NCBI RefSeq assembly: GCF_001654835.1
Contig: NZ_LXEP01000031.1
Coordinates: forward strand, 62,001-126,000
Source: Buttiauxella gaviniae ATCC 51604
GTDB lineage: Bacteria; Pseudomonadota; Gammaproteobacteria; Enterobacterales; Enterobacteriaceae
Length of the DNA: 64,000 nucleotides
Reading direction: 5' to 3'
Below are positions 1 to 64,000 of this stretch, in pieces. Each line of letters opens with the position of its first letter. Positions within the stretch are counted from its first letter, which is position 1. The notes beneath the pieces are model-generated. The model was not told the DNA's origin, made no database searches, and was given only the letters and a program-made list of their open reading frames with translations. The translations under genes and the position numbers were made by a program.

Positions 1-225
1 TCTCATATTTGTGGCCTGTTTGCCCGCCGTGCGTTCAATGTTGAAGGCATTCTCTGCCTTCCTCTCCCACAGGGTGATCAGAGCCGAATCTGGCTACAAG
101 TGGCAGACGACCAGCGCCTTGAGCAGATGATTAGCCAGATCGACAAGCTTGAGGATGTGGTGCAAATCAGGCGTGATGCCGATGGCGCAGGCGTATTTGG
201 CAAGCTGACTGCGCTGGTGCAGTAA
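1..225 (+). CDS. ilvN: Acetolactate synthase I small (regulatory) subunit, 3' part
   Basis: The window opens inside this gene; 74 codons and a TAA stop remain. The protein is the regulatory subunit of acetohydroxyacid synthase I, which commits pyruvate to branched-chain amino acid synthesis and mediates valine feedback. The visible part carries the ACT-domain core: [14 protein letters not shown], then IWLQV and [17 protein letters not shown], which match E. coli IlvN closely. The last 12 or so residues differ from E. coli, as is common for this tail. The gene start, and ilvB which normally precedes it, lie outside the window. A BIME follows the stop. Identity is near certain from the sequence; the regulatory role is known for the family. 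Confidence 0.95.
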
Positions 226-232
226 AAAGATG

Positions 233-308
233 GTGTAAGGTGGATTAGCGCAAGCGACATCCACCGTTTATGCCGATGGTTTCGGATGTTGTTTCGCTAA
301 TCGGGCCT
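233..308. repeat. REP/BIME palindromic element
   Basis: Two REP-like units in inverted arrangement follow ilvN. One (236-265) has the core GGATTAGCGCAAGCGACATCC and the other (about 280-306) has GGATGTTGTTTCGCTAATC. Such elements sit in enterobacterial intergenic DNA and can stabilise the 3' end of upstream mRNA. The same core recurs at 16035-16114 and 49142-49176. The rest of this 312-base gene-free stretch (309-499) shows nothing else I can name. Confidence 0.8.
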
Positions 309-499
309 GGGGAAAGGTTTGTCATCAGTCTCATTATTCACTGCAATATCCCATCGTTTTTTCATAATCCTGAAAGCTTCTCGCAAAACCATTCATTGGT
401 TGAAATAAAGCCAACCTAAGTTCACCCATCCAGGATAGATTTGCCGGCACAGACGTTAAACGAACAAGAAGTGAGCTTGTTTGATGTGTTCCATTGGCA

Positions 500-513
500 T
501 ATGCTATGGCATA
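500..513 (+). promoter_or_regulatory. Probable vapBC operator
   Basis: An inverted repeat TATGC-TATG-GCATA lies 24 bases before the vapB start. VapB proteins bind palindromes overlapping their own promoter, so this is the likely autoregulatory operator. The assignment rests on position and symmetry only. Confidence 0.4.
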
Positions 514-537
514 GGCCGATGAGTGTCAGGAGATCCC

Positions 538-801
538 ATGGAACGCGTCGCAAAGCTTTTTAAAAACGGCAGAAACCAGGCGGTGAGGTTACCGGTGGAA
601 TTTGAGTTTGATACCGACAGGGTGTATATCCGCAAAGACAAGGACGGGAACGTGATTCTTTCAAAAACACCAGCTAAACCAGAAGGATGGGACAACGTTT
701 TTGCTTTATTGAAAAAAGCAAAAGTGCCGGGTAACTTCCTTGACGAGCAAGAACGTAACCAGGGTACTGCAGACCGAGATCCTTTCGCAGGGATGGACTG
801 A
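538..801 (+). CDS. vapB: VapB-family antitoxin
   Basis: An 87-residue antitoxin of the AbrB/MazE swapped-hairpin type. The N-terminal DNA-binding part reads MERVAKLFKNGRNQAVRLP, typical of VapB, followed by a strand FDTDRVYIRKDKDGNVILS. The C-terminal half (about residues 48-87) is the acidic and flexible toxin-binding segment. The start at 538 is preferred over an in-frame ATG at 523 because AGGAG at 528-532 is well placed for it. The toxin gene starts two bases after the stop, so the two are translated together. VapB would neutralise the VapC nuclease and repress the operon with it. Family assignment is firm; the exact subgroup is not. Confidence 0.85.
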   Translation: MERVAKLFKNGRNQAVRLPVEFEFDTDRVYIRKDKDGNVILSKTPAKPEGWDNVFALLKKAKVPGNFLDEQERNQGTADRDPFAGMD

Positions 802-803
802 CC

Positions 804-1193
804 ATGTATATGCTCGATACCAACACGGTGAGCTATCTTTTCCGCCAGCACCCAAAGGTGCTGGAAAAGCTTGCCCAAATGCGTCCTTTAGAAATCTGTA
901 TATCGAGTATCACGGAAGCTGAGTTGTTGTATGGCGTTGCTAAGCGCAAGAGCAAAGCCTTAACTGCTGCAGTGCAGGGTTTTCTGGAAACAGTCACCGT
1001 ATACGCCTGGGATAGTGAAGCCGCAAAATGCTACGGTCAGCTCCGCGCGGCAATGGAACAAAAAGGCCAAGTCATGGGCCACCTTGATCAGTTAATTGCC
1101 GCGCATGCCCTTAGCCGAAACGCGACGATTATCACCAGCGATCGTGCGTTTACTATGGTGGCGCGTTTGCGTGTCGAAGACTGGACGGTCTAA
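804..1193 (+). CDS. vapC: VapC-family PIN-domain toxin ribonuclease
   Basis: A 129-residue single PIN domain, the usual VapC size. The four acidic residues expected of the Mg-dependent active site can be placed: D5 in YMLDTN, E40 in TEAELLYG, D95 in GHLDQLIAAHA and D113 in IITSDRAF. All are intact, so the toxin looks functional. Enterobacterial VapC (MvpT) cleaves initiator tRNA; that target is known for relatives and is only inferred here. The gene follows vapB by two bases. A convergent anti-sigma gene begins its 3' end at 1248. Confidence 0.88.
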   Translation: MYMLDTNTVSYLFRQHPKVLEKLAQMRPLEICISSITEAELLYGVAKRKSKALTAAVQGFLETVTVYAWDSEAAKCYGQLRAAMEQKGQVMGHLDQLIAAHALSRNATIITSDRAFTMVARLRVEDWTV

Positions 1194-1247
1194 GCGTGCA
1201 CTTTGCAATTTTTGCCTGTGGGCAAGCAAAGTTGCTGCCTGCCTGAA

Positions 1248-2000
1248 CTAAGCTCCGATTGTACTTTGTAGCCGCTCGGCGACTTGACTGACTTGTTCCT
1301 CAGAACCATGCCCAATCACCATAAACTGGTGGTTCGCACTTGCCCAATAAACAATATTCATGCCGAGCCGTTGTTCGTTCATCTTTTGCATCCCGCGGCC
1401 TGAATTTTTTGTAATGCATAACGCCATAGGGCCGTGCACTACATCAAGCCAGGTAATTTGCGCAATTTTCTGGTTATCATATGCCAGCATTCGTGCGTTT
1501 TTTAATACAGCACCTGGTAGCGACAGACTCGAAGAGGAAAGAACGAGGCCTAGCTGCTCGCCCGTTGTCTGCAATTGCGCATCCATAGCCTGGTTTGATG
1601 GCGTTTCCGCCAGTGTTTCCGGCGTATAAAGCGCCATATACTGCGCAACTAATTCGCGCCAGTTATCTTCGGGTTGCGTTAAATGAATAATCACTCGATC
1701 GCCCACCACGCCAAGTGCCAGGAAACCGACCGCGGCTGCAATCAAATGCCGTCGCGAAACCCCTGAGGTTTTGCGAATTTCAGGAGGGAGGCGCTGTTGT
1801 AAGCGCTTAGCCGGGGCCATCTCCAGTAGCGGTTCAAAAGCCGTTTTAAAAGGCAGATTACTGCGTTCCAGTAAAGCCAGGCGCTGAGTAAGAGCCTCGT
1901 CCTCAATCAGCCGTTTTTCCAGATCTTTGCGCTGCGCATCACTGAGCTCATTATCCAGATACGCCACCAGCATTTCGTCCGAACCCAGCGGTAGGCTCAT
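1248..2000 (-). CDS. Membrane-anchored anti-sigma factor
   Basis: A 250-residue protein with a cytoplasmic anti-sigma N-terminus: DEMLVAYLDNELSDAQRKDLEKRL is the usual opening of ECF anti-sigma factors. There is no HxxxCxxC zinc motif. One membrane helix lies at about residues 85-106 (IAAAVGFLALGVVGDRVII), followed by a periplasmic domain of about 140 residues. Its start overlaps the sigma gene stop by ATGA, so the pair is translationally coupled. By analogy with other sigma/anti-sigma pairs it would hold the sigma factor at the membrane until an envelope signal arrives. The signal and the regulon cannot be read from the sequence. Confidence 0.82.
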   Translation of the reverse strand: MSLPLGSDEMLVAYLDNELSDAQRKDLEKRLIEDEALTQRLALLERSNLPFKTAFEPLLEMAPAKRLQQRLPPEIRKTSGVSRRHLIAAAVGFLALGVVGDRVIIHLTQPEDNWRELVAQYMALYTPETLAETPSNQAMDAQLQTTGEQLGLVLSSSSLSLPGAVLKNARMLAYDNQKIAQITWLDVVHGPMALCITKNSGRGMQKMNEQRLGMNIVYWASANHQFMVIGHGSEEQVSQVAERLQSTIGA

Positions 2001-2524
2001 GATTTCTCTCCTTTGATTTGCGGCGAGTCTGGCTGGAGTGAGTTGTCCTGAGCGAGGGTAAGGCGTGCAGTAGAAAGGCGGCTCATCACCGTGCCGACAG
2101 GCACATTTAGCACTTCAGCTGCTTCCCGGTAAGACAACTCTTCCACATACACCAAAAACACGGTATTCCGCTGGGCTTCCGGCAGACGATTAACCCGCTT
2201 CATGACATCGTTAGACCAAATAGGGGCGTCACTGTTTTCTTCGCCGACCAGTTCATCCACATCGACAAAACCTTGCCCACGGCGAATTTGCTGCGCCCGC
2301 ACTTCGTTAATCCAGATCGAATGCAAAATAGAGAACAGCCAGCGGTCCATACGACTGCCAGTGGCGTATTGTGAGGCGCGTTCGAGCGCCCGCACACAGG
2401 TTGCCTGAACGAGATCGTCCGCCACATCCCGCCGGTGTGAGAGCACCAGGCCGTAACGCCACAGGCGGGAGAGGTAGAGAGCGATTTCGTTGCGTATTGT
2501 CTCGCTGCTGATTTTTGCCTCCAG
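1997..2524 (-). CDS. ECF-family RNA polymerase sigma factor (non-AUG start likely)
   Basis: An ECF sigma factor of about 175 residues. Region 2 includes RDVADDLVQATCVRAL and DRWLFSILHSIW; region 4 includes LPEAQRNTVFLVYVEELSYREAAEVLNVPVGTVMSRL. The first GTG (2446) would cut off the start of region 2, because LYLSRLWRYGLVLS lies in frame just upstream. The only upstream codons before an in-frame TGA (2534-2536, the stop of the TPR gene) include CTG at 2524-2522, giving LEAKISSETIRNEI. I therefore propose the CTG start with translational coupling to the upstream gene. No good ribosome binding site is visible. The gene lies in a TPR-sigma-anti-sigma operon. The family is certain; the start is uncertain. 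Confidence 0.75.
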   Translation of the reverse strand: MEAKISSETIRNEIALYLSRLWRYGLVLSHRRDVADDLVQATCVRALERASQYATGSRMDRWLFSILHSIWINEVRAQQIRRGQGFVDVDELVGEENSDAPIWSNDVMKRVNRLPEAQRNTVFLVYVEELSYREAAEVLNVPVGTVMSRLSTARLTLAQDNSLQPDSPQIKGEKS

Positions 2525-2533
2525 AGGCGAATA

Positions 2534-3067
2534 TCAGGATTCCGGGTGGCCATCAATAGCTGCTGCCAGGTCACGATATTCTTCGCAACCTACGCCGCAC
2601 AGGGTTTTGATGGTCGCGAGTTGTTCGCGTGCTAAATCAGGACGATTTTTGATCATGTACGCTTCGCCCAGATATTCGCGAACTTTGGGGTATTTGGGAT
2701 CAAGCGCCACAGATTTTAAATAATAGCTGATGCCTTCATCCGTGCGGCCAAGCTTGCGGGTGGCGTAACCCCGGTAATTCAGCGCTTCGGCAGTATTGGG
2801 ATCTTTTAGCGTGTTGAGCATATCCAGTGCTTCCTGATAACGGTCCGCTTTTGCCAGCGCATAGGCGTAATCGGTACGCGCTTCATCGCCAATCATCCCG
2901 CCTTTATCGACCATGCAGGTTTTGGTTTTTGAGTCATAAATTTGCCCTTTCGGGCAGGTTGGCGGAGTGGGCTCGTCACTGCTGCCACCCATCGCCTGGG
3001 CATAGCCTGAAAGTAAAAAGAAACTGCTGACAACAGCAGGTAACAACCAGGGAGAAAAACGGTTCAT
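2534..3067 (-). CDS. Periplasmic TPR-repeat protein, first gene of the sigma operon
   Basis: A 177-residue protein with a clear signal peptide (MNRFSPWLLPAVV...SGYAQA, cleavage near residue 25). A short Cys pair motif CPKGQIYDSKTKTC follows at about residues 38-51. From about residue 65 there are tetratricopeptide repeats: ARTDYAYALAKADRYQEAL, AEALNYRGYATRKLGRTDEGI and KVREYLGEAYMIKNRPDLA. A second Cys pair (CGVGC) lies near the C-terminus. The ATG has GAGGGC upstream. It is the promoter-proximal gene, with the sigma and anti-sigma genes directly behind it. A periplasmic scaffold or sensor partner of the anti-sigma factor is a reasonable guess; no activity can be assigned. Confidence 0.8.
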   Translation of the reverse strand: MNRFSPWLLPAVVSSFFLLSGYAQAMGGSSDEPTPPTCPKGQIYDSKTKTCMVDKGGMIGDEARTDYAYALAKADRYQEALDMLNTLKDPNTAEALNYRGYATRKLGRTDEGISYYLKSVALDPKYPKVREYLGEAYMIKNRPDLAREQLATIKTLCGVGCEEYRDLAAAIDGHPES

Positions 3068-3183
3068 GGTAAAGCCCTCGTGGTGTTCGGTATGCAGTGA
3101 ACACTTGGGGATGAGGGTTTATTCGATTTATTTTTACGCGATAAGGATTGCTCTTAGTTGTCAGCAGACCTGGATTCAACTTC

Positions 3184-3189
3184 TATACT
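3184..3189 (+). promoter_or_regulatory. osmC -10 element, RpoS-like
   Basis: TATACT, within CTATACTTA, lies 34 bases before the osmC start. C before the hexamer and TA after it match the extended -10 preferred by sigma S. E. coli osmC is RpoS-dependent, which fits. No -35 element at good spacing is obvious. Confidence 0.55.
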
Positions 3190-3222
3190 TATGCTTTGCA
3201 TAAATAAAACAGGAGCACAAAG

Positions 3223-3651
3223 ATGACGATTCATAAGAAAGGGCAGGCTCACTGGGAAGGTGACATTAAACGCGGTAAAGGCACCGTCTCTACCGAGAGC
3301 GGCGCATTGAAAGAACAGCCATATGGTTTTAATACCCGCTTTGAAGGCGCAGCAGGTACCAATCCAGAAGAGCTAATTGGTGCCGCACATGCAGCCTGTT
3401 TCTCGATGGCGCTCTCGCTAATGCTTGGCGAAGAGGGCTACACAGCAGAAAGCATTGACACGGTAGCCGATGTTTCACTGGATAAAACCGACGGTGGTTT
3501 CGCCATCACTAAAATCGCACTGACCAGTACGGTAAAAGTGCCGAATGCAGATAGCGCTAAATTCGACCAGATTATTCAAAAAGCCAAAGCGGGTTGTCCG
3601 GTTTCACAATTGATGAAAGCTGAAATCACCCTCGATTACAAACTCAACTAA
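3223..3651 (+). CDS. osmC: Osmotically inducible peroxiredoxin OsmC
   Basis: A 142-residue thiol peroxidase that reduces organic hydroperoxides in the cytoplasm. The sequence is nearly that of E. coli OsmC (143 residues), beginning [20 protein letters not shown]. The peroxidatic Cys59 lies in [11 protein letters not shown] and the resolving cysteine in [16 protein letters not shown] precedes the ATG at 3211-3215. The gene stands alone and has a sigma-S-type -10 element, consistent with osmotic and stationary-phase induction in E. coli. An inverted repeat follows the stop. Confidence 0.97.
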
Positions 3652-3662
3652 CGTTCTCTACA

Positions 3663-3691
3663 CGCTGCCCCGATGAATTTCGGCGGCAGCG
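3663..3691 (+). terminator. Stem-loop after osmC
   Basis: CGCTGCC (3663-3669) pairs with GGCAGCG (3685-3691). The following GTTGTGCCATTT is only partly T-rich, so this is a weak or Rho-assisted terminator candidate. Confidence 0.45.
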
Positions 3692-3820
3692 TTGTGCCAT
3701 TTATTTCCATCCTGGAAGATATGCCGCAAAGCTGACCCCCCCTTCGAACTTCACTCGCTGTATTCTTTGGACCTGCTGTAGCCTGCTGCGCAAATAGCTT
3801 TTTCGCGCAAAATTTATTCA

Positions 3821-3848
3821 TTGACTGCTGTGGTATTAAAGCTACAAT
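3821..3848 (+). promoter_or_regulatory. Sigma-70 promoter of the RelE/HigB-like toxin operon
   Basis: TTGACT (3821-3826) and TACAAT (3843-3848) are separated by 16 bases, a near-consensus promoter. The expected start of transcription lies about 10 bases before the toxin ATG at 3864. The ribosome binding site AGGGG is at 3851-3855, so the leader is very short. Confidence 0.65.
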
Positions 3849-3863
3849 CGAGGGGCTTCAGGG

Positions 3864-4193
3864 ATGAACATCATTAAGTATTACAAATTGCAAAATGGCA
3901 GGGTTCCATTTGATGAGTGGTTAAGGGTGTTAAGGGATGCACGCGCTAAAACAAAAATCGTTCAACGAATTGACCAGTTAGCGCTCAATAACCCAGGTGA
4001 CCATAAGCCTTGCAGGCAAGGCGTTTGGGAAATGCGCATTGATGAAGGGCCGGGCTACAGAATTTATTACGCCCATGAAGGCAAGAATACTTATCTGTTA
4101 CTGCTCGGTGGTGATAAACGCAAACAGCAGGTGGATATCGACCAGGCTGTGGCGTGGTGGCAAGAACATCGGGAGTCAGAAAATGAAATTTAA
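3864..4193 (+). CDS. RelE/HigB-superfamily toxin
   Basis: A 109-residue basic protein of the phage-derived Gp49-like/HigB group (addiction module killer protein). Key stretches are VPFDEWLRVLRDARAKTKIVQRI, GVWEMRIDEGPGYRIYY and LLLLGGDKRKQQVDIDQA; the WEMR-GPGYRIYY strand is the usual RelE-fold core. It precedes the antitoxin, as in higBA-type loci, and overlaps it by 11 bases. Relatives are ribosome-dependent mRNA endonucleases; that activity is inferred. A strong promoter with a very short leader lies just upstream. Confidence 0.85.
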   Translation: MNIIKYYKLQNGRVPFDEWLRVLRDARAKTKIVQRIDQLALNNPGDHKPCRQGVWEMRIDEGPGYRIYYAHEGKNTYLLLLGGDKRKQQVDIDQAVAWWQEHRESENEI

Positions 4194-4485
4194 CGAGTTT
4201 GACCAAACTGTTATTGAAATGCTTCAAGAAGATCCCGCCTTTGCCGTTGAATATATAAAAGGGGCATTTGCGGGCCTGGATGAAGAAAACGGTGAAGTGT
4301 TATTCCTGCTGGCTTTACGCCGCCTTGTAGAAGCTCGAGGCGGGGTGAGCAAAATTGCCGCCGAAACCAAACTGAATCGCGAAACACTCTACAGAACGCT
4401 TTCCGAACGCGGTAACCCGACCATCAGCACCACTAAAAAAATCATTAATGCTGCGGGAATCAGTTTTGCGGAGCTGACGAATTAA
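4183..4485 (+). CDS. HTH antitoxin partner of the RelE/HigB-like toxin
   Basis: A 100-residue protein with a C-terminal helix-turn-helix: VSKIAAETKLNRETLYRTLSERGNPTISTTKKIINAAG (about residues 57-94). This is the layout of the putative addiction module antidote family. The ATG at 4183 lies inside the toxin gene; a longer reading from 3997 in the same frame is rejected as shadow. The N-terminal region (about residues 1-50) probably binds the toxin. It most likely represses its own operon, as related antitoxins do. A strong stem-loop follows the stop. Confidence 0.85.
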   Translation: MKFNEFDQTVIEMLQEDPAFAVEYIKGAFAGLDEENGEVLFLLALRRLVEARGGVSKIAAETKLNRETLYRTLSERGNPTISTTKKIINAAGISFAELTN

Positions 4486-4491
4486 GTGGAA

Positions 4492-4530
4492 ATGCTCGCC
4501 ACTTACAACCTGGCGAGCATCAGTTTATTT
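4492..4530 (+). terminator. Rho-independent terminator after the toxin-antitoxin operon
   Basis: A perfect 10-bp stem, ATGCTCGCCA (4492-4501) with TGGCGAGCAT (4511-4520), is followed by CAGTTTATTT. The convergent lldD gene ends at 4529, so the stem may serve both directions. Confidence 0.7.
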
Positions 4531-5710
4531 AAAACCCAACCGCCATACTTTGTGGCGAAAGAATATCTTTCAGCCCTTCGCGCACCAGCAACTCAGGGCT
4601 GATTTCAGAAATAGATTTTGCACCGGTTAGCGTCATCGCCACGCGCATCTCTTTCTCGATTAAGTTCAGCAAGTTGGTGACACCCGCCTGGCCGTGGGTT
4701 GCCAGTGCATACAGATAAGCGCGACCTAACAGGCAAGTATCGGCTCCGAGCGCAATCATGCGCACCACGTCCAGCCCACTGCGGATACCGCTATCGGCAA
4801 GAATCGCGATATCACCTTTGACAGCGTCAGCAATGGCGGGTAGGGCGCGACACGATGACAGCACGCCGTCGAGCTGACGACCCCCGTGGTTTGACACCAC
4901 AATCCCGTCAGCCCCGAAGCGCACCGCATCTTTGGCATCTTGCGGGTCGAGAATACCCTTGATGATCATCGGACCATCCCAGAACTCACGAATCCACTCC
5001 AGGTCACTCCAGGAAATCGACGGGTCGAAATTATTCGCCAGCCAGCCAATATAATCTTCAAGTCCGGTCGGTTTACCCAGATAAGCTGAGATATTCCCTA
5101 AATCATGCGGGCGACCGTTCAGGCCCACGTCCCACGCCCATTGTGGATGTGTCACGGCCTGCCAGTAACGGCGCAGTGCGGCATGTTGCCCGCTCATGCC
5201 GGAATGCGCATCGCGATAACGTGCGCCTGGCGTCGGCATATCAACGGTAAACACCAGCGTCGAACAGCCAGCGGCTTTGGCGCGCTCCAGCGCATTGCGC
5301 ATAAAACCACGGTCTTTTAAAACATACAGCTGGAACCACATTGGCCGGTCAATGGCAGGTGCCACTTCTTCAATCGGGCAGACAGAAACGGTAGAAAGTG
5401 TAAACGGAATGCCTTTTGCGGCTGCCGCTTTTGCCGCTTGTACTTCACCACGGCGGGCATACATTCCGCACAAACCAACCGGCGCGAGCGCTACCGGCAT
5501 CGATAGGGTTTCATTAAACAGTTTGGTCTCAAGGCTCAATGCCGACATGTTTTTCAACACGCGCTGCTTTAACGCCACCTGCGCAAGGTCATCAACGTTG
5601 CGACGTAGCGTGTGTTCGGCATAGGCCCCGCCGTCAATATAATGGAATAGGAATGGCGGCAAAATGCGTTTTGCCGCGGCGCGGTAGTCTGATGCAGCTG
5701 AAATAATCAT
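4529..5710 (-). CDS. lldD: L-lactate dehydrogenase (FMN, quinone-linked)
   Basis: A 393-residue FMN-dependent alpha-hydroxy-acid dehydrogenase that oxidises L-lactate to pyruvate at the inner membrane and feeds electrons to quinone. The sequence follows E. coli LldD (396 residues): [29 protein letters not shown] at the start, the active-site stretch [14 protein letters not shown] with the catalytic His, and the FMN phosphate site [26 protein letters not shown]. It is the last gene of lldPRD, and its ATG overlaps the lldR stop (ATGA). Expression is expected to follow LldR and the operators at 8191 and 8317. Confidence 0.97.
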
Positions 5711-6492
5711 GGATTTTCGTCCCTTGTTACGTCGGTATCTTCATCGGGCAGGCGGGTAATTCGCGCCTGTCGGGCTTCATCTTCATGCAGGGTTTTAATC
5801 GTGGTATGGACAAACCCAAGGTGTGTTTTTGCGGCAAGGCGCGCACGTTCCGGGTCGCCTGCCAGAATGGCCTGCAATAGTTCGTTATGCTGTTCGGTGA
5901 GACCGGCAAAAATTGCCGGTACGGTGTACATGCGCTGGCGGCTATGCATCACTGATGATTGCAGCAGGTCAAAAAATCCGCGCATTGTCTGGAGCAATAC
6001 GATGTTGTGAGAGGCTTCGGCAATAGCCAGGTGGAAGCGCACGTCGGCCTGGGCTGCGAGATCTGGGTCATCGCTCTCTTTGAATTTCACGGTTGCGTCA
6101 AAGCAGGCGATTAGCTTCTCTTTGTCGGCAGGTGTTGCCCGCTGAGCTGCGTACCACGCAGTACTGGCTTCTATCGCATGGCGTGCTTCTAAAATGTCGT
6201 AGCGATAGTTGGGGTCATCTTCCACCAGCGTTTTTAGTGGCTGTACGATGCGTTGTTCCGACCACGCCTGGACTTCATAGCGCACAAAGGTGCCGCCGCC
6301 GCGACGGCTAATCAGAATACCTTCGCTAATCAGCTTTTGAATCGCCTCGCGAATCGATGAGCGTGAGACACCCATTTCAGCCGCAAGCTGGCGTTCGGCG
6401 GGCAACCGCATGCCCGCCTCCAGATTACGTTCGCTAATCAGTGCTTTTACGCGCTCGACCAGATGGTCGGCCAGGCGCAGGTGCGTCGTCAT
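5707..6492 (-). CDS. lldR: GntR/FCD-family regulator of the L-lactate operon
   Basis: A 261-residue regulator. The N-terminal winged helix (about residues 8-70) contains [44 protein letters not shown], the standard GntR signature. The C-terminal FCD domain carries the metal and ligand residues ([37 protein letters not shown]). In E. coli LldR represses or activates lldPRD depending on L-lactate. It sits between lldP and lldD; the ATG overlaps the lldP TAA by one base and the stop overlaps the lldD start by four. Two matching palindromes lie upstream of lldP. Confidence 0.95.
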
Positions 6493-8147
6493 TAAGGGAT
6501 CATCCAGGTTAAGACATAGGCCTGTAGTGTAGTAATTACGCCAACCATGCAGGTGAAAATCAGGCTGTGTTTAACGGTGAAGCGGAACAGATCCGACTCT
6601 CTACCCACAAGCCCTACGGCTGCACAGGCGATGGCGATAGACTGTGGAGAAATCATCTTCCCGGTTACGCCTCCAGTGGTGTTAGCGGCAACCAGCAGCA
6701 AGTCCGACACACCAATTTGTTGTGCGGTCGTGGCCTGCAACGCGGCGAACAAGGCGTTTGATGAAGTATCTGAGCCCGTCAGGAACACGCCCAGCCAGCC
6801 GAGGAATGGCGAGAAGAAAGTAAATGCGTGGCCGGTGTGCGCCAGCGCCAGGGCGAGAGTTGCCGAAAGGCCGGAGTAGTTGGAGATAAATGCGAATGCC
6901 AACACCATGCCGATGGAGTAAATCGGCAGCGCCAGCTCTTTGAGCGTTTCACCGAAGGTTTCGATGGCCGCTTTCGGTTTCATGCGCAGATAAACGATGG
7001 AGATAAGTGCTGCAACCAGAATCGCGGTGCCGGTTGCGGAGAACCAGTCAAATTTATACACCGCCGCGTAGGCCATGCTTTCGGCGACAACCGGTGGCAT
7101 TTTGGCGACCATTTTGTCGAGGAATGGCACTGAGACGTTAAATACCCAATCAGCCATGGCACCGCCTGGTGCAAACAGCGCTTTAAACGGCGGGATGCTC
7201 CAAAGTGTGACGGTTGCAGTCAGGAAGATAAACGGCATCCAGGCGCGAACTACCTGGCCCGCGCTGTAGTTTTTGCGAGCCAGAGTCTGGTCGGTAACTG
7301 ATGCGCCAATATCGCCAAAACGGAAGATGCGAACCGGCTTCCAGACGCGCAGAAATGCGGTCAAACACACCAGCGAAACCAGCGATGAGATAATGTCCGG
7401 AAGCTCTGGCCCTAAGAAGTTTGAGCTGAGGAATTGCGCAATAGCAAACGAACCACCGGCCACAATAACCGCAGGCCACGTCTCCTTAATACCGCGCCAG
7501 CCGTCCATAATCGCCATAATCCAGAACAGCACAATCATGGTCAGGAACGGCAACTGGCGGCCCACCATTTGGCCGATTTCAAAACTATCGAGGCCGGTGA
7601 CCTGGCCTGCGACAATAATGGGAATCCCCATGGCACCAAACGCTACTGGTGCGGTGTTCACAATCAGGCAAAGACCTGCGGCATACAGCGGGTTAAAGCC
7701 GAGGCCAACCAGTAATGCGGCGGTAATCGCCACTGGCGCACCGAAACCCGCAGCCCCTTCAAGAAACGCGCCGAAGGAAAAACCGACGATCAGCATTTGC
7801 AGGCGCTGGTCAGGCGTAATGGAAAGAATCGACGAACGGATAATGTCGAACTGCCCGGTTTTTACCGAGATTTTATAGACGAAAACGGCGGCGATAATAA
7901 TCCAGGCAATCGGCCAGAGTCCGTAGAAGAAGCCGTACACAACTGACGACAATGCGCGGTCAACCGGCATACGGTAGAAAAGTAACGCCACTAATAGCGC
8001 CAGGACCACAGTAATGGTGGCGGCGGTGTAGCCCTTCATGCGCAGTTTAATCAGTGCGAAGAAGAAGAAAATAATCGGAATAGCGGCGATGAGGCTTGAT
8101 AGCCATATGTTACCTGCGGGGTCATAGACTTGTTGCCAGGCTTGCAT
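6492..8147 (-). CDS. lldP: L-lactate permease
   Basis: A 551-residue polytopic permease of the LctP family that imports L-lactate (and related 2-hydroxy acids) with protons. The length equals that of E. coli LldP. Stretches such as [60 protein letters not shown] and [17 protein letters not shown] are family hallmarks. The reading frame stays open 38 codons further upstream, but the ATG at 8147 with GGAGA before it gives the family N-terminus [19 protein letters not shown]. First gene of lldPRD. Confidence 0.96.
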
Positions 8148-8190
8148 GCAGGACTCTCCAGAACGTGATGTGCTTATTATTTTTCGCTTA

Positions 8191-8205
8191 ATTGGTAGGA
8201 CCAAT
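8191..8205. promoter_or_regulatory. LldR operator, proximal copy
   Basis: ATTGGTAGGACCAAT is a perfect inverted repeat (ATTGGT-AGG-ACCAAT) 44 bases upstream of the lldP start. It resembles the operators bound by LldR in E. coli and is identical to the copy at 8317. Confidence 0.8.
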
Positions 8206-8316
8206 ATTGCGATGTAGGGTAGATAATGCGTAAAGGTTAATCTTTTGTTAATTAATGGCAATATTGGTGTTGCGCTTTTTTGCCGTTATGCACAAAGAGG
8301 TCACGTTTTTGGCTGG

Positions 8317-8331
8317 ATTGGTAGGACCAAT
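8317..8331. promoter_or_regulatory. LldR operator, distal copy
   Basis: A second identical ATTGGTAGGACCAAT lies 126 bases from the first, centre to centre. The lldP promoter should lie between the two copies, the arrangement known for E. coli, where LldR is thought to loop the DNA. I could not assign the -10/-35 boxes with confidence. Confidence 0.8.
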
Positions 8332-8363
8332 ATTGGAAGGGGAGAGGGCCTGGAGAATACGAT

Positions 8364-8392
8364 TTCCCCCTCGCCAGAAAAGTGAGGGGGAA
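8364..8392 (-). terminator. Stem-loop after the PepSY gene
   Basis: TTCCCCCTC (8364-8372) pairs perfectly with GAGGGGGAA (8384-8392). It lies just past the stop of the minus-strand gene ending at 8398. The run after the stem is not T-rich, so it could equally be a small intergenic repeat. Confidence 0.45.
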
Positions 8393-8397
8393 GGGAA

Positions 8398-9777
8398 TTA
8401 CGAAGTCTGCAATTTCAACGCGTTTTTGCGCCAGCGGCCAATATCAGCAACGATAAACAGCAACAGGCTGGCACCCATTACCGGCAGGCAGTAGCCAAAG
8501 AGTAGCGCGACAATCACCACTCCTGCACGCCATGCACCTGGCAGCGCAAGCCACGCTTCACTTAGTGTTTGCGCGGGGTTGCTCGCAGAAGCCGTCGGGC
8601 GTTTTAACCACCACATCCGGTAACCGAGAATCACCATCGTGCACAGGCCAATGCCAAACGCTGCCAGCAACAGCTGGTTTGCCAGCCCGAAAAGCACGCC
8701 CATATGAGCATCAATTCCCCAGCGCGTCAGCTTGGCAACCAGCGGGAAATCAGCAAACCAGGTGCGGTCAATCACTTTAAAACTGGTTGGATCGACCGCT
8801 GCAGTATCGACATGCGTCGGCCAGGCGCGGTCAATTTCACTCACGGTCCAGGCTTTATCTGCCGAACGGGCTGGGCGAATCTCGATTTTACTCGATTCAA
8901 TTCCAGCACCACGAGCGGCTGTAAGTACCTGATCCCAGACACTGTCGTCTGTTTGCGGCATTACCATGCCTGGCATCATGGCGTGGTGTTCCGCATGAGG
9001 GGCATGTTGCTGATGCCCGGTTTGTGGCACCAGCGCCGTATTCACCTGTGGCGTCATCCAACCGAGTGCACTGCGCATTTTGTCGATATTTCCCCCCGCC
9101 CACTGCGACCAGGTGAGCCCGGTGGCAGAGAAAAACAGCAGGCCGAGCAGCAACGCAGCACCCAGCGTAATGTGCCAGTGACGCGCTTTTCTTTGCGCGG
9201 TTTGCCGCACTTTTAACTTTCTTTTTGGCCGAGAAGTCAGCCACAACACCACGCCGCCAAGTGCTGCAACCCATAGCCAGGACGCAGCAAGCTCACTGTA
9301 AATTCTGCCGGTATCGCCCAGCAGCAATGCGCGATGGAATTGATCAATCCAGGTACGCAGTGGCAGCACACCGCTGGTGCCATACACCGTCATATCGCCC
9401 TGAATGGCAAGTGTTGCAGGTGAGACAAAAATGGCGCGCGATTCTGACTCGCCAAGCGTCGGGTCAACAAACTGCACGCGCGTGGTGTCGCCAGGATGGG
9501 GGGCTGGCCGCACGGCTGAGATGCTGGCATCGTTGCCAATATATTGGCGTGCAGCGCCTATTTGCTGTGAAATCGGCTGGTTTGGGCCAGTATCTGGCGT
9601 GCGCAAGACTTCATGATAAAGCGCATTCTCAATTTGTGGCGTCAGCACATATAGGCTGCCGGTAAGTGCTGCGATAAAAATAAACGGACCAACAAACAAG
9701 CCAATATAGAAATGCAGACGACGCAAAAGCGTCAGCAACGCGCCACGGCGGGCGAGCTGGGATTGATTCACAGACAT
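8398..9777 (-). CDS. PepSY-associated transmembrane protein
   Basis: A 459-residue inner-membrane protein of the PepSY_TM (PiuB-like) family. The first helix is at about residues 24-47 (FYIGLFVGPFIFIAALTGSLYVL), a second at about 168-185, a third at about 205-225 and two or three more at the C-terminus. The large loops face the periplasm. A Met/His-rich patch (HQQHAPHAEHHAMMPGMVM, about residues 258-276) suggests copper or another soft metal. Family members are linked to iron-siderophore or copper handling, sometimes as membrane reductases. The DUF2946 gene upstream on the same strand, also His/Met-rich, supports a metal role. Function is inferred only. Confidence 0.75.
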   Translation of the reverse strand: MSVNQSQLARRGALLTLLRRLHFYIGLFVGPFIFIAALTGSLYVLTPQIENALYHEVLRTPDTGPNQPISQQIGAARQYIGNDASISAVRPAPHPGDTTRVQFVDPTLGESESRAIFVSPATLAIQGDMTVYGTSGVLPLRTWIDQFHRALLLGDTGRIYSELAASWLWVAALGGVVLWLTSRPKRKLKVRQTAQRKARHWHITLGAALLLGLLFFSATGLTWSQWAGGNIDKMRSALGWMTPQVNTALVPQTGHQQHAPHAEHHAMMPGMVMPQTDDSVWDQVLTAARGAGIESSKIEIRPARSADKAWTVSEIDRAWPTHVDTAAVDPTSFKVIDRTWFADFPLVAKLTRWGIDAHMGVLFGLANQLLLAAFGIGLCTMVILGYRMWWLKRPTASASNPAQTLSEAWLALPGAWRAGVVIVALLFGYCLPVMGASLLLFIVADIGRWRKNALKLQTS

Positions 9778-9818
9778 GGTTATCTCCAGTAAAACTGTGA
9801 CGTTAAATGATGTTTGTA

Positions 9819-10244
9819 TTAACGAGACAGTGCGACAGGAGGCGCGCGTGGCAGCGCTTCGGCATCGTTATGCTGGGGCAGAAGCGCTGCGATAATCGGG
9901 GGCGGTGGCGCACGCGTAATACGCCATGCCAACCAGACAAAGGGAATAAATAGCCAGACGATCAGTGGGATATGCAGCAGAAGTTGGCAATACCCGCAGG
10001 CGATATCATCCATCAAGGAAGCGCCCGCGCCCGGCATCAAGTGGGATGCTGTGGGCATTTCCATATTGCCCATCTCCATCATCATGCCGCCTGAATGGCT
10101 CATCATATGATGCTCACCATTCGCCGCCGCACGCCGCTGTTCCAGTGATTTTGAAATCACCGGGGCGATAAAAAGCATTGCCATCGCGAGTAAAGCGAGA
10201 GCAAAAGGCCATTTATGACGTGAAAGGGAGAAGAGTGATGGCAA
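9819..10244 (-). CDS. DUF2946-type small membrane protein, His/Met-rich
   Basis: A 141-residue protein with an N-terminal membrane segment or signal (WPFALALLAMAMLFIAPVI, residues 12-30). A Met/His-rich stretch follows (EHHMMSHSGGMMMEMGNMEM, about residues 44-63). A CGYC motif at about 83-86 leads into a second helix (LLLHIPLIVWLFIPFVWLAW). This is the DUF2946 pattern, often encoded beside copper transport or PepSY genes. It precedes the PepSY gene by 41 bases. A metallochaperone-like role for copper is plausible but not shown. Confidence 0.65.
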   Translation of the reverse strand: MPSLFSLSRHKWPFALALLAMAMLFIAPVISKSLEQRRAAANGEHHMMSHSGGMMMEMGNMEMPTASHLMPGAGASLMDDIACGYCQLLLHIPLIVWLFIPFVWLAWRITRAPPPPIIAALLPQHNDAEALPRAPPVALSR

Positions 10245-10320
10245 CCGGGCATCTACTAAAACAGCGAGTGTTGCGCGATTGTATATGAAATGTGATGTTG
10301 GAAGGGAGGTTATAACCAGA

Positions 10321-10350
10321 AAAACCCTCCCTTTTTTACAGAGAGGGTTT
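10321..10350 (-). terminator. Rho-independent terminator of the alcohol dehydrogenase gene
   Basis: On the minus strand AAACCCTC (10350-10343) pairs with GAGGGTTT (10329-10322), followed by a T run (TTTTTCT). It lies seven bases beyond the stop codon at 10357. Confidence 0.75.
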
Positions 10351-10356
10351 GCGCAA

Positions 10357-11412
10357 TCAGGCTTTAAGCGTCGCCATATCGATCACGAAACGGTACTTCA
10401 CATCGCTTTTCAGCATCCGCTCATAGGCTGCGTTGATATCGGGCATATTGATCATTTCAATATCAGAAACAATCCCGTGTTCACCGCAGAAATCCAGCAT
10501 TTCCTGGGTTTCTTTGATGCCGCCAATACAGGAGCCGGCAACTGAACGGCGACCCAGAATCATCGGTAAGGTGCTGACCGGTGGTTCAATGCTGCCCAGC
10601 AAACCGACATACACCAGCGTGCCATCAAGAGTCAGTGTTGGCATATAAGGGTTGATATCGTGGTCATAAGGTACGGTGTCTATAATCAGGTCGAACTGAT
10701 TTCTAACCGATGCCATCTGCTCATCATCGGTAGAAAGTACGATGTGATGCGCCCCCAGGCGGCGTGCATCTTCCTCTTTGCTCGCAGAACGGGTGAACAG
10801 AGTGACTTCCGCACCCATCGCATTTGCCAGTTTCAGTGCCATATGGCCTAAGCCACCCAGCCCGATAACAGCCACATTGCTACCTTCGCCTACATTCCAG
10901 TGGCGCAGTGGCGACCACGTGGTAATACCCGCGCACAGCAATGGGGCCGCACCTTTGAGATCCATACCCTCAGGCATTTTCAGCACAAAATCTTCTGAGG
11001 CGACAATCGCCTGCGAGTAACCACCGTAGGTTGGCAGATGATCATGGCGATCAACGCCGTTGTAGGTCTGCACGTTGCCTTCTTCACAGTACTGCTCAAG
11101 ACCCTCTTTACACGGATGGCAGATACGACACGAGTCCACCATACAGCCGATACCCGCGTAATCGCCTGGCTTGAATTTTGTCACGTCACTGCCAACGGAG
11201 GCCACGCGCCCAACGACTTCATGGCCCGGTACCAGCGGATATTGACTGAAACCCCAGTCATTACGCGCTTGGTGTAGGTCTGAGTGGCAAACGCCGCAGT
11301 ACATCACTTCGATCACCACGTCATCTGGACGCGGTGCGCGTCGCATAAATTCAAATGGAGCAAGTGGAACATCTGCGGACTGTGCCGCATAACCGAGCAC
11401 TTTCATCGTCAT
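10357..11412 (-). CDS. Zn-dependent NAD(P) alcohol dehydrogenase / aldehyde reductase (YahK-like)
   Basis: A 351-residue medium-chain dehydrogenase of the cinnamyl-alcohol dehydrogenase/YahK group. The catalytic zinc site appears as GVCHSDLH and VPGHEVVGRV. The structural zinc cysteines are in GCMVDSCRICHPCKEGLEQYC. The nucleotide-binding motif is VIGLGGLGHMALKLA. The C-terminus (GGIKETQEMLDFCGEHGIVSDIEMI, YERMLKSDVKYRFVID) strongly resembles E. coli YahK, an NADPH-dependent broad-range aldehyde reductase. It is a single-gene unit with its own terminator; an ERIC element lies just upstream. It is not next to the yah cluster here, so it may be a paralogue rather than yahK. Confidence 0.88.
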   Translation of the reverse strand: MTMKVLGYAAQSADVPLAPFEFMRRAPRPDDVVIEVMYCGVCHSDLHQARNDWGFSQYPLVPGHEVVGRVASVGSDVTKFKPGDYAGIGCMVDSCRICHPCKEGLEQYCEEGNVQTYNGVDRHDHLPTYGGYSQAIVASEDFVLKMPEGMDLKGAAPLLCAGITTWSPLRHWNVGEGSNVAVIGLGGLGHMALKLANAMGAEVTLFTRSASKEEDARRLGAHHIVLSTDDEQMASVRNQFDLIIDTVPYDHDINPYMPTLTLDGTLVYVGLLGSIEPPVSTLPMILGRRSVAGSCIGGIKETQEMLDFCGEHGIVSDIEMINMPDINAAYERMLKSDVKYRFVIDMATLKA

Positions 11413-11435
11413 GTTTGTTCTCCGAGTTGAGAGGC

Positions 11436-11561
11436 TATACCTAAAATAATTGGAGTTGCTTCAAGGTGGCAAACTCGAGAATCCCCGGGCGCTTACTCAA
11501 GTAAGTGACTGCGGTGAGTGAGTGCAGCCAACGCAGAAGCAACTTCAAGAATGAAGGGTAT
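11436..11561. repeat. ERIC element (126 bp), overlapping a gene end
   Basis: This stretch matches the enterobacterial repetitive intergenic consensus: AATCCCCGGGCGCTTACTCA, then AAGTAAGTGACTGCGGTGAG, and a terminus with AACTTCAAGAATGAAGGGTA. The 126-bp length agrees with the usual 126-127 bp. Its 3' end runs 17 bases into the cupin gene and supplies that gene's last codons and stop. Confidence 0.9.
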
Positions 11562-11967
11562 CTTTTTTGTATTGATCGTCGCTGACGTGTTCCATCCACT
11601 CAACAGGGGTGCCATTGAGTGACTCAGCAATGGCGATATGCGTCATAGCGTTATCTGGTGTCGCGCCATGCCAATGCTTCACACCTTCAGGGATCCAGAC
11701 AATATCACCTTGATTCATTTGGCGGATTTCACCACCCCATTCCTGCAACCAGCCGTGCCCATGGGTGATAATCAGCGTTTGTCCGAGCGGATGCGTATGC
11801 CAGGCGGTACGTGCACCAGGTTCAAAAGTGACGGTAGCGCCACCGGTACGAGCAGGGGGCGTGGTCTGGAAAGGTGCATCAATACGGACTCTACCTGTGA
11901 AGTAACTTTCCGGACCCGTTTGAGAAGGCTGTGATCCAGCCTGGATGATTTTCAGCTTTTCTTCCAT
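11545..11967 (-). CDS. Cupin-domain protein
   Basis: A 140-residue single-domain cupin. Motif 1 is [23 protein letters not shown] (about residues 57-79) and motif 2 is [19 protein letters not shown]. The metal-ligand His residues are present in both. The ATG at 11967 follows GAGGAAAAA; a longer reading to 12015 lacks support. Cupins of this type are often encoded beside alcohol dehydrogenases and LysR genes and may be metal-dependent hydrolases or lyases; substrate unknown. The last four residues and the stop come from an ERIC element, so the C-terminus is probably recent. The divergent LysR gene at 12223 is a likely regulator. Confidence 0.8.
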
Positions 11968-12192
11968 TTTTTCCTCTACTTCGGCATTCAATGCCGGGGT
12001 TAACAGAGATAACACCAGTCAGAAGTATAGGTAACTGAGCGCGACTGGCAGATAAGTTGGTCGTGGTTTGAGTGCCCACGCTTCGTTGTGAGGACCGAGA
12101 AAGCTATGTTAGCGCCTGTTATTACTGCTGATTAGTCCGGTAAATACGCAAGGAGCTATGAGTTGAATTCATGAATCTGCGTATACTGATAA

Positions 12193-13116
<924 letters not shown>

Positions 13117-13140
13117 TCGATATTTATCAGAAATCGTATT

Positions 13141-13159
13141 GGCCTATTTCCAATAGGCC
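13141..13159. terminator. Stem-loop between convergent LysR and ybdK genes
   Basis: GGCCTATT (13141-13148) pairs with AATAGGCC (13152-13159) around a three-base loop. It lies between two converging stops. The T tracts on both sides are poor, so termination is only suggested. Confidence 0.45.
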
Positions 13160-13178
13160 TCCTGGCAGAAAATTAAAT

Positions 13179-14297
13179 TCACTCAGTTGCCCAAATTTCA
13201 CAATGTTCTCGCATTAACTCGGTCAGAAGCCCTCCCTCAGTAATAAACTGACGAATGCGGCGCGTATCACTGTCGTTATTACGCACATAACCTTCAATGG
13301 CTTCTAAAGCTGATGATGCCCGGAGTTGTGCCGCATAAGGCGCAAGAGTATCGAGCAATGGCAAAATATCTTCTGCCATTGTGCGTTGCTCGCCGGTGCG
13401 CACGTCGGTCAGCATCCCTTCAAGCCCAAAGCGGCAGGCCTGAAAGCGATTGAAACGGTAAAGTAAGTAGTCTTCAGAACGCGGCACAAAGGGACGTTCG
13501 CTAAGCAACCAGTGGGCCAAAGCCTGAATAAATCCGGCGATATGGACCGCACGCGTGATAGTCAGCGGTGTATCCATTACGCGTACTTCAATGGTGCCAA
13601 ATTTTGGACTTGGTCGAATATCCCAGTGCAGGTCTTTCATCGATTGAACGATGCTGCTGGACTCAAGGCGTTGGTACATCCACTTAAACTCGTTCCAGTC
13701 GCCGACGAAAGGTGCAGGCCCGTTATCCGGGAATGCTGAGAAGATATTCAAACGTGACGAGGCATAGGTTGTATCTGCCCCTTGAATATACGGCGATGAA
13801 GCCGAGAGCGCGATGACGTGTGGAACAAAGCGCGACAAGCCATGCAGCAAATAAATAGCGTCCTCTTCGTTCTCACAGCCGACATGCACATGCTGGCCAA
13901 ATACCGTCGCCTGCTTCATTAAATAGCCATAGAGCTCGAGCGTTTTGTTATAGCGTTCGCTCTGGCATACCTCCTGGCGCTGCCATTTTTGAAATGGATG
14001 CGTACCGCCACCGCAAATCGCCAGATGATGTTTACTTGCTGATTGCAGCACATGCTGGCGCAAACTTGAAAGCTGCGCCTGAGCCTGCGCGATATCGCCA
14101 CACACCCCGGTGGCGATTTCGAGCATGCTTTCGGTGATGTCATGTTTGACTTCACCTTCTGTCACCTGGTCTTTCAGAGAGTCAATCAGCAGCGATGAGT
14201 CCTGGCTGAGATCGTTGGCTGGAGGATTGATTATCTGCAATTCCAGCTCGATGCCGAGGGTGTATGGGTCAGAATGATTAAAATCACTTAGTGGCAT
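13179..14297 (-). CDS. ybdK: Carboxylate-amine ligase YbdK (weak gamma-glutamylcysteine synthetase)
   Basis: A 372-residue protein of the GCS2 family, the same length as E. coli YbdK. Recognisable stretches are [57 protein letters not shown] and [25 protein letters not shown]. YbdK has weak glutamate-cysteine ligase activity in vitro; its physiological role is not settled. In this window it neighbours ybdG and ybdJ. An enlarged ERIC element lies upstream of its start. Confidence 0.95.
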
Positions 14298-14364
14298 GCT
14301 GGACTCTCATTGTTCTGACAATTATTGAATTGAGTATAGCCAGCCGTCTGGAAACGATCGGACA

Positions 14365-14629
14365 TATACCCGTCATACCTCAAGTTGCATGCGCGTTGGC
14401 TACGTTTACTCACCTGACAAATCTGCCTGGAGCAGATTTGAACGCTGTTTACAGCGCCCCAAAGGGGTGAGGCCCATGGATGGGCCGAATAATCACTTAC
14501 CTGAGTAAGCTCATCGGGACTCGTTCTCTTGCCGCGTTACTCGGCGAAGCCTCGCCCCTAAGGGGCCAGCGCAAGCGCTGTTCAAAAGGCTGAAGCCTTT
14601 TGTCCTGCATCTTGAATTATTTGGATATA
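14365..14629. repeat. Enlarged ERIC element (265 bp) with two internal insertions
   Basis: The ends are ERIC-like: TATACCCGTCATACCTCAAG at the left and CTTGAATTATTTGGATATA at the right. The ERIC core CACTTACCTGAGTAAGCTC appears at about 14491-14509. The element is about 138 bp longer than a standard ERIC because of extra DNA at about 14415-14488 and 14536-14604. Both insertions are made of short hairpins, such as AAATCTGC/GCAGATTT, GCGCTG/CAGCGC and AAAAGGCT/AGCCTTTT. It fills most of the 489-base gap between ybdK and ybdG and carries no open reading frame. Confidence 0.8.
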
Positions 14630-14786
14630 GAAACTGTTTTTATCTCATTATTCTTATTGGAAATTATCTGCTACTCATAAATGCAATGATAATATTGTAA
14701 AGAATGTTCAGTGAATTAAAATGCCTTGAAAGTTGCACTAAGAATCATCTCCCTCCATTATATGCGTTGTTCAGGAAGGAGTTATT

Positions 14787-16034
14787 ATGAAAGATTTGGT
14801 TTCATTTTTAAGTACTTTTGGTGTTGTGCTTGACCCAACAACTTCGATATTAGTCGTTCTGGGTATTATTTTTGTATTTGCATTAATTGTTCATTTTATT
14901 CTACACCGCGTTGTACTGCGCACTTTTGAGAAACGTGCGCAATCCAGTCAGCATTTGTGGCTGCAAATCATCACAGAAAACAAGCTATTTCATAGGCTTG
15001 CTTCAACCCTGCAAGGTATTATCGTTAATATCCAGGCTGTGCTGTGGCTGCAAAAAGGCAGTGACGCCAGCGAGATATTAATTATCGGCGCACAGCTTTG
15101 GATTATGCTCTATTCCTTACTGTCGTTATTCTCTTTGCTGGATGTTATTTATAATTTCTCACAGAAATTTACTATTACGTCGGATATTCCTCTAAAAGGA
15201 ATATTCCAGGGTGTGAAGCTCATAAGCTCCCTGGTGATTGGCATTATGATGATTTCCAGAGTTATCGGCCAATCTCCTGCGATTCTTATCAGCGGCCTGG
15301 GTGCAATGGCTGCGGTGTTAATGTTGGTATTTAAAGATCCGATTCTAGGACTGGTGGCCGGTATACAGCTCTCGGCAAACCGTATGTTAAAGCTGGGTGA
15401 CTGGCTGGAAATGCCAAAGTTTGGTGCTGATGGTGCGGTAACTGATATTGGCCTGACTACCGTGAAAGTGCGTAACTGGGATAATACCATTACCACCATT
15501 CCAACTTATGCTCTGGTTTCCGATGCATTTAAAAACTGGAGTGGCATGTCGCAGTCTGGTGGTCGCCGTATTAAGCGCAGTATTAATATTGATACCACCA
15601 GTATTCATTTTCTTTCCGCCGATGAAATACAACGCTTAATGAATGCGAGATTATTGAAGCCCTATATTGACTCGCGTAGCAAAGAAATTGAAGAATATAA
15701 TCGAACTCATAATAGCGACGGGGGGTCAGTGCTCAATGCCCGAAGCATGACTAACGTCGGGACATTCCGTGTTTATCTCACTGAATATCTGCAAAACCAT
15801 CCACGTATTCGTAAGGATATGACGCTAATGGTGCGCCAGTTAGCACCAGGGGCTGAAGGCTTGCCGATAGAGATTTATGCGTTTACCAACACCGTAGCAT
15901 GGCTGGAATATGAAGCCATTCAGGCTGATATTTTCGAGCATATATTTGCCGTGGTTGACGAGTTTGGGCTGCGGATTCATCAAGCGCCGACGGGTAATGA
16001 TATTCGTTCGATTGTGTTGCAGAAGGCTTTGTAG
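14787..16034 (+). CDS. ybdG: Small-conductance mechanosensitive channel YbdG (MscM-type)
   Basis: A 415-residue inner-membrane MscS-family channel, the same length as E. coli YbdG. Several helices occupy about residues 20-190. The pore-lining segment is in [47 protein letters not shown], followed by the MscS beta domain ([35 protein letters not shown]). YbdG gives a miniconductance channel opening on osmotic downshock. The start has a strong AGGAAGGAG. A BIME follows the stop immediately. Confidence 0.95.
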
Positions 16035-16114
16035 TTGTAGGTCGGATTAGCGTAGCGACATCCGACAATTCTTGTGTAAATGGTGGATGTCGCTTGCGCT
16101 AATCCACCCTACAA
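16035..16114. repeat. BIME (paired REP elements)
   Basis: Two REP units face each other: GGTCGGATTAGCGTAGCGAC then GGATGTCGCTTGCGCTAATCC, bounded by TTGTAG and CTACAA. It lies between ybdG and the convergent ybdJ and may protect both mRNA ends. Confidence 0.85.
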
Positions 16115-16122
16115 CAGCGACG

Positions 16123-16377
16123 CTACGCATCACGGTCAATCGAAAACCAGCGCTTCCAGATAAAGCGAATCACGAAGTATTCAATGGCACCCAACGCCAG
16201 GAACCAAACGCAGAAAATAATGGTATACAGCTGGTTCAAATCCAGCAGATGGAACATCGTGATGAGCTTTTGCGCAAGCTCAATGGTCAGCGCAGGTGCC
16301 GGAAGCAGTAGGCAGGAGAAAAAGGCCAGTAGCAAAATACTACCAGCGCTTATCAAGGTTTCGAGAGGGTGTTTCAT
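16123..16377 (-). CDS. ybdJ: Small membrane protein YbdJ (DUF1158)
   Basis: An 84-residue hydrophobic protein, close to E. coli YbdJ (82 residues): KHPLETLISAGSILLLAFFSCLLLPAPAL, then AQKLITMFHLLDLNQLYTIIFCVWFLALGAIEYFVIRFIWKRWFS. Two membrane helices are evident (about residues 8-28 and 48-74). A second ATG three bases upstream (16380) is equally possible; the one used matches the E. coli N-terminus. Function unknown. In E. coli it also lies near ybdK. Confidence 0.88.
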   Translation of the reverse strand: MKHPLETLISAGSILLLAFFSCLLLPAPALTIELAQKLITMFHLLDLNQLYTIIFCVWFLALGAIEYFVIRFIWKRWFSIDRDA

Positions 16378-16388
16378 CATTATGATTA

Positions 16389-16431
16389 TGCCGGATAAGG
16401 TTTAAACAGAGCCAAAAGCGCATTGTCCGGG
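16389..16431. repeat. Degenerate REP-like element
   Basis: GCCGGATAAGG and CATTGTCCGG frame a diverged REP-like hairpin upstream of ybdJ and downstream of fdnI. It is less well conserved than the other REP elements here. Confidence 0.5.
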
Positions 16432-16490
16432 AAAATAACCGCTGATTCAAATCCCCGGCACAAATGCACCGGGGAAATCAGGGCAGAGCA

Positions 16491-17147
16491 CTACAACCCT
16501 TCAGTACTCTCTTTCTTCGCTTCTTTCGCCAGAACCGCACGATACCAGCGTGGATGGTGCTTCTGTGCCCAGCGGCGGCTGACTTTGCCGACGATCATGC
16601 CTTTTATCGACCCTTTCACCCAGAAAGCCATATACATATGAATCAAAATAGCGTGGATCAATATGATGGCGACGGTGGCGTGAATCAGCAGGCTGTAACG
16701 CACCAGTTTGATGGAAAAGTACGGGGCAAAATAGGGCCGCCAGATAATCACTCCGGTTACCAGCAGCACGAAAATCATGCTCATAATGGTCCAGAACATC
16801 ATCTTCTGCCCGGCGTTATATTTGCCGACATCCGCCACTTTATGCTCGTTGCCTTTCAGCACTTCGACAATATTTTTCACCCACGGCCAGTCCTGCTTTT
16901 CCGGGATATTGTGATGCACGAAACGCACAAACATAAACATCAGCGCCACGAAAATCAGCACGCCAAAAAACGGGTGCAAAATGCGCCCCATCTGCGGCGT
17001 CCCGAACGTTTCCGTCAGCCATTGCAGCGTCGGGAAGAACAGCGCAATGCCGGAAAGTGACACCAGGAAAAAGCAAATCACTACCGTCCAGTGGCAGGCA
17101 CGGTCGATAAATTTCGTCCTGATAATCGATTTGCTCTGCTTAATCAT
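16491..17147 (-). CDS. fdnI: Formate dehydrogenase-N cytochrome b556 (gamma) subunit
   Basis: A 218-residue membrane subunit that anchors the formate dehydrogenase-N complex and passes electrons from the beta subunit to menaquinone through two b hemes. The sequence follows E. coli FdnI (217 residues): [76 protein letters not shown] and [23 protein letters not shown]. The heme-ligand His residues are present. The ATG at 17147 overlaps the end of fdnH by eight bases; a longer reading to 17195 is ignored. FdnI rather than FdoI is chosen on residue similarity. Confidence 0.93.
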
Positions 17148-18024
17148 GATGTTCCTCCTCGTCTTCATCCACCTCTTCGTTTGGCCCGATGCCAATGTAG
17201 TGGAAAATCAGCCCGGCAAAGGTGGCGATAAAACCTGCCGCCGACAACGGTTTGAGGATCCCTTTCCACAGGTTAATCGGCACGTCGATATGCGGATCTT
17301 TCGGCAGGTTGTGATACAGCTCCGGCTGGTCAGCGTGGTGCAGCACATACATCACGTGCGTACCGCCAACGCCCGGCGGGTTGTAGAGGCCCGCGTACGG
17401 ATAGCCGCGTTTTTGTAGCTTCGCTACGCGCTCGTCGGCAACGTCTAACATCTCCTTTTTGGTGCCAAAATGAATGGCACCCGTCGGGCAGGTTTTCACG
17501 CAGGCCGGTTCCTGGCCCACGCTCACGCGATCGACACACAACGTGCATTTGTAGACGCGGTTATCGTCTTTGTTCAGGCGCGGAATATTGAACGGGCAAC
17601 CGGCGATGCAATAGCCGCAGCCAATACAGTGTTCCGACTGAAAATCGACGATCCCGTTAGCGTACTGAATGATGGCACCCGCAGATGGACAGGCTTTCAG
17701 GCAGCCCGGATCTTCGCAGTGCATGCAGCCATCCTTGCGAATCAGCCACTCCAGCTTGCCGTTTTGCGTGGTTTCGCTAAAGCGCATTAACGTCCAGGAT
17801 TTGGCGCTCAAATCGGCGGGGTTATCGTAAACCCCGACGCAATGACCGACTTCATCGCGGATGTCGTTCCACTCCGAGCAGGCGACCTGGCAGGCTTTGC
17901 AGCCAATACAGCTTGAGACGTCAATCAGCTTGGCGACTTCTTCTTTGAAGTCACGAGCCTGCGGCGGCGGCGTAAAGCCGTTGGTAGCCGAACGCTTGAT
18001 AATATCCTGAGATTGCATGGACAT
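17140..18024 (-). CDS. fdnH: Formate dehydrogenase-N iron-sulfur (beta) subunit
   Basis: A 294-residue electron-transfer subunit with four ferredoxin-type [4Fe-4S] clusters, equal in length to E. coli FdnH. Cysteine motifs are [45 protein letters not shown] and [26 protein letters not shown]-terminal helix (about residues 255-278, [24 protein letters not shown]) anchors it at the periplasmic face and is followed by an acidic tail. It passes electrons from FdnG to FdnI. The gene starts 11 bases after the fdnG stop and overlaps fdnI. Confidence 0.95.
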
Positions 18025-18035
18025 GAGTTCGCTCC

Positions 18036-21000
18036 TTACGCCTTCTCAATGTTGACCAGAAACGCCTTGTACTCTGGCGTCTGCGAGTTAGCGTCACCGA
18101 CCGATGGCGTCAGTGTATTGGCGAGATAACCTTTACGTGCCGTACCCTCAAAGCCCCAGTGCAGCGGAATACCGACGGTTTCCACTTCCTGCCCGCCCGC
18201 GTTCAGGGTTTGCAGGCGCTGCGTGACCACCGCAACGGCGCGAATAAACCCGCGCTTGCTGCTGACTTTCACGTGGTCGCCATTGGCGATGCCTTTGCTT
18301 TTTGCAAGCGCCACACTGATTTCCACAAACTGCTCAGGCTGCGCAATCGCGTTAAGCCGTGAGTGCTTGGTCCAGGTGTGGAAGTGCTCGGTCAGGCGAT
18401 ACGTGGTGCCGACGTAAGGGAACTGTTCGCGTTTGCCCATGCGTCTGGCATCGGCTTCATACAGACGAGCTGCCGGGTTCGAGACCACATTCGGGTGCAG
18501 CGGGTTAGTACCCAGTGGCGTTTCAAACGGCTCGTAATGCTCAGGGAACGGGCCTTCCGCCATTTTGTCGATGGCGAACAGGCGGCCCAAACCTTCTGGC
18601 TGCATGATAAACGGCCCGACGCCGCTGCCCGGAGGGGCGGTGTTGTAGTCAGGAATATCGTTCCCCACCCATTTCGCGCCATTCCATTGAATCAACATAC
18701 GTTTCGGGTCCCACGGTTTGCCTTGTGGGTCAGCAGAGGCGCGGTTGTAGATAATGCGGCGGTTTAGCGGCCACGCCCAGGCCCAGCCCAGCGTGTTGCC
18801 AAGGCCTGATGGATCGGCGTTATCGCGGTTCGCCATCTGATTACCTTTCGCAGTCCAACTCCCGGCATAAATCCAGCAGGCAGATGCGGTGGTGCCGTCA
18901 TCACGCAATAGCGCAAACGAGTCCAGAAGTTGGCCTTTCTTCGCCAGCAAATTCCCAGCCGGATCATAGAGATCTTCCAACGCGTAGCCGTTGTTCTCTT
19001 TGGCGACCTCTTCGGACTCAGGGCTGTCCGGCAGATCGTAATGCCAGCCCATTTTCAGCAGTGGCTCAGCACCTTTACCGCCTTCGGCGCGATAAAGCTC
19101 GCGTATGCGATGGTAAATCCCGGCCAGAATTTCGCCGTCGTTACGCGCTTCTCCCGGTGCGTCTGCCCCTTTCCAGTGCCACTGCAACCAGCGCCCGGAG
19201 TTGGCAATCGAACCGTCTTCTTCAGCAAAACAGGTCGACGGCAGGCGGAACACTTCAGTCTGAATTGCCGCTGGGTTCACGTCGTTCATCTCGCCGTGGT
19301 TCTGCCAGAAGTTAGACGTTTCCGTGACCAGTGGGTCGATAATCACCAGGTATTTCAGCTTGCTAAGGCTTGCGACAATTTTGTTTTTGTCCGGGAAGGA
19401 GGCGACCGGGTTAAAGCCCTGGCAGATGTAGCCCGTAACTTTGTTGCGGTCCATCATGTCGAAGTACTTCAGCACGTCGTATGCCTGGTCCCACTTCGGC
19501 AACCAGTCAAAGCCCCAGTTGTTATCTTTACGCGCATCATCGCCATAGAACGCTTTCATCAGGCTGACGAAGAACTTGGGATAGTTGCCCCAATAGTTCA
19601 CCTGGCCCGGCAGCGTGGCTTTCGGCGTGTTTGCCGTCAGGTAAGTTTGCAGGTCGGTTTGCTTCTCAGAAGGCAGTGTCAGATAACCCGGCAGGCTGGT
19701 GGACAGCAGGCCCAGATCGGTCAGCCCCTGAATGTTGGAGTGCCCGCGCAAGGCATTTACGCCGCCGCCCGCCATGCCCATATTGCCGAGTAACAACTGG
19801 ATCATCGCCATGGTGCGAATGTTCTGCGCACCCACGGTGTGTTGCGTCCAACCCAGAGCGTAGAGGAAGGTCGTTGTGCGGTCGGCGGCACTGGTTGAGG
19901 CCAGCACTTCACACACTTTCAGGAAATCGGCCTGCGGCGTACCGCAAATATGCTCGACCATTTCCGGTGTGTAGCGGGAAACGTGCTCTTTGAGCAGGTT
20001 CCACACGCAGCGCGGGTCACTGAGCGTGTCATCGCGCTTGGCATAGCCGTTTTCGTCGAACTGATAGTTCCAGCTGGTTTTATCGTACTGACGTTTTTGC
20101 TCGTCGTAGCCGCTAAACAGGCCATCATCGAAGCTGAAATCGTCACGCACCAAAAGGCTGGCGTTGGTGTAATGCTTAACGTATTCGGCGTTGATTTTGT
20201 TATTGGAAATCAGGTACAGCAGCACGCCCGACAGGAAGGTAATGTCGGTGCCGGAACGGATTGGCGCGTAAATATCCGCAACAGATGCCGTGCGGGTAAA
20301 GCGCGGATCGACCACAATCAGCGTGGCGTCGTTGTTGTTTTTGGCTTCCATCGCCCAGCGGAAACCCACCGGATGCGCTTCAGCGGCGTTGCCGCCCATC
20401 ACCATCACCACGTTGGCGTTTTTGATATCAACCCAGTGGTTGGTCATCGCACCGCGACCAAATGTTGGAGCAAGACTTGCTACCGTTGGTCCGTGTCAGA
20501 CGCGCGCCTGGTTATCTACCGCTAACATGCCCAGGGAGCGGACAAATTTTTGTGTCAGCATCCCGGTTTCGTTGCTGGCCGCCGACGCGCACAACATGCC
20601 GGTGGAGAGCCAACGGTTTACCGTGACATTCTGCTCATTCTTCTCAACGAAATTGGCATCACGGTCATCTTTCATCAGTCGGGCAATGCGTGAGAATGCA
20701 TCGTCCCAACTGATGCGCTGCCATTTATCGGAGCCTGGCGCGCGGTATTCCGGGTAACGCAGGCGGCTTTCGCTGTGGATATAATCCAGCAAGCCCGCGC
20801 CTTTCGGGCATAACGCCCCACGGTTTACCGGGTGGTCCGGGTCACCTTCAATATGGAAAATGCTGGATTTGGCGTTTTTCGAACCATCGCCCAGGCTGTA
20901 CATCAACAAACCACAGCCTACTGAGCAGTATGTACAGGTATTGCGGGTTTCTTTGGCACGCAAAAGCTTAAAGTTGCGCACCTCGGCAAGCGCCGCTTTG

Positions 21001-21083
21001 GGAGAAAATCCCAGAACTGCGGCGGTAGTCCCTGCCATCCCGCCGGCACAGATCTTGAAAAATTTTCTGCGACTGACGTCCAT
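18036..21083 (-). CDS. fdnG: Formate dehydrogenase-N major subunit, selenocysteine-containing
   Basis: A 1015-residue molybdenum bis-MGD enzyme that oxidises formate in the periplasm during nitrate respiration. The length equals that of E. coli FdnG. A Tat signal opens it ([12 protein letters not shown]). The [4Fe-4S] motif is [11 protein letters not shown]...[10 protein letters not shown]. An in-frame TGA at 20498-20496 is codon 196, in [21 protein letters not shown]. This is the known selenocysteine position, and a SECIS hairpin lies directly after it. A reading that stops at the TGA splits the gene in two and is wrong. The ATG at 21083 has GAGGT upstream. Export with FdnH is by the twin-arginine route. 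FNR and NarL-type sites lie upstream. Confidence 0.96.
20456..20498 (-). other. SECIS element and UGA(Sec) codon of fdnG
   Basis: On the minus strand the TGA is followed by a hairpin with an outer stem GACCAA/TTGGTC and an apical stem GG-U-AGCA/TGCT-CC with a bulged U and a five-base loop AGTCT. Bulged U and small GU-containing loop are the features read by SelB in E. coli formate dehydrogenase mRNAs. Confidence 0.88.
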
Positions 21084-21145
21084 CGTAACCTCATTGTTAT
21101 GACGTATGAATGGTCGCGAAAATACCCACATTTAACGGTGGCTTA

Positions 21146-21159
21146 TTGAGCAAAATCAA
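21146..21159. promoter_or_regulatory. FNR-type box upstream of fdnG
   Basis: TTGAGCAAAATCAA differs from the FNR consensus TTGAT-N4-ATCAA at one position. It lies 63-76 bases upstream of the fdnG start, fitting anaerobic activation as in E. coli fdnGHI. Confidence 0.7.
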
Positions 21160-21183
21160 TTCGCCAGGTATTGGGTAGCGAGT

Positions 21184-21205
21184 TACCCCTTCATGAGTAG
21201 GGGTA
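21184..21205. promoter_or_regulatory. NarL/NarP heptamer pair upstream of fdnG
   Basis: TACCCCT (21184-21190) and its inverse AGGGGTA (21199-21205) both fit the NarL heptamer TACYYMT, eight bases apart. Further partial heptamers occur at TACCCAC (21123) and TTGGGTA. The site lies upstream of the FNR box, the order expected for nitrate induction of fdnGHI. Confidence 0.6.
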
Positions 21206-21247
21206 ATGGCGGGGGATTAACCATAACGAGATAATCATTGGTGAGCT

Positions 21248-22156
21248 TTAGCGCAGCGTCGCTCGCCACTGCTCATCCGTGGCAAACCATTCCACCAGAT
21301 AATCCAGCATCGCACGCAGTGTGGCGGGCATCTGTTTGCGGGTGGTGTAAATGCCGTAGATGCCCATTTCCTGCGGTTGGTAGCCAGGCAATAGTTCAAC
21401 CAGTTCACCTTTTGCCAGTAACGGGGCGGCAGAATAGTACGGCTGGAGCGAAATCCCCGCGCCCTGTAGCGTTCCCGCCAGCAGCACAACCGATTCATTG
21501 GCGCTGAGATTGCCGCTCACCGCCACGGCAGATTTTTCCCCTGCACGGTCAAAATGCCACAGGCTTTTGCCGAACCAGTTGTAAGTCAGGCAGTTATGGC
21601 TGGCGAGATCTTCAGGATGATTCGGAGTGCCGTTTGCCGCCAGATAAGCAGGAGCGGCGCACACTACCGAGGCGCAGGTGGAAAGCGGGCGGGCAATCAA
21701 ATTTGGGTCCAGCTCATTGGTGATGCGCAGTGCCAGATCAATCCGTTCTTCCACCAGATTTACCGTCCGGTTGTTCATTTGCAAATCGACGCTCACCTGA
21801 GGGTGGCGTTTCAGAAACTGCGTCACGGCACCTGCCAGCGCGGTTTGCCCCAGCGACTGGGAGCAGGTGATACGTAGCAGGCCGCGTATTTCCTCGGTCT
21901 GATTATCCTCGACCAGATCGATAGCTTCGGCGACAGCGAGCATTTTGCGTGACAGGCTCAGGGTTCTTTCGCCCGCATCGGTCAGGCTCAGTTTGCGCGT
22001 GGTGCGGTGCAGCAGGCGTGCGCCCGTCCACTCTTCCATCTGCGCCAGATAACGCGTCACCATGGCTCGCGACATATCAAGATGGTATGCGGCGGCAATC
22101 ATACTGCCCAGATCGACAATGGTGACAAACACCCGTGCGGCGGTAATGCGATCCAT
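21248..22156 (-). CDS. LysR-family regulator
   Basis: A 302-residue LysR regulator. The DNA-binding part is residues 1-60 (RITAARVFVTIVDLGSMIAAAYHLDMSRAMVTRYLAQMEEWTGARLLHRTTRKLSLTDAG) and the effector domain covers about 90-290. The scanning-helix sequence MSRAMVTRYLAQMEEW puts it in the YafC/DmlR-like group. It is divergent from the metallo-beta-lactamase-fold gene at 22262, 105 bases away, and is its most likely regulator. Effector unknown. Confidence 0.83.
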   Translation of the reverse strand: MDRITAARVFVTIVDLGSMIAAAYHLDMSRAMVTRYLAQMEEWTGARLLHRTTRKLSLTDAGERTLSLSRKMLAVAEAIDLVEDNQTEEIRGLLRITCSQSLGQTALAGAVTQFLKRHPQVSVDLQMNNRTVNLVEERIDLALRITNELDPNLIARPLSTCASVVCAAPAYLAANGTPNHPEDLASHNCLTYNWFGKSLWHFDRAGEKSAVAVSGNLSANESVVLLAGTLQGAGISLQPYYSAAPLLAKGELVELLPGYQPQEMGIYGIYTTRKQMPATLRAMLDYLVEWFATDEQWRATLR

Positions 22157-22261
22157 TATTCGTCCGATTTATGCAATGAATAGTTGCTCATTATCCGGTT
22201 TTTGTATCAATTCATGCAACGTAAGATGTGCCCAACATCAAGACAATTTAGGGCATCTGCT

Positions 22262-23128
22262 ATGTTTAAAAAATCTGTACTCACACTGACTCTCGTCAGC
22301 CTTACGACTCTGGCACACGCCGCCAGCCCGTTAACGATGGAAGTTTACAATCCCGGTGAGAAAAGCGTGTTCCCGGTGTCGTCCGAGATAGTCAGTGGCG
22401 AGAAAGAAGTTGTGCTGATTGACGCGCAATTCCAGGGTAACGACGCCGAGCAGCTGATTGGGAAGATCAAAGCGACCGGCAAAACGCTGACGACCGTTTA
22501 CATCAGCCACTCTGATCCAGACTTCTACTTCGGTCTGGACAAAATTAAGGCCGCGTTCCCACAGGCAAAAATTGTCGCCACGCCGGAAACCATTGCGGCG
22601 ATTGAAGCCTCAAAAGAGGGCAAACTGGCTTACTGGGGACCGATCCTCAAAGAGAACGCGCCACAGTCGGTGGTGGTGCCGCAGCCGCTTCAGGGCAATA
22701 GCTTCATGGTTGACGGCCAGAAAATCGAAGTAAAAGGCCCAACGCCAGACCGTACCTATGTGTGGATCCCAGCGCTAAAAGCGGTGGTGGGCGGGGTGCC
22801 AGTTGCGGGCAATAATATTCATCTGTGGGTGGCTGATACTCAAACGCCGCAATCGCGTGCCGACTGGCAGCAAACGCTGGAAAGCATCAAAGCCCTGAAG
22901 CCGGAAGTGGTGGTTCCAGGCCATTTCCTGCCGGGCGCGCCGCAAACGCTTGAGTCGGTGACCTTCACGCAAAACTACCTGACGACGCTGGAAAAGGCGT
23001 TGCCGAAAGCAAAAGATTCAGCTCAACTGATTGCGGTGATGAAGAAGCAGTATCCTGACTTGAAGGATGAGTCGAGTCTTGAGCTGGGTGCGAAGGTGCT
23101 GAAAGGCGAAATGAAATGGCCGCAGTAA
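22262..23128 (+). CDS. Exported metallo-beta-lactamase-fold hydrolase
   Basis: A 288-residue protein with a signal peptide (MFKKSVLTLTLVSLTTLAHA, cleavage about residue 20). The MBL fold is indicated by VLIDAQFQGNDAEQLIGKIKATGKTLTTVYISHSDPDFYFGL and EVVVPGHFLPG. The usual HxHxDH zinc motif is altered to SHSDPD, so it may bind one metal or have lost classical hydrolase chemistry. An upstream in-frame extension to 22184 is not used because it would bury the signal peptide. It is followed 12 bases later by a DsbA-family gene, apparently one operon, with a divergent LysR gene upstream. Substrate unknown. Confidence 0.78.
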   Translation: MFKKSVLTLTLVSLTTLAHAASPLTMEVYNPGEKSVFPVSSEIVSGEKEVVLIDAQFQGNDAEQLIGKIKATGKTLTTVYISHSDPDFYFGLDKIKAAFPQAKIVATPETIAAIEASKEGKLAYWGPILKENAPQSVVVPQPLQGNSFMVDGQKIEVKGPTPDRTYVWIPALKAVVGGVPVAGNNIHLWVADTQTPQSRADWQQTLESIKALKPEVVVPGHFLPGAPQTLESVTFTQNYLTTLEKALPKAKDSAQLIAVMKKQYPDLKDESSLELGAKVLKGEMKWPQ

Positions 23129-23140
23129 CCAGGAGGCGAA

Positions 23141-23791
23141 ATGACAACTAACACTCTGCATTACATTTTCGACCCGCTGTGTGGCTGGTGCTACGGTGCA
23201 GCCCCGCTTGTCGACGCGGCTGGTGAAGTCCCTGGACTGTCGATTGCTCTGCATGGCGGCGGCATGATGGTTGGCAACCACCGTCGCACCATAGACGCGC
23301 AGTGGCGCGGGCATGTTATCGAACATGATGCGAGGATTGCCGCCATGACCGGGCAGCCGTTCGGTGAGGCATATATCAATGGCTTATTATTGGATACCAC
23401 GGCAGTGATGGACTCGGCCCCACCCACTTGCGCGATTCTTGCGGCGCAAAAGCTGGCCGGGCGCGGGCTGGAGATGCTGCATCTTATTCAGGTGGCGCAC
23501 TACCAGCATGGAAAGCGTGTGGCCGATTTTACCGTTGTTGAGGCGCTGGCCCAGGAACTTGGTTTACCCGTCCCGGCTTTTAGCGCTGAAATGCAGGCCA
23601 TCAACGGTGAAATCCTGAATCAGCATATTGCTGAAAGCCGTGCGCTACTGGCACAGCTTGGTGGACGTGGTTTCCCAACTTTTGCGCTTCGCAATAGCCT
23701 TGGGCAGTTACAGGTACTGGATGCCGGGCGCTACCTTGGTGATGTCCCTGCCTGGCAGGAGATGTTGCAGCGAAGCGTAGCTGGCGCTTAA
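23141..23791 (+). CDS. DsbA-family thioredoxin-fold protein
   Basis: A 216-residue cytoplasmic protein (no signal peptide) of the DsbA/FrnE-like group. The redox motif CGWC is at about residues 14-17 (FDPLCGWCYGAAPL), and the cis-Pro region is GGRGFPTFAL near residue 180. The central helical insertion matches the family. The ATG follows CCAGGAGGCGAA. It forms an operon with the exported MBL-fold gene, but the two act in different compartments. It is likely a protein disulfide isomerase-like or GST-kappa-like enzyme; the partner is unknown. Its stop overlaps the convergent yahB stop by four bases. Confidence 0.8.
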   Translation: MTTNTLHYIFDPLCGWCYGAAPLVDAAGEVPGLSIALHGGGMMVGNHRRTIDAQWRGHVIEHDARIAAMTGQPFGEAYINGLLLDTTAVMDSAPPTCAILAAQKLAGRGLEMLHLIQVAHYQHGKRVADFTVVEALAQELGLPVPAFSAEMQAINGEILNQHIAESRALLAQLGGRGFPTFALRNSLGQLQVLDAGRYLGDVPAWQEMLQRSVAGA

Positions 23792-24717
23792 TCCCGAACC
23801 AACAAGTCCCCATAAATCTCAGTCAACAACCCGCCCGGCGCAAACTGCTTTTTAATCCAGCGGGTTACCTGCCCGGTGGCGGCATGCTGGGTCGCCAGCA
23901 GCATGCGTGAATCCTGGCGCGGGTTGTTTATCTGGCGTGTCACCAGCAGGCCGCTATCCTGAGCCTCGCGCACCATATAGCTGGGTAAAAAACCAACGCC
24001 TTCTCCCAGAATCTGGCACTGGCACTTGGTGTTGAAGTCTGGCACCAGAATCGCTTCTTGCCCATGCAGCAGCCATCCCACCTTTTTATTCAGTGTTGAT
24101 GCGGTGTCTTCCACCATAATATTGGGGTACAGGCGCAGCTGGCTTTCAGAAATTGGCTCCGGCATAAATGCCAGCGGGTGGGTTGGAGCAATAGCAAACT
24201 GCCAGTGAATCGCGCCGATTTCCGTGTAATCAATCCCGCCACCGTCGAGCAATGTATCTGGCGCACCAATCGCAATATTTGCCTGGTTATTGATAATTGA
24301 GTCCCACACCCCGTTGTACACCTCTGTCGTGATAGTAATCAGGCAGGTAGGGAACTGCTTTTTCAGTATTTGCAGCAGTTTTGCTGTGTGGCGCGGGGTG
24401 TAAAGCAGTTGGTTGATACAGATGCGTACCTTCACCTCAATTCCTTGCGAGATGGTATCAACACCGCGTTTTATGGCGTGGAAATCGTTAAGTAGTTCGG
24501 TTGCTTTGCGATAGAAATAGAAGCCGGACTCGGTCAGTTCGATACTGCGGGTATTGCGCACAAACAGCACCACATCAAGGTAAGTCTCGATTCTTTTGAT
24601 GGTGTAGCTGACGGCAGAAGTGGTGATCCCCAGTTCGACCGCTGCCTTACTAAAACTTGAAAGGCGCGCCGTGGTGGTGAACGCCAGCAGGTTCTCTTCG
24701 GTAAAAATGGAATTCAT
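23788..24717 (-). CDS. yahB: LysR-family regulator YahB
   Basis: A 309-residue LysR protein close to E. coli YahB (310 residues): MNSIFTEENLLAFTTTARLSSFSKAAVELGITTSAVSYTIKRIE, KVRICINQLLYTPRHTAKLLQILKKQFPTC, EVYNGVWDSIINNQANIAIGAPDTLLDGGGIDYTEIG and DFNTKCQCQILGEGVGFLP. It is also related to AllS, the activator of allantoin catabolism, in the GVWDSI and DFNTK regions. It is divergent from yahD and the rest of the yah cluster and is the natural candidate for their regulator. GGGAG precedes the ATG. Confidence 0.9.
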   Translation of the reverse strand: MNSIFTEENLLAFTTTARLSSFSKAAVELGITTSAVSYTIKRIETYLDVVLFVRNTRSIELTESGFYFYRKATELLNDFHAIKRGVDTISQGIEVKVRICINQLLYTPRHTAKLLQILKKQFPTCLITITTEVYNGVWDSIINNQANIAIGAPDTLLDGGGIDYTEIGAIHWQFAIAPTHPLAFMPEPISESQLRLYPNIMVEDTASTLNKKVGWLLHGQEAILVPDFNTKCQCQILGEGVGFLPSYMVREAQDSGLLVTRQINNPRQDSRMLLATQHAATGQVTRWIKKQFAPGGLLTEIYGDLLVRD

Positions 24718-24728
24718 GCGCTACTCCC

Positions 24729-24765
24729 GTAGATCGGATAAGCGCAGCGTCGTCCGACAGCTACC
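24729..24765. repeat. REP element
   Basis: AGATCGGATAAGCGCAGCGT followed by CGTCCGAC is a single REP palindrome 12 bases upstream of the yahB start. It occupies part of the 394-base yahB-yahD gap. The rest holds a small hairpin near 24897-24915 (AAGGCCTGACGGCCTT) and presumably both divergent promoters, which I could not place. Confidence 0.7.
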
Positions 24766-25111
24766 CAATCCTATTGTTGAATGTATTTGTATTCCTTATG
24801 ATCCGCGACTTTGCCTTGAACCATATTTAACACTGCCGTTACAAGTGATTTGAAGAGCATCACACTTCTTGAATCTCATTTCTCCCGCTATCTGCAAGGC
24901 CTGACGGCCTTCCTCATAGAGAGAGATAAAGAGCGGCGAAAGCTCTTCTATCATAGGTAAAAGATTGCTCTATCGCACATTTTGCTTACATTGTTGAATA
25001 CTATTCAACAATGCTGTCATTAACGATGAATGATTTTTAAACGGATGTTAAAGCGGTCATAGTGTTGCTATTCTCAATTCATCAGAAATAGCAAAGTATG
25101 GGAGTATGGAT

Positions 25112-25717
25112 ATGTCTCAGAAAGAACTTATTGCAGAATTTCTAAGTGCAGCAGAGCAGGGGCATCTGGAAAACCTAAAACAATGTCTCAGTGATGGTGT
25201 AGATATTAACGCTACTAATCGTCAAGGGCGTACCGCAATTACACTCGCCAGCCTCCACAAAAAATATGACTGTGTGGAATATTTAATTGCAGCTGGTGCC
25301 GATATCAATAAACAAGATCAAACCTGTTTTAACCCCTTCTTGTTGAGTTGTCTTAATAACGACCTGACATTATTACGCCTGTTATTACCAGCAAATCCCG
25401 ATCTGAATTGTTTATCCCGCTTTGGTGGCGTGGGCATTACCCCAGCCAGCGAAAAAGGACACGTTGAAATTGTCCGCGAATTAGTCACACGCACCGAAAT
25501 TAACGTTAACCACACTAATTTTGTTGGTTGGACGCCATTGCTTGAAGCTATCGTGCTCAATGATGGTGGGGCGAAACAGCAAGAGATCGTCAAACTACTG
25601 CTGGATCACGGTGCCAACCCGCACATGACCGATAAATATGGCAAATCCCCACTGTCTCTTGCGCGTGAAAAAGGCTATCACGAGATTGCCGAACTGCTGG
25701 TTAACTTTGGTGCCTGA
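25112..25717 (+). CDS. yahD: Ankyrin-repeat protein YahD
   Basis: A 201-residue protein made of ankyrin repeats: GHLENLKQCLSDGVDINATNRQGRTAITLASLHKKYDCVEYLIAAGADIN, a run of variants, then KLLLDHGANPHMTDKYGKSPLSLAREKGYHEIAELLVNFGA. There is no signal peptide. An ATG six bases upstream is too close to GGAG at 25101-25104; the ATG at 25112 has good spacing and gives exactly the E. coli YahD length. First gene of the yah cluster. Ankyrin repeats usually bind proteins; no partner is known. Confidence 0.9.
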   Translation: MSQKELIAEFLSAAEQGHLENLKQCLSDGVDINATNRQGRTAITLASLHKKYDCVEYLIAAGADINKQDQTCFNPFLLSCLNNDLTLLRLLLPANPDLNCLSRFGGVGITPASEKGHVEIVRELVTRTEINVNHTNFVGWTPLLEAIVLNDGGAKQQEIVKLLLDHGANPHMTDKYGKSPLSLAREKGYHEIAELLVNFGA

Positions 25718-25836
25718 TACACAGGAGATGCTCTATCGCCGGATATCTTCAGCGGCAGTGCCTTTTTGCACGAACGGCAGATAGCGCTTTTTTCGTCCCG
25801 GATTTATACGGTGATACAACAGGTTATGTTGAGCAG

Positions 25837-26655
25837 GTGTTTGACCGGGCGGTGAATATTCACCTCCCTGAAAGGCAACAGATCTTCACTTTGCTCAGTA
25901 CCGATTGTGATAACGCACCAAATAGCTGTCGTTTAGCAGTAGAGCATTGTCAGAACCACTTTAAGCCCGGTGAGCGGGTAATTTTTCACAGTAACTGCAT
26001 TGATATTGGCACAGATAAACGCATCGATTTCTCGCGCTGTACACGCTGGCAACCTGAAGCGCTTTTTCTAAGCCACACACGAATAAAACAGACCGATTGG
26101 CAACATCTTGCGCAAATGACACAGGCCAGTGTCATACAAAGTTCGTCACTATTTTATTTTCATGGCGATAATATTTTCTACCAGGAAATGAGCCGCCTGC
26201 TGCAATTACATCGAAAACAGCTTGTATCATCGCTAAATACAGGGAATTGCGCTGCGATTGAAAATGAAATAAGTGGATTACTGGGGTTAGGTATTGGGTT
26301 AACGCCATCTGGTGATGATTATCTGGCGGGTCTGAGTGCTGTTTTATTTATTACCGGACATCCTGCGCGGAAATACAGAGATATTTTTATTGTCGCACTG
26401 GAGAAAGAAAAACATAAAACCACGCAGCTAAGCGCTATTACGCTGCGTGAAGCTATTGACCAACGTTATCGTGAAACTATTTATGGTTTTATTTATCAGG
26501 TGGTCAATGGTGACTTGGAAAATATTCAGCAGTCTATTAACGAAATTAAAAAAATAGGGTCGAGTTCAGGATGCGACATGCTTTGCGGCATGGCGGATGC
26601 TTTCGCTTTGACCAAAATTAACGGAGGAAATTATGTCGACCAGGATTGTAATTAA
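25837..26655 (+). CDS. yahE: DUF2877 protein YahE (start uncertain)
   Basis: At least 272 residues. The DUF2877 signature GIGLTPSGDDYLAGLSAVL is clear at about residues 150-168. The start shown is a GTG, giving VFDRAVNIHLPERQQIFTLLS. The same frame continues open upstream for about 40 codons (for example DLYGDTTGYVEQ) with no ATG/GTG/TTG, and an ATG at 25728 in another frame runs 18 codons to a stop. The real N-terminus is therefore unresolved: either a shorter protein than E. coli YahE (287 residues), or a frameshift. Relatives (YlbF/AllH) belong to the oxamate carbamoyltransferase system. The stop overlaps yahF by 23 bases. Confidence 0.75.
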   Translation: MFDRAVNIHLPERQQIFTLLSTDCDNAPNSCRLAVEHCQNHFKPGERVIFHSNCIDIGTDKRIDFSRCTRWQPEALFLSHTRIKQTDWQHLAQMTQASVIQSSSLFYFHGDNIFYQEMSRLLQLHRKQLVSSLNTGNCAAIENEISGLLGLGIGLTPSGDDYLAGLSAVLFITGHPARKYRDIFIVALEKEKHKTTQLSAITLREAIDQRYRETIYGFIYQVVNGDLENIQQSINEIKKIGSSSGCDMLCGMADAFALTKINGGNYVDQDCN

Positions 26656-28183
26656 AAAGAATACCTATTTTGATTCTGTCTCACTGATGTCCATTTCAAC
26701 CAAAGCCAACCAGCTTGACGGTGTGGAACAGGCGTTTGTCGCGATGGCGACCGAGATGAACAAAGGGGTTTTAAAGAACCTCGGTCTGTTAAACGACGAG
26801 CTGGAACAGGCCAAAAATGGCGACCTGATGATTGTCATCAAAGGAGCGAGCGATGCGGCAAATGAAGCCACGCTTGAAGCCATTGAAGGGCTCTTCACCC
26901 GCAAAGACAGCGGCAATTCACGCCACGAAGCGCGTTACGCCACACTTGCCAGCGCACATCACAATATCCCGGAAACTAACCTCGCGGTGATTTCGGTCAA
27001 CGGCGCGTTTGCTGCCCGTGAAGCACGTCAGGCGCTGGAAAACGACCTCAACGTGATGCTCTTTTCCGACAACGTTTCCCTTGAAGACGAACTGGCACTC
27101 AAGCAGCTCGCACACAGCAAAGGGTTGCTGATGATGGGGCCGGACTGCGGTACTGCGATTATCAACGGTGCAGCGTTGTGCTTTGGTAACGCGGTACGCC
27201 GTGGCTCAATTGGCATTGTTGGCGCGTCCGGCACTGGTAGCCAGGAATTGAGCGTGCGTATCCATGAATTTGGCGGTGGAATTTCACAACTCATTGGCAC
27301 TGGTGGGCGTGATTTAAGCGAGAAAATCGGCGGCATCATGATGCTCGACGCCATCAAAATGTTGGAAGATGACGCGCAAACTGAAGTGATTGTGCTGGTT
27401 TCCAAACCACCTGCTGAAGCGGTAGCCCGTAAAGTGCTGGAGAGGGCCAAAGCTTGCCGCAAACCGGTGGTGGTTTGTTTCCTCGGTACTAAAGAAGCAC
27501 GTGAGGATGAAGCAGGTTTGCAGTTTGCTCGTGCCACGAAAGAGGCTGCGCTGAAAGCCGTTCTGCTTACTGGAATCAAAAAAGAGTCACTGGACTTACA
27601 CCCGCTTAACTGGCCGCTGATTGAAGAAGTCCGTGCGCGCATGAAACCTGAGCAAAAGTACATTCGTGCACTGTTCTGCGGCGGCACGCTGTGTGACGAA
27701 GCGATGTTTGCAGCATTGGAAAAGTACCCGGACGTCTACAGCAATATCCAGCCGAACCCTGAATACCGCCTCAAAGATGTGAATGTCAGTATCGCCCACA
27801 CCTTCCTCGATTTTGGCGATGACGATTTCACCAACGGCAAACCACACCCGATGATTGACCCAACCAACCGTATTAGCCGCCTGTTGCAGGAAGCGCGTGA
27901 CCCGGAAGTGGGCGTGATCGTAATGGACTTCGTCTTGGGCTTTGGCTCCCATGAAGATCCGGTTGGTGTGATGCTTGATGCCATCAAAGAAGCGAAAGCC
28001 ATTGCTACCCGCGAAGAGCGTAACCTGGAAATCCTGGGCTATGTGTTGGGCACCGATTTGGACACGCCATCGCTTGAAAAGCAGTGCCAGATGCTGACGG
28101 ATGCGGGCGTTATCTGGGCTAGTAGCAGCACCAACACCGGTTTGCTTGCGCGTGAGTTTGTTTGCAAGGAGAAAGCACAATGA
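26633..28183 (+). CDS. yahF: FdrA-family acyl-CoA-synthetase-like protein YahF
   Basis: A 516-residue member of the FdrA family, with a succinyl-CoA-ligase-like fold. The CoA/nucleotide-binding core is GIVGASGTGSQELSVRIHEFGGGISQLIGTGGRDLSEKIGG (about residues 194-234). A ligase-like C-terminal half follows (ALFCGGTLCDEAMF, GVIVMDFVLGFGSHEDPVGVML). It matches E. coli YahF (515 residues). FdrA/AllF with YlbE/AllG has been linked to oxamate carbamoyltransferase activity in E. coli, so a carbamoyl-transfer role is plausible here. GGAGG precedes the ATG inside yahE; the stop overlaps yahG (ATGA). Confidence 0.88.
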   Translation: MSTRIVIKKNTYFDSVSLMSISTKANQLDGVEQAFVAMATEMNKGVLKNLGLLNDELEQAKNGDLMIVIKGASDAANEATLEAIEGLFTRKDSGNSRHEARYATLASAHHNIPETNLAVISVNGAFAAREARQALENDLNVMLFSDNVSLEDELALKQLAHSKGLLMMGPDCGTAIINGAALCFGNAVRRGSIGIVGASGTGSQELSVRIHEFGGGISQLIGTGGRDLSEKIGGIMMLDAIKMLEDDAQTEVIVLVSKPPAEAVARKVLERAKACRKPVVVCFLGTKEAREDEAGLQFARATKEAALKAVLLTGIKKESLDLHPLNWPLIEEVRARMKPEQKYIRALFCGGTLCDEAMFAALEKYPDVYSNIQPNPEYRLKDVNVSIAHTFLDFGDDDFTNGKPHPMIDPTNRISRLLQEARDPEVGVIVMDFVLGFGSHEDPVGVMLDAIKEAKAIATREERNLEILGYVLGTDLDTPSLEKQCQMLTDAGVIWASSSTNTGLLAREFVCKEKAQ

Positions 28184-29592
28184 GTTTATTCAACCAACCG
28201 CTAAATGTGATTAACGTCGGCATTGCAATGTTCAGCGACGATTTGAAAAAGCAGAGCGTTCCCGTGACGCAACTGTACTGGACGCCACCCGGGCAGGGTA
28301 ATTTAGCTGTCGTTAACGCGCTCGATTCCATTGCCGCTCCGGCACTTGCCGAAAAAGTAGCAGCGGCTAACAAACTGGCCGTTGAGCGCATCATCCAGTC
28401 ACAGCCGGTTTTAGTCGGCTATGACCAGGCGATTAACGTGGTACCGGGCATGACGCGCAACACCATTCTGCACGCCGGGCCGCCTATCGCCTGGGAAAAT
28501 ATGTGCGGCGCGATGAAAGGTGCCGTCACCGGGGCGCTGGTGTTTGAAGGGCTGGCGGCGAATATTGATGAGGCCGCACAACTGGCGGCGTCTGGCGAAA
28601 TCATCTTCTCGCCATGCCATGAACACGACTGCGTAGGGTCTATGGCGGGTGTGACGTCTGCCTCAATGTTTATGCATATCGTCGAGAACAAAACCTACGG
28701 CAACCGCGCATATACAAACCTCAGCGAGCAGATGGCGAAGATCTTGCGCATGGGCGCTAACGACCAGAGCGTTATCGACCGTCTTTTCTGGATGCGTGAT
28801 GTGCTCGGCCCAATGCTGCGTGATGCGATGAAACTGGCGGGTGAAATCGACCTGCGTTTGATGCTGGCGCAAGCACTGCATATGGGCGACGAGTGCCACA
28901 ACCGCAACAACGCGGGCACCACGTTGCTGATTCAGGCGCTCACGCCGTGGATTATTCAGACTAATTTCACCGTCGCGCAGCAGAAAGAAGTGTTCGATTT
29001 TGTCGCCAGCAGCGACTATTTCTCCGGCCCAACGTGGATGGCGATGTGCAAAGCGGCAATGGACGCAGCGCACGGTATCGAATACAGCACCGTGGTGACC
29101 ACCATGGCGCGTAACGGCGTGGAGTTTGGCTTGCGCGTTAGCGGCTTGCCGGGACACTGGTTCACCGGCCCGGCGCAGCAAGTGATCGGCCCGATGTTTG
29201 CGGGTTACAAACCTGCAGATTCTGGGCTGGATATTGGCGACAGCGCGATTACCGAAACCTACGGCATCGGCGGTTTTGCTATGGCAACGGCTCCGGCGAT
29301 TGTGGCGCTGGTGGGGGGCACCGTGGATGAAGCTATCGACTTCTCGCGCCAGATGCGTGAGATAACGCTGGGCGAAAACCCGAATGTCACCATTCCATTG
29401 CTGTCGTTTATGGGCATTCCAACCGCCATTGATATTACGCGTGTGGGCAACAGCGGCATTTTGCCGGTGATCAACACCGCCATTGCCCACAAAGATGCGG
29501 GCATCGGCATGATTGGCGCCGGGATTGTCCATCCGCCGTTTGAATGTTTTGAGAAGGCTCTGCTCGCCTTTGGTGAGCGTTACTCTTTCTGA
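28180..29592 (+). CDS. yahG: DUF1116 protein YahG (YlbE/AllG-like)
   Basis: A 470-residue DUF1116 protein, similar in size to E. coli YahG (472). Typical stretches are GMTRNTILHAGPPIAWENMCGAMKGAVTGALVFEG, FSPCHEHDCVGSMAGVTSASMFMHIVENK, AQALHMGDECHNRNNAGTTLLIQALTPWI, PGHWFTGPAQQVIGPMF and the C-terminal GAGIVHPPFECFEKAL. Conserved His, Cys and Glu residues (CHEHDCVG, MGDECHNRN) suggest a catalytic site. It is a likely partner of YahF in a carbamoyltransferase. The ATG overlaps the yahF stop. Confidence 0.88.
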   Translation: MSLFNQPLNVINVGIAMFSDDLKKQSVPVTQLYWTPPGQGNLAVVNALDSIAAPALAEKVAAANKLAVERIIQSQPVLVGYDQAINVVPGMTRNTILHAGPPIAWENMCGAMKGAVTGALVFEGLAANIDEAAQLAASGEIIFSPCHEHDCVGSMAGVTSASMFMHIVENKTYGNRAYTNLSEQMAKILRMGANDQSVIDRLFWMRDVLGPMLRDAMKLAGEIDLRLMLAQALHMGDECHNRNNAGTTLLIQALTPWIIQTNFTVAQQKEVFDFVASSDYFSGPTWMAMCKAAMDAAHGIEYSTVVTTMARNGVEFGLRVSGLPGHWFTGPAQQVIGPMFAGYKPADSGLDIGDSAITETYGIGGFAMATAPAIVALVGGTVDEAIDFSRQMREITLGENPNVTIPLLSFMGIPTAIDITRVGNSGILPVINTAIAHKDAGIGMIGAGIVHPPFECFEKALLAFGERYSF

Positions 29593-29603
29593 GGGATACC
29601 CCG

Positions 29604-31142
29604 ATGACAAACGTTAAGCTTGAGTGGAAACGCGGTGACTGGGCGGCATATTTCGGGTTGATGACCAACAACCTGACCAACTTGCTGACCATGATGGGGT
29701 TACTCATTTTTGTGGTGGGTATACCAACGGAAATTGTTTACGGGCGCATTGCGCCAGCCTTCGGGCTGGCGGTGCTGGTAGCGAGCATTTGCTACGCCTG
29801 GTTTGGCCTGCAACTGGCAAAAGAGACAGGGCGCAAAGATGTGACCGCACTGCCTTCCGGGCCAAGTGCGCCGTCCATCTTTACCGTGACGTTTTTGGTA
29901 TTGATGCCGGTCTACCAGCAAACCGGCGACGCTGAGTTTGCGATTCAGATTGGCCTGGTGTGGTGTTTTGTTGAAGCGATGATTCTGGTGGGCGGTTCGT
30001 TCCTTGGCGAAACCATCCGCAAGATGATCCCGCGTACCGTTCTGCTTTCGTGTTTGTCGGGCTTAGGTTTATTGCTGCTGGCGATGAACCCGATGCTTCA
30101 GGCATTTGAAGCGCCGACTGTTTCCTTCATCGTGCTGCTGCTTATCTTCATCAACTGGTTTGGCAAAAAGCCGATTTTTGCCCGTATTCCTACAGGCTTA
30201 TTACTGCTGGTTGCCGGTACTGCGCTGGCGTGGGTTTCCGGCCTGCAAAGCCCGGAAGCGATCAAAGCCTCGATGTCCTCATTCGGCTTTAACCCACCAT
30301 CGATTCATGTTGATAGCTTCCTGCAAGGCTTGCCGCACGCGCTGCCATACCTGGCATCGGCAGTTCCGTTGGGGCTGGCGAACTACATTTTTGACCTGGA
30401 AAACATTGAGAGTGCCCACGCAGCGGGTGATGAGTACAACACCCGTAAAGTGATGCTCACCAACGGCCTTGCCTCCACGCTCGGCTGCCTGATGGGGAAC
30501 CCGTTCCCGGTCACGGTGTACGTTGGACACGCGGGCTGGAAAGCGATGGGTGCGAGTATCGGCTACACGCTGGCATCGGGTGTGACGATGTTTATCGTGC
30601 CGCTGTTTGGCCTCGGTGCATTCATGCTCGCCATTATTCCGATGACTGCCATTGTGCCAATTCTGGTGTTTATCGGCGTGGTGACGGCAAACCAGGTGGT
30701 GCGCGAAACGCCGAAGATAGAGGTGCCGGTTATTTTCATCTGCTTGTTCCCGTGGATAGCCAACTGGGCGCTGACCATGGTGAATAGCGTGATGGCAGCG
30801 GCCGGGACGTCGGCTGCAAAAATCGGCCCTGAAGCGCTGGCGCATAAAGGGGTGTTTTACCAGGGACTGGTGCATTTGGGCAACGGTGCACCGCTCGCCA
30901 GCATGTTGTGGGGTTGCGTGGCAATCTTCGCGATTATCAACAAGCCGTTACGTGGTGCAGTGGCCGCCGCAGTTGGTGCGTTGCTGGCACTGTTTGGCGT
31001 GATTCATGCGCCGATGGTCGGCTTTGCGCAGGGCAGTTCGCTGATGTTTGTCACCGCGTATTTGATGATGGGCGCGATGTTTGTGGTGAAGCATGTGCTT
31101 GACCGTCGTGAAGCGGCTTCTGAGGTTGTGACTTCCGTTTAA
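29604..31142 (+). CDS. NCS2-type purine/pyrimidine-like permease
   Basis: A 512-residue membrane protein with about 12-14 helices, related to the xanthine/uracil (NCS2/AzgA-like) permeases. Recognisable parts are LTNLLTMMGLLIFVVGIPTEIVYGRIAPAFGLAVLV, DVTALPSGPSAPSIFTV, YIFDLENIESAHAAGDEYNTRKVMLTNGLASTLGCLMGNPFPVTVYVGHAGWKAMGA and VVTANQVVRETPKIEVPVIFICLFPWIANW. The gene is inserted between yahG and yahI, which are not separated by such a gene in the E. coli order I recall. It would import the ring compound, or its opened product, used by the cluster. The ligand cannot be read from the sequence. Confidence 0.82.
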   Translation: MTNVKLEWKRGDWAAYFGLMTNNLTNLLTMMGLLIFVVGIPTEIVYGRIAPAFGLAVLVASICYAWFGLQLAKETGRKDVTALPSGPSAPSIFTVTFLVLMPVYQQTGDAEFAIQIGLVWCFVEAMILVGGSFLGETIRKMIPRTVLLSCLSGLGLLLLAMNPMLQAFEAPTVSFIVLLLIFINWFGKKPIFARIPTGLLLLVAGTALAWVSGLQSPEAIKASMSSFGFNPPSIHVDSFLQGLPHALPYLASAVPLGLANYIFDLENIESAHAAGDEYNTRKVMLTNGLASTLGCLMGNPFPVTVYVGHAGWKAMGASIGYTLASGVTMFIVPLFGLGAFMLAIIPMTAIVPILVFIGVVTANQVVRETPKIEVPVIFICLFPWIANWALTMVNSVMAAAGTSAAKIGPEALAHKGVFYQGLVHLGNGAPLASMLWGCVAIFAIINKPLRGAVAAAVGALLALFGVIHAPMVGFAQGSSLMFVTAYLMMGAMFVVKHVLDRREAASEVVTSV

Positions 31143-31147
31143 TACTT

Positions 31148-31192
31148 CCCCTCACCCTAACCCTTTCCCCAGGGAGAGGGCCGGGGTGAGGG
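31148..31192. repeat. Intergenic palindromic repeat
   Basis: CCCCTCACCCTAACCCTTTC and its reverse image GGGAGAGGGCCGGGGTGAGG form a strong GC-rich hairpin between the permease gene and yahI. This sequence type is a common short intergenic repeat in gamma-proteobacteria and could lower read-through into yahI. Confidence 0.7.
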
Positions 31193-31217
31193 CGTCCGTA
31201 CCCTAAGGATAAAAATA

Positions 31218-32168
31218 ATGAAACAACTTGTGGTCGTGGCAATTGGCGGCAACAGCATCATCAAAGACAACGCCAGCCAGTCGGTTGAACATCAGCAAGT
31301 CGCGGTTAAAGAAGTGGCCCAGACGGTGCTGGAAATGCTCTCGTCGGATTACGACATCGTGCTGACGCACGGCAACGGCCCACAGGTGGGGCTGGACCTG
31401 CGTCGTGCGGAAATCGCCCATGAGAAAGAGGGATTGCCGCTCACACCGCTGGCTAACTGTGTGGCAGATACCCAGGGCGGCATCGGCTATCTGATTCAGC
31501 AGGCGCTGAATAACCAGTTGGGGAAACACGGAGACAAAAAAGCGGTCACCGTGATAACTCAAGTGGAAGTGGACAAAAACGACCCGAATTTCGCGCATCC
31601 AACCAAGCCGATTGGCGCGTTCTTTAGCGAACAACAGTGCGAGGCGCTAAAAGTGGCGCATCCGGACTGGCAGTTTGTGGAAGATTCCGGGCGTGGTTAC
31701 CGTCGGGTTGTGGCGTCTCCAGAGCCAAAACGCATTGTTGAAGCTGATGCCATCAGCGCGCTTATCAAACAAGGCTTTGTGGTGATTGGTGCAGGAGGTG
31801 GCGGTATTCCGGTGATTCGCAGCGAAGAGGGCGATTATCAGAGCGTGGATGCGGTTATCGATAAAGACCTGTCTACCGCGCTGCTGGCTCGCGAAGTGAA
31901 CGCTGACATTCTGGTGATCACCACTGGCGTGGAGAAAGTATGTATTCACTTTGGCAAACCAGAACAACGAGCGCTCGATGAAGTCACGGTTGAACAGATG
32001 GCGCATTTCAGCGAAGAAGGTCATTTCCCTCCGGGCAGCATGCTGCCAAAAATCACTGCCAGCCTCGCGTTCCTGCGCAATGGCGGCAAACGCGTGATTA
32101 TCACCACCCCTGAAAAATTACCTGCGGCCCTACGTGGCGAGACGGGCACTCATATTGTTAATGCTTAA
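31218..32168 (+). CDS. yahI: Carbamate kinase-like protein YahI
   Basis: A 316-residue carbamate kinase of the amino-acid kinase fold, the length of E. coli YahI. It would convert carbamoyl phosphate and ADP to carbamate and ATP. Motifs are VAIGGNSIIKD at the start, LTHGNGPQVG, DTQGGIGYLIQQAL, IGAGGGGIPVI, DAVIDKDLSTALLAREVNADILVITTGVEKV and FPPGSMLPKITA. In the cluster it would harvest ATP from carbamoyl phosphate made by a YahF/YahG transferase. AAGGATAAAAATA precedes the ATG. Confidence 0.92.
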   Translation: MKQLVVVAIGGNSIIKDNASQSVEHQQVAVKEVAQTVLEMLSSDYDIVLTHGNGPQVGLDLRRAEIAHEKEGLPLTPLANCVADTQGGIGYLIQQALNNQLGKHGDKKAVTVITQVEVDKNDPNFAHPTKPIGAFFSEQQCEALKVAHPDWQFVEDSGRGYRRVVASPEPKRIVEADAISALIKQGFVVIGAGGGGIPVIRSEEGDYQSVDAVIDKDLSTALLAREVNADILVITTGVEKVCIHFGKPEQRALDEVTVEQMAHFSEEGHFPPGSMLPKITASLAFLRNGGKRVIITTPEKLPAALRGETGTHIVNA

Positions 32169-32183
32169 GAGTGGGAGAACTCA

Positions 32184-33572
32184 ATGAATAATGCAGAAAA
32201 AAGCCGCCGTGAATTTTTAAGCGGTGGCGGTAAAGTGGCTGCTGCCTGCGCACTCTTTGGCGCGACTGGCTCAATGGCGTATGCTGCGAAACCAGCCTCC
32301 CTTGCCTGTGAGACGGACAATCGCATGAGCGCCATTAAAGAATCGCATTACTACCTCGACAACGTACTGCTTGAGGCGGGTTTTAGCCGCGACGGGCAGA
32401 CTATTGTTGGCACGCAAACCGAACTGAAAACGCTGGAAATTAAAGACGGCAAAATTGCGGCACTGCTCGCAAATAAACAGCATCCCGATGCCACCCTTGC
32501 CCATTACGATGCGTCAGGGAAACTGCTGCTGCCAGCGATGCGCGATATGCACATCCATCTTGATAAAACCTTCTACGGCGGCCCGTGGCGTGTGCATAAC
32601 CGCCCGGCGGGAACCACCATTCTGGACATGATTGCCCTTGAGCAAAAATTGCTGCCGGAATTGCAACCGGTCACTCAGGAGCGTGCGGAAAAACTGATTG
32701 ATTTGATACAGTCGAAAGGCTCGACCATCGCCCGAAGCCATTGCAACGTTGAGCCCGTTTCCGGGCTGAAAAACCTCGAAAATCTGCAAGCGGTTCTGGA
32801 ACGCCGTAAGTCTGGTTTTAGCTGTGAAATTGTCGCGTTTCCTCAGCATGGTTTGCTGCACTCTAACTCCGTTGCGTTGATGCGCGATGCAATGCAAGCG
32901 GGCGCTCACTATGTGGGTGGGCTTGACCCGACTAACGTCGACGGGGCGATGGAAAAATCCTTAGATGCCATGTTCCAGATAGCCATCGACTACAAAAAAG
33001 GTGTCGATATCCACCTGCATGAAACCAGCCCAGCCGGGATCGCCGCGGTGAATTACATGGTTGAAACGGTGGAGAAAACCCCTGAGCTGAAAGGCAAATT
33101 GACCATCAGCCACGGTTTTGCACTGGCGATGATGAACGAACAAGAAGTTGATGCGATTGCTACGCGTATGGCGGCGCAGCAAATTACTATCGCGTCAACG
33201 GTACCGATTGGCACCATGCATATGCCACTCAAGCAGTTGCAAGAGAAGGGGGTGTTTGTGATGACGGGCACCGACAGCGTTATCGACCACTGGTCGCCGT
33301 ATGGCCTGGGCGACATGCTGGAGAAAGCCAACCTTTATGCGCAGCTCTATATGCGTGTCAGTGAATTGAATCTTTCACGATCCCTTGCGATTGCCACCGG
33401 CAACGTGCTGCCGCTTAATGACAAAGGCGAGCGTGTGTGGCCAAAAGCACAGGATGAAGCAAGCTTTGTGCTGGTGGATGCCTCATGTTCTGCCGAAGCA
33501 GTGGCACGTATCTCTCCACGAACCGCGACCTTCCATAAAGGGAATCTGGTTTGGGGTGAACTTAGCGTGTAG
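32184..33572 (+). CDS. yahJ: Amidohydrolase-superfamily deaminase YahJ with Tat signal
   Basis: A 462-residue amidohydrolase similar to E. coli YahJ (460 residues) and related to cytosine deaminase. The metal ligands are all present: HxH in RDMHIHLDK, His in VDIHLHETSPAG, His in LTISHGFALA and Asp in FVMTGTDSVIDHWSP. The N-terminus has a twin-arginine motif SRREFLSGG followed by a hydrophobic stretch AAACALFGATGSMAYA, so the enzyme should be exported folded to the periplasm. That would place the first hydrolytic step outside the cytoplasm and the carbamoyl steps inside, with the permease between. Substrate unknown. Last gene of the cluster. Confidence 0.88.
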   Translation: MNNAEKSRREFLSGGGKVAAACALFGATGSMAYAAKPASLACETDNRMSAIKESHYYLDNVLLEAGFSRDGQTIVGTQTELKTLEIKDGKIAALLANKQHPDATLAHYDASGKLLLPAMRDMHIHLDKTFYGGPWRVHNRPAGTTILDMIALEQKLLPELQPVTQERAEKLIDLIQSKGSTIARSHCNVEPVSGLKNLENLQAVLERRKSGFSCEIVAFPQHGLLHSNSVALMRDAMQAGAHYVGGLDPTNVDGAMEKSLDAMFQIAIDYKKGVDIHLHETSPAGIAAVNYMVETVEKTPELKGKLTISHGFALAMMNEQEVDAIATRMAAQQITIASTVPIGTMHMPLKQLQEKGVFVMTGTDSVIDHWSPYGLGDMLEKANLYAQLYMRVSELNLSRSLAIATGNVLPLNDKGERVWPKAQDEASFVLVDASCSAEAVARISPRTATFHKGNLVWGELSV

Positions 33573-33849
33573 TGCCTGGTGCTTAGTGAAAAACATCCTG
33601 CATAGGGACATTCTGTGCAGGATTTTTTAATGAATGAATTTCTGCATTAAATAGATAGAACTCCATATGTTTTTTAACTCCACGTTATAAAAATCTTCGA
33701 TTTAACCAAGCTCTTTCCTCGTATTCCTATTGTATCAATATTTTATATAATAAATATTGGATGATAACTAAAATAAACAATCATAATCAATTCCTGTAAC
33801 ACCAATAATAATCTTACCTACCTGCAAATCGCACAGAGGATCTCCTCTT

Positions 33850-35160
33850 ATGTCTATAGAACTCGAAACACGGGTGCTGCGAAAAATAACGCTTCGCATC
33901 ATTCCCTTTATTATGCTGCTCTATTTTATTGCTTTTCTGGATAGGGTGAATATTGGTTTCGCGGCATTAACAATGAACCAGGAGTTAGGTTTTTCTCCCA
34001 CTGTTTTTGGTATCGGCGCGGGAATATTTTTCCTCGGTTATTTTTTATTTGAAGTTCCGTCTAACCTTATCTTGAATAAAGTTGGGGCGAGGATTTGGAT
34101 TGCCCGAGTCATGATTACCTGGGGACTGGTTTCAGGGGCAATGGCTTTTGTTCAGGGCACGACCAGTTTCTATATTTTACGTTTCTTACTTGGTGTGGCT
34201 GAAGCCGGATTTTTCCCTGGTATAATTCTGTACTTAAGCTTTTGGTTCCCCATGAAACGACGTGCTCAAGTAACGGCTATTTTCATGGCTGCAGCACCTT
34301 TATCGACTGCACTAGGTTCACCCATTTCCGGGGCATTGCTGGAATTACACGGTTTCCTTGGTTGGTCTGGCTGGAAATGGATGTTTGTACTTGAGGCGAT
34401 CCCCGCAGTGATTTTAGGTTGCGTGGTGTTGTTCTGGCTTACCGATCGCCCTGCTAAAGCAAAATGGTTAACTGATGAAGAGCGCAACTGGCTTATGCAG
34501 ACTCTTGCTGCTGAACAAAGTACTAAAGCGGGTTCCGCTCATGTGAGTGTCTGGAAAGGTCTGGCAGATAAACGCGTTATTGCCTTGTCGTTGGTCTATT
34601 TCGGGACTTCTGCCGGGCTCTATACCCTGGGGATCTGGTCACCGCAGATAATCAAAGCATTTGGCATGAGTTCCTTGCAAGTCGGGCTATTAAACGCCAT
34701 TCCTGCCATTATTGCGGTGGTCGCGATGGTGCTTTGGGCGCGGCATTCGGATAAAAAAGTGGAACGTACCTGGCATATTATCGGTGCTTGTATGCTGGCG
34801 GCAGTAGGGTTGATTTATGCTGGTATGGTTACCACTGTGGTGACAGCAATTATCGCCTTAACTTTGGTTAATGTCGGTATCAGTGCCTCCAAGCCGCCAT
34901 TGTGGAGTATGCCAACGATGTTTTTGTCAGGCTCTGCAGCAGCGGCAGGGATCGCCACGATAAACTCGATTGGTAATCTGGGCGGGTTCGTCGGACCCGT
35001 GATGATTGGGGTGATTAAAGAACACACGGGGAGTTTCACTGGCGGGCTGTTGTTTGTTGCCGCGTTACTGTGTTTGTCATCGATTCTGGTTTGGTTACTG
35101 TCAAAGAGTGCCGAGCGGCAGAATAGTGCTTATCAAGCCCCACATTCTAAATCATCGTGA
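33850..35160 (+). CDS. MFS anion:cation symporter (ACS family), copy 1
   Basis: A 436-residue major facilitator with 12 predicted helices. The ACS-family opening is LRIIPFIMLLYFIAFLDRVNIGFAALTMNQELGFSPTVFGIGAGIFFLGYFLFEVPSNLIL, and ILRFLLGVAEAGFFPGIILYLSFWFP is also typical. Family members carry carboxylates such as tartrate, phthalate or glucarate. It is clearly a paralogue of the carrier at 35508, with long shared stretches. The nearby tartrate dehydrogenase suggests a tartrate-type substrate. A hairpin terminator follows, so the two carriers are probably separate transcripts. Confidence 0.85.
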   Translation: MSIELETRVLRKITLRIIPFIMLLYFIAFLDRVNIGFAALTMNQELGFSPTVFGIGAGIFFLGYFLFEVPSNLILNKVGARIWIARVMITWGLVSGAMAFVQGTTSFYILRFLLGVAEAGFFPGIILYLSFWFPMKRRAQVTAIFMAAAPLSTALGSPISGALLELHGFLGWSGWKWMFVLEAIPAVILGCVVLFWLTDRPAKAKWLTDEERNWLMQTLAAEQSTKAGSAHVSVWKGLADKRVIALSLVYFGTSAGLYTLGIWSPQIIKAFGMSSLQVGLLNAIPAIIAVVAMVLWARHSDKKVERTWHIIGACMLAAVGLIYAGMVTTVVTAIIALTLVNVGISASKPPLWSMPTMFLSGSAAAAGIATINSIGNLGGFVGPVMIGVIKEHTGSFTGGLLFVAALLCLSSILVWLLSKSAERQNSAYQAPHSKSS

Positions 35161-35166
35161 ATGCGA

Positions 35167-35192
35167 AACGGCTACCGACTGAGGTAGCCGTT
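35167..35192 (+). terminator. Stem-loop terminator after the first MFS gene
   Basis: AACGGCTAC (35167-35175) pairs with GTAGCCGTT (35184-35192), followed by CTCATTAATC. The stem is strong and the T run weak. The rest of the 347-base gap to 35508 is AT-rich and shows no gene. Confidence 0.6.
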
Positions 35193-35507
35193 CTCATTAA
35201 TCGATTAAATCTCTGATGTTTGAAGCCTATCACAAATACAAACTTTAGCGTCCAGGCTAACTCTCCATATATAAACAGGTATTTTATCTGGATTTCTTCT
35301 TAGCTTAAGTGTTAATTACTCTAGCTATATGATCTATCATGCTTTTTTAGAGGCGACTCATATCTGTTAGCATTATTTCATTTTTTTATATAATCACGAC
35401 TGGATGATTCATCTCGATCGGCAGCGCATATTTCAATGACTGGCCTGTGCTATTTAGACTTATAACAACAGGTGTCCGATTATTTATTAAAATAATGGAA
35501 ATATGCT

Positions 35508-36803
35508 ATGACTCATTCATTAGAACATCTTACCCTCAAAAAAATAACCTGGCGCATAGTCCCTTTTGTTATGTTTGCCTATTTCATAGCCTTCTTTGAC
35601 CGAATAAATATTGGTTTTGCAGCATTAACCATGAATCAGGATTTAGGTTTTTCTTCAACTGTATTTGGTGTTGGTGCAGGCATGTTTTTTATTGGTTATT
35701 TTCTGACTGATATTCCTTCTAATATAATATTGCAAAAAGTGGGGCCACGGATTTGGCTGGCTCGAATTATGGTGAGTTGGGGAGCGATTGCTGTCTGTAT
35801 GATGTTTGTCGAGACTGCGACCGGGTTCTATATTTTGCGTTTTCTGTTGGGCGTTGCAGAGGCGGGTTTTTTCTCAGGAATTATTCTCTATTTAAGTACC
35901 TGGTTTCCTGTTAAGCGTCGTGCCCAAGTTATCGCATTTTTCATGGCGGCAGCGCCCATATCGGCAATGTTGGGTTCGCCTCTGGCTGGCACTATTTTGA
36001 GTTTACATGGCGCGTTAGGTTTGAAAGGTTGGCAACTCATGTTCTTAATTGATGCTGTTGCCGCCATTTTATTGGGTATTTTCACGCTGTTTTATTTGAA
36101 CGACAGGCCTGAAAAGAATCGTTGGTTAAATCAGAAAGAGACCGATTGGTTGATCACCACCCTGGCCCAGGAACGTAACGCGCAGGGCAGTCAGGCAAAA
36201 ACCAGCATCTGGAAAGGGTTGACCGATATTCGCGTGTTAACGTTGGCTGTGGTCTATTTTGGGACTTCAGCGGGGTTGTATTCACTTAACATATGGTCGC
36301 CGCAGTTTATTAAATCGTTTGGTTTAAGCACGTTTCAAATTGGTTTTGTGAATGCGATTCCGGCAGCGCTTTCAGTGGTTGCGATGATCCTGTGGGCGAA
36401 GCATTCTGATAAGACCAAAGAAAGAACCTGGCATGTCGTGAGTGCCTGTTTACTGGCGTGCGTCGGGTTTATTCTTGCCGGTTCGCTTCATTCCTTGCCG
36501 CTGGCTATATTTGCCCTGATTTTGGCAAACATTGGTATCTCTTCTTGCAAGCCACCGCTGTGGAGCATTCCGTCGCTATTCCTCAATGGACCTGCTGCTG
36601 CTGCTGGACTTGCAGCAATAAATTCTATCGGCAACTTAGGTGGTTTTGCAGGGCCTGCGGTGATTGGCTGGTTGAAAGAGACCACGGGTGACTTTTCACT
36701 GGCGCTCTATTGTGTAGCGGGCATGCTGGTGATTTCGGCGTTGCTTACGCTATCTATTGAGATTAACCGCAAACGCAGGGAGTTGAAAAACTCACTGGCT
36801 TAA
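35508..36803 (+). CDS. MFS anion:cation symporter (ACS family), copy 2
   Basis: A 431-residue paralogue of the preceding carrier, sharing FAYFIAFFDRINIGFAALTMNQDLGFSSTVFGVGAGMFFIGYF, ILRFLLGVAEAGFFSGIILYL and the C-terminal NIGISSCKPPLWSIPSLFLNGPAAAAGLAAINSIGNLGGFAGP. Twelve helices are predicted. It lies on the far side of the LysR gene from tartrate dehydrogenase. It probably imports tartrate or a related dicarboxylate (TtuB-like); which of the two copies serves which substrate is unknown. A bidirectional terminator follows. Confidence 0.85.
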   Translation: MTHSLEHLTLKKITWRIVPFVMFAYFIAFFDRINIGFAALTMNQDLGFSSTVFGVGAGMFFIGYFLTDIPSNIILQKVGPRIWLARIMVSWGAIAVCMMFVETATGFYILRFLLGVAEAGFFSGIILYLSTWFPVKRRAQVIAFFMAAAPISAMLGSPLAGTILSLHGALGLKGWQLMFLIDAVAAILLGIFTLFYLNDRPEKNRWLNQKETDWLITTLAQERNAQGSQAKTSIWKGLTDIRVLTLAVVYFGTSAGLYSLNIWSPQFIKSFGLSTFQIGFVNAIPAALSVVAMILWAKHSDKTKERTWHVVSACLLACVGFILAGSLHSLPLAIFALILANIGISSCKPPLWSIPSLFLNGPAAAAGLAAINSIGNLGGFAGPAVIGWLKETTGDFSLALYCVAGMLVISALLTLSIEINRKRRELKNSLA

Positions 36804-36811
36804 ATGTGGGT

Positions 36812-36841
36812 AAAACAGCGCCTGTATATTGGCGCTGTTTT
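36812..36841. terminator. Bidirectional terminator between MFS copy 2 and the LysR gene
   Basis: A perfect stem AAAACAGCGCC/GGCGCTGTTTT with an 8-base loop. A T run follows on the plus strand (TTTTAATATTTTTG), and the A run on the other side gives T's on the minus strand. Confidence 0.8.
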
Positions 36842-37754
36842 AATATTTTTGAGAAATAATCGCTAATTCTTGCATGACCACTTTCATCATATTATCGCGA
36901 GTTTCATCGCGTGAATCTTTTACCCATACCGCAGATAATGCTAGTTTATGCCTGACATTAATATATTCGTTAGCTAGAGGAATAAATTTTACATTTAATG
37001 CAGACATTCTGGACACCCATTTCGGCATAATCGCTGCACCTAATTCAGCAGCCACCATATTAATAATAGTTTGTTTTTCGTCGGCAATTTGCACCAGTTG
37101 TGGTTTAAAGCTGGCGTTATCAAATAAATCTAATGTCAAATCATAGCTATGAGGCCGAACACGCCTTTCGGGAACAATCATTGGCACATTAATCAGATCG
37201 TTGACATGTATTTCACTGCATTGCGCCAGGCGATGTTTTTCAGAAATTGCCAGCACTACATCTTCATAAAAAAGAAATTGGCTTTCCAGCGCTTCATCCT
37301 TTTGCTCGGTAGGGCGAATAAAGATTAAATCCAAGCGGCCAGATTTTAACTTTGGCAGCAGCTTTGATGACTTATCTTCCACAATTTGGATGTCAACTTC
37401 AGGCCAATTATCACGGAAAATATGCAGCACATGCGGGACCAGGTTGATGGTGGCGCTGTCGATTGCGCCGATACGCAAACGTCCTGCATTTTGCCGCGCC
37501 AGCTTCTTAAAACGTTGCTGGAGTTGATCGGCCATAGAGACAATTTCTTTTGCATCATCAAGGAACAATGCGCCATGCGGCGTTAAAGAAACATTGCGAG
37601 TGGAACGTGATAACAGCCGTGTACCGAGATCTTCTTCCAGCAGTTTTATGTATCGGCCTAATGCTGAGGGGAGCATATCCAGCTTTTGCGCCGCATGCCC
37701 AAAATGCAGTTCTTCGGCCACGGCAATGAAACATCTCAGCTGATTGAGCTCCAC
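36840..37754 (-). CDS. LysR-family regulator of the tartrate-type cluster
   Basis: A 304-residue LysR regulator that starts with GTG (AGAGG five bases upstream). The DNA-binding part is residues 1-60 (MELNQLRCFIAVAEELHFGHAAQKLDMLPSALGRYIKLLEEDLG). The effector domain resembles the BenM/CatM-like group (RIGAIDSATINLVPHVLHIFRDNWPEVDIQIVEDKSSKLLPKL). It is divergent from tartrate dehydrogenase, with an inverted-repeat LysR box between them, in the position of TtuA of known tartrate loci. Tartrate as co-inducer is inferred. Confidence 0.83.
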   Translation of the reverse strand: MELNQLRCFIAVAEELHFGHAAQKLDMLPSALGRYIKLLEEDLGTRLLSRSTRNVSLTPHGALFLDDAKEIVSMADQLQQRFKKLARQNAGRLRIGAIDSATINLVPHVLHIFRDNWPEVDIQIVEDKSSKLLPKLKSGRLDLIFIRPTEQKDEALESQFLFYEDVVLAISEKHRLAQCSEIHVNDLINVPMIVPERRVRPHSYDLTLDLFDNASFKPQLVQIADEKQTIINMVAAELGAAIMPKWVSRMSALNVKFIPLANEYINVRHKLALSAVWVKDSRDETRDNMMKVVMQELAIISQKY

Positions 37755-37933
37755 ATTTTCCTCTCAGAATTATATCAATTTTTTGCATAAACAGATGCGA
37801 GTGATACTAATGGCTTTCTGTGCATAATGATAGTTGTCAGGCGTTAATAATTAATGGGAATCCATCAGATTGTGACGCACATAAAATAATTAAAATATTA
37901 ACCTGCAAGTTTAATTTTTTTAAATAAAGGCAT

Positions 37934-37949
37934 CATTAGAAAACTAATG
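37934..37949. promoter_or_regulatory. LysR-type operator upstream of tartrate dehydrogenase
   Basis: CATTAGAAAACTAATG is a perfect inverted repeat in the T-N11-A pattern recognised by LysR proteins. A TATAAT hexamer lies downstream at 37972-37977 and AAGGAG precedes the ATG, so the box overlaps the expected -35 region. Confidence 0.6.
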
Positions 37950-37997
37950 GTGCACCTGAATTGACCTAAAATATAATCATTGTAAGGAGTCTTACCT

Positions 37998-39065
37998 ATG
38001 CGTAACTACAAAATTGCTGCAATTCCCGCTGATGGTATTGGTACTGAAGTTATTTCTGCTGGCGTTAGTGTTCTTGAATGTCTACAAAAGAAAGTAGGCG
38101 ATGTGAGTTTCCAAATTGAACATTTTGACTGGGGTTCTGATTATTACAAAAAGAATGGCGTGATGATGCCAGAAAATGGTTTGGAAAAACTGAAAGCATT
38201 TGATGCTATTTATTTTGGTGCGGTTGGTGCTCCAGATGTTCCTGACCATATTACCCTTTGGGGGCTTCGTTTACCTATTTGTCAGGGATTTGATCAATAT
38301 GCCAATGTGCGTCCAACTAAAATTATGTCGGGTATTCAGTCGCCGCTGCGCAATGCTGGGCCTGGCGATCTGGATTGGGTTATTGTTCGCGAGAACTCTG
38401 AAGGCGAATATTCAGGTCATGGCGGCCGTGCGCACCGTGGCTTACCGGAAGAAGTGGGTACTGAAGTCGCTATTTTCACCCGTGCAGGTGTCACGCGCAT
38501 TATGCGTTATGCTTTCAAACTCGCACAATCTCGCCCGCGTAAGCTACTGACTGTAGTAACAAAATCCAATGCTCAACGCCACGGTATGGTGATGTGGGAT
38601 GAAATTGCTGCGGAAGTGGCAACAGAGTTCCCGGATGTGAGTTGGGATAAAATGCTGGTAGATGCCATGACTGTGCGTATGACGCTGCATCCAAAATCAC
38701 TGGATACCATTGTGGCAACCAACCTCCATGCTGACATTCTCTCTGACCTTGCAGGTGCGCTGGCCGGGAGTCTGGGTGTTGCGCCTACGGCAAATATCGA
38801 CCCGGAGCGCCGTTTCCCTTCAATGTTTGAACCTATTCATGGTTCTGCATTTGATATCACCGGCAAAGGCATCGCCAACCCAGTGGCAAGTTTCTGGACA
38901 GCGGCACAAATGTTGGACCATCTCGGTGAGCATGATGCATCAGCTTTGTTGATGTCTGCGGTAGAAGAAGTGTGCGCAGCAGGTATTAAAACACCAGATG
39001 TCGGCGGTAAAGCAACGACTCGTGAAGTCACCGAGGCGGTTATTGCCGCCATCATGAAGCGCTAA
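37998..39065 (+). CDS. ttuC: Tartrate dehydrogenase / D-malate-type decarboxylating dehydrogenase
   Basis: A 355-residue NAD- and metal-dependent beta-decarboxylating dehydrogenase of the isocitrate/isopropylmalate family. The tartrate dehydrogenase pattern is strong: AAIPADGIGTEVISAGVSVL, FGAVGAPDVPDHITLWGLRLPICQGFDQYANVRP, VRENSEGEYSGHGGR, KSNAQRHGMVMWDEI and ATNLHADILSDLAGALAGSLG. Members convert tartrate isomers and D-malate; the meso-tartrate reaction gives D-glycerate. The next gene encodes a glycerate kinase, which fits that route. The E. coli relative is DmlA (YeaU). AAGGAG precedes the ATG. Confidence 0.9.
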   Translation: MRNYKIAAIPADGIGTEVISAGVSVLECLQKKVGDVSFQIEHFDWGSDYYKKNGVMMPENGLEKLKAFDAIYFGAVGAPDVPDHITLWGLRLPICQGFDQYANVRPTKIMSGIQSPLRNAGPGDLDWVIVRENSEGEYSGHGGRAHRGLPEEVGTEVAIFTRAGVTRIMRYAFKLAQSRPRKLLTVVTKSNAQRHGMVMWDEIAAEVATEFPDVSWDKMLVDAMTVRMTLHPKSLDTIVATNLHADILSDLAGALAGSLGVAPTANIDPERRFPSMFEPIHGSAFDITGKGIANPVASFWTAAQMLDHLGEHDASALLMSAVEEVCAAGIKTPDVGGKATTREVTEAVIAAIMKR

Positions 39066-39080
39066 ATATCAGGGGGAAGA

Positions 39081-40352
39081 ATGGCTACGTGGACGAACGA
39101 AACAGCGAAAAGTGCTTTGCTTGAGATGTTTAGTGCGGCGATTAAAAGTGCAGATCCTCATGCTGCATTGCTTGATGCGTTGCCAGAAAAACCCCTTGGT
39201 CGATGTATTGTGGTGGGAGCCGGTAAGGCTTCCGCTGCAATGGCGGCAGCACTCGAGGCCGCATGGCCCGATGTGCCGCTTTCAGGTGTCGTGGTCACCC
39301 GCTACGGACATGCGGTTCCCACTCGGCAAGTACGAATTATTGAGGCGGCGCATCCGGTTTCAGATTCGATGAGCGAGGTGGCATCGATGTTGATTCTGGA
39401 ATCACTCAAAAACCTGAATCCTGATGATTTAGTGATTGCGTTAATTTCTGGTGGCGGCTCTTCCCTGATGGCTCTGCCGCGCACCGGCATCACGCTTGCA
39501 GATAAACAAACGGTGAATAAAGCGCTGTTGCGCAGCGGTGCGACGATTCAGGAAATGAATACCGTACGTAAACATTTCTCTGATATTAAAGGTGGGCGAC
39601 TGGCGCAAGCTGCGCTTCCTGCAAAAGTGGTTACGCTCGTGATCAGCGATGTTCCGGGTGATAACCCGGAAGATATCGCCTCCGGACCTACGATTCCCGA
39701 TAACAGTACTATTGAACAGGTCAAAGAAATACTTACTCGCTACCACATTGATTTACCCGAACACGTTGCTCAAGTGCTTTCTCAAAAAAGAGAGACAGTG
39801 AGCAAGAGTGACATTCAGGTCGATGTGCGCATGATTGCTTCACCGTCCAAATCATTGCTGAATGCAGCGGCTATCGCTGAAAAGATGGGGATTACACCAT
39901 TGATTCTGGGAGATGCGCTGGAAGGGGAAAGTGCGCAACTGGGCATTATGATGGCCGGTATCGCCCGTTCAGTGAAGTACCATGGTCTGCCGGTTAAAAC
40001 GCCTGCGGTATTGCTTTCGGGTGGGGAAACAACGGTCACTATTGGCGGTGGTTGTGCAAAGCGTGGAGGGCGAAATACCGAATTTTTACTGAGTCTAGCA
40101 AATGCCCTGGCGGGGGAGACAAATATCTGGGCGTTGGCAGGCGACAGCGATGGTATTGATGGAACCGAAGACGCCGCTGGAGCTTTTGTTCTTCCGGATA
40201 CCCTGCACAGAGCACAGCATGCAGGCATTAACGGCAAGCAGATGTTGGCTGAACACGACAGCTATACTTTTTTTGCCGCGCTTAAAGATCTCATCAAAAC
40301 AGGACCGACGCTGACGAATGTTAATGATATCCGGGCTATTTTTATTGTTTGA
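39081..40352 (+). CDS. ttuD: Glycerate 2-kinase (MOFRL family, TtuD-like)
   Basis: A 423-residue protein of the GckA/TtuD family. The N-terminal DUF4147 domain shows GRCIVVGAGKASAAMAAALE and VIALISGGGSSLMALPRTG. The C-terminal MOFRL motif is LLSGGETTVTIGGGCAKRGGRNTEFLLSLA. Such proteins were first called hydroxypyruvate reductases but phosphorylate D-glycerate, giving 2-phosphoglycerate. It follows tartrate dehydrogenase by 15 bases, so the pair would take tartrate to central metabolism. Its stop overlaps the convergent AraC gene by 11 bases. Confidence 0.87.
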   Translation: MATWTNETAKSALLEMFSAAIKSADPHAALLDALPEKPLGRCIVVGAGKASAAMAAALEAAWPDVPLSGVVVTRYGHAVPTRQVRIIEAAHPVSDSMSEVASMLILESLKNLNPDDLVIALISGGGSSLMALPRTGITLADKQTVNKALLRSGATIQEMNTVRKHFSDIKGGRLAQAALPAKVVTLVISDVPGDNPEDIASGPTIPDNSTIEQVKEILTRYHIDLPEHVAQVLSQKRETVSKSDIQVDVRMIASPSKSLLNAAAIAEKMGITPLILGDALEGESAQLGIMMAGIARSVKYHGLPVKTPAVLLSGGETTVTIGGGCAKRGGRNTEFLLSLANALAGETNIWALAGDSDGIDGTEDAAGAFVLPDTLHRAQHAGINGKQMLAEHDSYTFFAALKDLIKTGPTLTNVNDIRAIFIV

Positions 40353-41328
40353 TTCTACTAACAGCTGGCTGCCCCGAAAACGCCACTAATTGTTTTAACA
40401 GCGCCTCATTTAACGGCAGGCAGCGGCAATCTTCGGTCATTTCCGGCTGCGGCACATTAAGGCTGCTTAAATAGCGTTTGCGAAAATCGGTTGGCGTCAT
40501 TGAACAGTATTTATTAAAGGCGAATATCAGGTGCTTATGCTCCCGAAAGCCACATATCTGACTGATTTCGGTAATCGGAATATGGGTGCCTTTTAATAAT
40601 TGCCGCGCTTTGTTGGTTCTGATTAAGGTCAGATATTCTTTGAAATTATGGTTGCTGACTTTCTTGAAGGTACGCGAGAAATGATGGTAACTGACACCCG
40701 ACTGTTCCGCTAACTGGCCCAGCGTTAAATCCTCTTCGTAGTGCAGGTTAATAAACTCGATACAATCCTTAATCATCACCACATCACGGGCATGAATTTG
40801 ACTTTGCAGGGTAGGAGAACCGGCTTTTTCAAGCGCATCCAGCAGCAGATAAACGGCGGCGATGCGGCTAAATGGGCTGGCTTGTTGAATCAAATGCGCA
40901 ACCAATGACGCCAGCGCGCGATAAACGTGGCTGTCACTCGCGTTGAGTGAACTGCGCATGCCGCGATATTCAAGGCGTGGAACAGGGTGTGTTTTATTAA
41001 ACAATCCAAGGGAAAACTGCACGGTCAGCAGGCTGCTTGCGGTAGCGAGAGCTTCGAGCGAATGCACCTCTTCGGCGTTGATATAGAGCATTTCCCCTGC
41101 CGCAAGCTGGTGGGTATCCTGGCTGACCGCAATAGAAAATGAACCTGAAAGTACCAGAATCAACTCCGGTGCCGGGTGCCAGTGCGGCTCGCAATAACGA
41201 ACTTCTGCGGAGAAAACGTTAAGCTGCTCGGCATCAAACGCAATCAGCTCACAGCCTGACTGGCCGCCCGGTTGCGGCTGTAACTGTGGCGATGATGCAA
41301 GCTTGCGGGTGACCGAAAAAGGAAACAT
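40342..41328 (-). CDS. AraC-family regulator with cupin-like sensor domain
   Basis: A 328-residue protein. The N-terminal cupin-type sensor (about residues 35-110) contains EPHWHPAPELILVLSGSFSIAV and GEMLYINAEEVHSL. The C-terminal double HTH is LTLGQLAEQSGVSYHHFSRTFKKVSNHNFKEYLTLIRTNKARQLL and ITEISQICGFREHKHLIFAFNKYCSMTPTDFRKR (about residues 195-290). It lies directly upstream of the GH3 glucosidase and GPH symporter on the same strand and probably activates them. Inducer likely a beta-glucoside; not provable here. Confidence 0.83.
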   Translation of the reverse strand: MFPFSVTRKLASSPQLQPQPGGQSGCELIAFDAEQLNVFSAEVRYCEPHWHPAPELILVLSGSFSIAVSQDTHQLAAGEMLYINAEEVHSLEALATASSLLTVQFSLGLFNKTHPVPRLEYRGMRSSLNASDSHVYRALASLVAHLIQQASPFSRIAAVYLLLDALEKAGSPTLQSQIHARDVVMIKDCIEFINLHYEEDLTLGQLAEQSGVSYHHFSRTFKKVSNHNFKEYLTLIRTNKARQLLKGTHIPITEISQICGFREHKHLIFAFNKYCSMTPTDFRKRYLSSLNVPQPEMTEDCRCLPLNEALLKQLVAFSGQPAVSRIKQ

Positions 41329-41402
41329 TCATTTTGCTCCGGAGTTGTCTGGGCTTTGCCCCATCCCATTTGCAAAGCCCATTCCGTGGATAAACGAGAA
41401 TA

Positions 41403-43751
41403 TCAGATTTCGTCCAGCGCCGTGTTCAGCTCATCCAGGCTAATTTCCAGCGCCAAAAACTCCGTCAACGTAATGAACAGGCCGAAGATTAAATCGGGCG
41501 CCATAACGGTCAGTTTTTCCTGAACCGCCTCCGGTGTTTGCCCATTCTTACTGGCAATAAGGTTTGCGACACGTGCGAAAACAGGTGGGTTTTTGATCAA
41601 CTGCTGTACCGAACTGTCGTTGCGTATTGGCCATAAAACCGGCTCGCTGATGACCTTAATTTCGCTCTCAAGCGCAATGTCCCTGGAGGATTTGCCGATT
41701 TTTATGCGGTATACCCCAGAGTCGATTACCCAACGGCTCAGCACCGGGTTGTAGTAAGCCAAGTCTTCACGGTTAAGGGTTAGCGTGACGGTGCGCGTTT
41801 CACCCGCTGCCAATGCGACTTTGCCGAAGGCTTTCAACGCCTGAGGCTCACGCTGTATCTCGCCCTGTGGGGCGCTGAGATACAACTGTACAATCTCTTT
41901 GCCCGCCCGTTTCCCGCTGTTAGTCACATCCACGCTGACTTCAAGCTGTGCATCTGTTGCCCATAGTGATTCGGATAAACGCAAATTGCTGTAGTCAAAT
42001 TGGGTGTAGCTCAAACCAAAGCCGAAGGGAAACAGTGGCGTAATATTGCGCTTGTCGTAATAACGATAGCCGACAAATAACCCTTCGCTGTAGTGATGGC
42101 GCAGATTTTCGCCAGGGTAGCTAAGCCAGGCGGGGGTTTCTTCAAGCGAGTTCGGAAGCGTAGTGGTTAATTTGCCACATGGATTGGCATTGCCGAACAG
42201 AATATCGGCAACCGCACGCCCCATTCCTTGCCCGGCAAAGAAGGTTTCCAGCAATGCGCCACAGCTTGAAAGCCACGGCATTACCACCGCATCACTGTTA
42301 GCCAGAACCACAACCACATTAGGCTGAACTTCAGCCACGGCGCGGATAAGCGCCTCATGTGATGGCAGAATATTGAGATCCTGACGATCGCCATTTTCAC
42401 CATCTTCACCAATCGCGGTGCTGACAAAAACCACGGCGACATCGGCGGTTCTGGCGGTTTCAATTGCATGGTCCAGCGCTTGTTGGTCAATGGCATTGTC
42501 ATCCGGTGTGCCGATGGCATAGCGAATCTGGAAGTTATCTCCCGCGACATCAAAGATTTCATCAAGCGGCCTGTCGAGCAAATACGGCACGGTTGTCGCA
42601 CAGCCTGAACCCTGAATGACCGGCTCTTGCGCCGGTTTACCAAGAATGGCGATGCTGCGGGCGGTGGCTGGCGTTAACGGCAGTAAATCATTTTCATTTT
42701 TCAGCAGTACGATAGATTCTGTGGCCAGTTTTTGTGCCAGGCGGTGGTGCTGATTGAAATCGGCGCGAAAACCGGGCCGGCGATTTCGGTGCACTTTATC
42801 GAGCAGCTCCAGCATGCGCAGGCAAGCCTGGTCCAGACGTTCGGCTGTGATCTCACCACGGTCAACGGCGGCCTGTAATTGTTGCTTGTCATGCAGGGTT
42901 TCAGGCATTGCCAGGTCGTTCCCCGCCAGCAACGAGGCAGGGCGATCTTTGATCCCGTACCAGTCGGACATCACCAACCCATTGTATTGCCACTCATCGC
43001 GTAAAACCTGGGTGAGTAAGAAAGGGTCCTGCGAGGTTTGCACCCCGTTCAAACGATTGTAGGAAGACATCACCGTCCAGGGTTGGGATTTATCAATCGC
43101 ACGTTTAAAGCCCGCAAGGTAGATTTCACGCAGCGCGCGTTCGTCAACGATTGAGTCCATTTCGGTGCGGCGATATTCTGAATTATTACACGCAAAATGC
43201 TTAAGGCTGGTACCTACGCCCTCGTCTTGCAGACCGTTGATAAGCGCTGCCGCTGTGTCTCCGCTGATCACCGGGTCTTCGGAATAGTATTCATAGCTGC
43301 GCCCGGCAAGCGGCGTGCGGCGAATGTTAATGCCCGGCCCAAGTAAAATTCCGACACCCATTTCCTGGCACTCACGCCCCAGAGCCTGGCCCATTTGATA
43401 AACCAAATCTGTATCCCAGCTACAGGCTAGAGTAGAGCCGTTTGGAAAGCAGGTGGCCGGTTTAGAATGGCTAAACAAAGATTCGCTGCCGCCACGGGCC
43501 TGGTTTTCAACCGGCGTGGCATCTCCGGCGCTTTGGGATATAACCGAGATAAAATCGGTCATGCTCCATTTTTCGCCCTGCTCAATCTGGCTGGTGCTGT
43601 AGCGCACGCCGTAAGTTCCGTCGGTCATCACGATATCTTCAATGCCGTGCTGCGGCAGTGAAGCGGTGCGCCACAACCCTTTACCCGTCAGTAAGGTGAC
43701 TTTTTCTTCGGCCGACATCGCAGCAATAATCGTTTTAAATTTATTGTTCAT
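41403..43751 (-). CDS. GH3-family beta-glucosidase (cytoplasmic)
   Basis: A 782-residue glycoside hydrolase family 3 enzyme. The N-terminal barrel carries GILLGPGINIRRTPLAGRSYEYYSEDP, GVGTSLKHFACNNSEYRR and GLVMSDWYGI; Asp near residue 263 in SDW is the expected nucleophile. The second alpha/beta domain begins near 350, and a fibronectin III-like domain lies at about 600-690. There is no signal peptide, so it acts on imported glycosides. The ATG at 43751 is preferred over 43760 because GAGG is too close to the latter. It follows the GPH symporter gene by about 17 bases in one operon. Confidence 0.88.
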   Translation of the reverse strand: MNNKFKTIIAAMSAEEKVTLLTGKGLWRTASLPQHGIEDIVMTDGTYGVRYSTSQIEQGEKWSMTDFISVISQSAGDATPVENQARGGSESLFSHSKPATCFPNGSTLACSWDTDLVYQMGQALGRECQEMGVGILLGPGINIRRTPLAGRSYEYYSEDPVISGDTAAALINGLQDEGVGTSLKHFACNNSEYRRTEMDSIVDERALREIYLAGFKRAIDKSQPWTVMSSYNRLNGVQTSQDPFLLTQVLRDEWQYNGLVMSDWYGIKDRPASLLAGNDLAMPETLHDKQQLQAAVDRGEITAERLDQACLRMLELLDKVHRNRRPGFRADFNQHHRLAQKLATESIVLLKNENDLLPLTPATARSIAILGKPAQEPVIQGSGCATTVPYLLDRPLDEIFDVAGDNFQIRYAIGTPDDNAIDQQALDHAIETARTADVAVVFVSTAIGEDGENGDRQDLNILPSHEALIRAVAEVQPNVVVVLANSDAVVMPWLSSCGALLETFFAGQGMGRAVADILFGNANPCGKLTTTLPNSLEETPAWLSYPGENLRHHYSEGLFVGYRYYDKRNITPLFPFGFGLSYTQFDYSNLRLSESLWATDAQLEVSVDVTNSGKRAGKEIVQLYLSAPQGEIQREPQALKAFGKVALAAGETRTVTLTLNREDLAYYNPVLSRWVIDSGVYRIKIGKSSRDIALESEIKVISEPVLWPIRNDSSVQQLIKNPPVFARVANLIASKNGQTPEAVQEKLTVMAPDLIFGLFITLTEFLALEISLDELNTALDEI

Positions 43752-43768
43752 ATCCGTCATCCTCGGGA

Positions 43769-45133
43769 TTAAAGGGCGTGTTCTTTGCGTTGGGTAATTT
43801 TAACGACGATATCGCGATAGGTTTTTTCATCGAGCGAATAGAAGATGATGAATACGGCGGCCAGCGCGAACATGGTTGCGGGGAATAGCGTCATCATAAT
43901 ATTGATGCCTTTTAGCGCATTCGGGCTAATGCTCGCGGCGTTGTAATCAAAATAATCCAGTACCCAACCGGCACAGCCACCACCAATCGCCATGGCTATT
44001 TTGGTAATAAAGTTGAAGAAGCCGTAAATCGCGCCTTCGGTACGAACACCATGTTTCCATTCAGCATATTCAACGGTGTCGGCAATCATTGACCACATGG
44101 TGACAAAGCCCATGCCTAGCGTAATGCTATACAGACAAACCCCGCCCATAATCAGCCAGATATTGTCGCCAGCAATAAAGAACTGGATCAGCAAGCCAAC
44201 AATGCCAATCAACATCGCAAGCAAAGAAGTGTTCTTTTTCCCCATCCGGGAAATCAGTTTTTCAGTCACTACCGTGCCAACGATATAAGCCGCAGACTGA
44301 ATGGCAAAGAATTGCGCAGTGAAGTTTTCATCGCGGATAATATATTTAATGAAATATATCGCGATCGCCATCCAGACCGTATAACCGATATAAACAAATA
44401 CCGTATACGCCGATAAATGAATTAATGGTGTGTTGCTTGAAACCGCCGCCAGCATCTCTTTGAGCGTTGGCGCTGCCTGGCCGTCGTCCTCGGTTACACG
44501 CTCTTTAGTTGTGGCAAAGCAGGCCAGAAAGAAGAAGGTGGCCAGCAATGCAAAGCATGAAACCACAAACACATAGCCCATGTGGTTATCAGTGAAGCGC
44601 GAAATTAAGGCATCCGCAGTGGTGGAAACCAACAGATAACCGAAAATCGCCAACACAAAACGGTAGACCGATAAGGATGCTCGTGAACCTTCATGCTGAG
44701 TCATCCGGTTAGTCAGCGCGGAGTACGGCGTATTAACGGCTGTGTAGGCCAGGCAATAAAGGGTGTATGAAAGCAGGGCGTACAAGAATTTAAAGTCGCC
44801 CTCAACGGTCAGGAAACATAATACCGTCAGCAGGCCAAGTGGAATTGAGCCGTATAATAACCACGGCCTTAATTTCCCGTAACGGCTACGGGTTTTATCC
44901 ACGGCATAACCAACGAAGATATTAAAAGCCGCATCGGTCACTCGGGCGATAACAAAAATCAAACTGGCCTGAGCCGCTGAAATACCATAAATGTTGGTGT
45001 AAAAATAAAGCAGAAACAGAGAAACAAATCCGAAGGATAAGTTAGAAGCAAAGTCGCCAAATCCGTAGCAGATTTTTTCGCGGGTGCCGATTTTCACGTA
45101 ACTGTCAGAAAGCTTTGTAGGTACAGTTGTCAT
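43769..45133 (-). CDS. GPH-family glycoside:cation symporter
   Basis: A 454-residue member of the glycoside-pentoside-hexuronide family, related to MelB, UidB and YicJ. The opening KIGTREKICYGFGDFASNLSFGFVSLFLLYFYTNIYGISAAQASLIF and VGYAVDKTRSRYGKLRPWLLYGSIPLG are characteristic. Twelve helices are predicted. The ATG at 45133 gives the usual family N-terminus MTTVPTKLS; upstream in-frame ATGs at 45145 and 45193 are possible but lack ribosome binding sites. It would import beta-glucosides for the GH3 enzyme encoded downstream. Confidence 0.88.
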   Translation of the reverse strand: MTTVPTKLSDSYVKIGTREKICYGFGDFASNLSFGFVSLFLLYFYTNIYGISAAQASLIFVIARVTDAAFNIFVGYAVDKTRSRYGKLRPWLLYGSIPLGLLTVLCFLTVEGDFKFLYALLSYTLYCLAYTAVNTPYSALTNRMTQHEGSRASLSVYRFVLAIFGYLLVSTTADALISRFTDNHMGYVFVVSCFALLATFFFLACFATTKERVTEDDGQAAPTLKEMLAAVSSNTPLIHLSAYTVFVYIGYTVWMAIAIYFIKYIIRDENFTAQFFAIQSAAYIVGTVVTEKLISRMGKKNTSLLAMLIGIVGLLIQFFIAGDNIWLIMGGVCLYSITLGMGFVTMWSMIADTVEYAEWKHGVRTEGAIYGFFNFITKIAMAIGGGCAGWVLDYFDYNAASISPNALKGINIMMTLFPATMFALAAVFIIFYSLDEKTYRDIVVKITQRKEHAL

Positions 45134-45505
45134 TATTTTTACCATCTGTTTGGCTGGTGTAGAGCCAGTATACGTTGGCAGTTTTTTTATCACTTTCCGT
45201 TATTTTTTTGGTGAATTGCTGTTTTTTGTTGTTTCCGGAGTTTGGCGGGGAAGTGTGAGATGAGTCACGGGGGAGTGCCATACCTATGGTGGGGAGGTGA
45301 TTTCTTGAATTACCATTCTTGCTACTTTCCGTTCACCTGGACGTGATTCGATCCCGCATATATCAATGAACGGTGAACGTGCCAGGGGGTAACCCCTCGA
45401 TACGTCCACCGTTTACTGAACTGTGTGGGAGCAGAAAGTTTTAGGGTAAACGAAAAATAGCAATCCTTGCTTATTCACTTTGAAGAGCACAGGTTGCCAA
45501 CAACA
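45134..45505. other. Gene-free stretch with repeated GTTCACC-type motifs
   Basis: No coding sequence is visible in these 372 bases. Between about 45329 and 45420 a motif recurs: CCGTTCACCTGGACGTGATT (forward), GAACGGTGAACGTGCC (inverted) and ACGTCCACCGTTTACTGAAC (a forward variant). They may be operators for the adjacent sugar operon or remnants of an intergenic repeat; neither is established. The symporter promoter should also lie here. Confidence 0.35.
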
Positions 45506-46966
45506 TTAGCTCCTCCAGAAAGTCCTCGAAAACAAAATCAACACCGGATAGATCTCCAGTCGACCCAACAACATCGCCGCACACATTAAGTATTTTGCAC
45601 TATCGCTCAACGTGCCAAATCCTGCGGCAGTTTCGCCAAACCCCAGCCCCATGTTGTTGATACAGGCGGCGACGGTGGCAAAAGATGTGAGCAGGTCATA
45701 TCCCTGCAAGTTCAGCATCCAGATAAAAAAGCAGGTGCACACGACGTAGAGGAAGAAAAAACTCCACACAGAACGCAAAACTCTGTCGTTAACGGGCGAG
45801 TTACCAATCCGAATACTCATGATGGCGCGTGGATGTGCCAGTTGATGTACTTCATGGCGGCTTTGCTTAAATAACACCAGGAAGCGCAGCGCTTTAATCC
45901 CACCGCAGGTTGACCCGACGCATCCGCCAAAGAAACTGGCGGACAGCAGCAGAACAATGGTGTGTACCGGCCAGGATGCGTAATCACTGGTTGATAGGCC
46001 GTTATCGGTAATCATGGAACTGGTCAGGAAAAAGGCATGAACGAACGAGGCGGGTAGGGCGTACATACCTGCGCGCCAGACTTCCAGTGTGATGATTAAA
46101 ATCACAATGCTTGCGACCATCAGGAAGAATCTCAACTCCGCACTCTTGAGAAACGGCTTAATGCTGCGACGTGCCAGGGCGACAAAATAGAGGGTGAAGT
46201 TGATGGCTGAGAGCAATGAAAAAGCCCCGGCGACAAGCTCAATAGCATAGCTGTTGTAAAAGCCGATACTTTCGGTGCGTGTAGAAAAGCCACCTAATGA
46301 GACGGTAGAAAGGCCATGACAAAGCGCATCAAAGAACGGCATGCCGGCGAGTTTGTACGCAATCGTGCAGGCAGCACCTAGCAGCAAATAAGTCAGCCAC
46401 AAACTTTTAGCTGTGTCTGCAAGACGTGGCGTGAGGCGCTCTTCTTTAAATGGCCCGGGCATTTCGGATTGATAAAGCTTCATTCCCCCAATACCCAGAA
46501 GCGGTAATACTGCTACAGCAAGCACAATGACACCGAGGCCGCCGATAAAGTTGAGCTGGGCGCGGTAATAGAGGATTGATTTGGGTAATAGGGAGACATC
46601 GTTAAAAACAGTGGCTCCGGTAGTTGTTATACCCGAAACCCCCTCAAACATGGCGTCAGCTAAAGATACGTTATAGCTGTCATCCAGCCACAGCGGCATG
46701 GCGCTGATTACTGAAAAAAGCAGCCAAAACAAAACGATGATAATAAATCCATCGCGGGTTTCGAGTTGAATATTAGACCGACCAGTCATCACCCAAGCCA
46801 GGCTTCCAAGTGTAAAAGTGATGATAAAGGTATAAAGAAAGCCAAACAGGCTGCGTTCTTTTTCAATTAAAGCCAGCAACATTGGCGGGATCATCGTCAG
46901 GCTGTAGAGCACAACCAAAAAAGCGCACAGATGAATCACAATTCTAAAACGGGTTGATATATACAT
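45506..46966 (-). CDS. trkG: Potassium uptake protein TrkG
   Basis: A 486-residue K+-translocating subunit of the Trk system. It matches E. coli TrkG (485 residues) better than TrkH: GFIIIVLFWLLFSVISAMPLWLDDSYN, FEGVSGITTTGATV, QLNFIGGLGVIVLAVAVLPLLGIGGMKLYQSEMPGPFKEERLTPRLADT and the C-terminal RLEIYPVLILFS. The four pore loops are visible: TTTGAT, STVSLGGF, MITDNGL and INNMGLG. It needs TrkA, encoded elsewhere. In E. coli K-12 trkG lies on the Rac prophage; no prophage genes surround it here. The ATG at 46966 gives the family N-terminus; the ORF extends 13 codons further. Confidence 0.9.
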   Translation of the reverse strand: MYISTRFRIVIHLCAFLVVLYSLTMIPPMLLALIEKERSLFGFLYTFIITFTLGSLAWVMTGRSNIQLETRDGFIIIVLFWLLFSVISAMPLWLDDSYNVSLADAMFEGVSGITTTGATVFNDVSLLPKSILYYRAQLNFIGGLGVIVLAVAVLPLLGIGGMKLYQSEMPGPFKEERLTPRLADTAKSLWLTYLLLGAACTIAYKLAGMPFFDALCHGLSTVSLGGFSTRTESIGFYNSYAIELVAGAFSLLSAINFTLYFVALARRSIKPFLKSAELRFFLMVASIVILIITLEVWRAGMYALPASFVHAFFLTSSMITDNGLSTSDYASWPVHTIVLLLSASFFGGCVGSTCGGIKALRFLVLFKQSRHEVHQLAHPRAIMSIRIGNSPVNDRVLRSVWSFFFLYVVCTCFFIWMLNLQGYDLLTSFATVAACINNMGLGFGETAAGFGTLSDSAKYLMCAAMLLGRLEIYPVLILFSRTFWRS

Positions 46967-47082
46967 CAGAGAAACCCAGATACCTGTGTTATTCAGGTAT
47001 ATCAATCAGGTAGGGATGGCAAAGTATAGGGTATTTTGGGTAGGAAAGGTTATCTGGCTTTATTGTGAAGGGAAGCATTGTT

Positions 47083-47110
47083 AAATGGGCAACACAGGGG
47101 TTGCCCATTT
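47083..47110 (-). terminator. Stem-loop after yahO
   Basis: AAATGGGCAA (47083-47092) pairs with TTGCCCATTT (47101-47110) ten bases beyond the yahO stop. The T run after the stem on the minus strand is short. Confidence 0.6.
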
Positions 47111-47120
47111 AGAAGACAGA

Positions 47121-47399
47121 TTACTTCTTGTTATAAACTTCTGCGGTGCCGTGAATTTTATTCTCGGTATCTGCAGAGGTTACAACATAAAACTTGCCAC
47201 CCAACTCATCGGCTTTCTTGGAGAGTTCGGCTTTGGCATCAGATGGTGACAATTCACCACTGGTGGTGATGGTGCCTACTTTTACATACTGATCTTTATG
47301 GTCGTTATAGGCTTCTTTCGTCAACAGTTCTGCTGACAATGCGCTGAATGAAACTGCACCCAAAGTTAATGCTACCAATACACCCTTAGCTATCTTCAT
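47121..47399 (-). CDS. yahO: Periplasmic DUF1471 protein YahO
   Basis: A 92-residue secreted protein of the YhcN/BhsA/YahO family. The signal peptide is MKIAKGVLVALTLGAVSFSALSA, with AELLTKEAYNDHKDQYVKVG at the mature N-terminus. The C-terminal part EVYNKK and KIHGTAEVY match E. coli YahO (91 residues). Family members are linked to stress response and biofilm; YahO itself is uncharacterised. The ATG at 47399 has GAGG upstream; a start four codons earlier would spoil the signal peptide. It lies 14 kb from the yah cluster in this window. Confidence 0.88.
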   Translation of the reverse strand: MKIAKGVLVALTLGAVSFSALSAELLTKEAYNDHKDQYVKVGTITTSGELSPSDAKAELSKKADELGGKFYVVTSADTENKIHGTAEVYNKK

Positions 47400-47583
47400 G
47401 ACGAACCTCATCTTTGCTTATGGTAGATAAATTGTTTTCCCTACCTTTAGACTATGGTTCAGAACTGTATTTCTCGCCAGCTTTGGTAAAGAAAAATTTT
47501 GTTCAAAAATAGATGCATAAGAGATTGTTCAGTATTGAAAAGCATGATTATTGCTAACCTTATCTGAGAAAAGCAGATGCAGA

Positions 47584-47602
47584 GTGGATGGGCACCATCC
47601 AC
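47584..47602. terminator. Short hairpin beyond the PTS EIIC gene
   Basis: GTGGATGG-GCA-CCATCCAC is a perfect 8-bp stem with a three-base loop, 13 bases past the stop of the EIIC gene. It lacks a T tract and may instead be a REP relic. Confidence 0.45.
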
Positions 47603-47614
47603 CCTTCGCCGGGT

Positions 47615-48979
47615 TTACGAGGTTACTTGCTCTGTTACCGGTGCTACTGAAGCTTCTTTTTGCGATTTATTGGCCTGTTCTTCGCGATATTTCAGGTTAT
47701 CCCAGATGCGGAAGAACGGGTAATACATCACCAGCGAAATCCCGAGGTTGACGATTTGCAGCACGGAACCAGAAATATGCCCGCCGGTTGCCAGGTATCC
47801 GCTGACCACGATCGGTGTAGTGAACGGCAAGGCAATACCCGCAGGTTTGGCGACAAGCCCGGTGGTCATTGCAATATAAGAAACAATCACTAATACAACA
47901 GGGGTAAGAATAAACGGCACGACCAGATACGGGTTCATCACAATCGGAATGCCAAATACCATCGGTTCGCTGATATTAAACAGGCTACCGGGGGCGGCGA
48001 TTTTACCCAATTGTTTCATCTGCGCACTGCGACTGCGGATAAGCATAAATATCACCAGTCCGAGCAGGGCACCGGTGCCGCCAGGGGCAATCCACAAGTC
48101 ATAAAATTGTTGGGTGATGATATGAGGAATAGGCAAACCGTTCTGGAATGCTTCAAGGTTCTCCGACATGTTGCTCAACCACACCGGGCGGATAAACACC
48201 AGTACGATAGTGTCGCCATGCAGGCCCAGCATCCACAAAATACCAATCAGCAATACCGAGATAATCATACCCGGCAGTGAACCGCCAACATGACTCATCG
48301 GGATACCAACCAGTTCGGTAATCATCGTATTGATGTCGCCAAATGGTGTTGCCTCAACTAACAGACGCAGCGCCAACACTACCGCTAAAACGCAGAAGCC
48401 AGGGATCAACGCCAGGAAGGATTTAGCTACCGCTGGCGGCACGCCTTCCGGCATACGGATAACCAGATTGCGGTTATTGATAAAGCGGTAAATTTCGGTT
48501 GAAAGCAGGGCGATAAGAATGGCGACGAACAACCCCTGGCTACCAATTTGCCCCATCGGCATCACGCCCTTCACTAACTGTGCCGCACCGCCCGTAGCGG
48601 GTGTAAACATGATGTGCTGCGGAATGGTCATGATAAATGCAACCAGAGACACGGCACCGGCAGTCAACGGATCAATTGTGCGGTACTTTTCCGCCAGGCG
48701 ATAAGCGATACCAAAGGCGGAGATAATCGCCATGATGTCGTAGGTCGCTTTAACCGGATAGAGCACTTTTTCCTGCCAGGTTGGGCCGAAAAAGTCGCTC
48801 ATCATTTGTGAATAACCCGGTATCGGCAGATAAGCAAAAATAAGGAAGAACGAACCAATCAACATAAATGGCATGTTCAGAATGATACCGTCACGCACCG
48901 ATAGCACATGCTTTTGCCCGGCAATTTTTAGTGCGGTTGGCAGTACATATTTTTCGATAATAGATTTGTTCATAGACAT
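47615..48979 (-). CDS. PTS cellobiose/diacetylchitobiose-type EIIC permease
   Basis: A 454-residue membrane component of the lactose/cellobiose PTS family. Typical parts are KIAGQKHVLSVRDGIILNMPFMLIGSFFLIFAYLPIPGYSQMM, GMIISVLLIGILWMLGLHGDTIVLVF, PGGTGALLGLVIFMLI and ISEPMVFGIPIVMNPYLVVPFILTPVVL. It would carry the disaccharide and phosphorylate it with EIIB. The ATG at 48979 has AGGGGG five bases upstream; a GTG six bases earlier is possible. It is the last gene of an EIIB-GH4-EIIC series. An ERIC element separates it from the GH4 gene. No EIIA gene is in the window. Confidence 0.88.
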   Translation of the reverse strand: MSMNKSIIEKYVLPTALKIAGQKHVLSVRDGIILNMPFMLIGSFFLIFAYLPIPGYSQMMSDFFGPTWQEKVLYPVKATYDIMAIISAFGIAYRLAEKYRTIDPLTAGAVSLVAFIMTIPQHIMFTPATGGAAQLVKGVMPMGQIGSQGLFVAILIALLSTEIYRFINNRNLVIRMPEGVPPAVAKSFLALIPGFCVLAVVLALRLLVEATPFGDINTMITELVGIPMSHVGGSLPGMIISVLLIGILWMLGLHGDTIVLVFIRPVWLSNMSENLEAFQNGLPIPHIITQQFYDLWIAPGGTGALLGLVIFMLIRSRSAQMKQLGKIAAPGSLFNISEPMVFGIPIVMNPYLVVPFILTPVVLVIVSYIAMTTGLVAKPAGIALPFTTPIVVSGYLATGGHISGSVLQIVNLGISLVMYYPFFRIWDNLKYREEQANKSQKEASVAPVTEQVTS

Positions 48980-48996
48980 AGACACCCCCTGCCCGG

Positions 48997-49123
48997 ATAC
49001 CCTTCATACTTCAAGCCGCAGGTACGTTGGCGGCACCCGCGCGCCCAGTCACATAGTTATTAGCTATGCTCCTGGGGACTTACGGGCTGGCCGCCTTCCT
49101 GCAACTCGAATTATTTTGGGTAG
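48997..49123. repeat. ERIC element (127 bp)
   Basis: ATACCCTTCATACTTCAAGC at the left end, GCTCCTGGGGACTTACGGGC in the core and CAACTCGAATTATTTTGGGT at the right end match the ERIC consensus. It lies between the GH4 and EIIC genes, inside what would be one operon. Confidence 0.9.
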
Positions 49124-49141
49124 AATTATAATTTTATTTAG

Positions 49142-49176
49142 TCGTAGGTCGGATTAGCGTAGCGACATCCGACAAC
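49142..49176. repeat. REP element
   Basis: GGTCGGATTAGCGTAGCGAC followed by ATCCGAC is the same unit seen at 16041-16067. It lies between the ERIC element and the GH4 gene stop. Confidence 0.75.
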
Positions 49177-49182
49177 ACTGGT

Positions 49183-50484
49183 TTAAACGTTAAACTGCGG
49201 CAACCACGCTTTGTTGATACTTAACACTTCATCGACCAGCGCAGACGCCAGATTGACATCAGCAACCAGCGGGTTTGCGACCAGCGCCAGTAACGCTTTT
49301 TTCTTATCGCCGTGTACCGCTGCTTCGATGGTCAAACGTTCAAAATCTTTAACTTGCTGAGTCAGGCCGTTCATCAGCAGCGGTAATTTCCCAAAGGCCA
49401 GCGGATGTGCGCCAAGGGCGTCAATCAGGCAGTTGGTTTCAATCACTGCGTCGTCTGGTAATCCCTGAATTGCACCGTTGTTAGCGGTATTCACCACCAT
49501 TTCAATACCGAGATTATTATGTAAGGCGTTAATCAATTGCACCGCGACCTCGGAGTAGAACGAGCCACCGCGCTGGCTAAGTTCTTCCGGTTTTTTATCG
49601 AGGTTAGGATCGGCATAGAGTTTAAATAATGACTCTTCTACCTTCATGACGAGCTCGGCACGAGTGCCTTTAGTAGCGGCATCAGAGAGTTCATCTTCCA
49701 GCATGGTACGCGTTTGCCAGAAGTAACGGTGGTAAGGGCAGGGAATGGCGCCTAGTGCGCGCAGCAAATCCGCAGGCCACGGAATCGCTTTAATGTTGTT
49801 CATGGAAAGGTGCTCCCCATCGCACAACATTTCGATCACTTCATGAGTGGCATCGCGTCCGTTTGCCAACACTTTATGCACCCAAACCATATGATTCAGG
49901 CCTGCAAAACGTAGCGAAACTTTGTCGTGAGGCAGTTTCAGCATGTCGGCAATCATATGGTGCATCGTCACCGGCACATTACACAGGCCGATAATCTTGG
50001 CCTTGCTGTAGCGCGAAACCGCTTCGGTCACAATGCCGGCCGGATTGGTGAAGTTGATAATCCACGCATCCGGGGCGAGACGCTCCACGCGGTGGGCAAT
50101 ATCGAGCATCACGGGAATGGTGCGCAACGCTTTCGCAAAACCGCCAACCCCCGTCGTTTCCTGGCCGAGAAGCTTGTGGCTTAAACCCAGTCGTTCATCG
50201 GCGGCGCGGGCGGGAAGCTGTCCCACGCGCAGCTGCGTTAAGACAAAACTGGAACCTTTGATGGCTTCGTCAGCGTCAAAATGTATGGATACCTTGACGG
50301 ACTCCAGCCCATTTCTGTCGAGCATGCGACGGGCGAGGGCGGCAATAATATCGACTTTCTCGCGACCCGCTTCTACATCTACCAATGCCAGTTCCGCCAT
50401 TGGCAGTGAAGCATGGCGTTCAATCAATCCTTCAATCAACTCCGGGGTATAACTGCTTCCCCCGCCAATAACGGTAATTTTCAT
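49183..50484 (-). CDS. GH4-family 6-phospho-beta-glycosidase
   Basis: A 433-residue NAD+- and Mn2+-dependent hydrolase of glycoside hydrolase family 4 (CelF/ChbF-like). The NAD-binding start is MKITVIGGGSSYTPELIEGL. Motifs around the metal are NFTNPAGIVTEAV, IGLCNVPVTMHH (Cys) and FAGLNHMVWVHKV (His). It would split the phosphorylated disaccharide delivered by the PTS into glucose-6-phosphate and an aglycone or sugar. The gene lies between the EIIB gene (17 bases upstream) and the EIIC gene. Confidence 0.88.
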   Translation of the reverse strand: MKITVIGGGSSYTPELIEGLIERHASLPMAELALVDVEAGREKVDIIAALARRMLDRNGLESVKVSIHFDADEAIKGSSFVLTQLRVGQLPARAADERLGLSHKLLGQETTGVGGFAKALRTIPVMLDIAHRVERLAPDAWIINFTNPAGIVTEAVSRYSKAKIIGLCNVPVTMHHMIADMLKLPHDKVSLRFAGLNHMVWVHKVLANGRDATHEVIEMLCDGEHLSMNNIKAIPWPADLLRALGAIPCPYHRYFWQTRTMLEDELSDAATKGTRAELVMKVEESLFKLYADPNLDKKPEELSQRGGSFYSEVAVQLINALHNNLGIEMVVNTANNGAIQGLPDDAVIETNCLIDALGAHPLAFGKLPLLMNGLTQQVKDFERLTIEAAVHGDKKKALLALVANPLVADVNLASALVDEVLSINKAWLPQFNV

Positions 50485-50501
50485 CTTGTTCTCCGCCTGT
50501 C

Positions 50502-50807
50502 TCAGGCCATTAGGGCGAGGGCTTTATCCAGCACGCGATCGCCGCGCATGGTGCCGTAATCCATCATATCTATCACCGCGACAGGTTTCCCCAGCGGTGT
50601 GGAAAGCTCAGTCAGGCGCTGTAATTCGTACTGTACTTGTGGGCCAAGCAATACCACGTCGGCATGGCGCAATTGGCCTTCAATTTCGGATACCGGGATG
50701 GCATCAATTTCGATTTCCAGAGAACGCTTTGTCGCTTCGGTTCGCATTTTTTGTACCAGCATGCTGGTGGACATCCCCGCAGCACAGCACAACATGATTT
50801 TTTTCAT
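50502..50807 (-). CDS. PTS cellobiose-type EIIB component
   Basis: A 101-residue phosphocarrier. MKKIMLCCAAGMSTSMLVQKM contains the phosphorylated cysteine of the lactose/cellobiose EIIB family (the CCAAGMSTSM loop). VVLLGPQVQYELQRL is also typical. AGGGGAAAG precedes the ATG; an in-frame extension to 50834 is discarded. It is the first gene of the series. The EIIA partner must come from another locus. Confidence 0.9.
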   Translation of the reverse strand: MKKIMLCCAAGMSTSMLVQKMRTEATKRSLEIEIDAIPVSEIEGQLRHADVVLLGPQVQYELQRLTELSTPLGKPVAVIDMMDYGTMRGDRVLDKALALMA

Positions 50808-50835
50808 TACAACTTTCCCCTCATTTGAAAACATA

Positions 50836-50872
50836 TTTCATACATTAGCTGTTTTAATTAGCATGTATGAAA
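50836..50872. promoter_or_regulatory. Inverted repeat between the PTS genes and the RpiR gene
   Basis: TTTCATACAT (50836-50845) and ATGTATGAAA (50863-50872) are a perfect 10-bp inverted repeat, 27 bases centre to centre. GAAAATTATTTTC directly follows. RpiR/MurR proteins bind TGAAA-type palindromes, so this is a candidate operator for the divergent regulator at 51080. A GTGTGATCAC sequence at 50885 could be a CRP half site. Confidence 0.5.
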
Positions 50873-51079
50873 ATTATTTTCATGAGTGTGATCACTGTTG
50901 GATTATTTCCAGATGGCACTGAGGCCGGATGAATATGTGATCTCTATAGAAAAATGGAAATTTAGGTCGAGCGTTGTATAGAATAATGTGTACGTGAATG
51001 AGATGGATTGAAAAATAATTTCAAACATTTATGATGTTTTTAACGAGCAGTTAATGCCGACATTAGGACGCCTCCTTTT

Positions 51080-52165
51080 ATGGATATTGTTTACCAACTG
51101 GTACACGGGTTATCTGGCCTGCCAGCGCAAGAATCTCGTCTGGCACGCTTTTTCCTCGATAACTTCGCGCAAATACCCGAAGCAACGATGGAAGAGTTAG
51201 CGGCAAAGGCAGGGGTGAGCTCTGCCACGTTGCAACACTTTGCACGCAGCATTGGCTGTGACGATATCAATGATTTTATCGGCCAGGTGCGCCATCAGCA
51301 GCAGGAGAACAATCTGCAAGTCCCCGCAGCTCCTATGCTGGGCGATGCTGCATGGGTAGATCCGGGGGCACTGAAAGCGCTGGCCCTTAACGCTGGTATT
51401 GGTAGCGAAATACTCGACAGATTTTCGCACTCCATAGGGCGTGAAAATAACGGCGATATTCTCGGCCAGATCCGCAACCGTCTGAATGACTTCAGCCAGC
51501 AAGAATCTCGCGTGGCGCAGACCATTCTTGATGATGTCTCTTTTGCCGCATCGGCCACCATCGACCAGCTTGCGACCGCTGCGGGGGTTAGCCCGGCAAC
51601 TATTACCCGATTTGCCCGAGCGTCAGGGTGTGACGATATCCGTGATTTGCGCATGAAACTGGCGCAAGCAAGCACACCGGTAGCTGGTGGCGATATAGCT
51701 TTGCCGTGGCGTGAAAAACTGAACAGGCTGCAAAATGCCCTAAATTCACAGTTTTGCGAACTGCAACCCGCAGTCATCAATCAGGCAGTTGTTCGTTTGA
51801 AACAGGCGAAAGCGGTGCATATTTTCAGCGCCAGTGCGGCAGATACGCCTTTTGCGAGCCTGTTGCAATATCGCCTGCTGACTCAGGGTTATCCGGCCAA
51901 TATTTGTCAGGACCCAGCGCTGATGAGTATTACTGCATCGATGCTTGGTGCCGGACAAGTGCTGGTGATTTTCGCAGGCTCTGCACCGGAAAATGCACTG
52001 ATTGCGGCGGCCCATCAGGCGCGTCGGCTGGGTGCTGAAATCATTTTCATTGGCCGGGATAGCGGCTCGTTTATTCACAGCGACGATATTCTGTTGCCGC
52101 TAACAGAAGTGCGCTACGGTTCGTTGTTAATTATTGATTTGCTTTGTGAAGGGATTGATAGCTGA
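51080..52165 (+). CDS. RpiR/MurR-type regulator with repeated HTH domains
   Basis: A 361-residue regulator, about 75 residues longer than ordinary RpiR proteins. It has an N-terminal HTH_6 domain (residues 1-75, including MEELAAKAGVSSATLQHFARSIGCDDINDFIGQV) and a second complete one (about 130-197, including IDQLATAAGVSPATITRFARASGCDDIRDL). A degenerate copy lies between them (about 97-132, LKALALNAGIGSEILDRFSHSIGRENN). A C-terminal SIS sugar-phosphate domain covers about 235-345. It is divergent from the EIIB-GH4-EIIC series and likely senses a phosphorylated sugar. Tandem HTH units might let one monomer contact two half sites. Confidence 0.85.
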   Translation: MDIVYQLVHGLSGLPAQESRLARFFLDNFAQIPEATMEELAAKAGVSSATLQHFARSIGCDDINDFIGQVRHQQQENNLQVPAAPMLGDAAWVDPGALKALALNAGIGSEILDRFSHSIGRENNGDILGQIRNRLNDFSQQESRVAQTILDDVSFAASATIDQLATAAGVSPATITRFARASGCDDIRDLRMKLAQASTPVAGGDIALPWREKLNRLQNALNSQFCELQPAVINQAVVRLKQAKAVHIFSASAADTPFASLLQYRLLTQGYPANICQDPALMSITASMLGAGQVLVIFAGSAPENALIAAAHQARRLGAEIIFIGRDSGSFIHSDDILLPLTEVRYGSLLIIDLLCEGIDS

Positions 52166-52180
52166 GCCGATGGTGTAAAT

Positions 52181-52207
52181 GTCGGGTGTCGCGAATGCTA
52201 ACCCGAC
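52181..52207. repeat. REP-like palindrome
   Basis: GTCGGGTGTCGCGAATGCTA followed by ACCCGAC is a diverged REP between two convergent genes. Confidence 0.55.
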
Positions 52208-52222
52208 CGGCAAACTATTTGA

Positions 52223-53443
52223 TCAGAAAGCTGTTTCCAACGTTTCGAGAACGTTGTACTGCTCATCAACCAGTAACAGTGCTTTCCATTTGTCGAATGT
52301 CAGGCACGGATGGGAAGTGCTGAAGAGCAGAATATCCCCCACCTGCACATCAGCACCGGGTTTGAGTTTCAGCATGGCGTGTTGATCCATAATGCCGGTG
52401 GTTTCGATGGTATTAGTAGCCAATTCCCGTGATTTCCCTGCTCGATAATGCGCAACAGGTTGCGGCAAACCTGCGTCAAAAGCGCTGTCTCGTTTGCCAA
52501 AATTCACAATCGCGCGGTCGCTTTCCGGTACGGATTGCACCATCGCAACCAGCTCCAGAGCCGAGACTAAATCTCCACCAAGATCACAGGCGACTTTATC
52601 GCGAGCTATAAGCTCGTCCTGCGCTTGCTGGTAAATACCGGCATCGTGCGTGATGTAACAACCTGGGCGAATAACAATGCGGCAGTTTGCCGGTTTTTGC
52701 GCGGCTAGCCAGACATTACAGACCACGTCATACCAAACAGAACCGGCACCCGTGAGGATAAATTCCCCGTCAACATATTGCTCTAGCTGGCAGGCGAGTG
52801 CCGCGGCATCGCGCAGCAATGTTTCCACTTTCGGCTGCGGGTTTTCACCGTGCAGGACGCCTTCATACAGTTCCAGACCACGTAAGCGCAGACCTGAGAG
52901 TGTAGAAATTTCTTCGGCCAGGGCTTGCGCCTGTTCAGTAGTACGACACCCACAGCGCCCGCCAGGCACGCCCAATTCAATCAAAATATCAAGCCGTTGG
53001 TTATTCGCGCTAAAGAAAGCAGAAAGCGTTTTTGCGTTGGCGAGACTGTCAACGCAACACAGGTAATCGACATCCGGATACTGTGTTTTTAGCTGTGAAA
53101 CCAGCTGCATATTTGCTTTGCCGACCAACTGGTTAACCATCAACACTCGTTTGATACCGCTAACCATCGCCATGCTTGCTTGCCAGGCGCTGCCGACACC
53201 TACCGCCCAGGCTCCGGCTTGCTGCTGCTGTTGAAAAATCCACGGTGTCATGGTGGTTTTCCCGTGAGGGGCCAGAGAGACACCGCGTGTGTCTGCGTAG
53301 CGCTGCATCCACTGAATATTGTTCTCCAGCGCGCCTTTTTTGATAACGGCTGCGGGTAAGCAAATGTCTTCGTTGAGGATATTCGCAGGGGTAAACATCA
53401 AGGCTGATTTGTGTGGTACGAGGTTACTGTTCTGGTATTTCAT
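52223..53443 (-). CDS. DSD1-type PLP-dependent amino acid deaminase
   Basis: A 406-residue fold-type III PLP enzyme (alanine-racemase-like N-terminal barrel with a D-serine-dehydratase-like C-terminal domain). The PLP lysine is in SLAPHGKTTMTPW, about residue 62. The zinc-binding pair of the DSD1 family is visible near the C-terminus (STSHPCLTFDKW). Relatives are D-serine or D-threonine dehydratases/aldolases. It is divergent from the N-acyl-D-amino-acid deacylase gene, which would supply free D-amino acids. Beta-elimination by this enzyme would give an enamine that RidA can hydrolyse. Confidence 0.83.
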   Translation of the reverse strand: MKYQNSNLVPHKSALMFTPANILNEDICLPAAVIKKGALENNIQWMQRYADTRGVSLAPHGKTTMTPWIFQQQQQAGAWAVGVGSAWQASMAMVSGIKRVLMVNQLVGKANMQLVSQLKTQYPDVDYLCCVDSLANAKTLSAFFSANNQRLDILIELGVPGGRCGCRTTEQAQALAEEISTLSGLRLRGLELYEGVLHGENPQPKVETLLRDAAALACQLEQYVDGEFILTGAGSVWYDVVCNVWLAAQKPANCRIVIRPGCYITHDAGIYQQAQDELIARDKVACDLGGDLVSALELVAMVQSVPESDRAIVNFGKRDSAFDAGLPQPVAHYRAGKSRELATNTIETTGIMDQHAMLKLKPGADVQVGDILLFSTSHPCLTFDKWKALLLVDEQYNVLETLETAF

Positions 53444-53645
53444 AACATTATTCCTTTGTGATTTTCATTTCTTTCAGACAATGTATCATTTGTAATTTAA
53501 TGAAAAATATATGTTTTATTGAAAATAATGTGATTGATTGAATAAAAGTATCATAAATTCATTGGGGTTTTGAGTAGTCTTCCACTGTTTTTTACGCTTG
53601 TAAATGGTTAACTTTAATCCAGAACATAACGGGGGTAAGGAAGAC

Positions 53646-55076
53646 ATGAAGTTCGATTACTTGTTCAGGAATGTCACGGTTATCGATGGAAGCGGCGGAG
53701 CGCAATATCTTGCTGATGTTGCGGTGCAGGGCGATCGCATTGTGGAAATCGCGCCAATGATCAGCGGCTCGGCACATGAAGAAATTGATGGTAACGGCCG
53801 AGTGCTGGCTCCTGGTTTTATTGATGTTCATACCCACGATGACATCAACGTTATCCGGATGCCGGAGTACCTGCCAAAAATTAGCCAGGGTATTACGACA
53901 GTGATCGTCGGCAATTGCGGAATCAGTGCCGCCACGGCGACTATGAAGGGTAATGTGCCGGACCCGATGAATTTGCTCGGTGAAGTGGAACACTTCATCT
54001 ACCCAACGGTTGCCGCCTACGCGCAAGCCGTAGAGCAAGCTAAGCCCGCGGTTAACGTTGGCACATTAATTGGCCACACGGCACTTCGTAACAATCATAT
54101 GGATGACTTGTTCCGCGCCGCCACAAGCGAAGAAATTAGCGCCATGCGCGCGCAGCTTTGTGAGGCGTTGCAGCAGGGCGGTCTAGGGTTAAGTACTGGT
54201 CTTGCCTATGGCAGCGCGTTCCATTCCACAACCGAAGAAGTAATGGCGCTCGCGGAAGAGTTGGCGGCGGGGAAAGGAATTTACACCACCCATCTGCGCT
54301 CAGAATTTGAGCCGATTCTTGAGGCGCTCGACGAGGCCTTTCGCATTGGTCGTCATGGCAAAGTGCCTGTTGTTGTTTCACATCATAAGTGCGCTGGAGC
54401 AAAGAACTGGGGGCGGACGGTTGAAACATTGAAACTATTCGACAAGGTGCGCCAGCAGCAGGATGTGTCCTGCGACTGTTATCCCTATTCTGCGAGCTCT
54501 TCTACGCTGGACCTGAAACAAATTACCGACGAATTCGACATTGTGATTACCTGGTCGGAGCCACATCCTGAAATTGCCGGGCAGTCGCTAAAACAGATCG
54601 CGCAAAACTGGTCGATGACGCTGACTGAGGCAGGGAAATTGCTGATGCCGGCAGGGGCGATTTACTACAACATGGACGAACAGGACGTGCGGCGTGTGTT
54701 GAGCTACCCGGTCACCATGGTCGGCTCAGACGGCTTGCCAAACGATCCGATGCCGCATCCGCGTTTGTGGGGAGCCTTCCCGCGTGTACTGGGTCACTAC
54801 AGCCGTGATGAGAAGCTATTTCCGCTGACCGTTGCGGTGCATAAGATGACGGGAATGTCGGCTGCTCGTTTCCAGCTTGATGGGCGTGGACTGGTTAAGT
54901 GCGGCTATTATGCTGATTTAGTTATGTTTGATCCTGAAACCGTGCGCGATGTGGCAAGCTTTAGCGAGCCGCAACAACCGGCTGCTGGTATTGAAGCGGT
55001 AATGGTTAACGGTGTGATGAGTTATGGTCGGGATCAACAAGTTATCGGGCGTGCCGGGCGGTTCTTACGTCGCTAA
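53646..55076 (+). CDS. N-acyl-D-amino-acid deacylase (D-aminoacylase)
   Basis: A 476-residue amidohydrolase. The metal-binding and catalytic residues of D-aminoacylases are all visible: APGFIDVHTHDDIN, the zinc cysteine in VIVGNCGISAA, HTALRNN, YTTHLRSEFEP, VVSHHKCAGAKNWG and the catalytic Asp in MVGSDGLPND. The product is a free D-amino acid and the acyl acid. The ATG at 53646 has TAAGGAAGA before it; an in-frame start at 53604 is not supported. It is followed 56 bases later by a RidA gene and is divergent from the DSD1 deaminase gene. Confidence 0.9.
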   Translation: MKFDYLFRNVTVIDGSGGAQYLADVAVQGDRIVEIAPMISGSAHEEIDGNGRVLAPGFIDVHTHDDINVIRMPEYLPKISQGITTVIVGNCGISAATATMKGNVPDPMNLLGEVEHFIYPTVAAYAQAVEQAKPAVNVGTLIGHTALRNNHMDDLFRAATSEEISAMRAQLCEALQQGGLGLSTGLAYGSAFHSTTEEVMALAEELAAGKGIYTTHLRSEFEPILEALDEAFRIGRHGKVPVVVSHHKCAGAKNWGRTVETLKLFDKVRQQQDVSCDCYPYSASSSTLDLKQITDEFDIVITWSEPHPEIAGQSLKQIAQNWSMTLTEAGKLLMPAGAIYYNMDEQDVRRVLSYPVTMVGSDGLPNDPMPHPRLWGAFPRVLGHYSRDEKLFPLTVAVHKMTGMSAARFQLDGRGLVKCGYYADLVMFDPETVRDVASFSEPQQPAAGIEAVMVNGVMSYGRDQQVIGRAGRFLRR

Positions 55077-55132
55077 AACGCACCTTCATTTCGCCCCTCT
55101 TTCGAGAGAATGAAAACAAATAAGGAACAACA

Positions 55133-55522
55133 ATGAGCATTAAACGTTATGGAGTCGGTGGCAGCACTGGAACAGGCGGGCAGCATTTACCCTTCGCAAA
55201 AGCGGTAGAAGCGGGTGGTTGGCTTTATGTTTCCGGGCAAACGCCCATGAAAGAGGGTGAAGTCGTTGAAGGTGGCATTATTGAGCAGTCGCGCCTGGCG
55301 ATTCAGAACTGCGTGGACATCATGGAAAGCGCGGGCTACACCCTGGCCGATGTGGTGCATGTGAAGGTTTATCTTACCGACGCGCGCTATTTCCAGTCGT
55401 TTAACAAAGTGTTTGGTGAGTTCTTTGCCGAGCATCCGCCCGCTCGTGTCTGTTGTGTGGCTGACCTGGTGGTGGATTGTAAAGTCGAAGTGGATTTGAC
55501 CTGTTATCGGGCAGACCGTTAA
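55133..55522 (+). CDS. RidA-family enamine/imine deaminase
   Basis: A 129-residue YjgF/YER057c/UK114 family protein. The fold signature is visible in FAKAVEAGGWLYVSGQTP, AIQNCVDIMESAGYTLADVVHVKVYLTD and PPARVCCVADLVVDCKVEVDLTCYR; the conserved Arg of the active site is in PARVCC. It would hydrolyse 2-aminoacrylate or similar enamines released by a PLP enzyme such as the DSD1-type deaminase encoded nearby. Same operon as the D-aminoacylase. AAGGAACAACA precedes the ATG. Confidence 0.9.
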   Translation: MSIKRYGVGGSTGTGGQHLPFAKAVEAGGWLYVSGQTPMKEGEVVEGGIIEQSRLAIQNCVDIMESAGYTLADVVHVKVYLTDARYFQSFNKVFGEFFAEHPPARVCCVADLVVDCKVEVDLTCYRADR

Positions 55523-55535
55523 GGGTTTGCTTACT

Positions 55536-55556
55536 CCTCCCTCTTCATGAGGGAGG
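55536..55556. terminator. Stem-loop between convergent ridA-like and RpiR genes
   Basis: CCTCCCTC (55536-55543) pairs with GAGGGAGG (55549-55556) around TTCAT. No T run follows on either strand. Confidence 0.5.
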
Positions 55557-55570
55557 CACCTGGCAAGCCG

Positions 55571-56434
55571 CTAATCCCCCAGAGGCTGCCTGTCCGCACC
55601 ACCCCGATGGCTATCCAGAGCAAGTTTAATGCGGCGCAGGCGGTCTTTGGTCTGGTTTTTATTGGCCATAGCAAGCTCCGTGGCCAACACATCTACCATC
55701 GCTAACATCGCATAACGCGAGGTGCTGGGCTTAAAAATGTAGTCGTTTTCCCGCACTATCAGCGGCAGCACAATATCGGCGTTTTGCGCCAGCGGTGAGT
55801 CTTGCGGGGTGATGGCAATCACTTTTGCGCCGTACTGCCGGGCGATAGCCGCACTTTCAATCACCTCTGGTGTGTAGCCTCCCAGCGATAAAGCCAGTAC
55901 CACATCGTTGGGTGACACAGCCGAACACATCATTCTTACCAGCAGACCATCGCTCTGGCTGACCACTGGAAGGCCAAGACGGAACAGACGGAATTGTACT
56001 TCCTGGGCACAAATTGTGGAGCCACCGCCCATCCCGATAGCCAGAATTTGTCGGCTCTGGCTCAACCATTCCACTGCTTTGTTAAGCGAATCGGTATCGA
56101 GCGCCCGGCGATTAATATCCAGCACATTAATGATAGTTTCGTAGATACCTTGCACGCCTTCGAGGTCAGGCACATCCAGAATAAAACGTTGCCCTACCGC
56201 CAACGACTGTGCAAGTTTCACTTTTAGCTCGCGCACATCTTTGCAGCCAATCGCGCGTGCAAAACGGGTAATTGATGCCTGGCTGGTATCTGTAAGCCGC
56301 GCCATTTCTGAAATCGACAAAGTCGTAGCTGATTGCACATCATCGAGAATAAATTGCGCAATACGCTTTTCTGTCGTGGTCAGCTCCACAAAACGATCGG
56401 TGATACAGGAAATAATATCGATGGAAACAGACAT
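55571..56434 (-). CDS. RpiR/MurR-family regulator
   Basis: A 287-residue regulator of ordinary length. The HTH_6 domain is residues 1-75 (LTTTEKRIAQFILDDVQSATTLSISEMARLTDTSQASITRFARAIGCKDVRELKVKL) and the SIS domain about 120-250 (ILAIGMGGGSTICAQEVQFRLFRLGLPVVSQSDG). The ATG at 56434 is chosen because upstream residues do not look like part of the domain. It converges on the ridA-like gene and probably governs the D-amino-acid module. It has the single HTH that the regulator at 51080 has in duplicate. Confidence 0.87.
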   Translation of the reverse strand: MSVSIDIISCITDRFVELTTTEKRIAQFILDDVQSATTLSISEMARLTDTSQASITRFARAIGCKDVRELKVKLAQSLAVGQRFILDVPDLEGVQGIYETIINVLDINRRALDTDSLNKAVEWLSQSRQILAIGMGGGSTICAQEVQFRLFRLGLPVVSQSDGLLVRMMCSAVSPNDVVLALSLGGYTPEVIESAAIARQYGAKVIAITPQDSPLAQNADIVLPLIVRENDYIFKPSTSRYAMLAMVDVLATELAMANKNQTKDRLRRIKLALDSHRGGADRQPLGD

Positions 56435-57266
56435 GGCACGTCCCTGAAAATGGTTAAAAACTGCTGGTACTTTGTACCACAAAAATCATTTGCTGTGGGA
56501 TTAGCCTGAGTTCAACTGAGGTTTAAGGGGGATGGTGTTGATGCTCCTCATCACCCGAGGCAAGAATATTATTTTGCCGTTGTTTGATTGCTGCTGCCTG
56601 GCTATTGTTTCTCTGGAAATGGTTTGTGTGCTAACAGTAGCCTTGTTTCCAGATATGGACTCATACTCATAATGGCTTGCTATTAATTAGCAGCGCTTTG
56701 ATAGCTTAATGCCGCACTTATTCTCATTAAGTTGATTCGTGTTTGTTAAAAATAAACAAAAAACCGTTTTGTTATGTGCTAATAAGGCTGGTTTAATACT
56801 TGGGTATAACACGAAATAATTACTCTGCAGAAAGAATATCCCCCTCAATGATGTTGGGGGATTGTTGTCATTTCATTCTTTTCTGGTGATGCATTCATTG
56901 GTGAGTGAGGTGTTACGAACGCTATCGTGATGTTTTCGATTGCATAGGTGTTTTTTTACAGAGCTAAATTCTGATTTTTTGTTTTTATTTATGCGGAAAA
57001 TGCTATCGAAAATAGAATGATGTTGTATAGATTTTATTTTTTATGTTTGTTTTTAGATGGTAAGCCGGGCAGTCACCCTCTTTGTGCCATTTTTGCAGTA
57101 ATGTCTGTTTGTTCTATTATCAAAATAGTTAATAAAAACCAACGGGTTTATATTACTGGGCACAATCTTATCTTTTAAAATGCAATGCCAGCGATCTGCT
57201 GTCCCGGTCATTAATGCTTGAGATCTGGATAGTTACGTAGTCACTATCACCTGGAATAACTGCATC
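56435..57266. other. Long AT-rich intergenic stretch
   Basis: I found no convincing gene in these 832 bases. A hairpin ATCCCCC/GGGGGAT with an 11-base loop lies at 56838-56862 and is followed by TTGTTGTCATTTC, which could end a short transcript from either side. The remainder is AT-rich with several A and T tracts. It contains the promoter of the operon starting at 57267. An sRNA or a decayed gene is possible but not shown. Confidence 0.4.
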
Positions 57267-58379
57267 ATGGAAATTAATGATACCCCCTTAGCTGAGAAAA
57301 GACTGGTTGCCAGATTTCTGGATATGTTCATCAAATTTGGTCTCATCCTCGCATTAGCCTCCTTCTGTTTTACTGTCATTTCGCCTTTTATGAATATGCT
57401 GCTGTGGGCACTTATTCTGGCAGTGACTCTCTATCCGCTTCATCAACGTTTTGCTGCGCGTATGGGAAATAAACAGGGATGGGCTGCGACCTTGCTGGTG
57501 TTGCTGGGAGTGTTGCTAATCGTTGTACCTACCATCGCGATGATTAGCTCCCTGGGTGATAGCGTCAGTATACTTATTACGAAAGTCACCAGCGATAGCC
57601 TGGTCATCCCGCAACCTTCAAATCGCCTGGTGGCAATACCGATTGTGGGCGAAAAAATCTATGTCGTGTGGATGAAGGCCGCGACAGATTTACCGGCCTT
57701 AGTAAAAAGCTATGGCCCGCAGCTAGGTGAGATTACCCGCCAGGTAATTACCATTCTGGCTAGCATGAGTGGCGGTTTGATTGGCTTTGTATTCTCCTTT
57801 ATCGTCGCCGGCATCATGATGGCTTGGGGCGCTCCAGGTGCAGCAAGTGCCACGAGTATCGCCACACGTATCACCGATGAAAGAAAAGGTCCTGCCCTGA
57901 CAAAACTCTGTACCAATACTATTCGAGCAGTAGCGATGGGGGTTATTGGTGTTGCCTTCATTCAGGCGTTGCTGGCCGGTATTGTGATGGCATTCGCCGG
58001 TATTCCTGCTGTGGGGATCTTCTTCGTTCTGGCTCTGATTCTGGGTATTGCCCAGGTGCCGGTGATACTGGTTACCGCTCCAGCTATCGCGATTATGTGG
58101 ATGACGGGTGACAACGGTACGGTGCTGAATATCATTTTCACCATTCTGCTGATTATTGCCGGTATGGCTGACAACGTGCTGAAACCTTTGTTGTTGGGGC
58201 GCGGTGTAGATGTGCCAATGCCTGTGGTGCTGTTGGGCGCGTTGGGTGGTATGGCAACCAACGGTATTCTCGGCATGTTTATTGGCGCGACACTGCTTTC
58301 TATTGGTTATCGAATCTTCATGGCCTGGGTCAAAGAAGGTCCGTCTGGCCCGACGTTGAGCGGGCAAGATGCTCTGTGA
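57267..58379 (+). CDS. AI-2E-family transporter-like permease
   Basis: A 370-residue polytopic protein of the AI-2E transporter (UPF0118, YdiK/PerM-like) family. About eight helices are predicted, with the typical start ISPFMNMLLWALILAVTLYPLHQRF and the family motif NVLKPLLLGRGVDVPMPVVLLGALGGMATNGILGMFIGATLL. It is the first gene of a five-gene series with an outer-membrane factor, adaptor, DUF2955 protein and K+ channel. Members range from autoinducer export to Na+/H+ exchange, so the substrate is open. The stop overlaps the next gene by 11 bases. Confidence 0.83.
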   Translation: MEINDTPLAEKRLVARFLDMFIKFGLILALASFCFTVISPFMNMLLWALILAVTLYPLHQRFAARMGNKQGWAATLLVLLGVLLIVVPTIAMISSLGDSVSILITKVTSDSLVIPQPSNRLVAIPIVGEKIYVVWMKAATDLPALVKSYGPQLGEITRQVITILASMSGGLIGFVFSFIVAGIMMAWGAPGAASATSIATRITDERKGPALTKLCTNTIRAVAMGVIGVAFIQALLAGIVMAFAGIPAVGIFFVLALILGIAQVPVILVTAPAIAIMWMTGDNGTVLNIIFTILLIIAGMADNVLKPLLLGRGVDVPMPVVLLGALGGMATNGILGMFIGATLLSIGYRIFMAWVKEGPSGPTLSGQDAL

Positions 58380-59892
58380 AGACAGATTCAGGCGCCTCCT
58401 GATAACGGGGGGCGCAAGCCTGGTCTTGAGCGCATGTACCACTCTGGGACCCGACTATAAAACCCCGCAAGTTCCGGAGCTGACGCAATGGCAGCCGGTG
58501 ACGAAGAGCATGGCATCTGGCGTATCCCAGAACAGTTATGACCAGTGGTGGATACAGCTTAATGACCCAACACTTACCATGCTCGTCAACGAGGCCTTAC
58601 GGAAAAACCCTGACGTTAAAATTGCCGGTCTGCGCCTGCTGGAATCACGTGCACAGTTGGGAATTGCAGAAAGCTTACTCTCACCTCAGGCAACCATTGG
58701 CGATGGGCAAGTCGTTACTGGCGGTCAACTACATGATGACCGTTACATTGCTAGCACCAACTACGGCGCGGGCTTTAACCTGGGATGGGAGATAGATTTC
58801 TGGGGCAAGTTCAAACGTGGTGTTGAATCTGCCGATGCGAGTTACTTCGCAACGCTTGCGCAATATGACGATATTCAGGTGCTGATGGCGGCACAAGTCG
58901 CACAGCTGTATGTGAATATCCGTACGCTTGAAGCGCGCCTGCAAATTACCCGCAATAACGCCAAAATTCAGCAGCGTAGCCTGCAAATTACAGAGCGTTT
59001 GTTCCTCAGCGGCAACAGTGCTGAGCTGGATGTACAGCAAGCGAGAACCCAATATCTATCAACCCTCTCAAGTATTCCTCAACTGGAAACCAGCCTGCGT
59101 CAGAGCCAGAACGCATTGAGCGTGCTACTGGCGCGAAAACCAGGTCCGTTACCCGAAATGGTCGATAGCACAGGGGTTCTTCCGAAGGGCAACCTGGCGC
59201 TGGTGTCGGAATTGCCTGCAGATTTGCTGCGTCGCCGACCTGATGTGCGAGCGGCTGAAAGGCAATTAGCGGCACAGTCAGCCTTAATAGGCGTGGCAGA
59301 AACTGAACTCTATCCGTCTATTTCTCTTATTGGCAGCGTGGGAATTAGCGCCCGAAATGGCGGTAGTAGCACTCTGTCCTGGGCGGCGGGGCCGACATTT
59401 AGCTGGAACTTGCTTGATCAAGGGCGGCTGGGTAACCAGGTGCTGGTACAAGATGCGCGGTTCCTGCAACTGCATGAACGCTACCGGGATACGGTATTTC
59501 AGGCTGCACGTGAAGTGGATGATGCAGCCGTTGCTTACGCCAATGACAAACAAGAGATCGATCTGCTGACCCAAACTGGGCAAGCGGCAAACCGTTCTTT
59601 GGATATCGCCAACACCCAATATCGTGAAGGTATGGCTGACTTCCAGCGTGTACTGGATTCACAAAGAGCCTTGTTCAATCAACAGGAGCGGCTAGTGAAT
59701 AGCCGTGGTGCCCTGATGCGTGACTTGATTACGCTCTATAAGGCTCTGGGCGGTGGTTGGGAGAAAGGGCGGGAACGCCCACTGGTTGATAAGCAAACCG
59801 ATGCTCATTTACGCCAGCGTGATAACTGGGTGCCTTTATTGGATGCCCCTTTGCCATCAGCAACGTTACCCAAAGAAGGTAAACAGCAATGA
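58369..59892 (+). CDS. NodT-family outer-membrane efflux lipoprotein
   Basis: A 507-residue TolC-like outer-membrane factor. The lipoprotein signal ends in LVLSAC with the lipidated Cys at residue 23, followed by TTLGPDYKTPQVP. Two OEP repeats cover about residues 70-270 and 290-480 (KNPDVKIAGLRLLESRAQLGIA; NTQYREGMADFQRVLDSQRALFNQQERLV). It would form the outer-membrane exit duct for the adaptor and pump encoded next. The ATG lies within the end of the permease gene. Confidence 0.9.
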   Translation: MLCEDRFRRLLITGGASLVLSACTTLGPDYKTPQVPELTQWQPVTKSMASGVSQNSYDQWWIQLNDPTLTMLVNEALRKNPDVKIAGLRLLESRAQLGIAESLLSPQATIGDGQVVTGGQLHDDRYIASTNYGAGFNLGWEIDFWGKFKRGVESADASYFATLAQYDDIQVLMAAQVAQLYVNIRTLEARLQITRNNAKIQQRSLQITERLFLSGNSAELDVQQARTQYLSTLSSIPQLETSLRQSQNALSVLLARKPGPLPEMVDSTGVLPKGNLALVSELPADLLRRRPDVRAAERQLAAQSALIGVAETELYPSISLIGSVGISARNGGSSTLSWAAGPTFSWNLLDQGRLGNQVLVQDARFLQLHERYRDTVFQAAREVDDAAVAYANDKQEIDLLTQTGQAANRSLDIANTQYREGMADFQRVLDSQRALFNQQERLVNSRGALMRDLITLYKALGGGWEKGRERPLVDKQTDAHLRQRDNWVPLLDAPLPSATLPKEGKQQ

Positions 59893-60983
59893 CAGAATCC
59901 TCATCTCCGGCGGGGCAAGCCAGTCGACGTGGAGTGATAGGTCTCCTCGTGGTCATCATTTTATTGCTTTGCTGGTATCTGGCGGCGGACCGCCTCACGC
60001 CTTATACCTCTCAGGCAAGGATTCAGGCATTTGTTATCCCCATTGCTGCGGAAGTGGGAGGGCAAATCCAAAAGGTCTATGTCCGCGATAATCAGGAGGT
60101 CTCGCCGGGCGATAAGCTGTTTGAGCTTGATCCCGAGCCTTATGACATCGCGTTGGCTAAGGCTCGTTCGGACTATGAAACAGTGCTCAGTTCGGTCAAA
60201 GCCAATAATGAAACCATTGCCGCGGCCAAAGCGGGTTTACAGGCGGCGACAGCCGCTTATCAAAATGCGGCTAAAGACGCTGAACGTCAGGAGCGTTTGT
60301 ATCGTGAAGATCCCGGCACCATCTCAGTTCGTCGCCTCGAAGTGGCACAAGCCACGCGGGAAACCGCGCGTAGCCAGATGGCAGCAGCCGCCGCTGATGT
60401 GCGTAGAGCGACTGAAGCGGCGGGCGTTTCCGGGGAAAAAAACTCACAACTGCTGAGCGCTCGTTCTGCGGTGCAAAAAGCCGAACTTGACCGGAAAAAT
60501 ACCGTAGTTGTTGCGACTAACCGCGGTCTGGTGACGGATCTGCGGACTGATATCGGCCAGTTTCTTGGCGCAGGGGCACCCGTTATGACGCTGGTGGCGA
60601 TAAACGATGTCTGGATTAGCGCGGATATGACCGAAAATAACATCGGTAATGTGAATATCGGTGATGAGGTTGCCATTTTGCTCGATAGCATGCCGGGGCA
60701 TATTTTCAAGGGTCAGGTACGCAGCATCAGTTATGGCGTAAGTGCGACGCAAAGCCAGCCCGCCGGTGTTTTACCTACGGTCGATAATAGCCGCGACTGG
60801 CTACGTCAGGCGCAGCGGTTCCCAGTGAAAATTGCCTTTGTTAAAGACGATTTCCCTCCGGTTAAAAACTTGCGGGTCGGTGGGCAGGCGGATGTATTGG
60901 TCTATGCCAATGGTGCTGGCGTAATGAGCTTCTTCGGTAGCATCTACATACGACTGATGAGCTGGTTCTCGTATATCTACTGA
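59889..60983 (+). CDS. HlyD/EmrA-type periplasmic adaptor protein
   Basis: A 364-residue membrane-fusion protein. One N-terminal helix (about residues 15-36, GVIGLLVVIILLLCWYLAA) anchors it in the inner membrane. The lipoyl half motif is VIPIAAEVGGQIQKVYVRDNQEVSPGDKLFELDPEPYDIAL, followed by a long coiled coil (about 80-190) and a beta-barrel domain. The overlap with the previous gene is ATGA. It resembles EmrA/MdtN/AaeA and would join the inner-membrane component to the outer-membrane factor. Confidence 0.9.
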   Translation: MTESSSPAGQASRRGVIGLLVVIILLLCWYLAADRLTPYTSQARIQAFVIPIAAEVGGQIQKVYVRDNQEVSPGDKLFELDPEPYDIALAKARSDYETVLSSVKANNETIAAAKAGLQAATAAYQNAAKDAERQERLYREDPGTISVRRLEVAQATRETARSQMAAAAADVRRATEAAGVSGEKNSQLLSARSAVQKAELDRKNTVVVATNRGLVTDLRTDIGQFLGAGAPVMTLVAINDVWISADMTENNIGNVNIGDEVAILLDSMPGHIFKGQVRSISYGVSATQSQPAGVLPTVDNSRDWLRQAQRFPVKIAFVKDDFPPVKNLRVGGQADVLVYANGAGVMSFFGSIYIRLMSWFSYIY

Positions 60984-60991
60984 GGTTGGCC

Positions 60992-62005
60992 ATGCATAAC
61001 GGGGATCGTGCGGTACTAAGAATTGGAGTGGGATCGGCCATTGCAGCGCTGGTCTGCTACGGCCTTGCGCTACCGATGCCACATTTGGGCTGCATTATGG
61101 CCTGGATTGTGTTGTGTCAGGGGAAACCTTTACCCATCAAAAAGGGGATTATTGTTGGCTTAGTGCTAACGATGACCATGGTTGGTGGCGTGCTGATGGT
61201 GCCTTTACTGACGCACTACCCATTATCTGCATTGCTGTTTACGGCGCTGCTGCTTTACCTGCTGATGCTGATGGGGCTTAGAGGGAAGGGAACCCAGGCC
61301 ATGCTACTGACGACGGCCATTACCATCATTCCGATTGCCGGACTCATCGAGCAGTCACTTGCTATTGGTATTGCCCAAATGATGGGGCTTGGCATCATCA
61401 TTGGTACGGTGGTTAACCGGTTTGCGTTAGTACTGTTCCCCCCGCAGGCCACTCCTTCCTCAGCAGCTAAGGTGCTACTGCCTCCTGAATCTCCACACCA
61501 GTTGGCTCTACGTGCGGTGCTTATCGTATTGCCGGTGTGGTTGTTAGCATTAAGCAACCCTGCGTTTTATATCCCGGCAGTGATGAAAACCGTGATGCTG
61601 GCACAGCAAACCAACACGCTTGCGGCAAAACAGGTCGGGAAAGAGTTGGTGCTATCGACTCTGATGGGGGCGTTGTTGGCGGTGGTGCTGTGGTTTGGGC
61701 TTAGCATCTGGCCTTCATTCCTGATGCTAGTGCTCTGGATGGCTCTCGTTAGCCTTTGGGTTGCGCGACGTTTAGTGCGGCTGGCGGCTAGCCGATTCAC
61801 CCCCTCTTTCTGGAGTAATGCGTGGGTCACCTGCCTGATTCTGTTTGGCCCTGCCATTCAGGACAGTGCTTCCGGTAAAGATGTCTGGTTGGCATCGCTG
61901 ATGCGCTGCTCTCTATATGTTGCTGTTGCCCTGTATGGCTGGGCGTGTGTGGTGGTTCTTGAACGCTGGCATCTGGCTGGTCGTCCAGCGGCCGAAACCG
62001 ATTAA
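60992..62005 (+). CDS. DUF2955 inner-membrane protein (FUSC/AaeB-like)
   Basis: A 337-residue polytopic protein with about nine or ten helices, fitting DUF2955, which is usually encoded next to HlyD-type adaptors. The opening RIGVGSAIAALVCYGLALPMPHLGCIMAWIVLCQGKPLPIKKGI and the duplicated pattern around residues 165-200 resemble half of the aromatic-acid exporter AaeB/FUSC fold. The ATG at 60992 has TGAGG upstream; the TTG six bases earlier is less likely. With the adaptor and outer-membrane factor it would form a tripartite pump, perhaps for aromatic or fatty acids. Confidence 0.78.
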   Translation: MHNGDRAVLRIGVGSAIAALVCYGLALPMPHLGCIMAWIVLCQGKPLPIKKGIIVGLVLTMTMVGGVLMVPLLTHYPLSALLFTALLLYLLMLMGLRGKGTQAMLLTTAITIIPIAGLIEQSLAIGIAQMMGLGIIIGTVVNRFALVLFPPQATPSSAAKVLLPPESPHQLALRAVLIVLPVWLLALSNPAFYIPAVMKTVMLAQQTNTLAAKQVGKELVLSTLMGALLAVVLWFGLSIWPSFLMLVLWMALVSLWVARRLVRLAASRFTPSFWSNAWVTCLILFGPAIQDSASGKDVWLASLMRCSLYVAVALYGWACVVVLERWHLAGRPAAETD

Positions 62006-62015
62006 GGGGGTTAAA

Positions 62016-62441
62016 ATGTTGCTGGTCTTGATAACTGGGATGCCTGTCATCCTGTGCAATATGTTGCTGCAATCACTGATGTCTATTTGGTGCATTCGCT
62101 TTTACATCAAGCGCTTTCACCAGAGAGAAGGGATGTTGTATGGCGTATTGGCATTGTTTGGCATCATCATCATTGTATTGGTGGGTAACCTGCTGCAAAT
62201 AATGCTGTGGGGGATTTTGTTTTTGTGGCTGGGGGAGTTTTCCTCACTGCAAGAGGCGGTTTATCACTCCGGTGTCAATTTTGCCACGTTGGGTTATGGC
62301 GATATCGTGATGAGTGCAAAATGGAAACTGCTTGGCCCACTGGAAGCGGTGAATGGTGCGCTGATGATTGGGTTGTCTGGGGCCAGCATGCTGGCGGTGC
62401 TACAGCACCATATCCGCAAGCAGTTGGGGAATTTAAAGTAA
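62016..62441 (+). CDS. Two-TM potassium channel-like protein
   Basis: A 141-residue protein with N-terminal hydrophobic helices and a pore module of Ion_trans_2 type. The selectivity filter is TLGYGD within HSGVNFATLGYGDIVMSAKWKLLGPLEAVNGALMIGLSGASMLAVL. The filter is followed by the inner helix and a short basic C-terminal tail; there is no RCK domain. AAGGGGGTTAAA precedes the ATG. It is the last gene of the efflux operon, 10 bases after the DUF2955 gene. K+ conduction is inferred from the filter; the link with efflux is unexplained. Confidence 0.83.
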   Translation: MLLVLITGMPVILCNMLLQSLMSIWCIRFYIKRFHQREGMLYGVLALFGIIIIVLVGNLLQIMLWGILFLWLGEFSSLQEAVYHSGVNFATLGYGDIVMSAKWKLLGPLEAVNGALMIGLSGASMLAVLQHHIRKQLGNLK

Positions 62442-62676
62442 TCTTTTTTATCAGGAGCAACGTTTTTCGCTATTGCTGCAATACTGGGTTTCATAGCAGA
62501 AGTATTGACGTATTTAAAGCGGTTGAATGTGTTCAAAAGTGGCAAGTTTAAGTAAAGATATTATATACGGCTGGAATGGATAATATTATACAAAAAAGAG
62601 AGGTTGATATAATATCCCGCTCACAGGGGAATTCCTTAATAGAAATAATATCTCGCGAAGAATAAATGTTACACTT

Positions 62677-64000
62677 ATGAAAAACATCCAACCTCTTAAT
62701 TACGACATTATTAAAAATGAGTGGCAGTTGTTAATTAATAATACAAATGCTGCAACTCATCAGACCCTCATGAGCCTTAGTGATGAGGAGGTCAGGCAAC
62801 TGGTTGATGCGTATTATCAATATATGTTGCAGGATGAGAAGGCGAAGTTATTCCTTAGCACGACCCAGGTTGAAGAGAGACTTAGTGCCAGTATGAACAA
62901 CTGGTTGCGCAAGGTGCTGGGTAGTTCGTGTGAAGATTTATCAGAGTTAATTGCTCATCAGCGCAAGGTTGGTGAAGTTCATGCGCGTATTGGTCTACCT
63001 ATCGACCTTGTCGCCCGTGGTGCCAGAAAGCTGAAGTATGAGCTTTTTCAATTACTATTAAATAAACCACAGATCTCAGCAAAAGAAATTAGCGATGCTA
63101 TCTTTTTTAGTGGCATGGCCATAGATTCAGCAATTGAAGTCATGACGATTGCTTTTACGCCATCACATCAGAAAATGATGCACGATCAAGAACATTTTCG
63201 CCTGCTGACTGTATATGATGATATGAACGTTGAGCGTGAACGTCAGTTAGGGGCTTTGAAAGATTGGGAAAATCAGTTTATTTATAATATTGCGACTGAA
63301 TTGCCATTTGAAGAGCGAGTGCTACTCAGTGATTCTGAATTTGGGCTATGGTTTGCTCATAAAGGCCAGCATATTTTCAGACAGCCAGATTTAATTAAAA
63401 AAATCGACTCGTTAATCCAAAAAATAGATAGGATTATTACCACTGAGTTTGCTAATGAATCCTCAGATGCTTTTAGTCGCATTCATCTGTTACGCATGTT
63501 AAGGCAAGATGTTGAACAGGTTAATATGATTCTTAGCTCTATTTTCGAAGAGATAGTGAAGAGTGAGAATGGCAAAGATCCAATGACCAAGCTACTTACT
63601 CGTCGCTTTATCCCTACGATTATGGGACGTGAGATTGGTTTATCTATTAGGTCCGGTAAGCCTTTTACTATCGCTTTGTTGGACATAGATTACTTCAAAA
63701 AAATCAATGATAATTATGGTCACGCCGTTGGTGATAACACACTAAAAAATATTGCGACTTGGTTACATGAGTATGTACGCAGTAGTGATTATGTCTTCCG
63801 CTACGGTGGCGAGGAATTTATGTTGTTGCTGGTGGAAACGACACTGTCTCAGGCTCAAGTCCTGACGGAGCGACTGCGCAACCATATTGCCAGCCAGATG
63901 ATTGAAGTTGATGTAGACACTTCATTTAATGTCACCATCAGTGCAGGTTTGGTCGAATTCGATAACCACCCTGATTACCAGCGGCTTATTAACAAAGCAG
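62677..64000 (+). CDS. dosC: Globin-coupled diguanylate cyclase (DosC-like), cut by window end
   Basis: At least 441 residues with no stop before the window ends, close to the full 460 of E. coli DosC. The N-terminal globin sensor (about 1-150) has the proximal His at about residue 102 in EVHARIGLPIDLV and Tyr47 at the distal position used by DosC to sense O2. The GGDEF domain carries DIDYFKKINDNYGHAVGD, the inhibitory site RSSD and the active-site motif RYGGEEF five residues later, so the cyclase looks active. It would make c-di-GMP in response to oxygen. A TATAAT at 62608-62613 may be its -10 element. A dosP-type phosphodiesterase may follow outside the window. Confidence 0.88.
   Translation, partial: MKNIQPLNYDIIKNEWQLLINNTNAATHQTLMSLSDEEVRQLVDAYYQYMLQDEKAKLFLSTTQVEERLSASMNNWLRKVLGSSCEDLSELIAHQRKVGEVHARIGLPIDLVARGARKLKYELFQLLLNKPQISAKEISDAIFFSGMAIDSAIEVMTIAFTPSHQKMMHDQEHFRLLTVYDDMNVERERQLGALKDWENQFIYNIATELPFEERVLLSDSEFGLWFAHKGQHIFRQPDLIKKIDSLIQKIDRIITTEFANESSDAFSRIHLLRMLRQDVEQVNMILSSIFEEIVKSENGKDPMTKLLTRRFIPTIMGREIGLSIRSGKPFTIALLDIDYFKKINDNYGHAVGDNTLKNIATWLHEYVRSSDYVFRYGGEEFMLLLVETTLSQAQVLTERLRNHIASQMIEVDVDTSFNVTISAGLVEFDNHPDYQRLINKA

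Follow-up and report, generated by a model that had tools for sequence, protein, structure and literature searches.

The yah cluster of Buttiauxella gaviniae raises the question of which compound its gene products act on, and by what route. In the window (the whole 64-kb stretch of DNA analysed), seven plus-strand genes, yahD-yahE-yahF-yahG-permease-yahI-yahJ, are all open and co-directional, with yahB divergent from them. They lie where a preliminary description had placed them and, the permease apart, match Pfam or NCBIfam families. The DUF2877 and DUF1116 labels given there also hold, under the current names AllH and AllG, but the unit additionally takes in the ankyrin gene yahD. If the ATC start of yahE is correct, yahD and yahE are 17 nt apart; yahE and yahF overlap by 23 nt and yahF and yahG by 4 nt, and the downstream gaps are 11 nt (yahG-permease), 75 nt (permease-yahI) and 15 nt (yahI-yahJ). 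Because of this short spacing with overlaps, the yahD-yahJ stretch is operon-like. The cluster itself is not new: E. coli K-12 has it, minus the permease, as yahBCDEFGHIJ, with the genes and their order common to both clusters. The K-12 cluster also differs in including yahC, for which tblastn finds no match in the 64-kb window. The seven E. coli genes yahB, yahD-yahG, yahI and yahJ have putative or domain names only in the K-12 record, and the yah cluster offers a good, though unproven, lead to what several uncharacterised E. coli genes do.

Three of the genes encode homologues of the subunits of one enzyme. YahE (25735..26655, plus strand) matches AllH (PF11392). YahF (26633..28183, plus strand) is an AllF/FdrA-type subunit with CoA_binding and Ligase_CoA domains (FdrA model: 494 bits, cut-off 433). 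YahG (28180..29592, plus strand; its ATG overlaps the yahF stop, and an alternative TTG start at 28162 is also open) matches AllG (PF06545; 300 bits). AllF, AllG and AllH homologues are therefore found together in one operon here. According to PMC11326118, AllF, AllG and AllH purified together were shown in 2024 to be the oxamic transcarbamylase (OXTCase) of E. coli, which bears out the earlier link between the FdrA set and oxamate carbamoyltransferase. The cluster also encodes a carbamate kinase, as had been claimed: YahI (31218..32168, plus strand) scores 595 bits against the subfamily model PRK12352 (cut-off 266) and 355.9 against the arcC equivalog model, just below the cut-off of 358.25. 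Like the E. coli AllFGH-AllK system (PMC11326118), the yah cluster combines, within a single operon, a carbamate kinase gene with genes for three homologous subunits, and its presumed chemistry likewise leads from carbamoyl phosphate to ATP. Unlike it, the yah cluster lacks AllC, AllD and AllE (no match among the ORFs run beside it) and adds an ankyrin protein, a permease and a deaminase. The AllFGH homology and the adjacent carbamate kinase support the carbamoyl-phosphate/ATP branch of the preliminary description, and formation of carbamoyl phosphate and ATP from a ureide is a well-grounded prediction from these sequences.

The NCBIfam name of YahF, "acyl-CoA synthetase FdrA", and its CoA-ligase domains would instead suit a cluster that activates an acid with CoA. 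In the GHAGAI motif of SucD, the His is the phosphohistidine of succinyl-CoA ligase. This phosphohistidine position is His in 0 of 69 aligned AllF/YahF proteins, and FdrA belongs to a proven transcarbamylase (PMC11326118); we consider acyl-CoA synthetase activity extremely improbable.

A quick tree separates the YahG lineage from AllG, with full SH-aLRT support for the split. YahEFG is a separate, widespread paralogous lineage that recurs in Bacillota, Actinomycetota and Pseudomonadota. The only solved YahG relative found, the AllG-type protein 3clq (71% identity; presumably from E. faecalis), falls within this lineage, a position that agrees with YahEFG being a second oxamic transcarbamylase. 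Its substrate would be oxalurate derived from parabanate or other oxidised-purine products, through YahJ or water, and not from allantoin. AllFGH are the closest characterised relatives of YahEFG, and the B. gaviniae genome encodes a single AllG and a single AllH, with no AllD found at E 1e-80. To judge from their titles, a 1965 paper describes a Streptococcus OXTCase induced by parabanic acid and a 1986 paper the oxalurate pathway of Streptococcus faecalis. In E. coli K-12, however, a single deletion of allF, allG or allH interrupts oxamate formation (PMC11326118), so yahEFG is no stand-in for AllFGH in that strain. In the genus of Enterococcus crotali (22 genomes searched), moreover, all 13 genomes bearing a YahG-type protein carry a second paralogue (44-46% identity), which suggests that the two have different jobs. 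No near-100% identical match to 3clq was found among the 22 genomes. We consider a second oxamic transcarbamylase unlikely.

YahJ (32184..33572, plus strand) is a cytosine-deaminase-like amidohydrolase bearing a Tat signal (PRK06846: 673 bits, cut-off 447). Residues H123, H125, H277, H310, D364, E280, Q221 and W370 align with E. coli CodA H61, H63, H214, H246, D313, E217, Q156 and W319, respectively; eight of the nine CodA positions checked are thus kept, and D314 alone differs (Ser in YahJ). H123 and H125 (HxH), H277 and D364, which we take from the roles of their CodA counterparts to be metal ligands, are intact, as had been described, along with the presumably catalytic E280 and H310. YahJ also keeps the metal ligands and the substrate Gln and Trp common to CodA and AtzC. 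The catalytic Glu is common to YahJ and CodA, whereas AtzC has Asp, and enteric YahJ differs from both enzymes in its Tat signal. The solved YahJ relatives found are AtzC-type enzymes and cytosine deaminases, a group that removes an exocyclic amine. By its active site, YahJ would deaminate a cyclic amidine or guanidine in the periplasm. The export predicted earlier is consistent with the motif SRREFL (pattern S/T-R-R-x-F-L-K). A twin-arginine pattern occurs in 53 of 70 YahJ-type proteins; among the 17 without it are L054 (over-long called start), L095 (enteric, ARRKFL), CodA-like rows, and relatives from Bacillota and Actinomycetota, in which no Tat motif was found. PMC7549933 lists E. coli YahJ, whose function is given as unknown, among predicted Tat substrates, and its infection assay with a yahJ deletion in a pathogenic strain gave a competitive index of 0.70.

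The preliminary description had YahJ acting in the periplasm to open a cyclic ureide or amide, with YahEFG handling the opened product. This would fill a missing step, as no ring-opening enzyme is encoded in the yah operon; amidohydrolases include ring-openers, and YahJ has weak NCBIfam matches to dihydropyrimidinase, dihydroorotase and allantoinase models. These matches, however, span ~50-60 residues around the HxH motif, and both the catalytic residues and the solved relatives of YahJ are of the cytosine deaminase/AtzC type. In some relatives an unrelated deaminase replaces YahJ, and those kin operons that do encode ring opening have a separate enzyme for it, cyanuric acid hydrolase. It is accordingly quite improbable that YahJ opens the ring. 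The B. gaviniae genome has no cyanuric-acid-hydrolase family gene by a search that found one in the four of nine genomes whose loci had shown it.

The permease gene (29604..31142, plus strand) encodes a protein whose AlphaFold2 model (pLDDT 82.8) has a predicted fold like those of UapA (Z 29.3, rmsd 4.6, 398 aligned) and UraA (Z 27.4, rmsd 3.4, 365 aligned) of the NCS2 (SLC23) group. Scores against the model are almost as high for SLC26 and SVCT proteins, and the fold match does not tell nucleobase transporters from anion transporters (SLC26). Unlike UraA, UapA and SLC26, the permease has no Pfam match at E 10 (nor do two of the three others tested, the last having one irrelevant match), and hhalign against UraA, DauA and YbbY is insignificant. 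The earlier NCS2-type label thus fits the predicted fold but not the sequence family. The permease had been correctly described as absent from the E. coli order: its slot in K-12 contains tandem repeats annotated as yahH, which are presumably REP-type. The permease-yahI spacer of the window (31143..31217, no strand) contains a GC-rich palindrome, spotted by eye. Among 198 family genomes, the permease is found in 21 and allG in 49, and in all 21 allG lies within 4 kb of a complete or partial permease gene (G109 has its permease gene broken across two contigs, with the 5' portion next to allG). This co-occurrence has a Fisher p of 3.5e-15, kinship ignored.

Gene neighbourhoods were counted within 9 kb of allG at 80 YahG-related loci. 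AllF-type genes are present at 76, a carbamate kinase at 63, AllH-type genes at 55, ankyrin genes at 49, the permease at 31, YahJ-type genes at 26 and one regulator family at 23 (the one member tested is PucR). At 13 loci the operon includes a guanine-deaminase-like enzyme unrelated to YahJ, with the 9-kb range free of YahJ-type genes in every case. The two deaminase types occur together at 0 of 80 loci within 9 kb and, when the fetched loci are taken in full, at 1 of 80. The exception is L104, where a YahJ relative (38% identical) lies just beyond 9 kb and both types fall within 10 kb. Such near-exclusive occurrence is what a common role in supplying a deaminated ring would predict. In L058 (variant C), the guanine-deaminase-like gene occupies the place of yahJ, and the YahG of this locus falls inside the enteric YahJ-bearing tree group. 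In sister lineages, AllFGH are encoded beside other hydrolases that yield ureides: a close relative of the triuret hydrolase TrtA, cyanuric acid hydrolase, or AllCDE. Nitrifiers have triuret/biuret genes with allFGHK (PMC12625717), and variant B loci resemble these sets, with AllFGHK beside triuret/biuret hydrolases; variant B AllG belongs to another tree group, and no YahJ or YahD was found at these loci.

The permease, AllG and a close YahJ co-occur in 15 family genomes, with identical gene order in the 13 mapped (the window and 12 loci; YahE is missing from the otherwise common order in L048) and agreeing coordinates in the other two (G165 and G168). This order argues against two modules that have a common promoter and serve separate pathways, YahB-YahD-YahJ for periplasmic ammonia scavenging and YahEFG-permease-YahI for carbamoyl phosphate. 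YahD, furthermore, is found with both modules, and in part of the relatives another deaminase takes the place of YahJ, which is not plain loss. In favour of separate pathways, of the 40 family genomes that encode a close YahJ, 15 have no allG at all, and yahB, yahD and yahJ occur together at L081, L082, L084 and L099 without yahEFG, the permease or the kinase in the stretch (L085 shows yahD-yahJ). Other YahJ genes adjoin other LysR regulators or stand apart, and the YahEFG module occurs with no YahJ in L058 and at many of the 80 loci. On balance, we regard separate pathways as rather improbable.

YahB (23788..24717, minus strand) is a LysR-type regulator between AllS (253 bits, cut-off 372) and PunR (228 bits, cut-off 345). 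It is AllS-related, as had been noted, yet is neither of the two by the NCBIfam cut-offs, and is likely to be an inducer-sensing regulator. YahD (25106..25717, plus strand; the start may be 25112, as in the E. coli annotation) has an ankyrin match (PF12796), and in the three Bacillota members searched with Pfam the ankyrin protein carries fused TPR repeats. YahD probably serves the pathway as a protein-protein scaffold.

We propose, at somewhat less than an even chance, that the yah operon encodes a pathway by which a nitrogen heterocycle is scavenged and fermented. Tat-exported YahJ would strip ammonia from a cyclic amidine or guanidine in the periplasm, such as a cytosine-, ammelide-, creatinine- or iminohydantoin-like compound. 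The permease would bring in the resulting cyclic or opened ureide, and the ring would open, perhaps spontaneously, to an acylurea or ureido acid. With phosphate, YahE-YahF-YahG would convert this to an amide or amine and carbamoyl phosphate, as shown for the paralogues AllFGH, and YahI would, by homology, turn carbamoyl phosphate into ATP. The case for one seamless pathway is weakened by the loci with yahB-yahD-yahJ but not yahEFG, and by the four Enterobacter-type genomes, which keep yahF, yahG, the permease, yahI and yahJ with AllH in 0 of 4, whereas the E. coli OXTCase is fully active only with AllH. The proposal is also weakened by the operon encoding no ring-opening enzyme and the genome no cyanuric-acid-hydrolase family gene, by yahEFG not making up for the loss of allF, allG or allH in K-12, by the fit of the permease fold to anion transporters too, by E. 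coli-type clusters without the permease, by the Bacillota and Actinomycetota YahJ relatives without Tat signals and by the two deaminases of L104.

It is possible, if doubtful, that AllF/AllG/AllH-type complexes are general acylurea (or ureide) phosphorylases that draw ATP behind varied ring- or ureide-splitting hydrolases (of allantoin, triuret or cyanurate; here of a deaminated heterocycle). The yah lineage would have added an ankyrin scaffold, its own permease family and a periplasmic deaminase, with YahE sparingly made from a conserved AUC start. Among the matches listed in the literature searched, no description of the substrate was found, in line with the preliminary description. Its name would assign the yah cluster and place an unclassified transporter family, and could reveal a second activity in a family of transcarbamylases to which genes were first assigned in 2024. 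The contexts gathered (triuret, cyanurate, guanine-like deaminase and CodA-like deaminase) provide a short, directly testable list of substrates.

The yahE gene seems to begin at a conserved non-canonical ATC codon, in E. coli as well. In the window, this probable start lies at 25735, and the first ATG, GTG or TTG start is the GTG at 25837. A Shine-Dalgarno sequence (AGGAG) and the ATC are conserved, and the yahD-yahE junction is present in 5017 of 5426 complete E. coli genomes.

The preliminary description reported an expanded yah cluster at window 25112-33572; this observation is confirmed, and the pathway read from it there is supported in part. Seven co-directional genes lie on the + strand in the order yahD, yahE, yahF, yahG, an unnamed permease gene, yahI and yahJ, with yahB divergent upstream. 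They encode, respectively, an ankyrin protein, AllH-, AllF/FdrA- and AllG-type proteins, a permease that none of the sequence families searched claims, a carbamate kinase and a cytosine-deaminase-like amidohydrolase. The source genome encodes a single AllG and a single AllH, both of them those of the window. The closest named relative in the sample is Buttiauxella sp. A111 (locus L120), in which the yah proteins are 94-98% identical to those of the window (YahE 74%) and the upstream genes are the same. Downstream of yahJ, window 33850-40352 encodes two MFS transporters and a LysR regulator, along with further genes that we take to be TtuC- and TtuD-like. The same transporters and regulator are found downstream in G019 (L079), and different genes are present there in L120, so the genes of window 33850-40352 are likely to form a separate unit.

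YahJ had been proposed to open a cyclic substrate. When aligned with the cytosine deaminase CodA, it has the same metal ligands, catalytic Glu and His, substrate Gln and a Trp, with Ser replacing CodA D314. The solved relatives found for YahJ are AtzC-type enzymes and cytosine deaminases. A search of the source genome for cyanuric acid hydrolase, repeated alongside genomes that hold that gene, found none. Two anaerobe loci, L168 of Clostridium ultunense and L177 of Tissierella pigra, have AllH-AllF-AllG-kinase genes downstream of a gene from a ring-opening family and one for a CodA-like deaminase. This operon (L168:451-12182 and L177) comprises an F6-family regulator, a cyanuric acid hydrolase, a CodA/AtzC-like deaminase, a 417-aa protein, a YbbY-like permease, AllH-AllF-AllG and carbamate kinase. 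The ring-opening gene of L168 encodes a cyanuric acid hydrolase (563 bits against a cut-off of 360; the nearest solved chains are also cyanuric acid hydrolases), and the L168 deaminase falls between cytosine deaminase and AtzC. To judge from these matches, the ring opener in L168 is an enzyme distinct from the CodA-like deaminase. Because the YahJ residues match CodA and ring opening in L168 is assigned to another enzyme, the claim that YahJ opens a ring is not upheld; the first half of the pathway is more likely to be periplasmic deamination. The anaerobe operon of L168 and L177 looks like a system for s-triazine fermentation with ATP gain.

The carbamoyl-phosphate half of the pathway in the preliminary description fares better than its ring-opening half, as it rests on a proven paralogue, AllFGH. 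According to PMC11326118, the oxamic transcarbamylase (OXTCase) of E. coli consists of AllF, AllG and AllH together. As yahEFG is retained in K-12, YahEFG is no replacement for AllFGH under the conditions described there. Complementation with allFG or allGH reportedly left 7% and 16% of the oxamate, respectively, to which YahE or YahF may have contributed. YahF was also considered as an acyl-CoA synthetase and rejected: the phosphohistidine of succinyl-CoA ligase is absent in 69/69 AllF-type proteins, so the "acyl-CoA synthetase" label of these proteins is misleading. The structure model of YahE has a pLDDT of 92.7, and its comparison with the PDB gave no match of confidence (Foldseek best E 0.25, VIA best Z 4.3), which indicates neither a new fold nor the absence of one. 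Open frames of 1007-1028 residues with an AllG domain (G591:C1:201956, G593:C20:81983, G598, G601, G611, G614 and G617) are possibly AllF fusions.

Several observations count against a single pathway in which YahJ deaminates a heterocycle that is then imported, split by YahEFG and used for ATP via YahI. A close YahJ (at least 55% identity) is encoded by 40 of the 198 sampled genomes (excluding G143, with a 64-residue, stop-bearing fragment), and 15 of these 40 are without any AllG match. In L081, L082, L084 and L099, yahB, yahD and yahJ occur together in a stretch without yahEFG, the permease and the kinase. Whole-genome searches found no AllH in four Enterobacter-type genomes (G144, G486, L122 = G581 and L126 = G582), which still hold yahF, yahG, the permease, yahI and yahJ. 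Oxalurate is made by AllD. This enzyme (E 1e-80) is encoded in 11/198 genomes; among the 20 that carry YahG-type genes, three have it, so the pathway is not usually fed with allantoin-derived oxalurate.

These 20 YahG-type genomes, among the 198 sampled from the family, are our own assignment. Their AllG proteins are the lowest-scoring AllG matches (<310 bits; all other AllG >316 bits). As the permease is present in 17 of the 20 and absent in three, the permease-bearing form is the commoner one among these genomes, with that of E. coli as the exception. E. coli K-12 (L002) has yahB, yahC, yahD-yahG, "yahH", yahI and yahJ, and the permease is absent. Its "yahH" (L002:10770-11090) consists of tandem repeats, presumably of the REP type, in the slot that holds the permease in other enterics, and is probably not a gene. 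No permease remnant was found in the E. coli yahG-yahI gap, where there are only 7-11-base word matches. The permease is tied to AllG: of the 198 genomes, 21 have the permease, and every one of them carries its gene (in G109, the 5' part) no more than 4 kb from allG. It is predicted by modelling to have the UraA/UapA/SLC26 fold; hhalign comparisons of its profile with UraA, DauA and YbbY were insignificant. We interpret it as representing a new sequence family with this fold.

Genome contigs were searched with a profile from an AllG alignment led by the sequence of 3clq, a solved AllG-type relative, and the best 80 of 572 loci were kept as a sample, not a census. A tree built quickly from 112 AllG-type proteins, with SH-aLRT as its sole support measure and with L072 on a very long branch, unites the window YahG, 3clq and 82 others in a single group with full support. 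The canonical AllG group (four rows) and a group of nine holding most TrtA-linked AllG lie apart from it. On sequence grounds, the YahG type is a separate, widespread lineage. Within 9 kb of allG in the best 80 of 572 loci are AllF (76 loci), carbamate kinase (63), AllH (55), ankyrin protein (49), permease (31), YahJ-type enzyme (26, a class that takes in matches down to 28% identity), F6 regulator (23; PucR by Pfam in one member run), allantoin-permease-like NCS1 (17), guanine-deaminase-like enzyme (13) and other NCS1 (10), and 14 loci are without any of eight marker classes. The guanine-deaminase-like enzyme (query from L058) is closest to guanine deaminase. Across whole loci of the same best 80, a YahJ-type match is found in 28, with at least 50% identity in 20 of these. 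None of the 80 has both deaminase types within 9 kb of allG, and in whole loci both occur only in L104, whose YahJ relative is 38% identical. A 36% guanine-deaminase-like gene of L057, approximately 7-8 kb from the operon, was excluded as an operon part. The mapping also took in four distant AllG loci (L072-L075) and L080, whose match is weak and stop-bearing, and these five lie outside the interpretation. The ankyrin protein YahD is found with YahEFG as well as with YahJ in different phyla (window 25106-25717; L104:11312-12547; L110:12824-14329), and the Bacillota members examined have it as a fusion to TPR repeats; yahD of L048 and L058 was located by tblastn and not by ORF calling.

The start codon of yahE is probably a non-canonical ATC (window 25735-25737; L002:6902-6904; other enterobacterial loci). 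In the window, the first in-frame ATG, GTG or TTG after the upstream stop is GTG 25837, already within the conserved part, and ATC 25735 sits 7 nt after AGGAG. The aligned codon in 27 distinct loci is ATC in 19 (17 by script, L079 by inspection and L052, scored ATT by the script with ATC at the aligned codon), GTG in four and ATG in one, with three not scored. In 16 aligned loci (related to one another and so not independent cases), no base of the ATC or of the Shine-Dalgarno GGA varies, in contrast to most spacer positions. E. coli K-12 also has ATC, as do the five further E. coli strains read; the annotated E. coli start is a GTG that lies eight codons downstream of it. The start codon of allH is ATG. 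By analogy, a weak yahE start codon would suit a minority subunit in the complex; the OXTCase authors (PMC11326118) estimate one minority component (x > y), printed as AllG and apparently meaning AllH.

Other AllFGH loci (variant B) carry a close relative of the triuret hydrolase TrtA (L061 query against PDB 6xix, E 4e-87; 6xix is TrtA [PMC7948467]). This protein scores 275 bits on the NCBIfam biuret-hydrolase model, below the cut-off of 370. TrtA-like genes are found in L059-L062, L067, L068, L070, L071 and L078. The C-terminal domain of allophanate hydrolase is encoded in L059-L063, L068 and L070, and in L068 it is fused to the TrtA-like domain. A permease ~40% identical to that of the window is encoded in L059-L063 and L068. 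For nitrifiers, an association of allFGHK with triuret/biuret genes has already been described (PMC12625717). The AllFG operons of Halanaerobiales (L173, L179 and L180) adjoin two families, one a xanthine-dehydrogenase-type molybdoprotein in L173 and the other a putative cyclase in L172.
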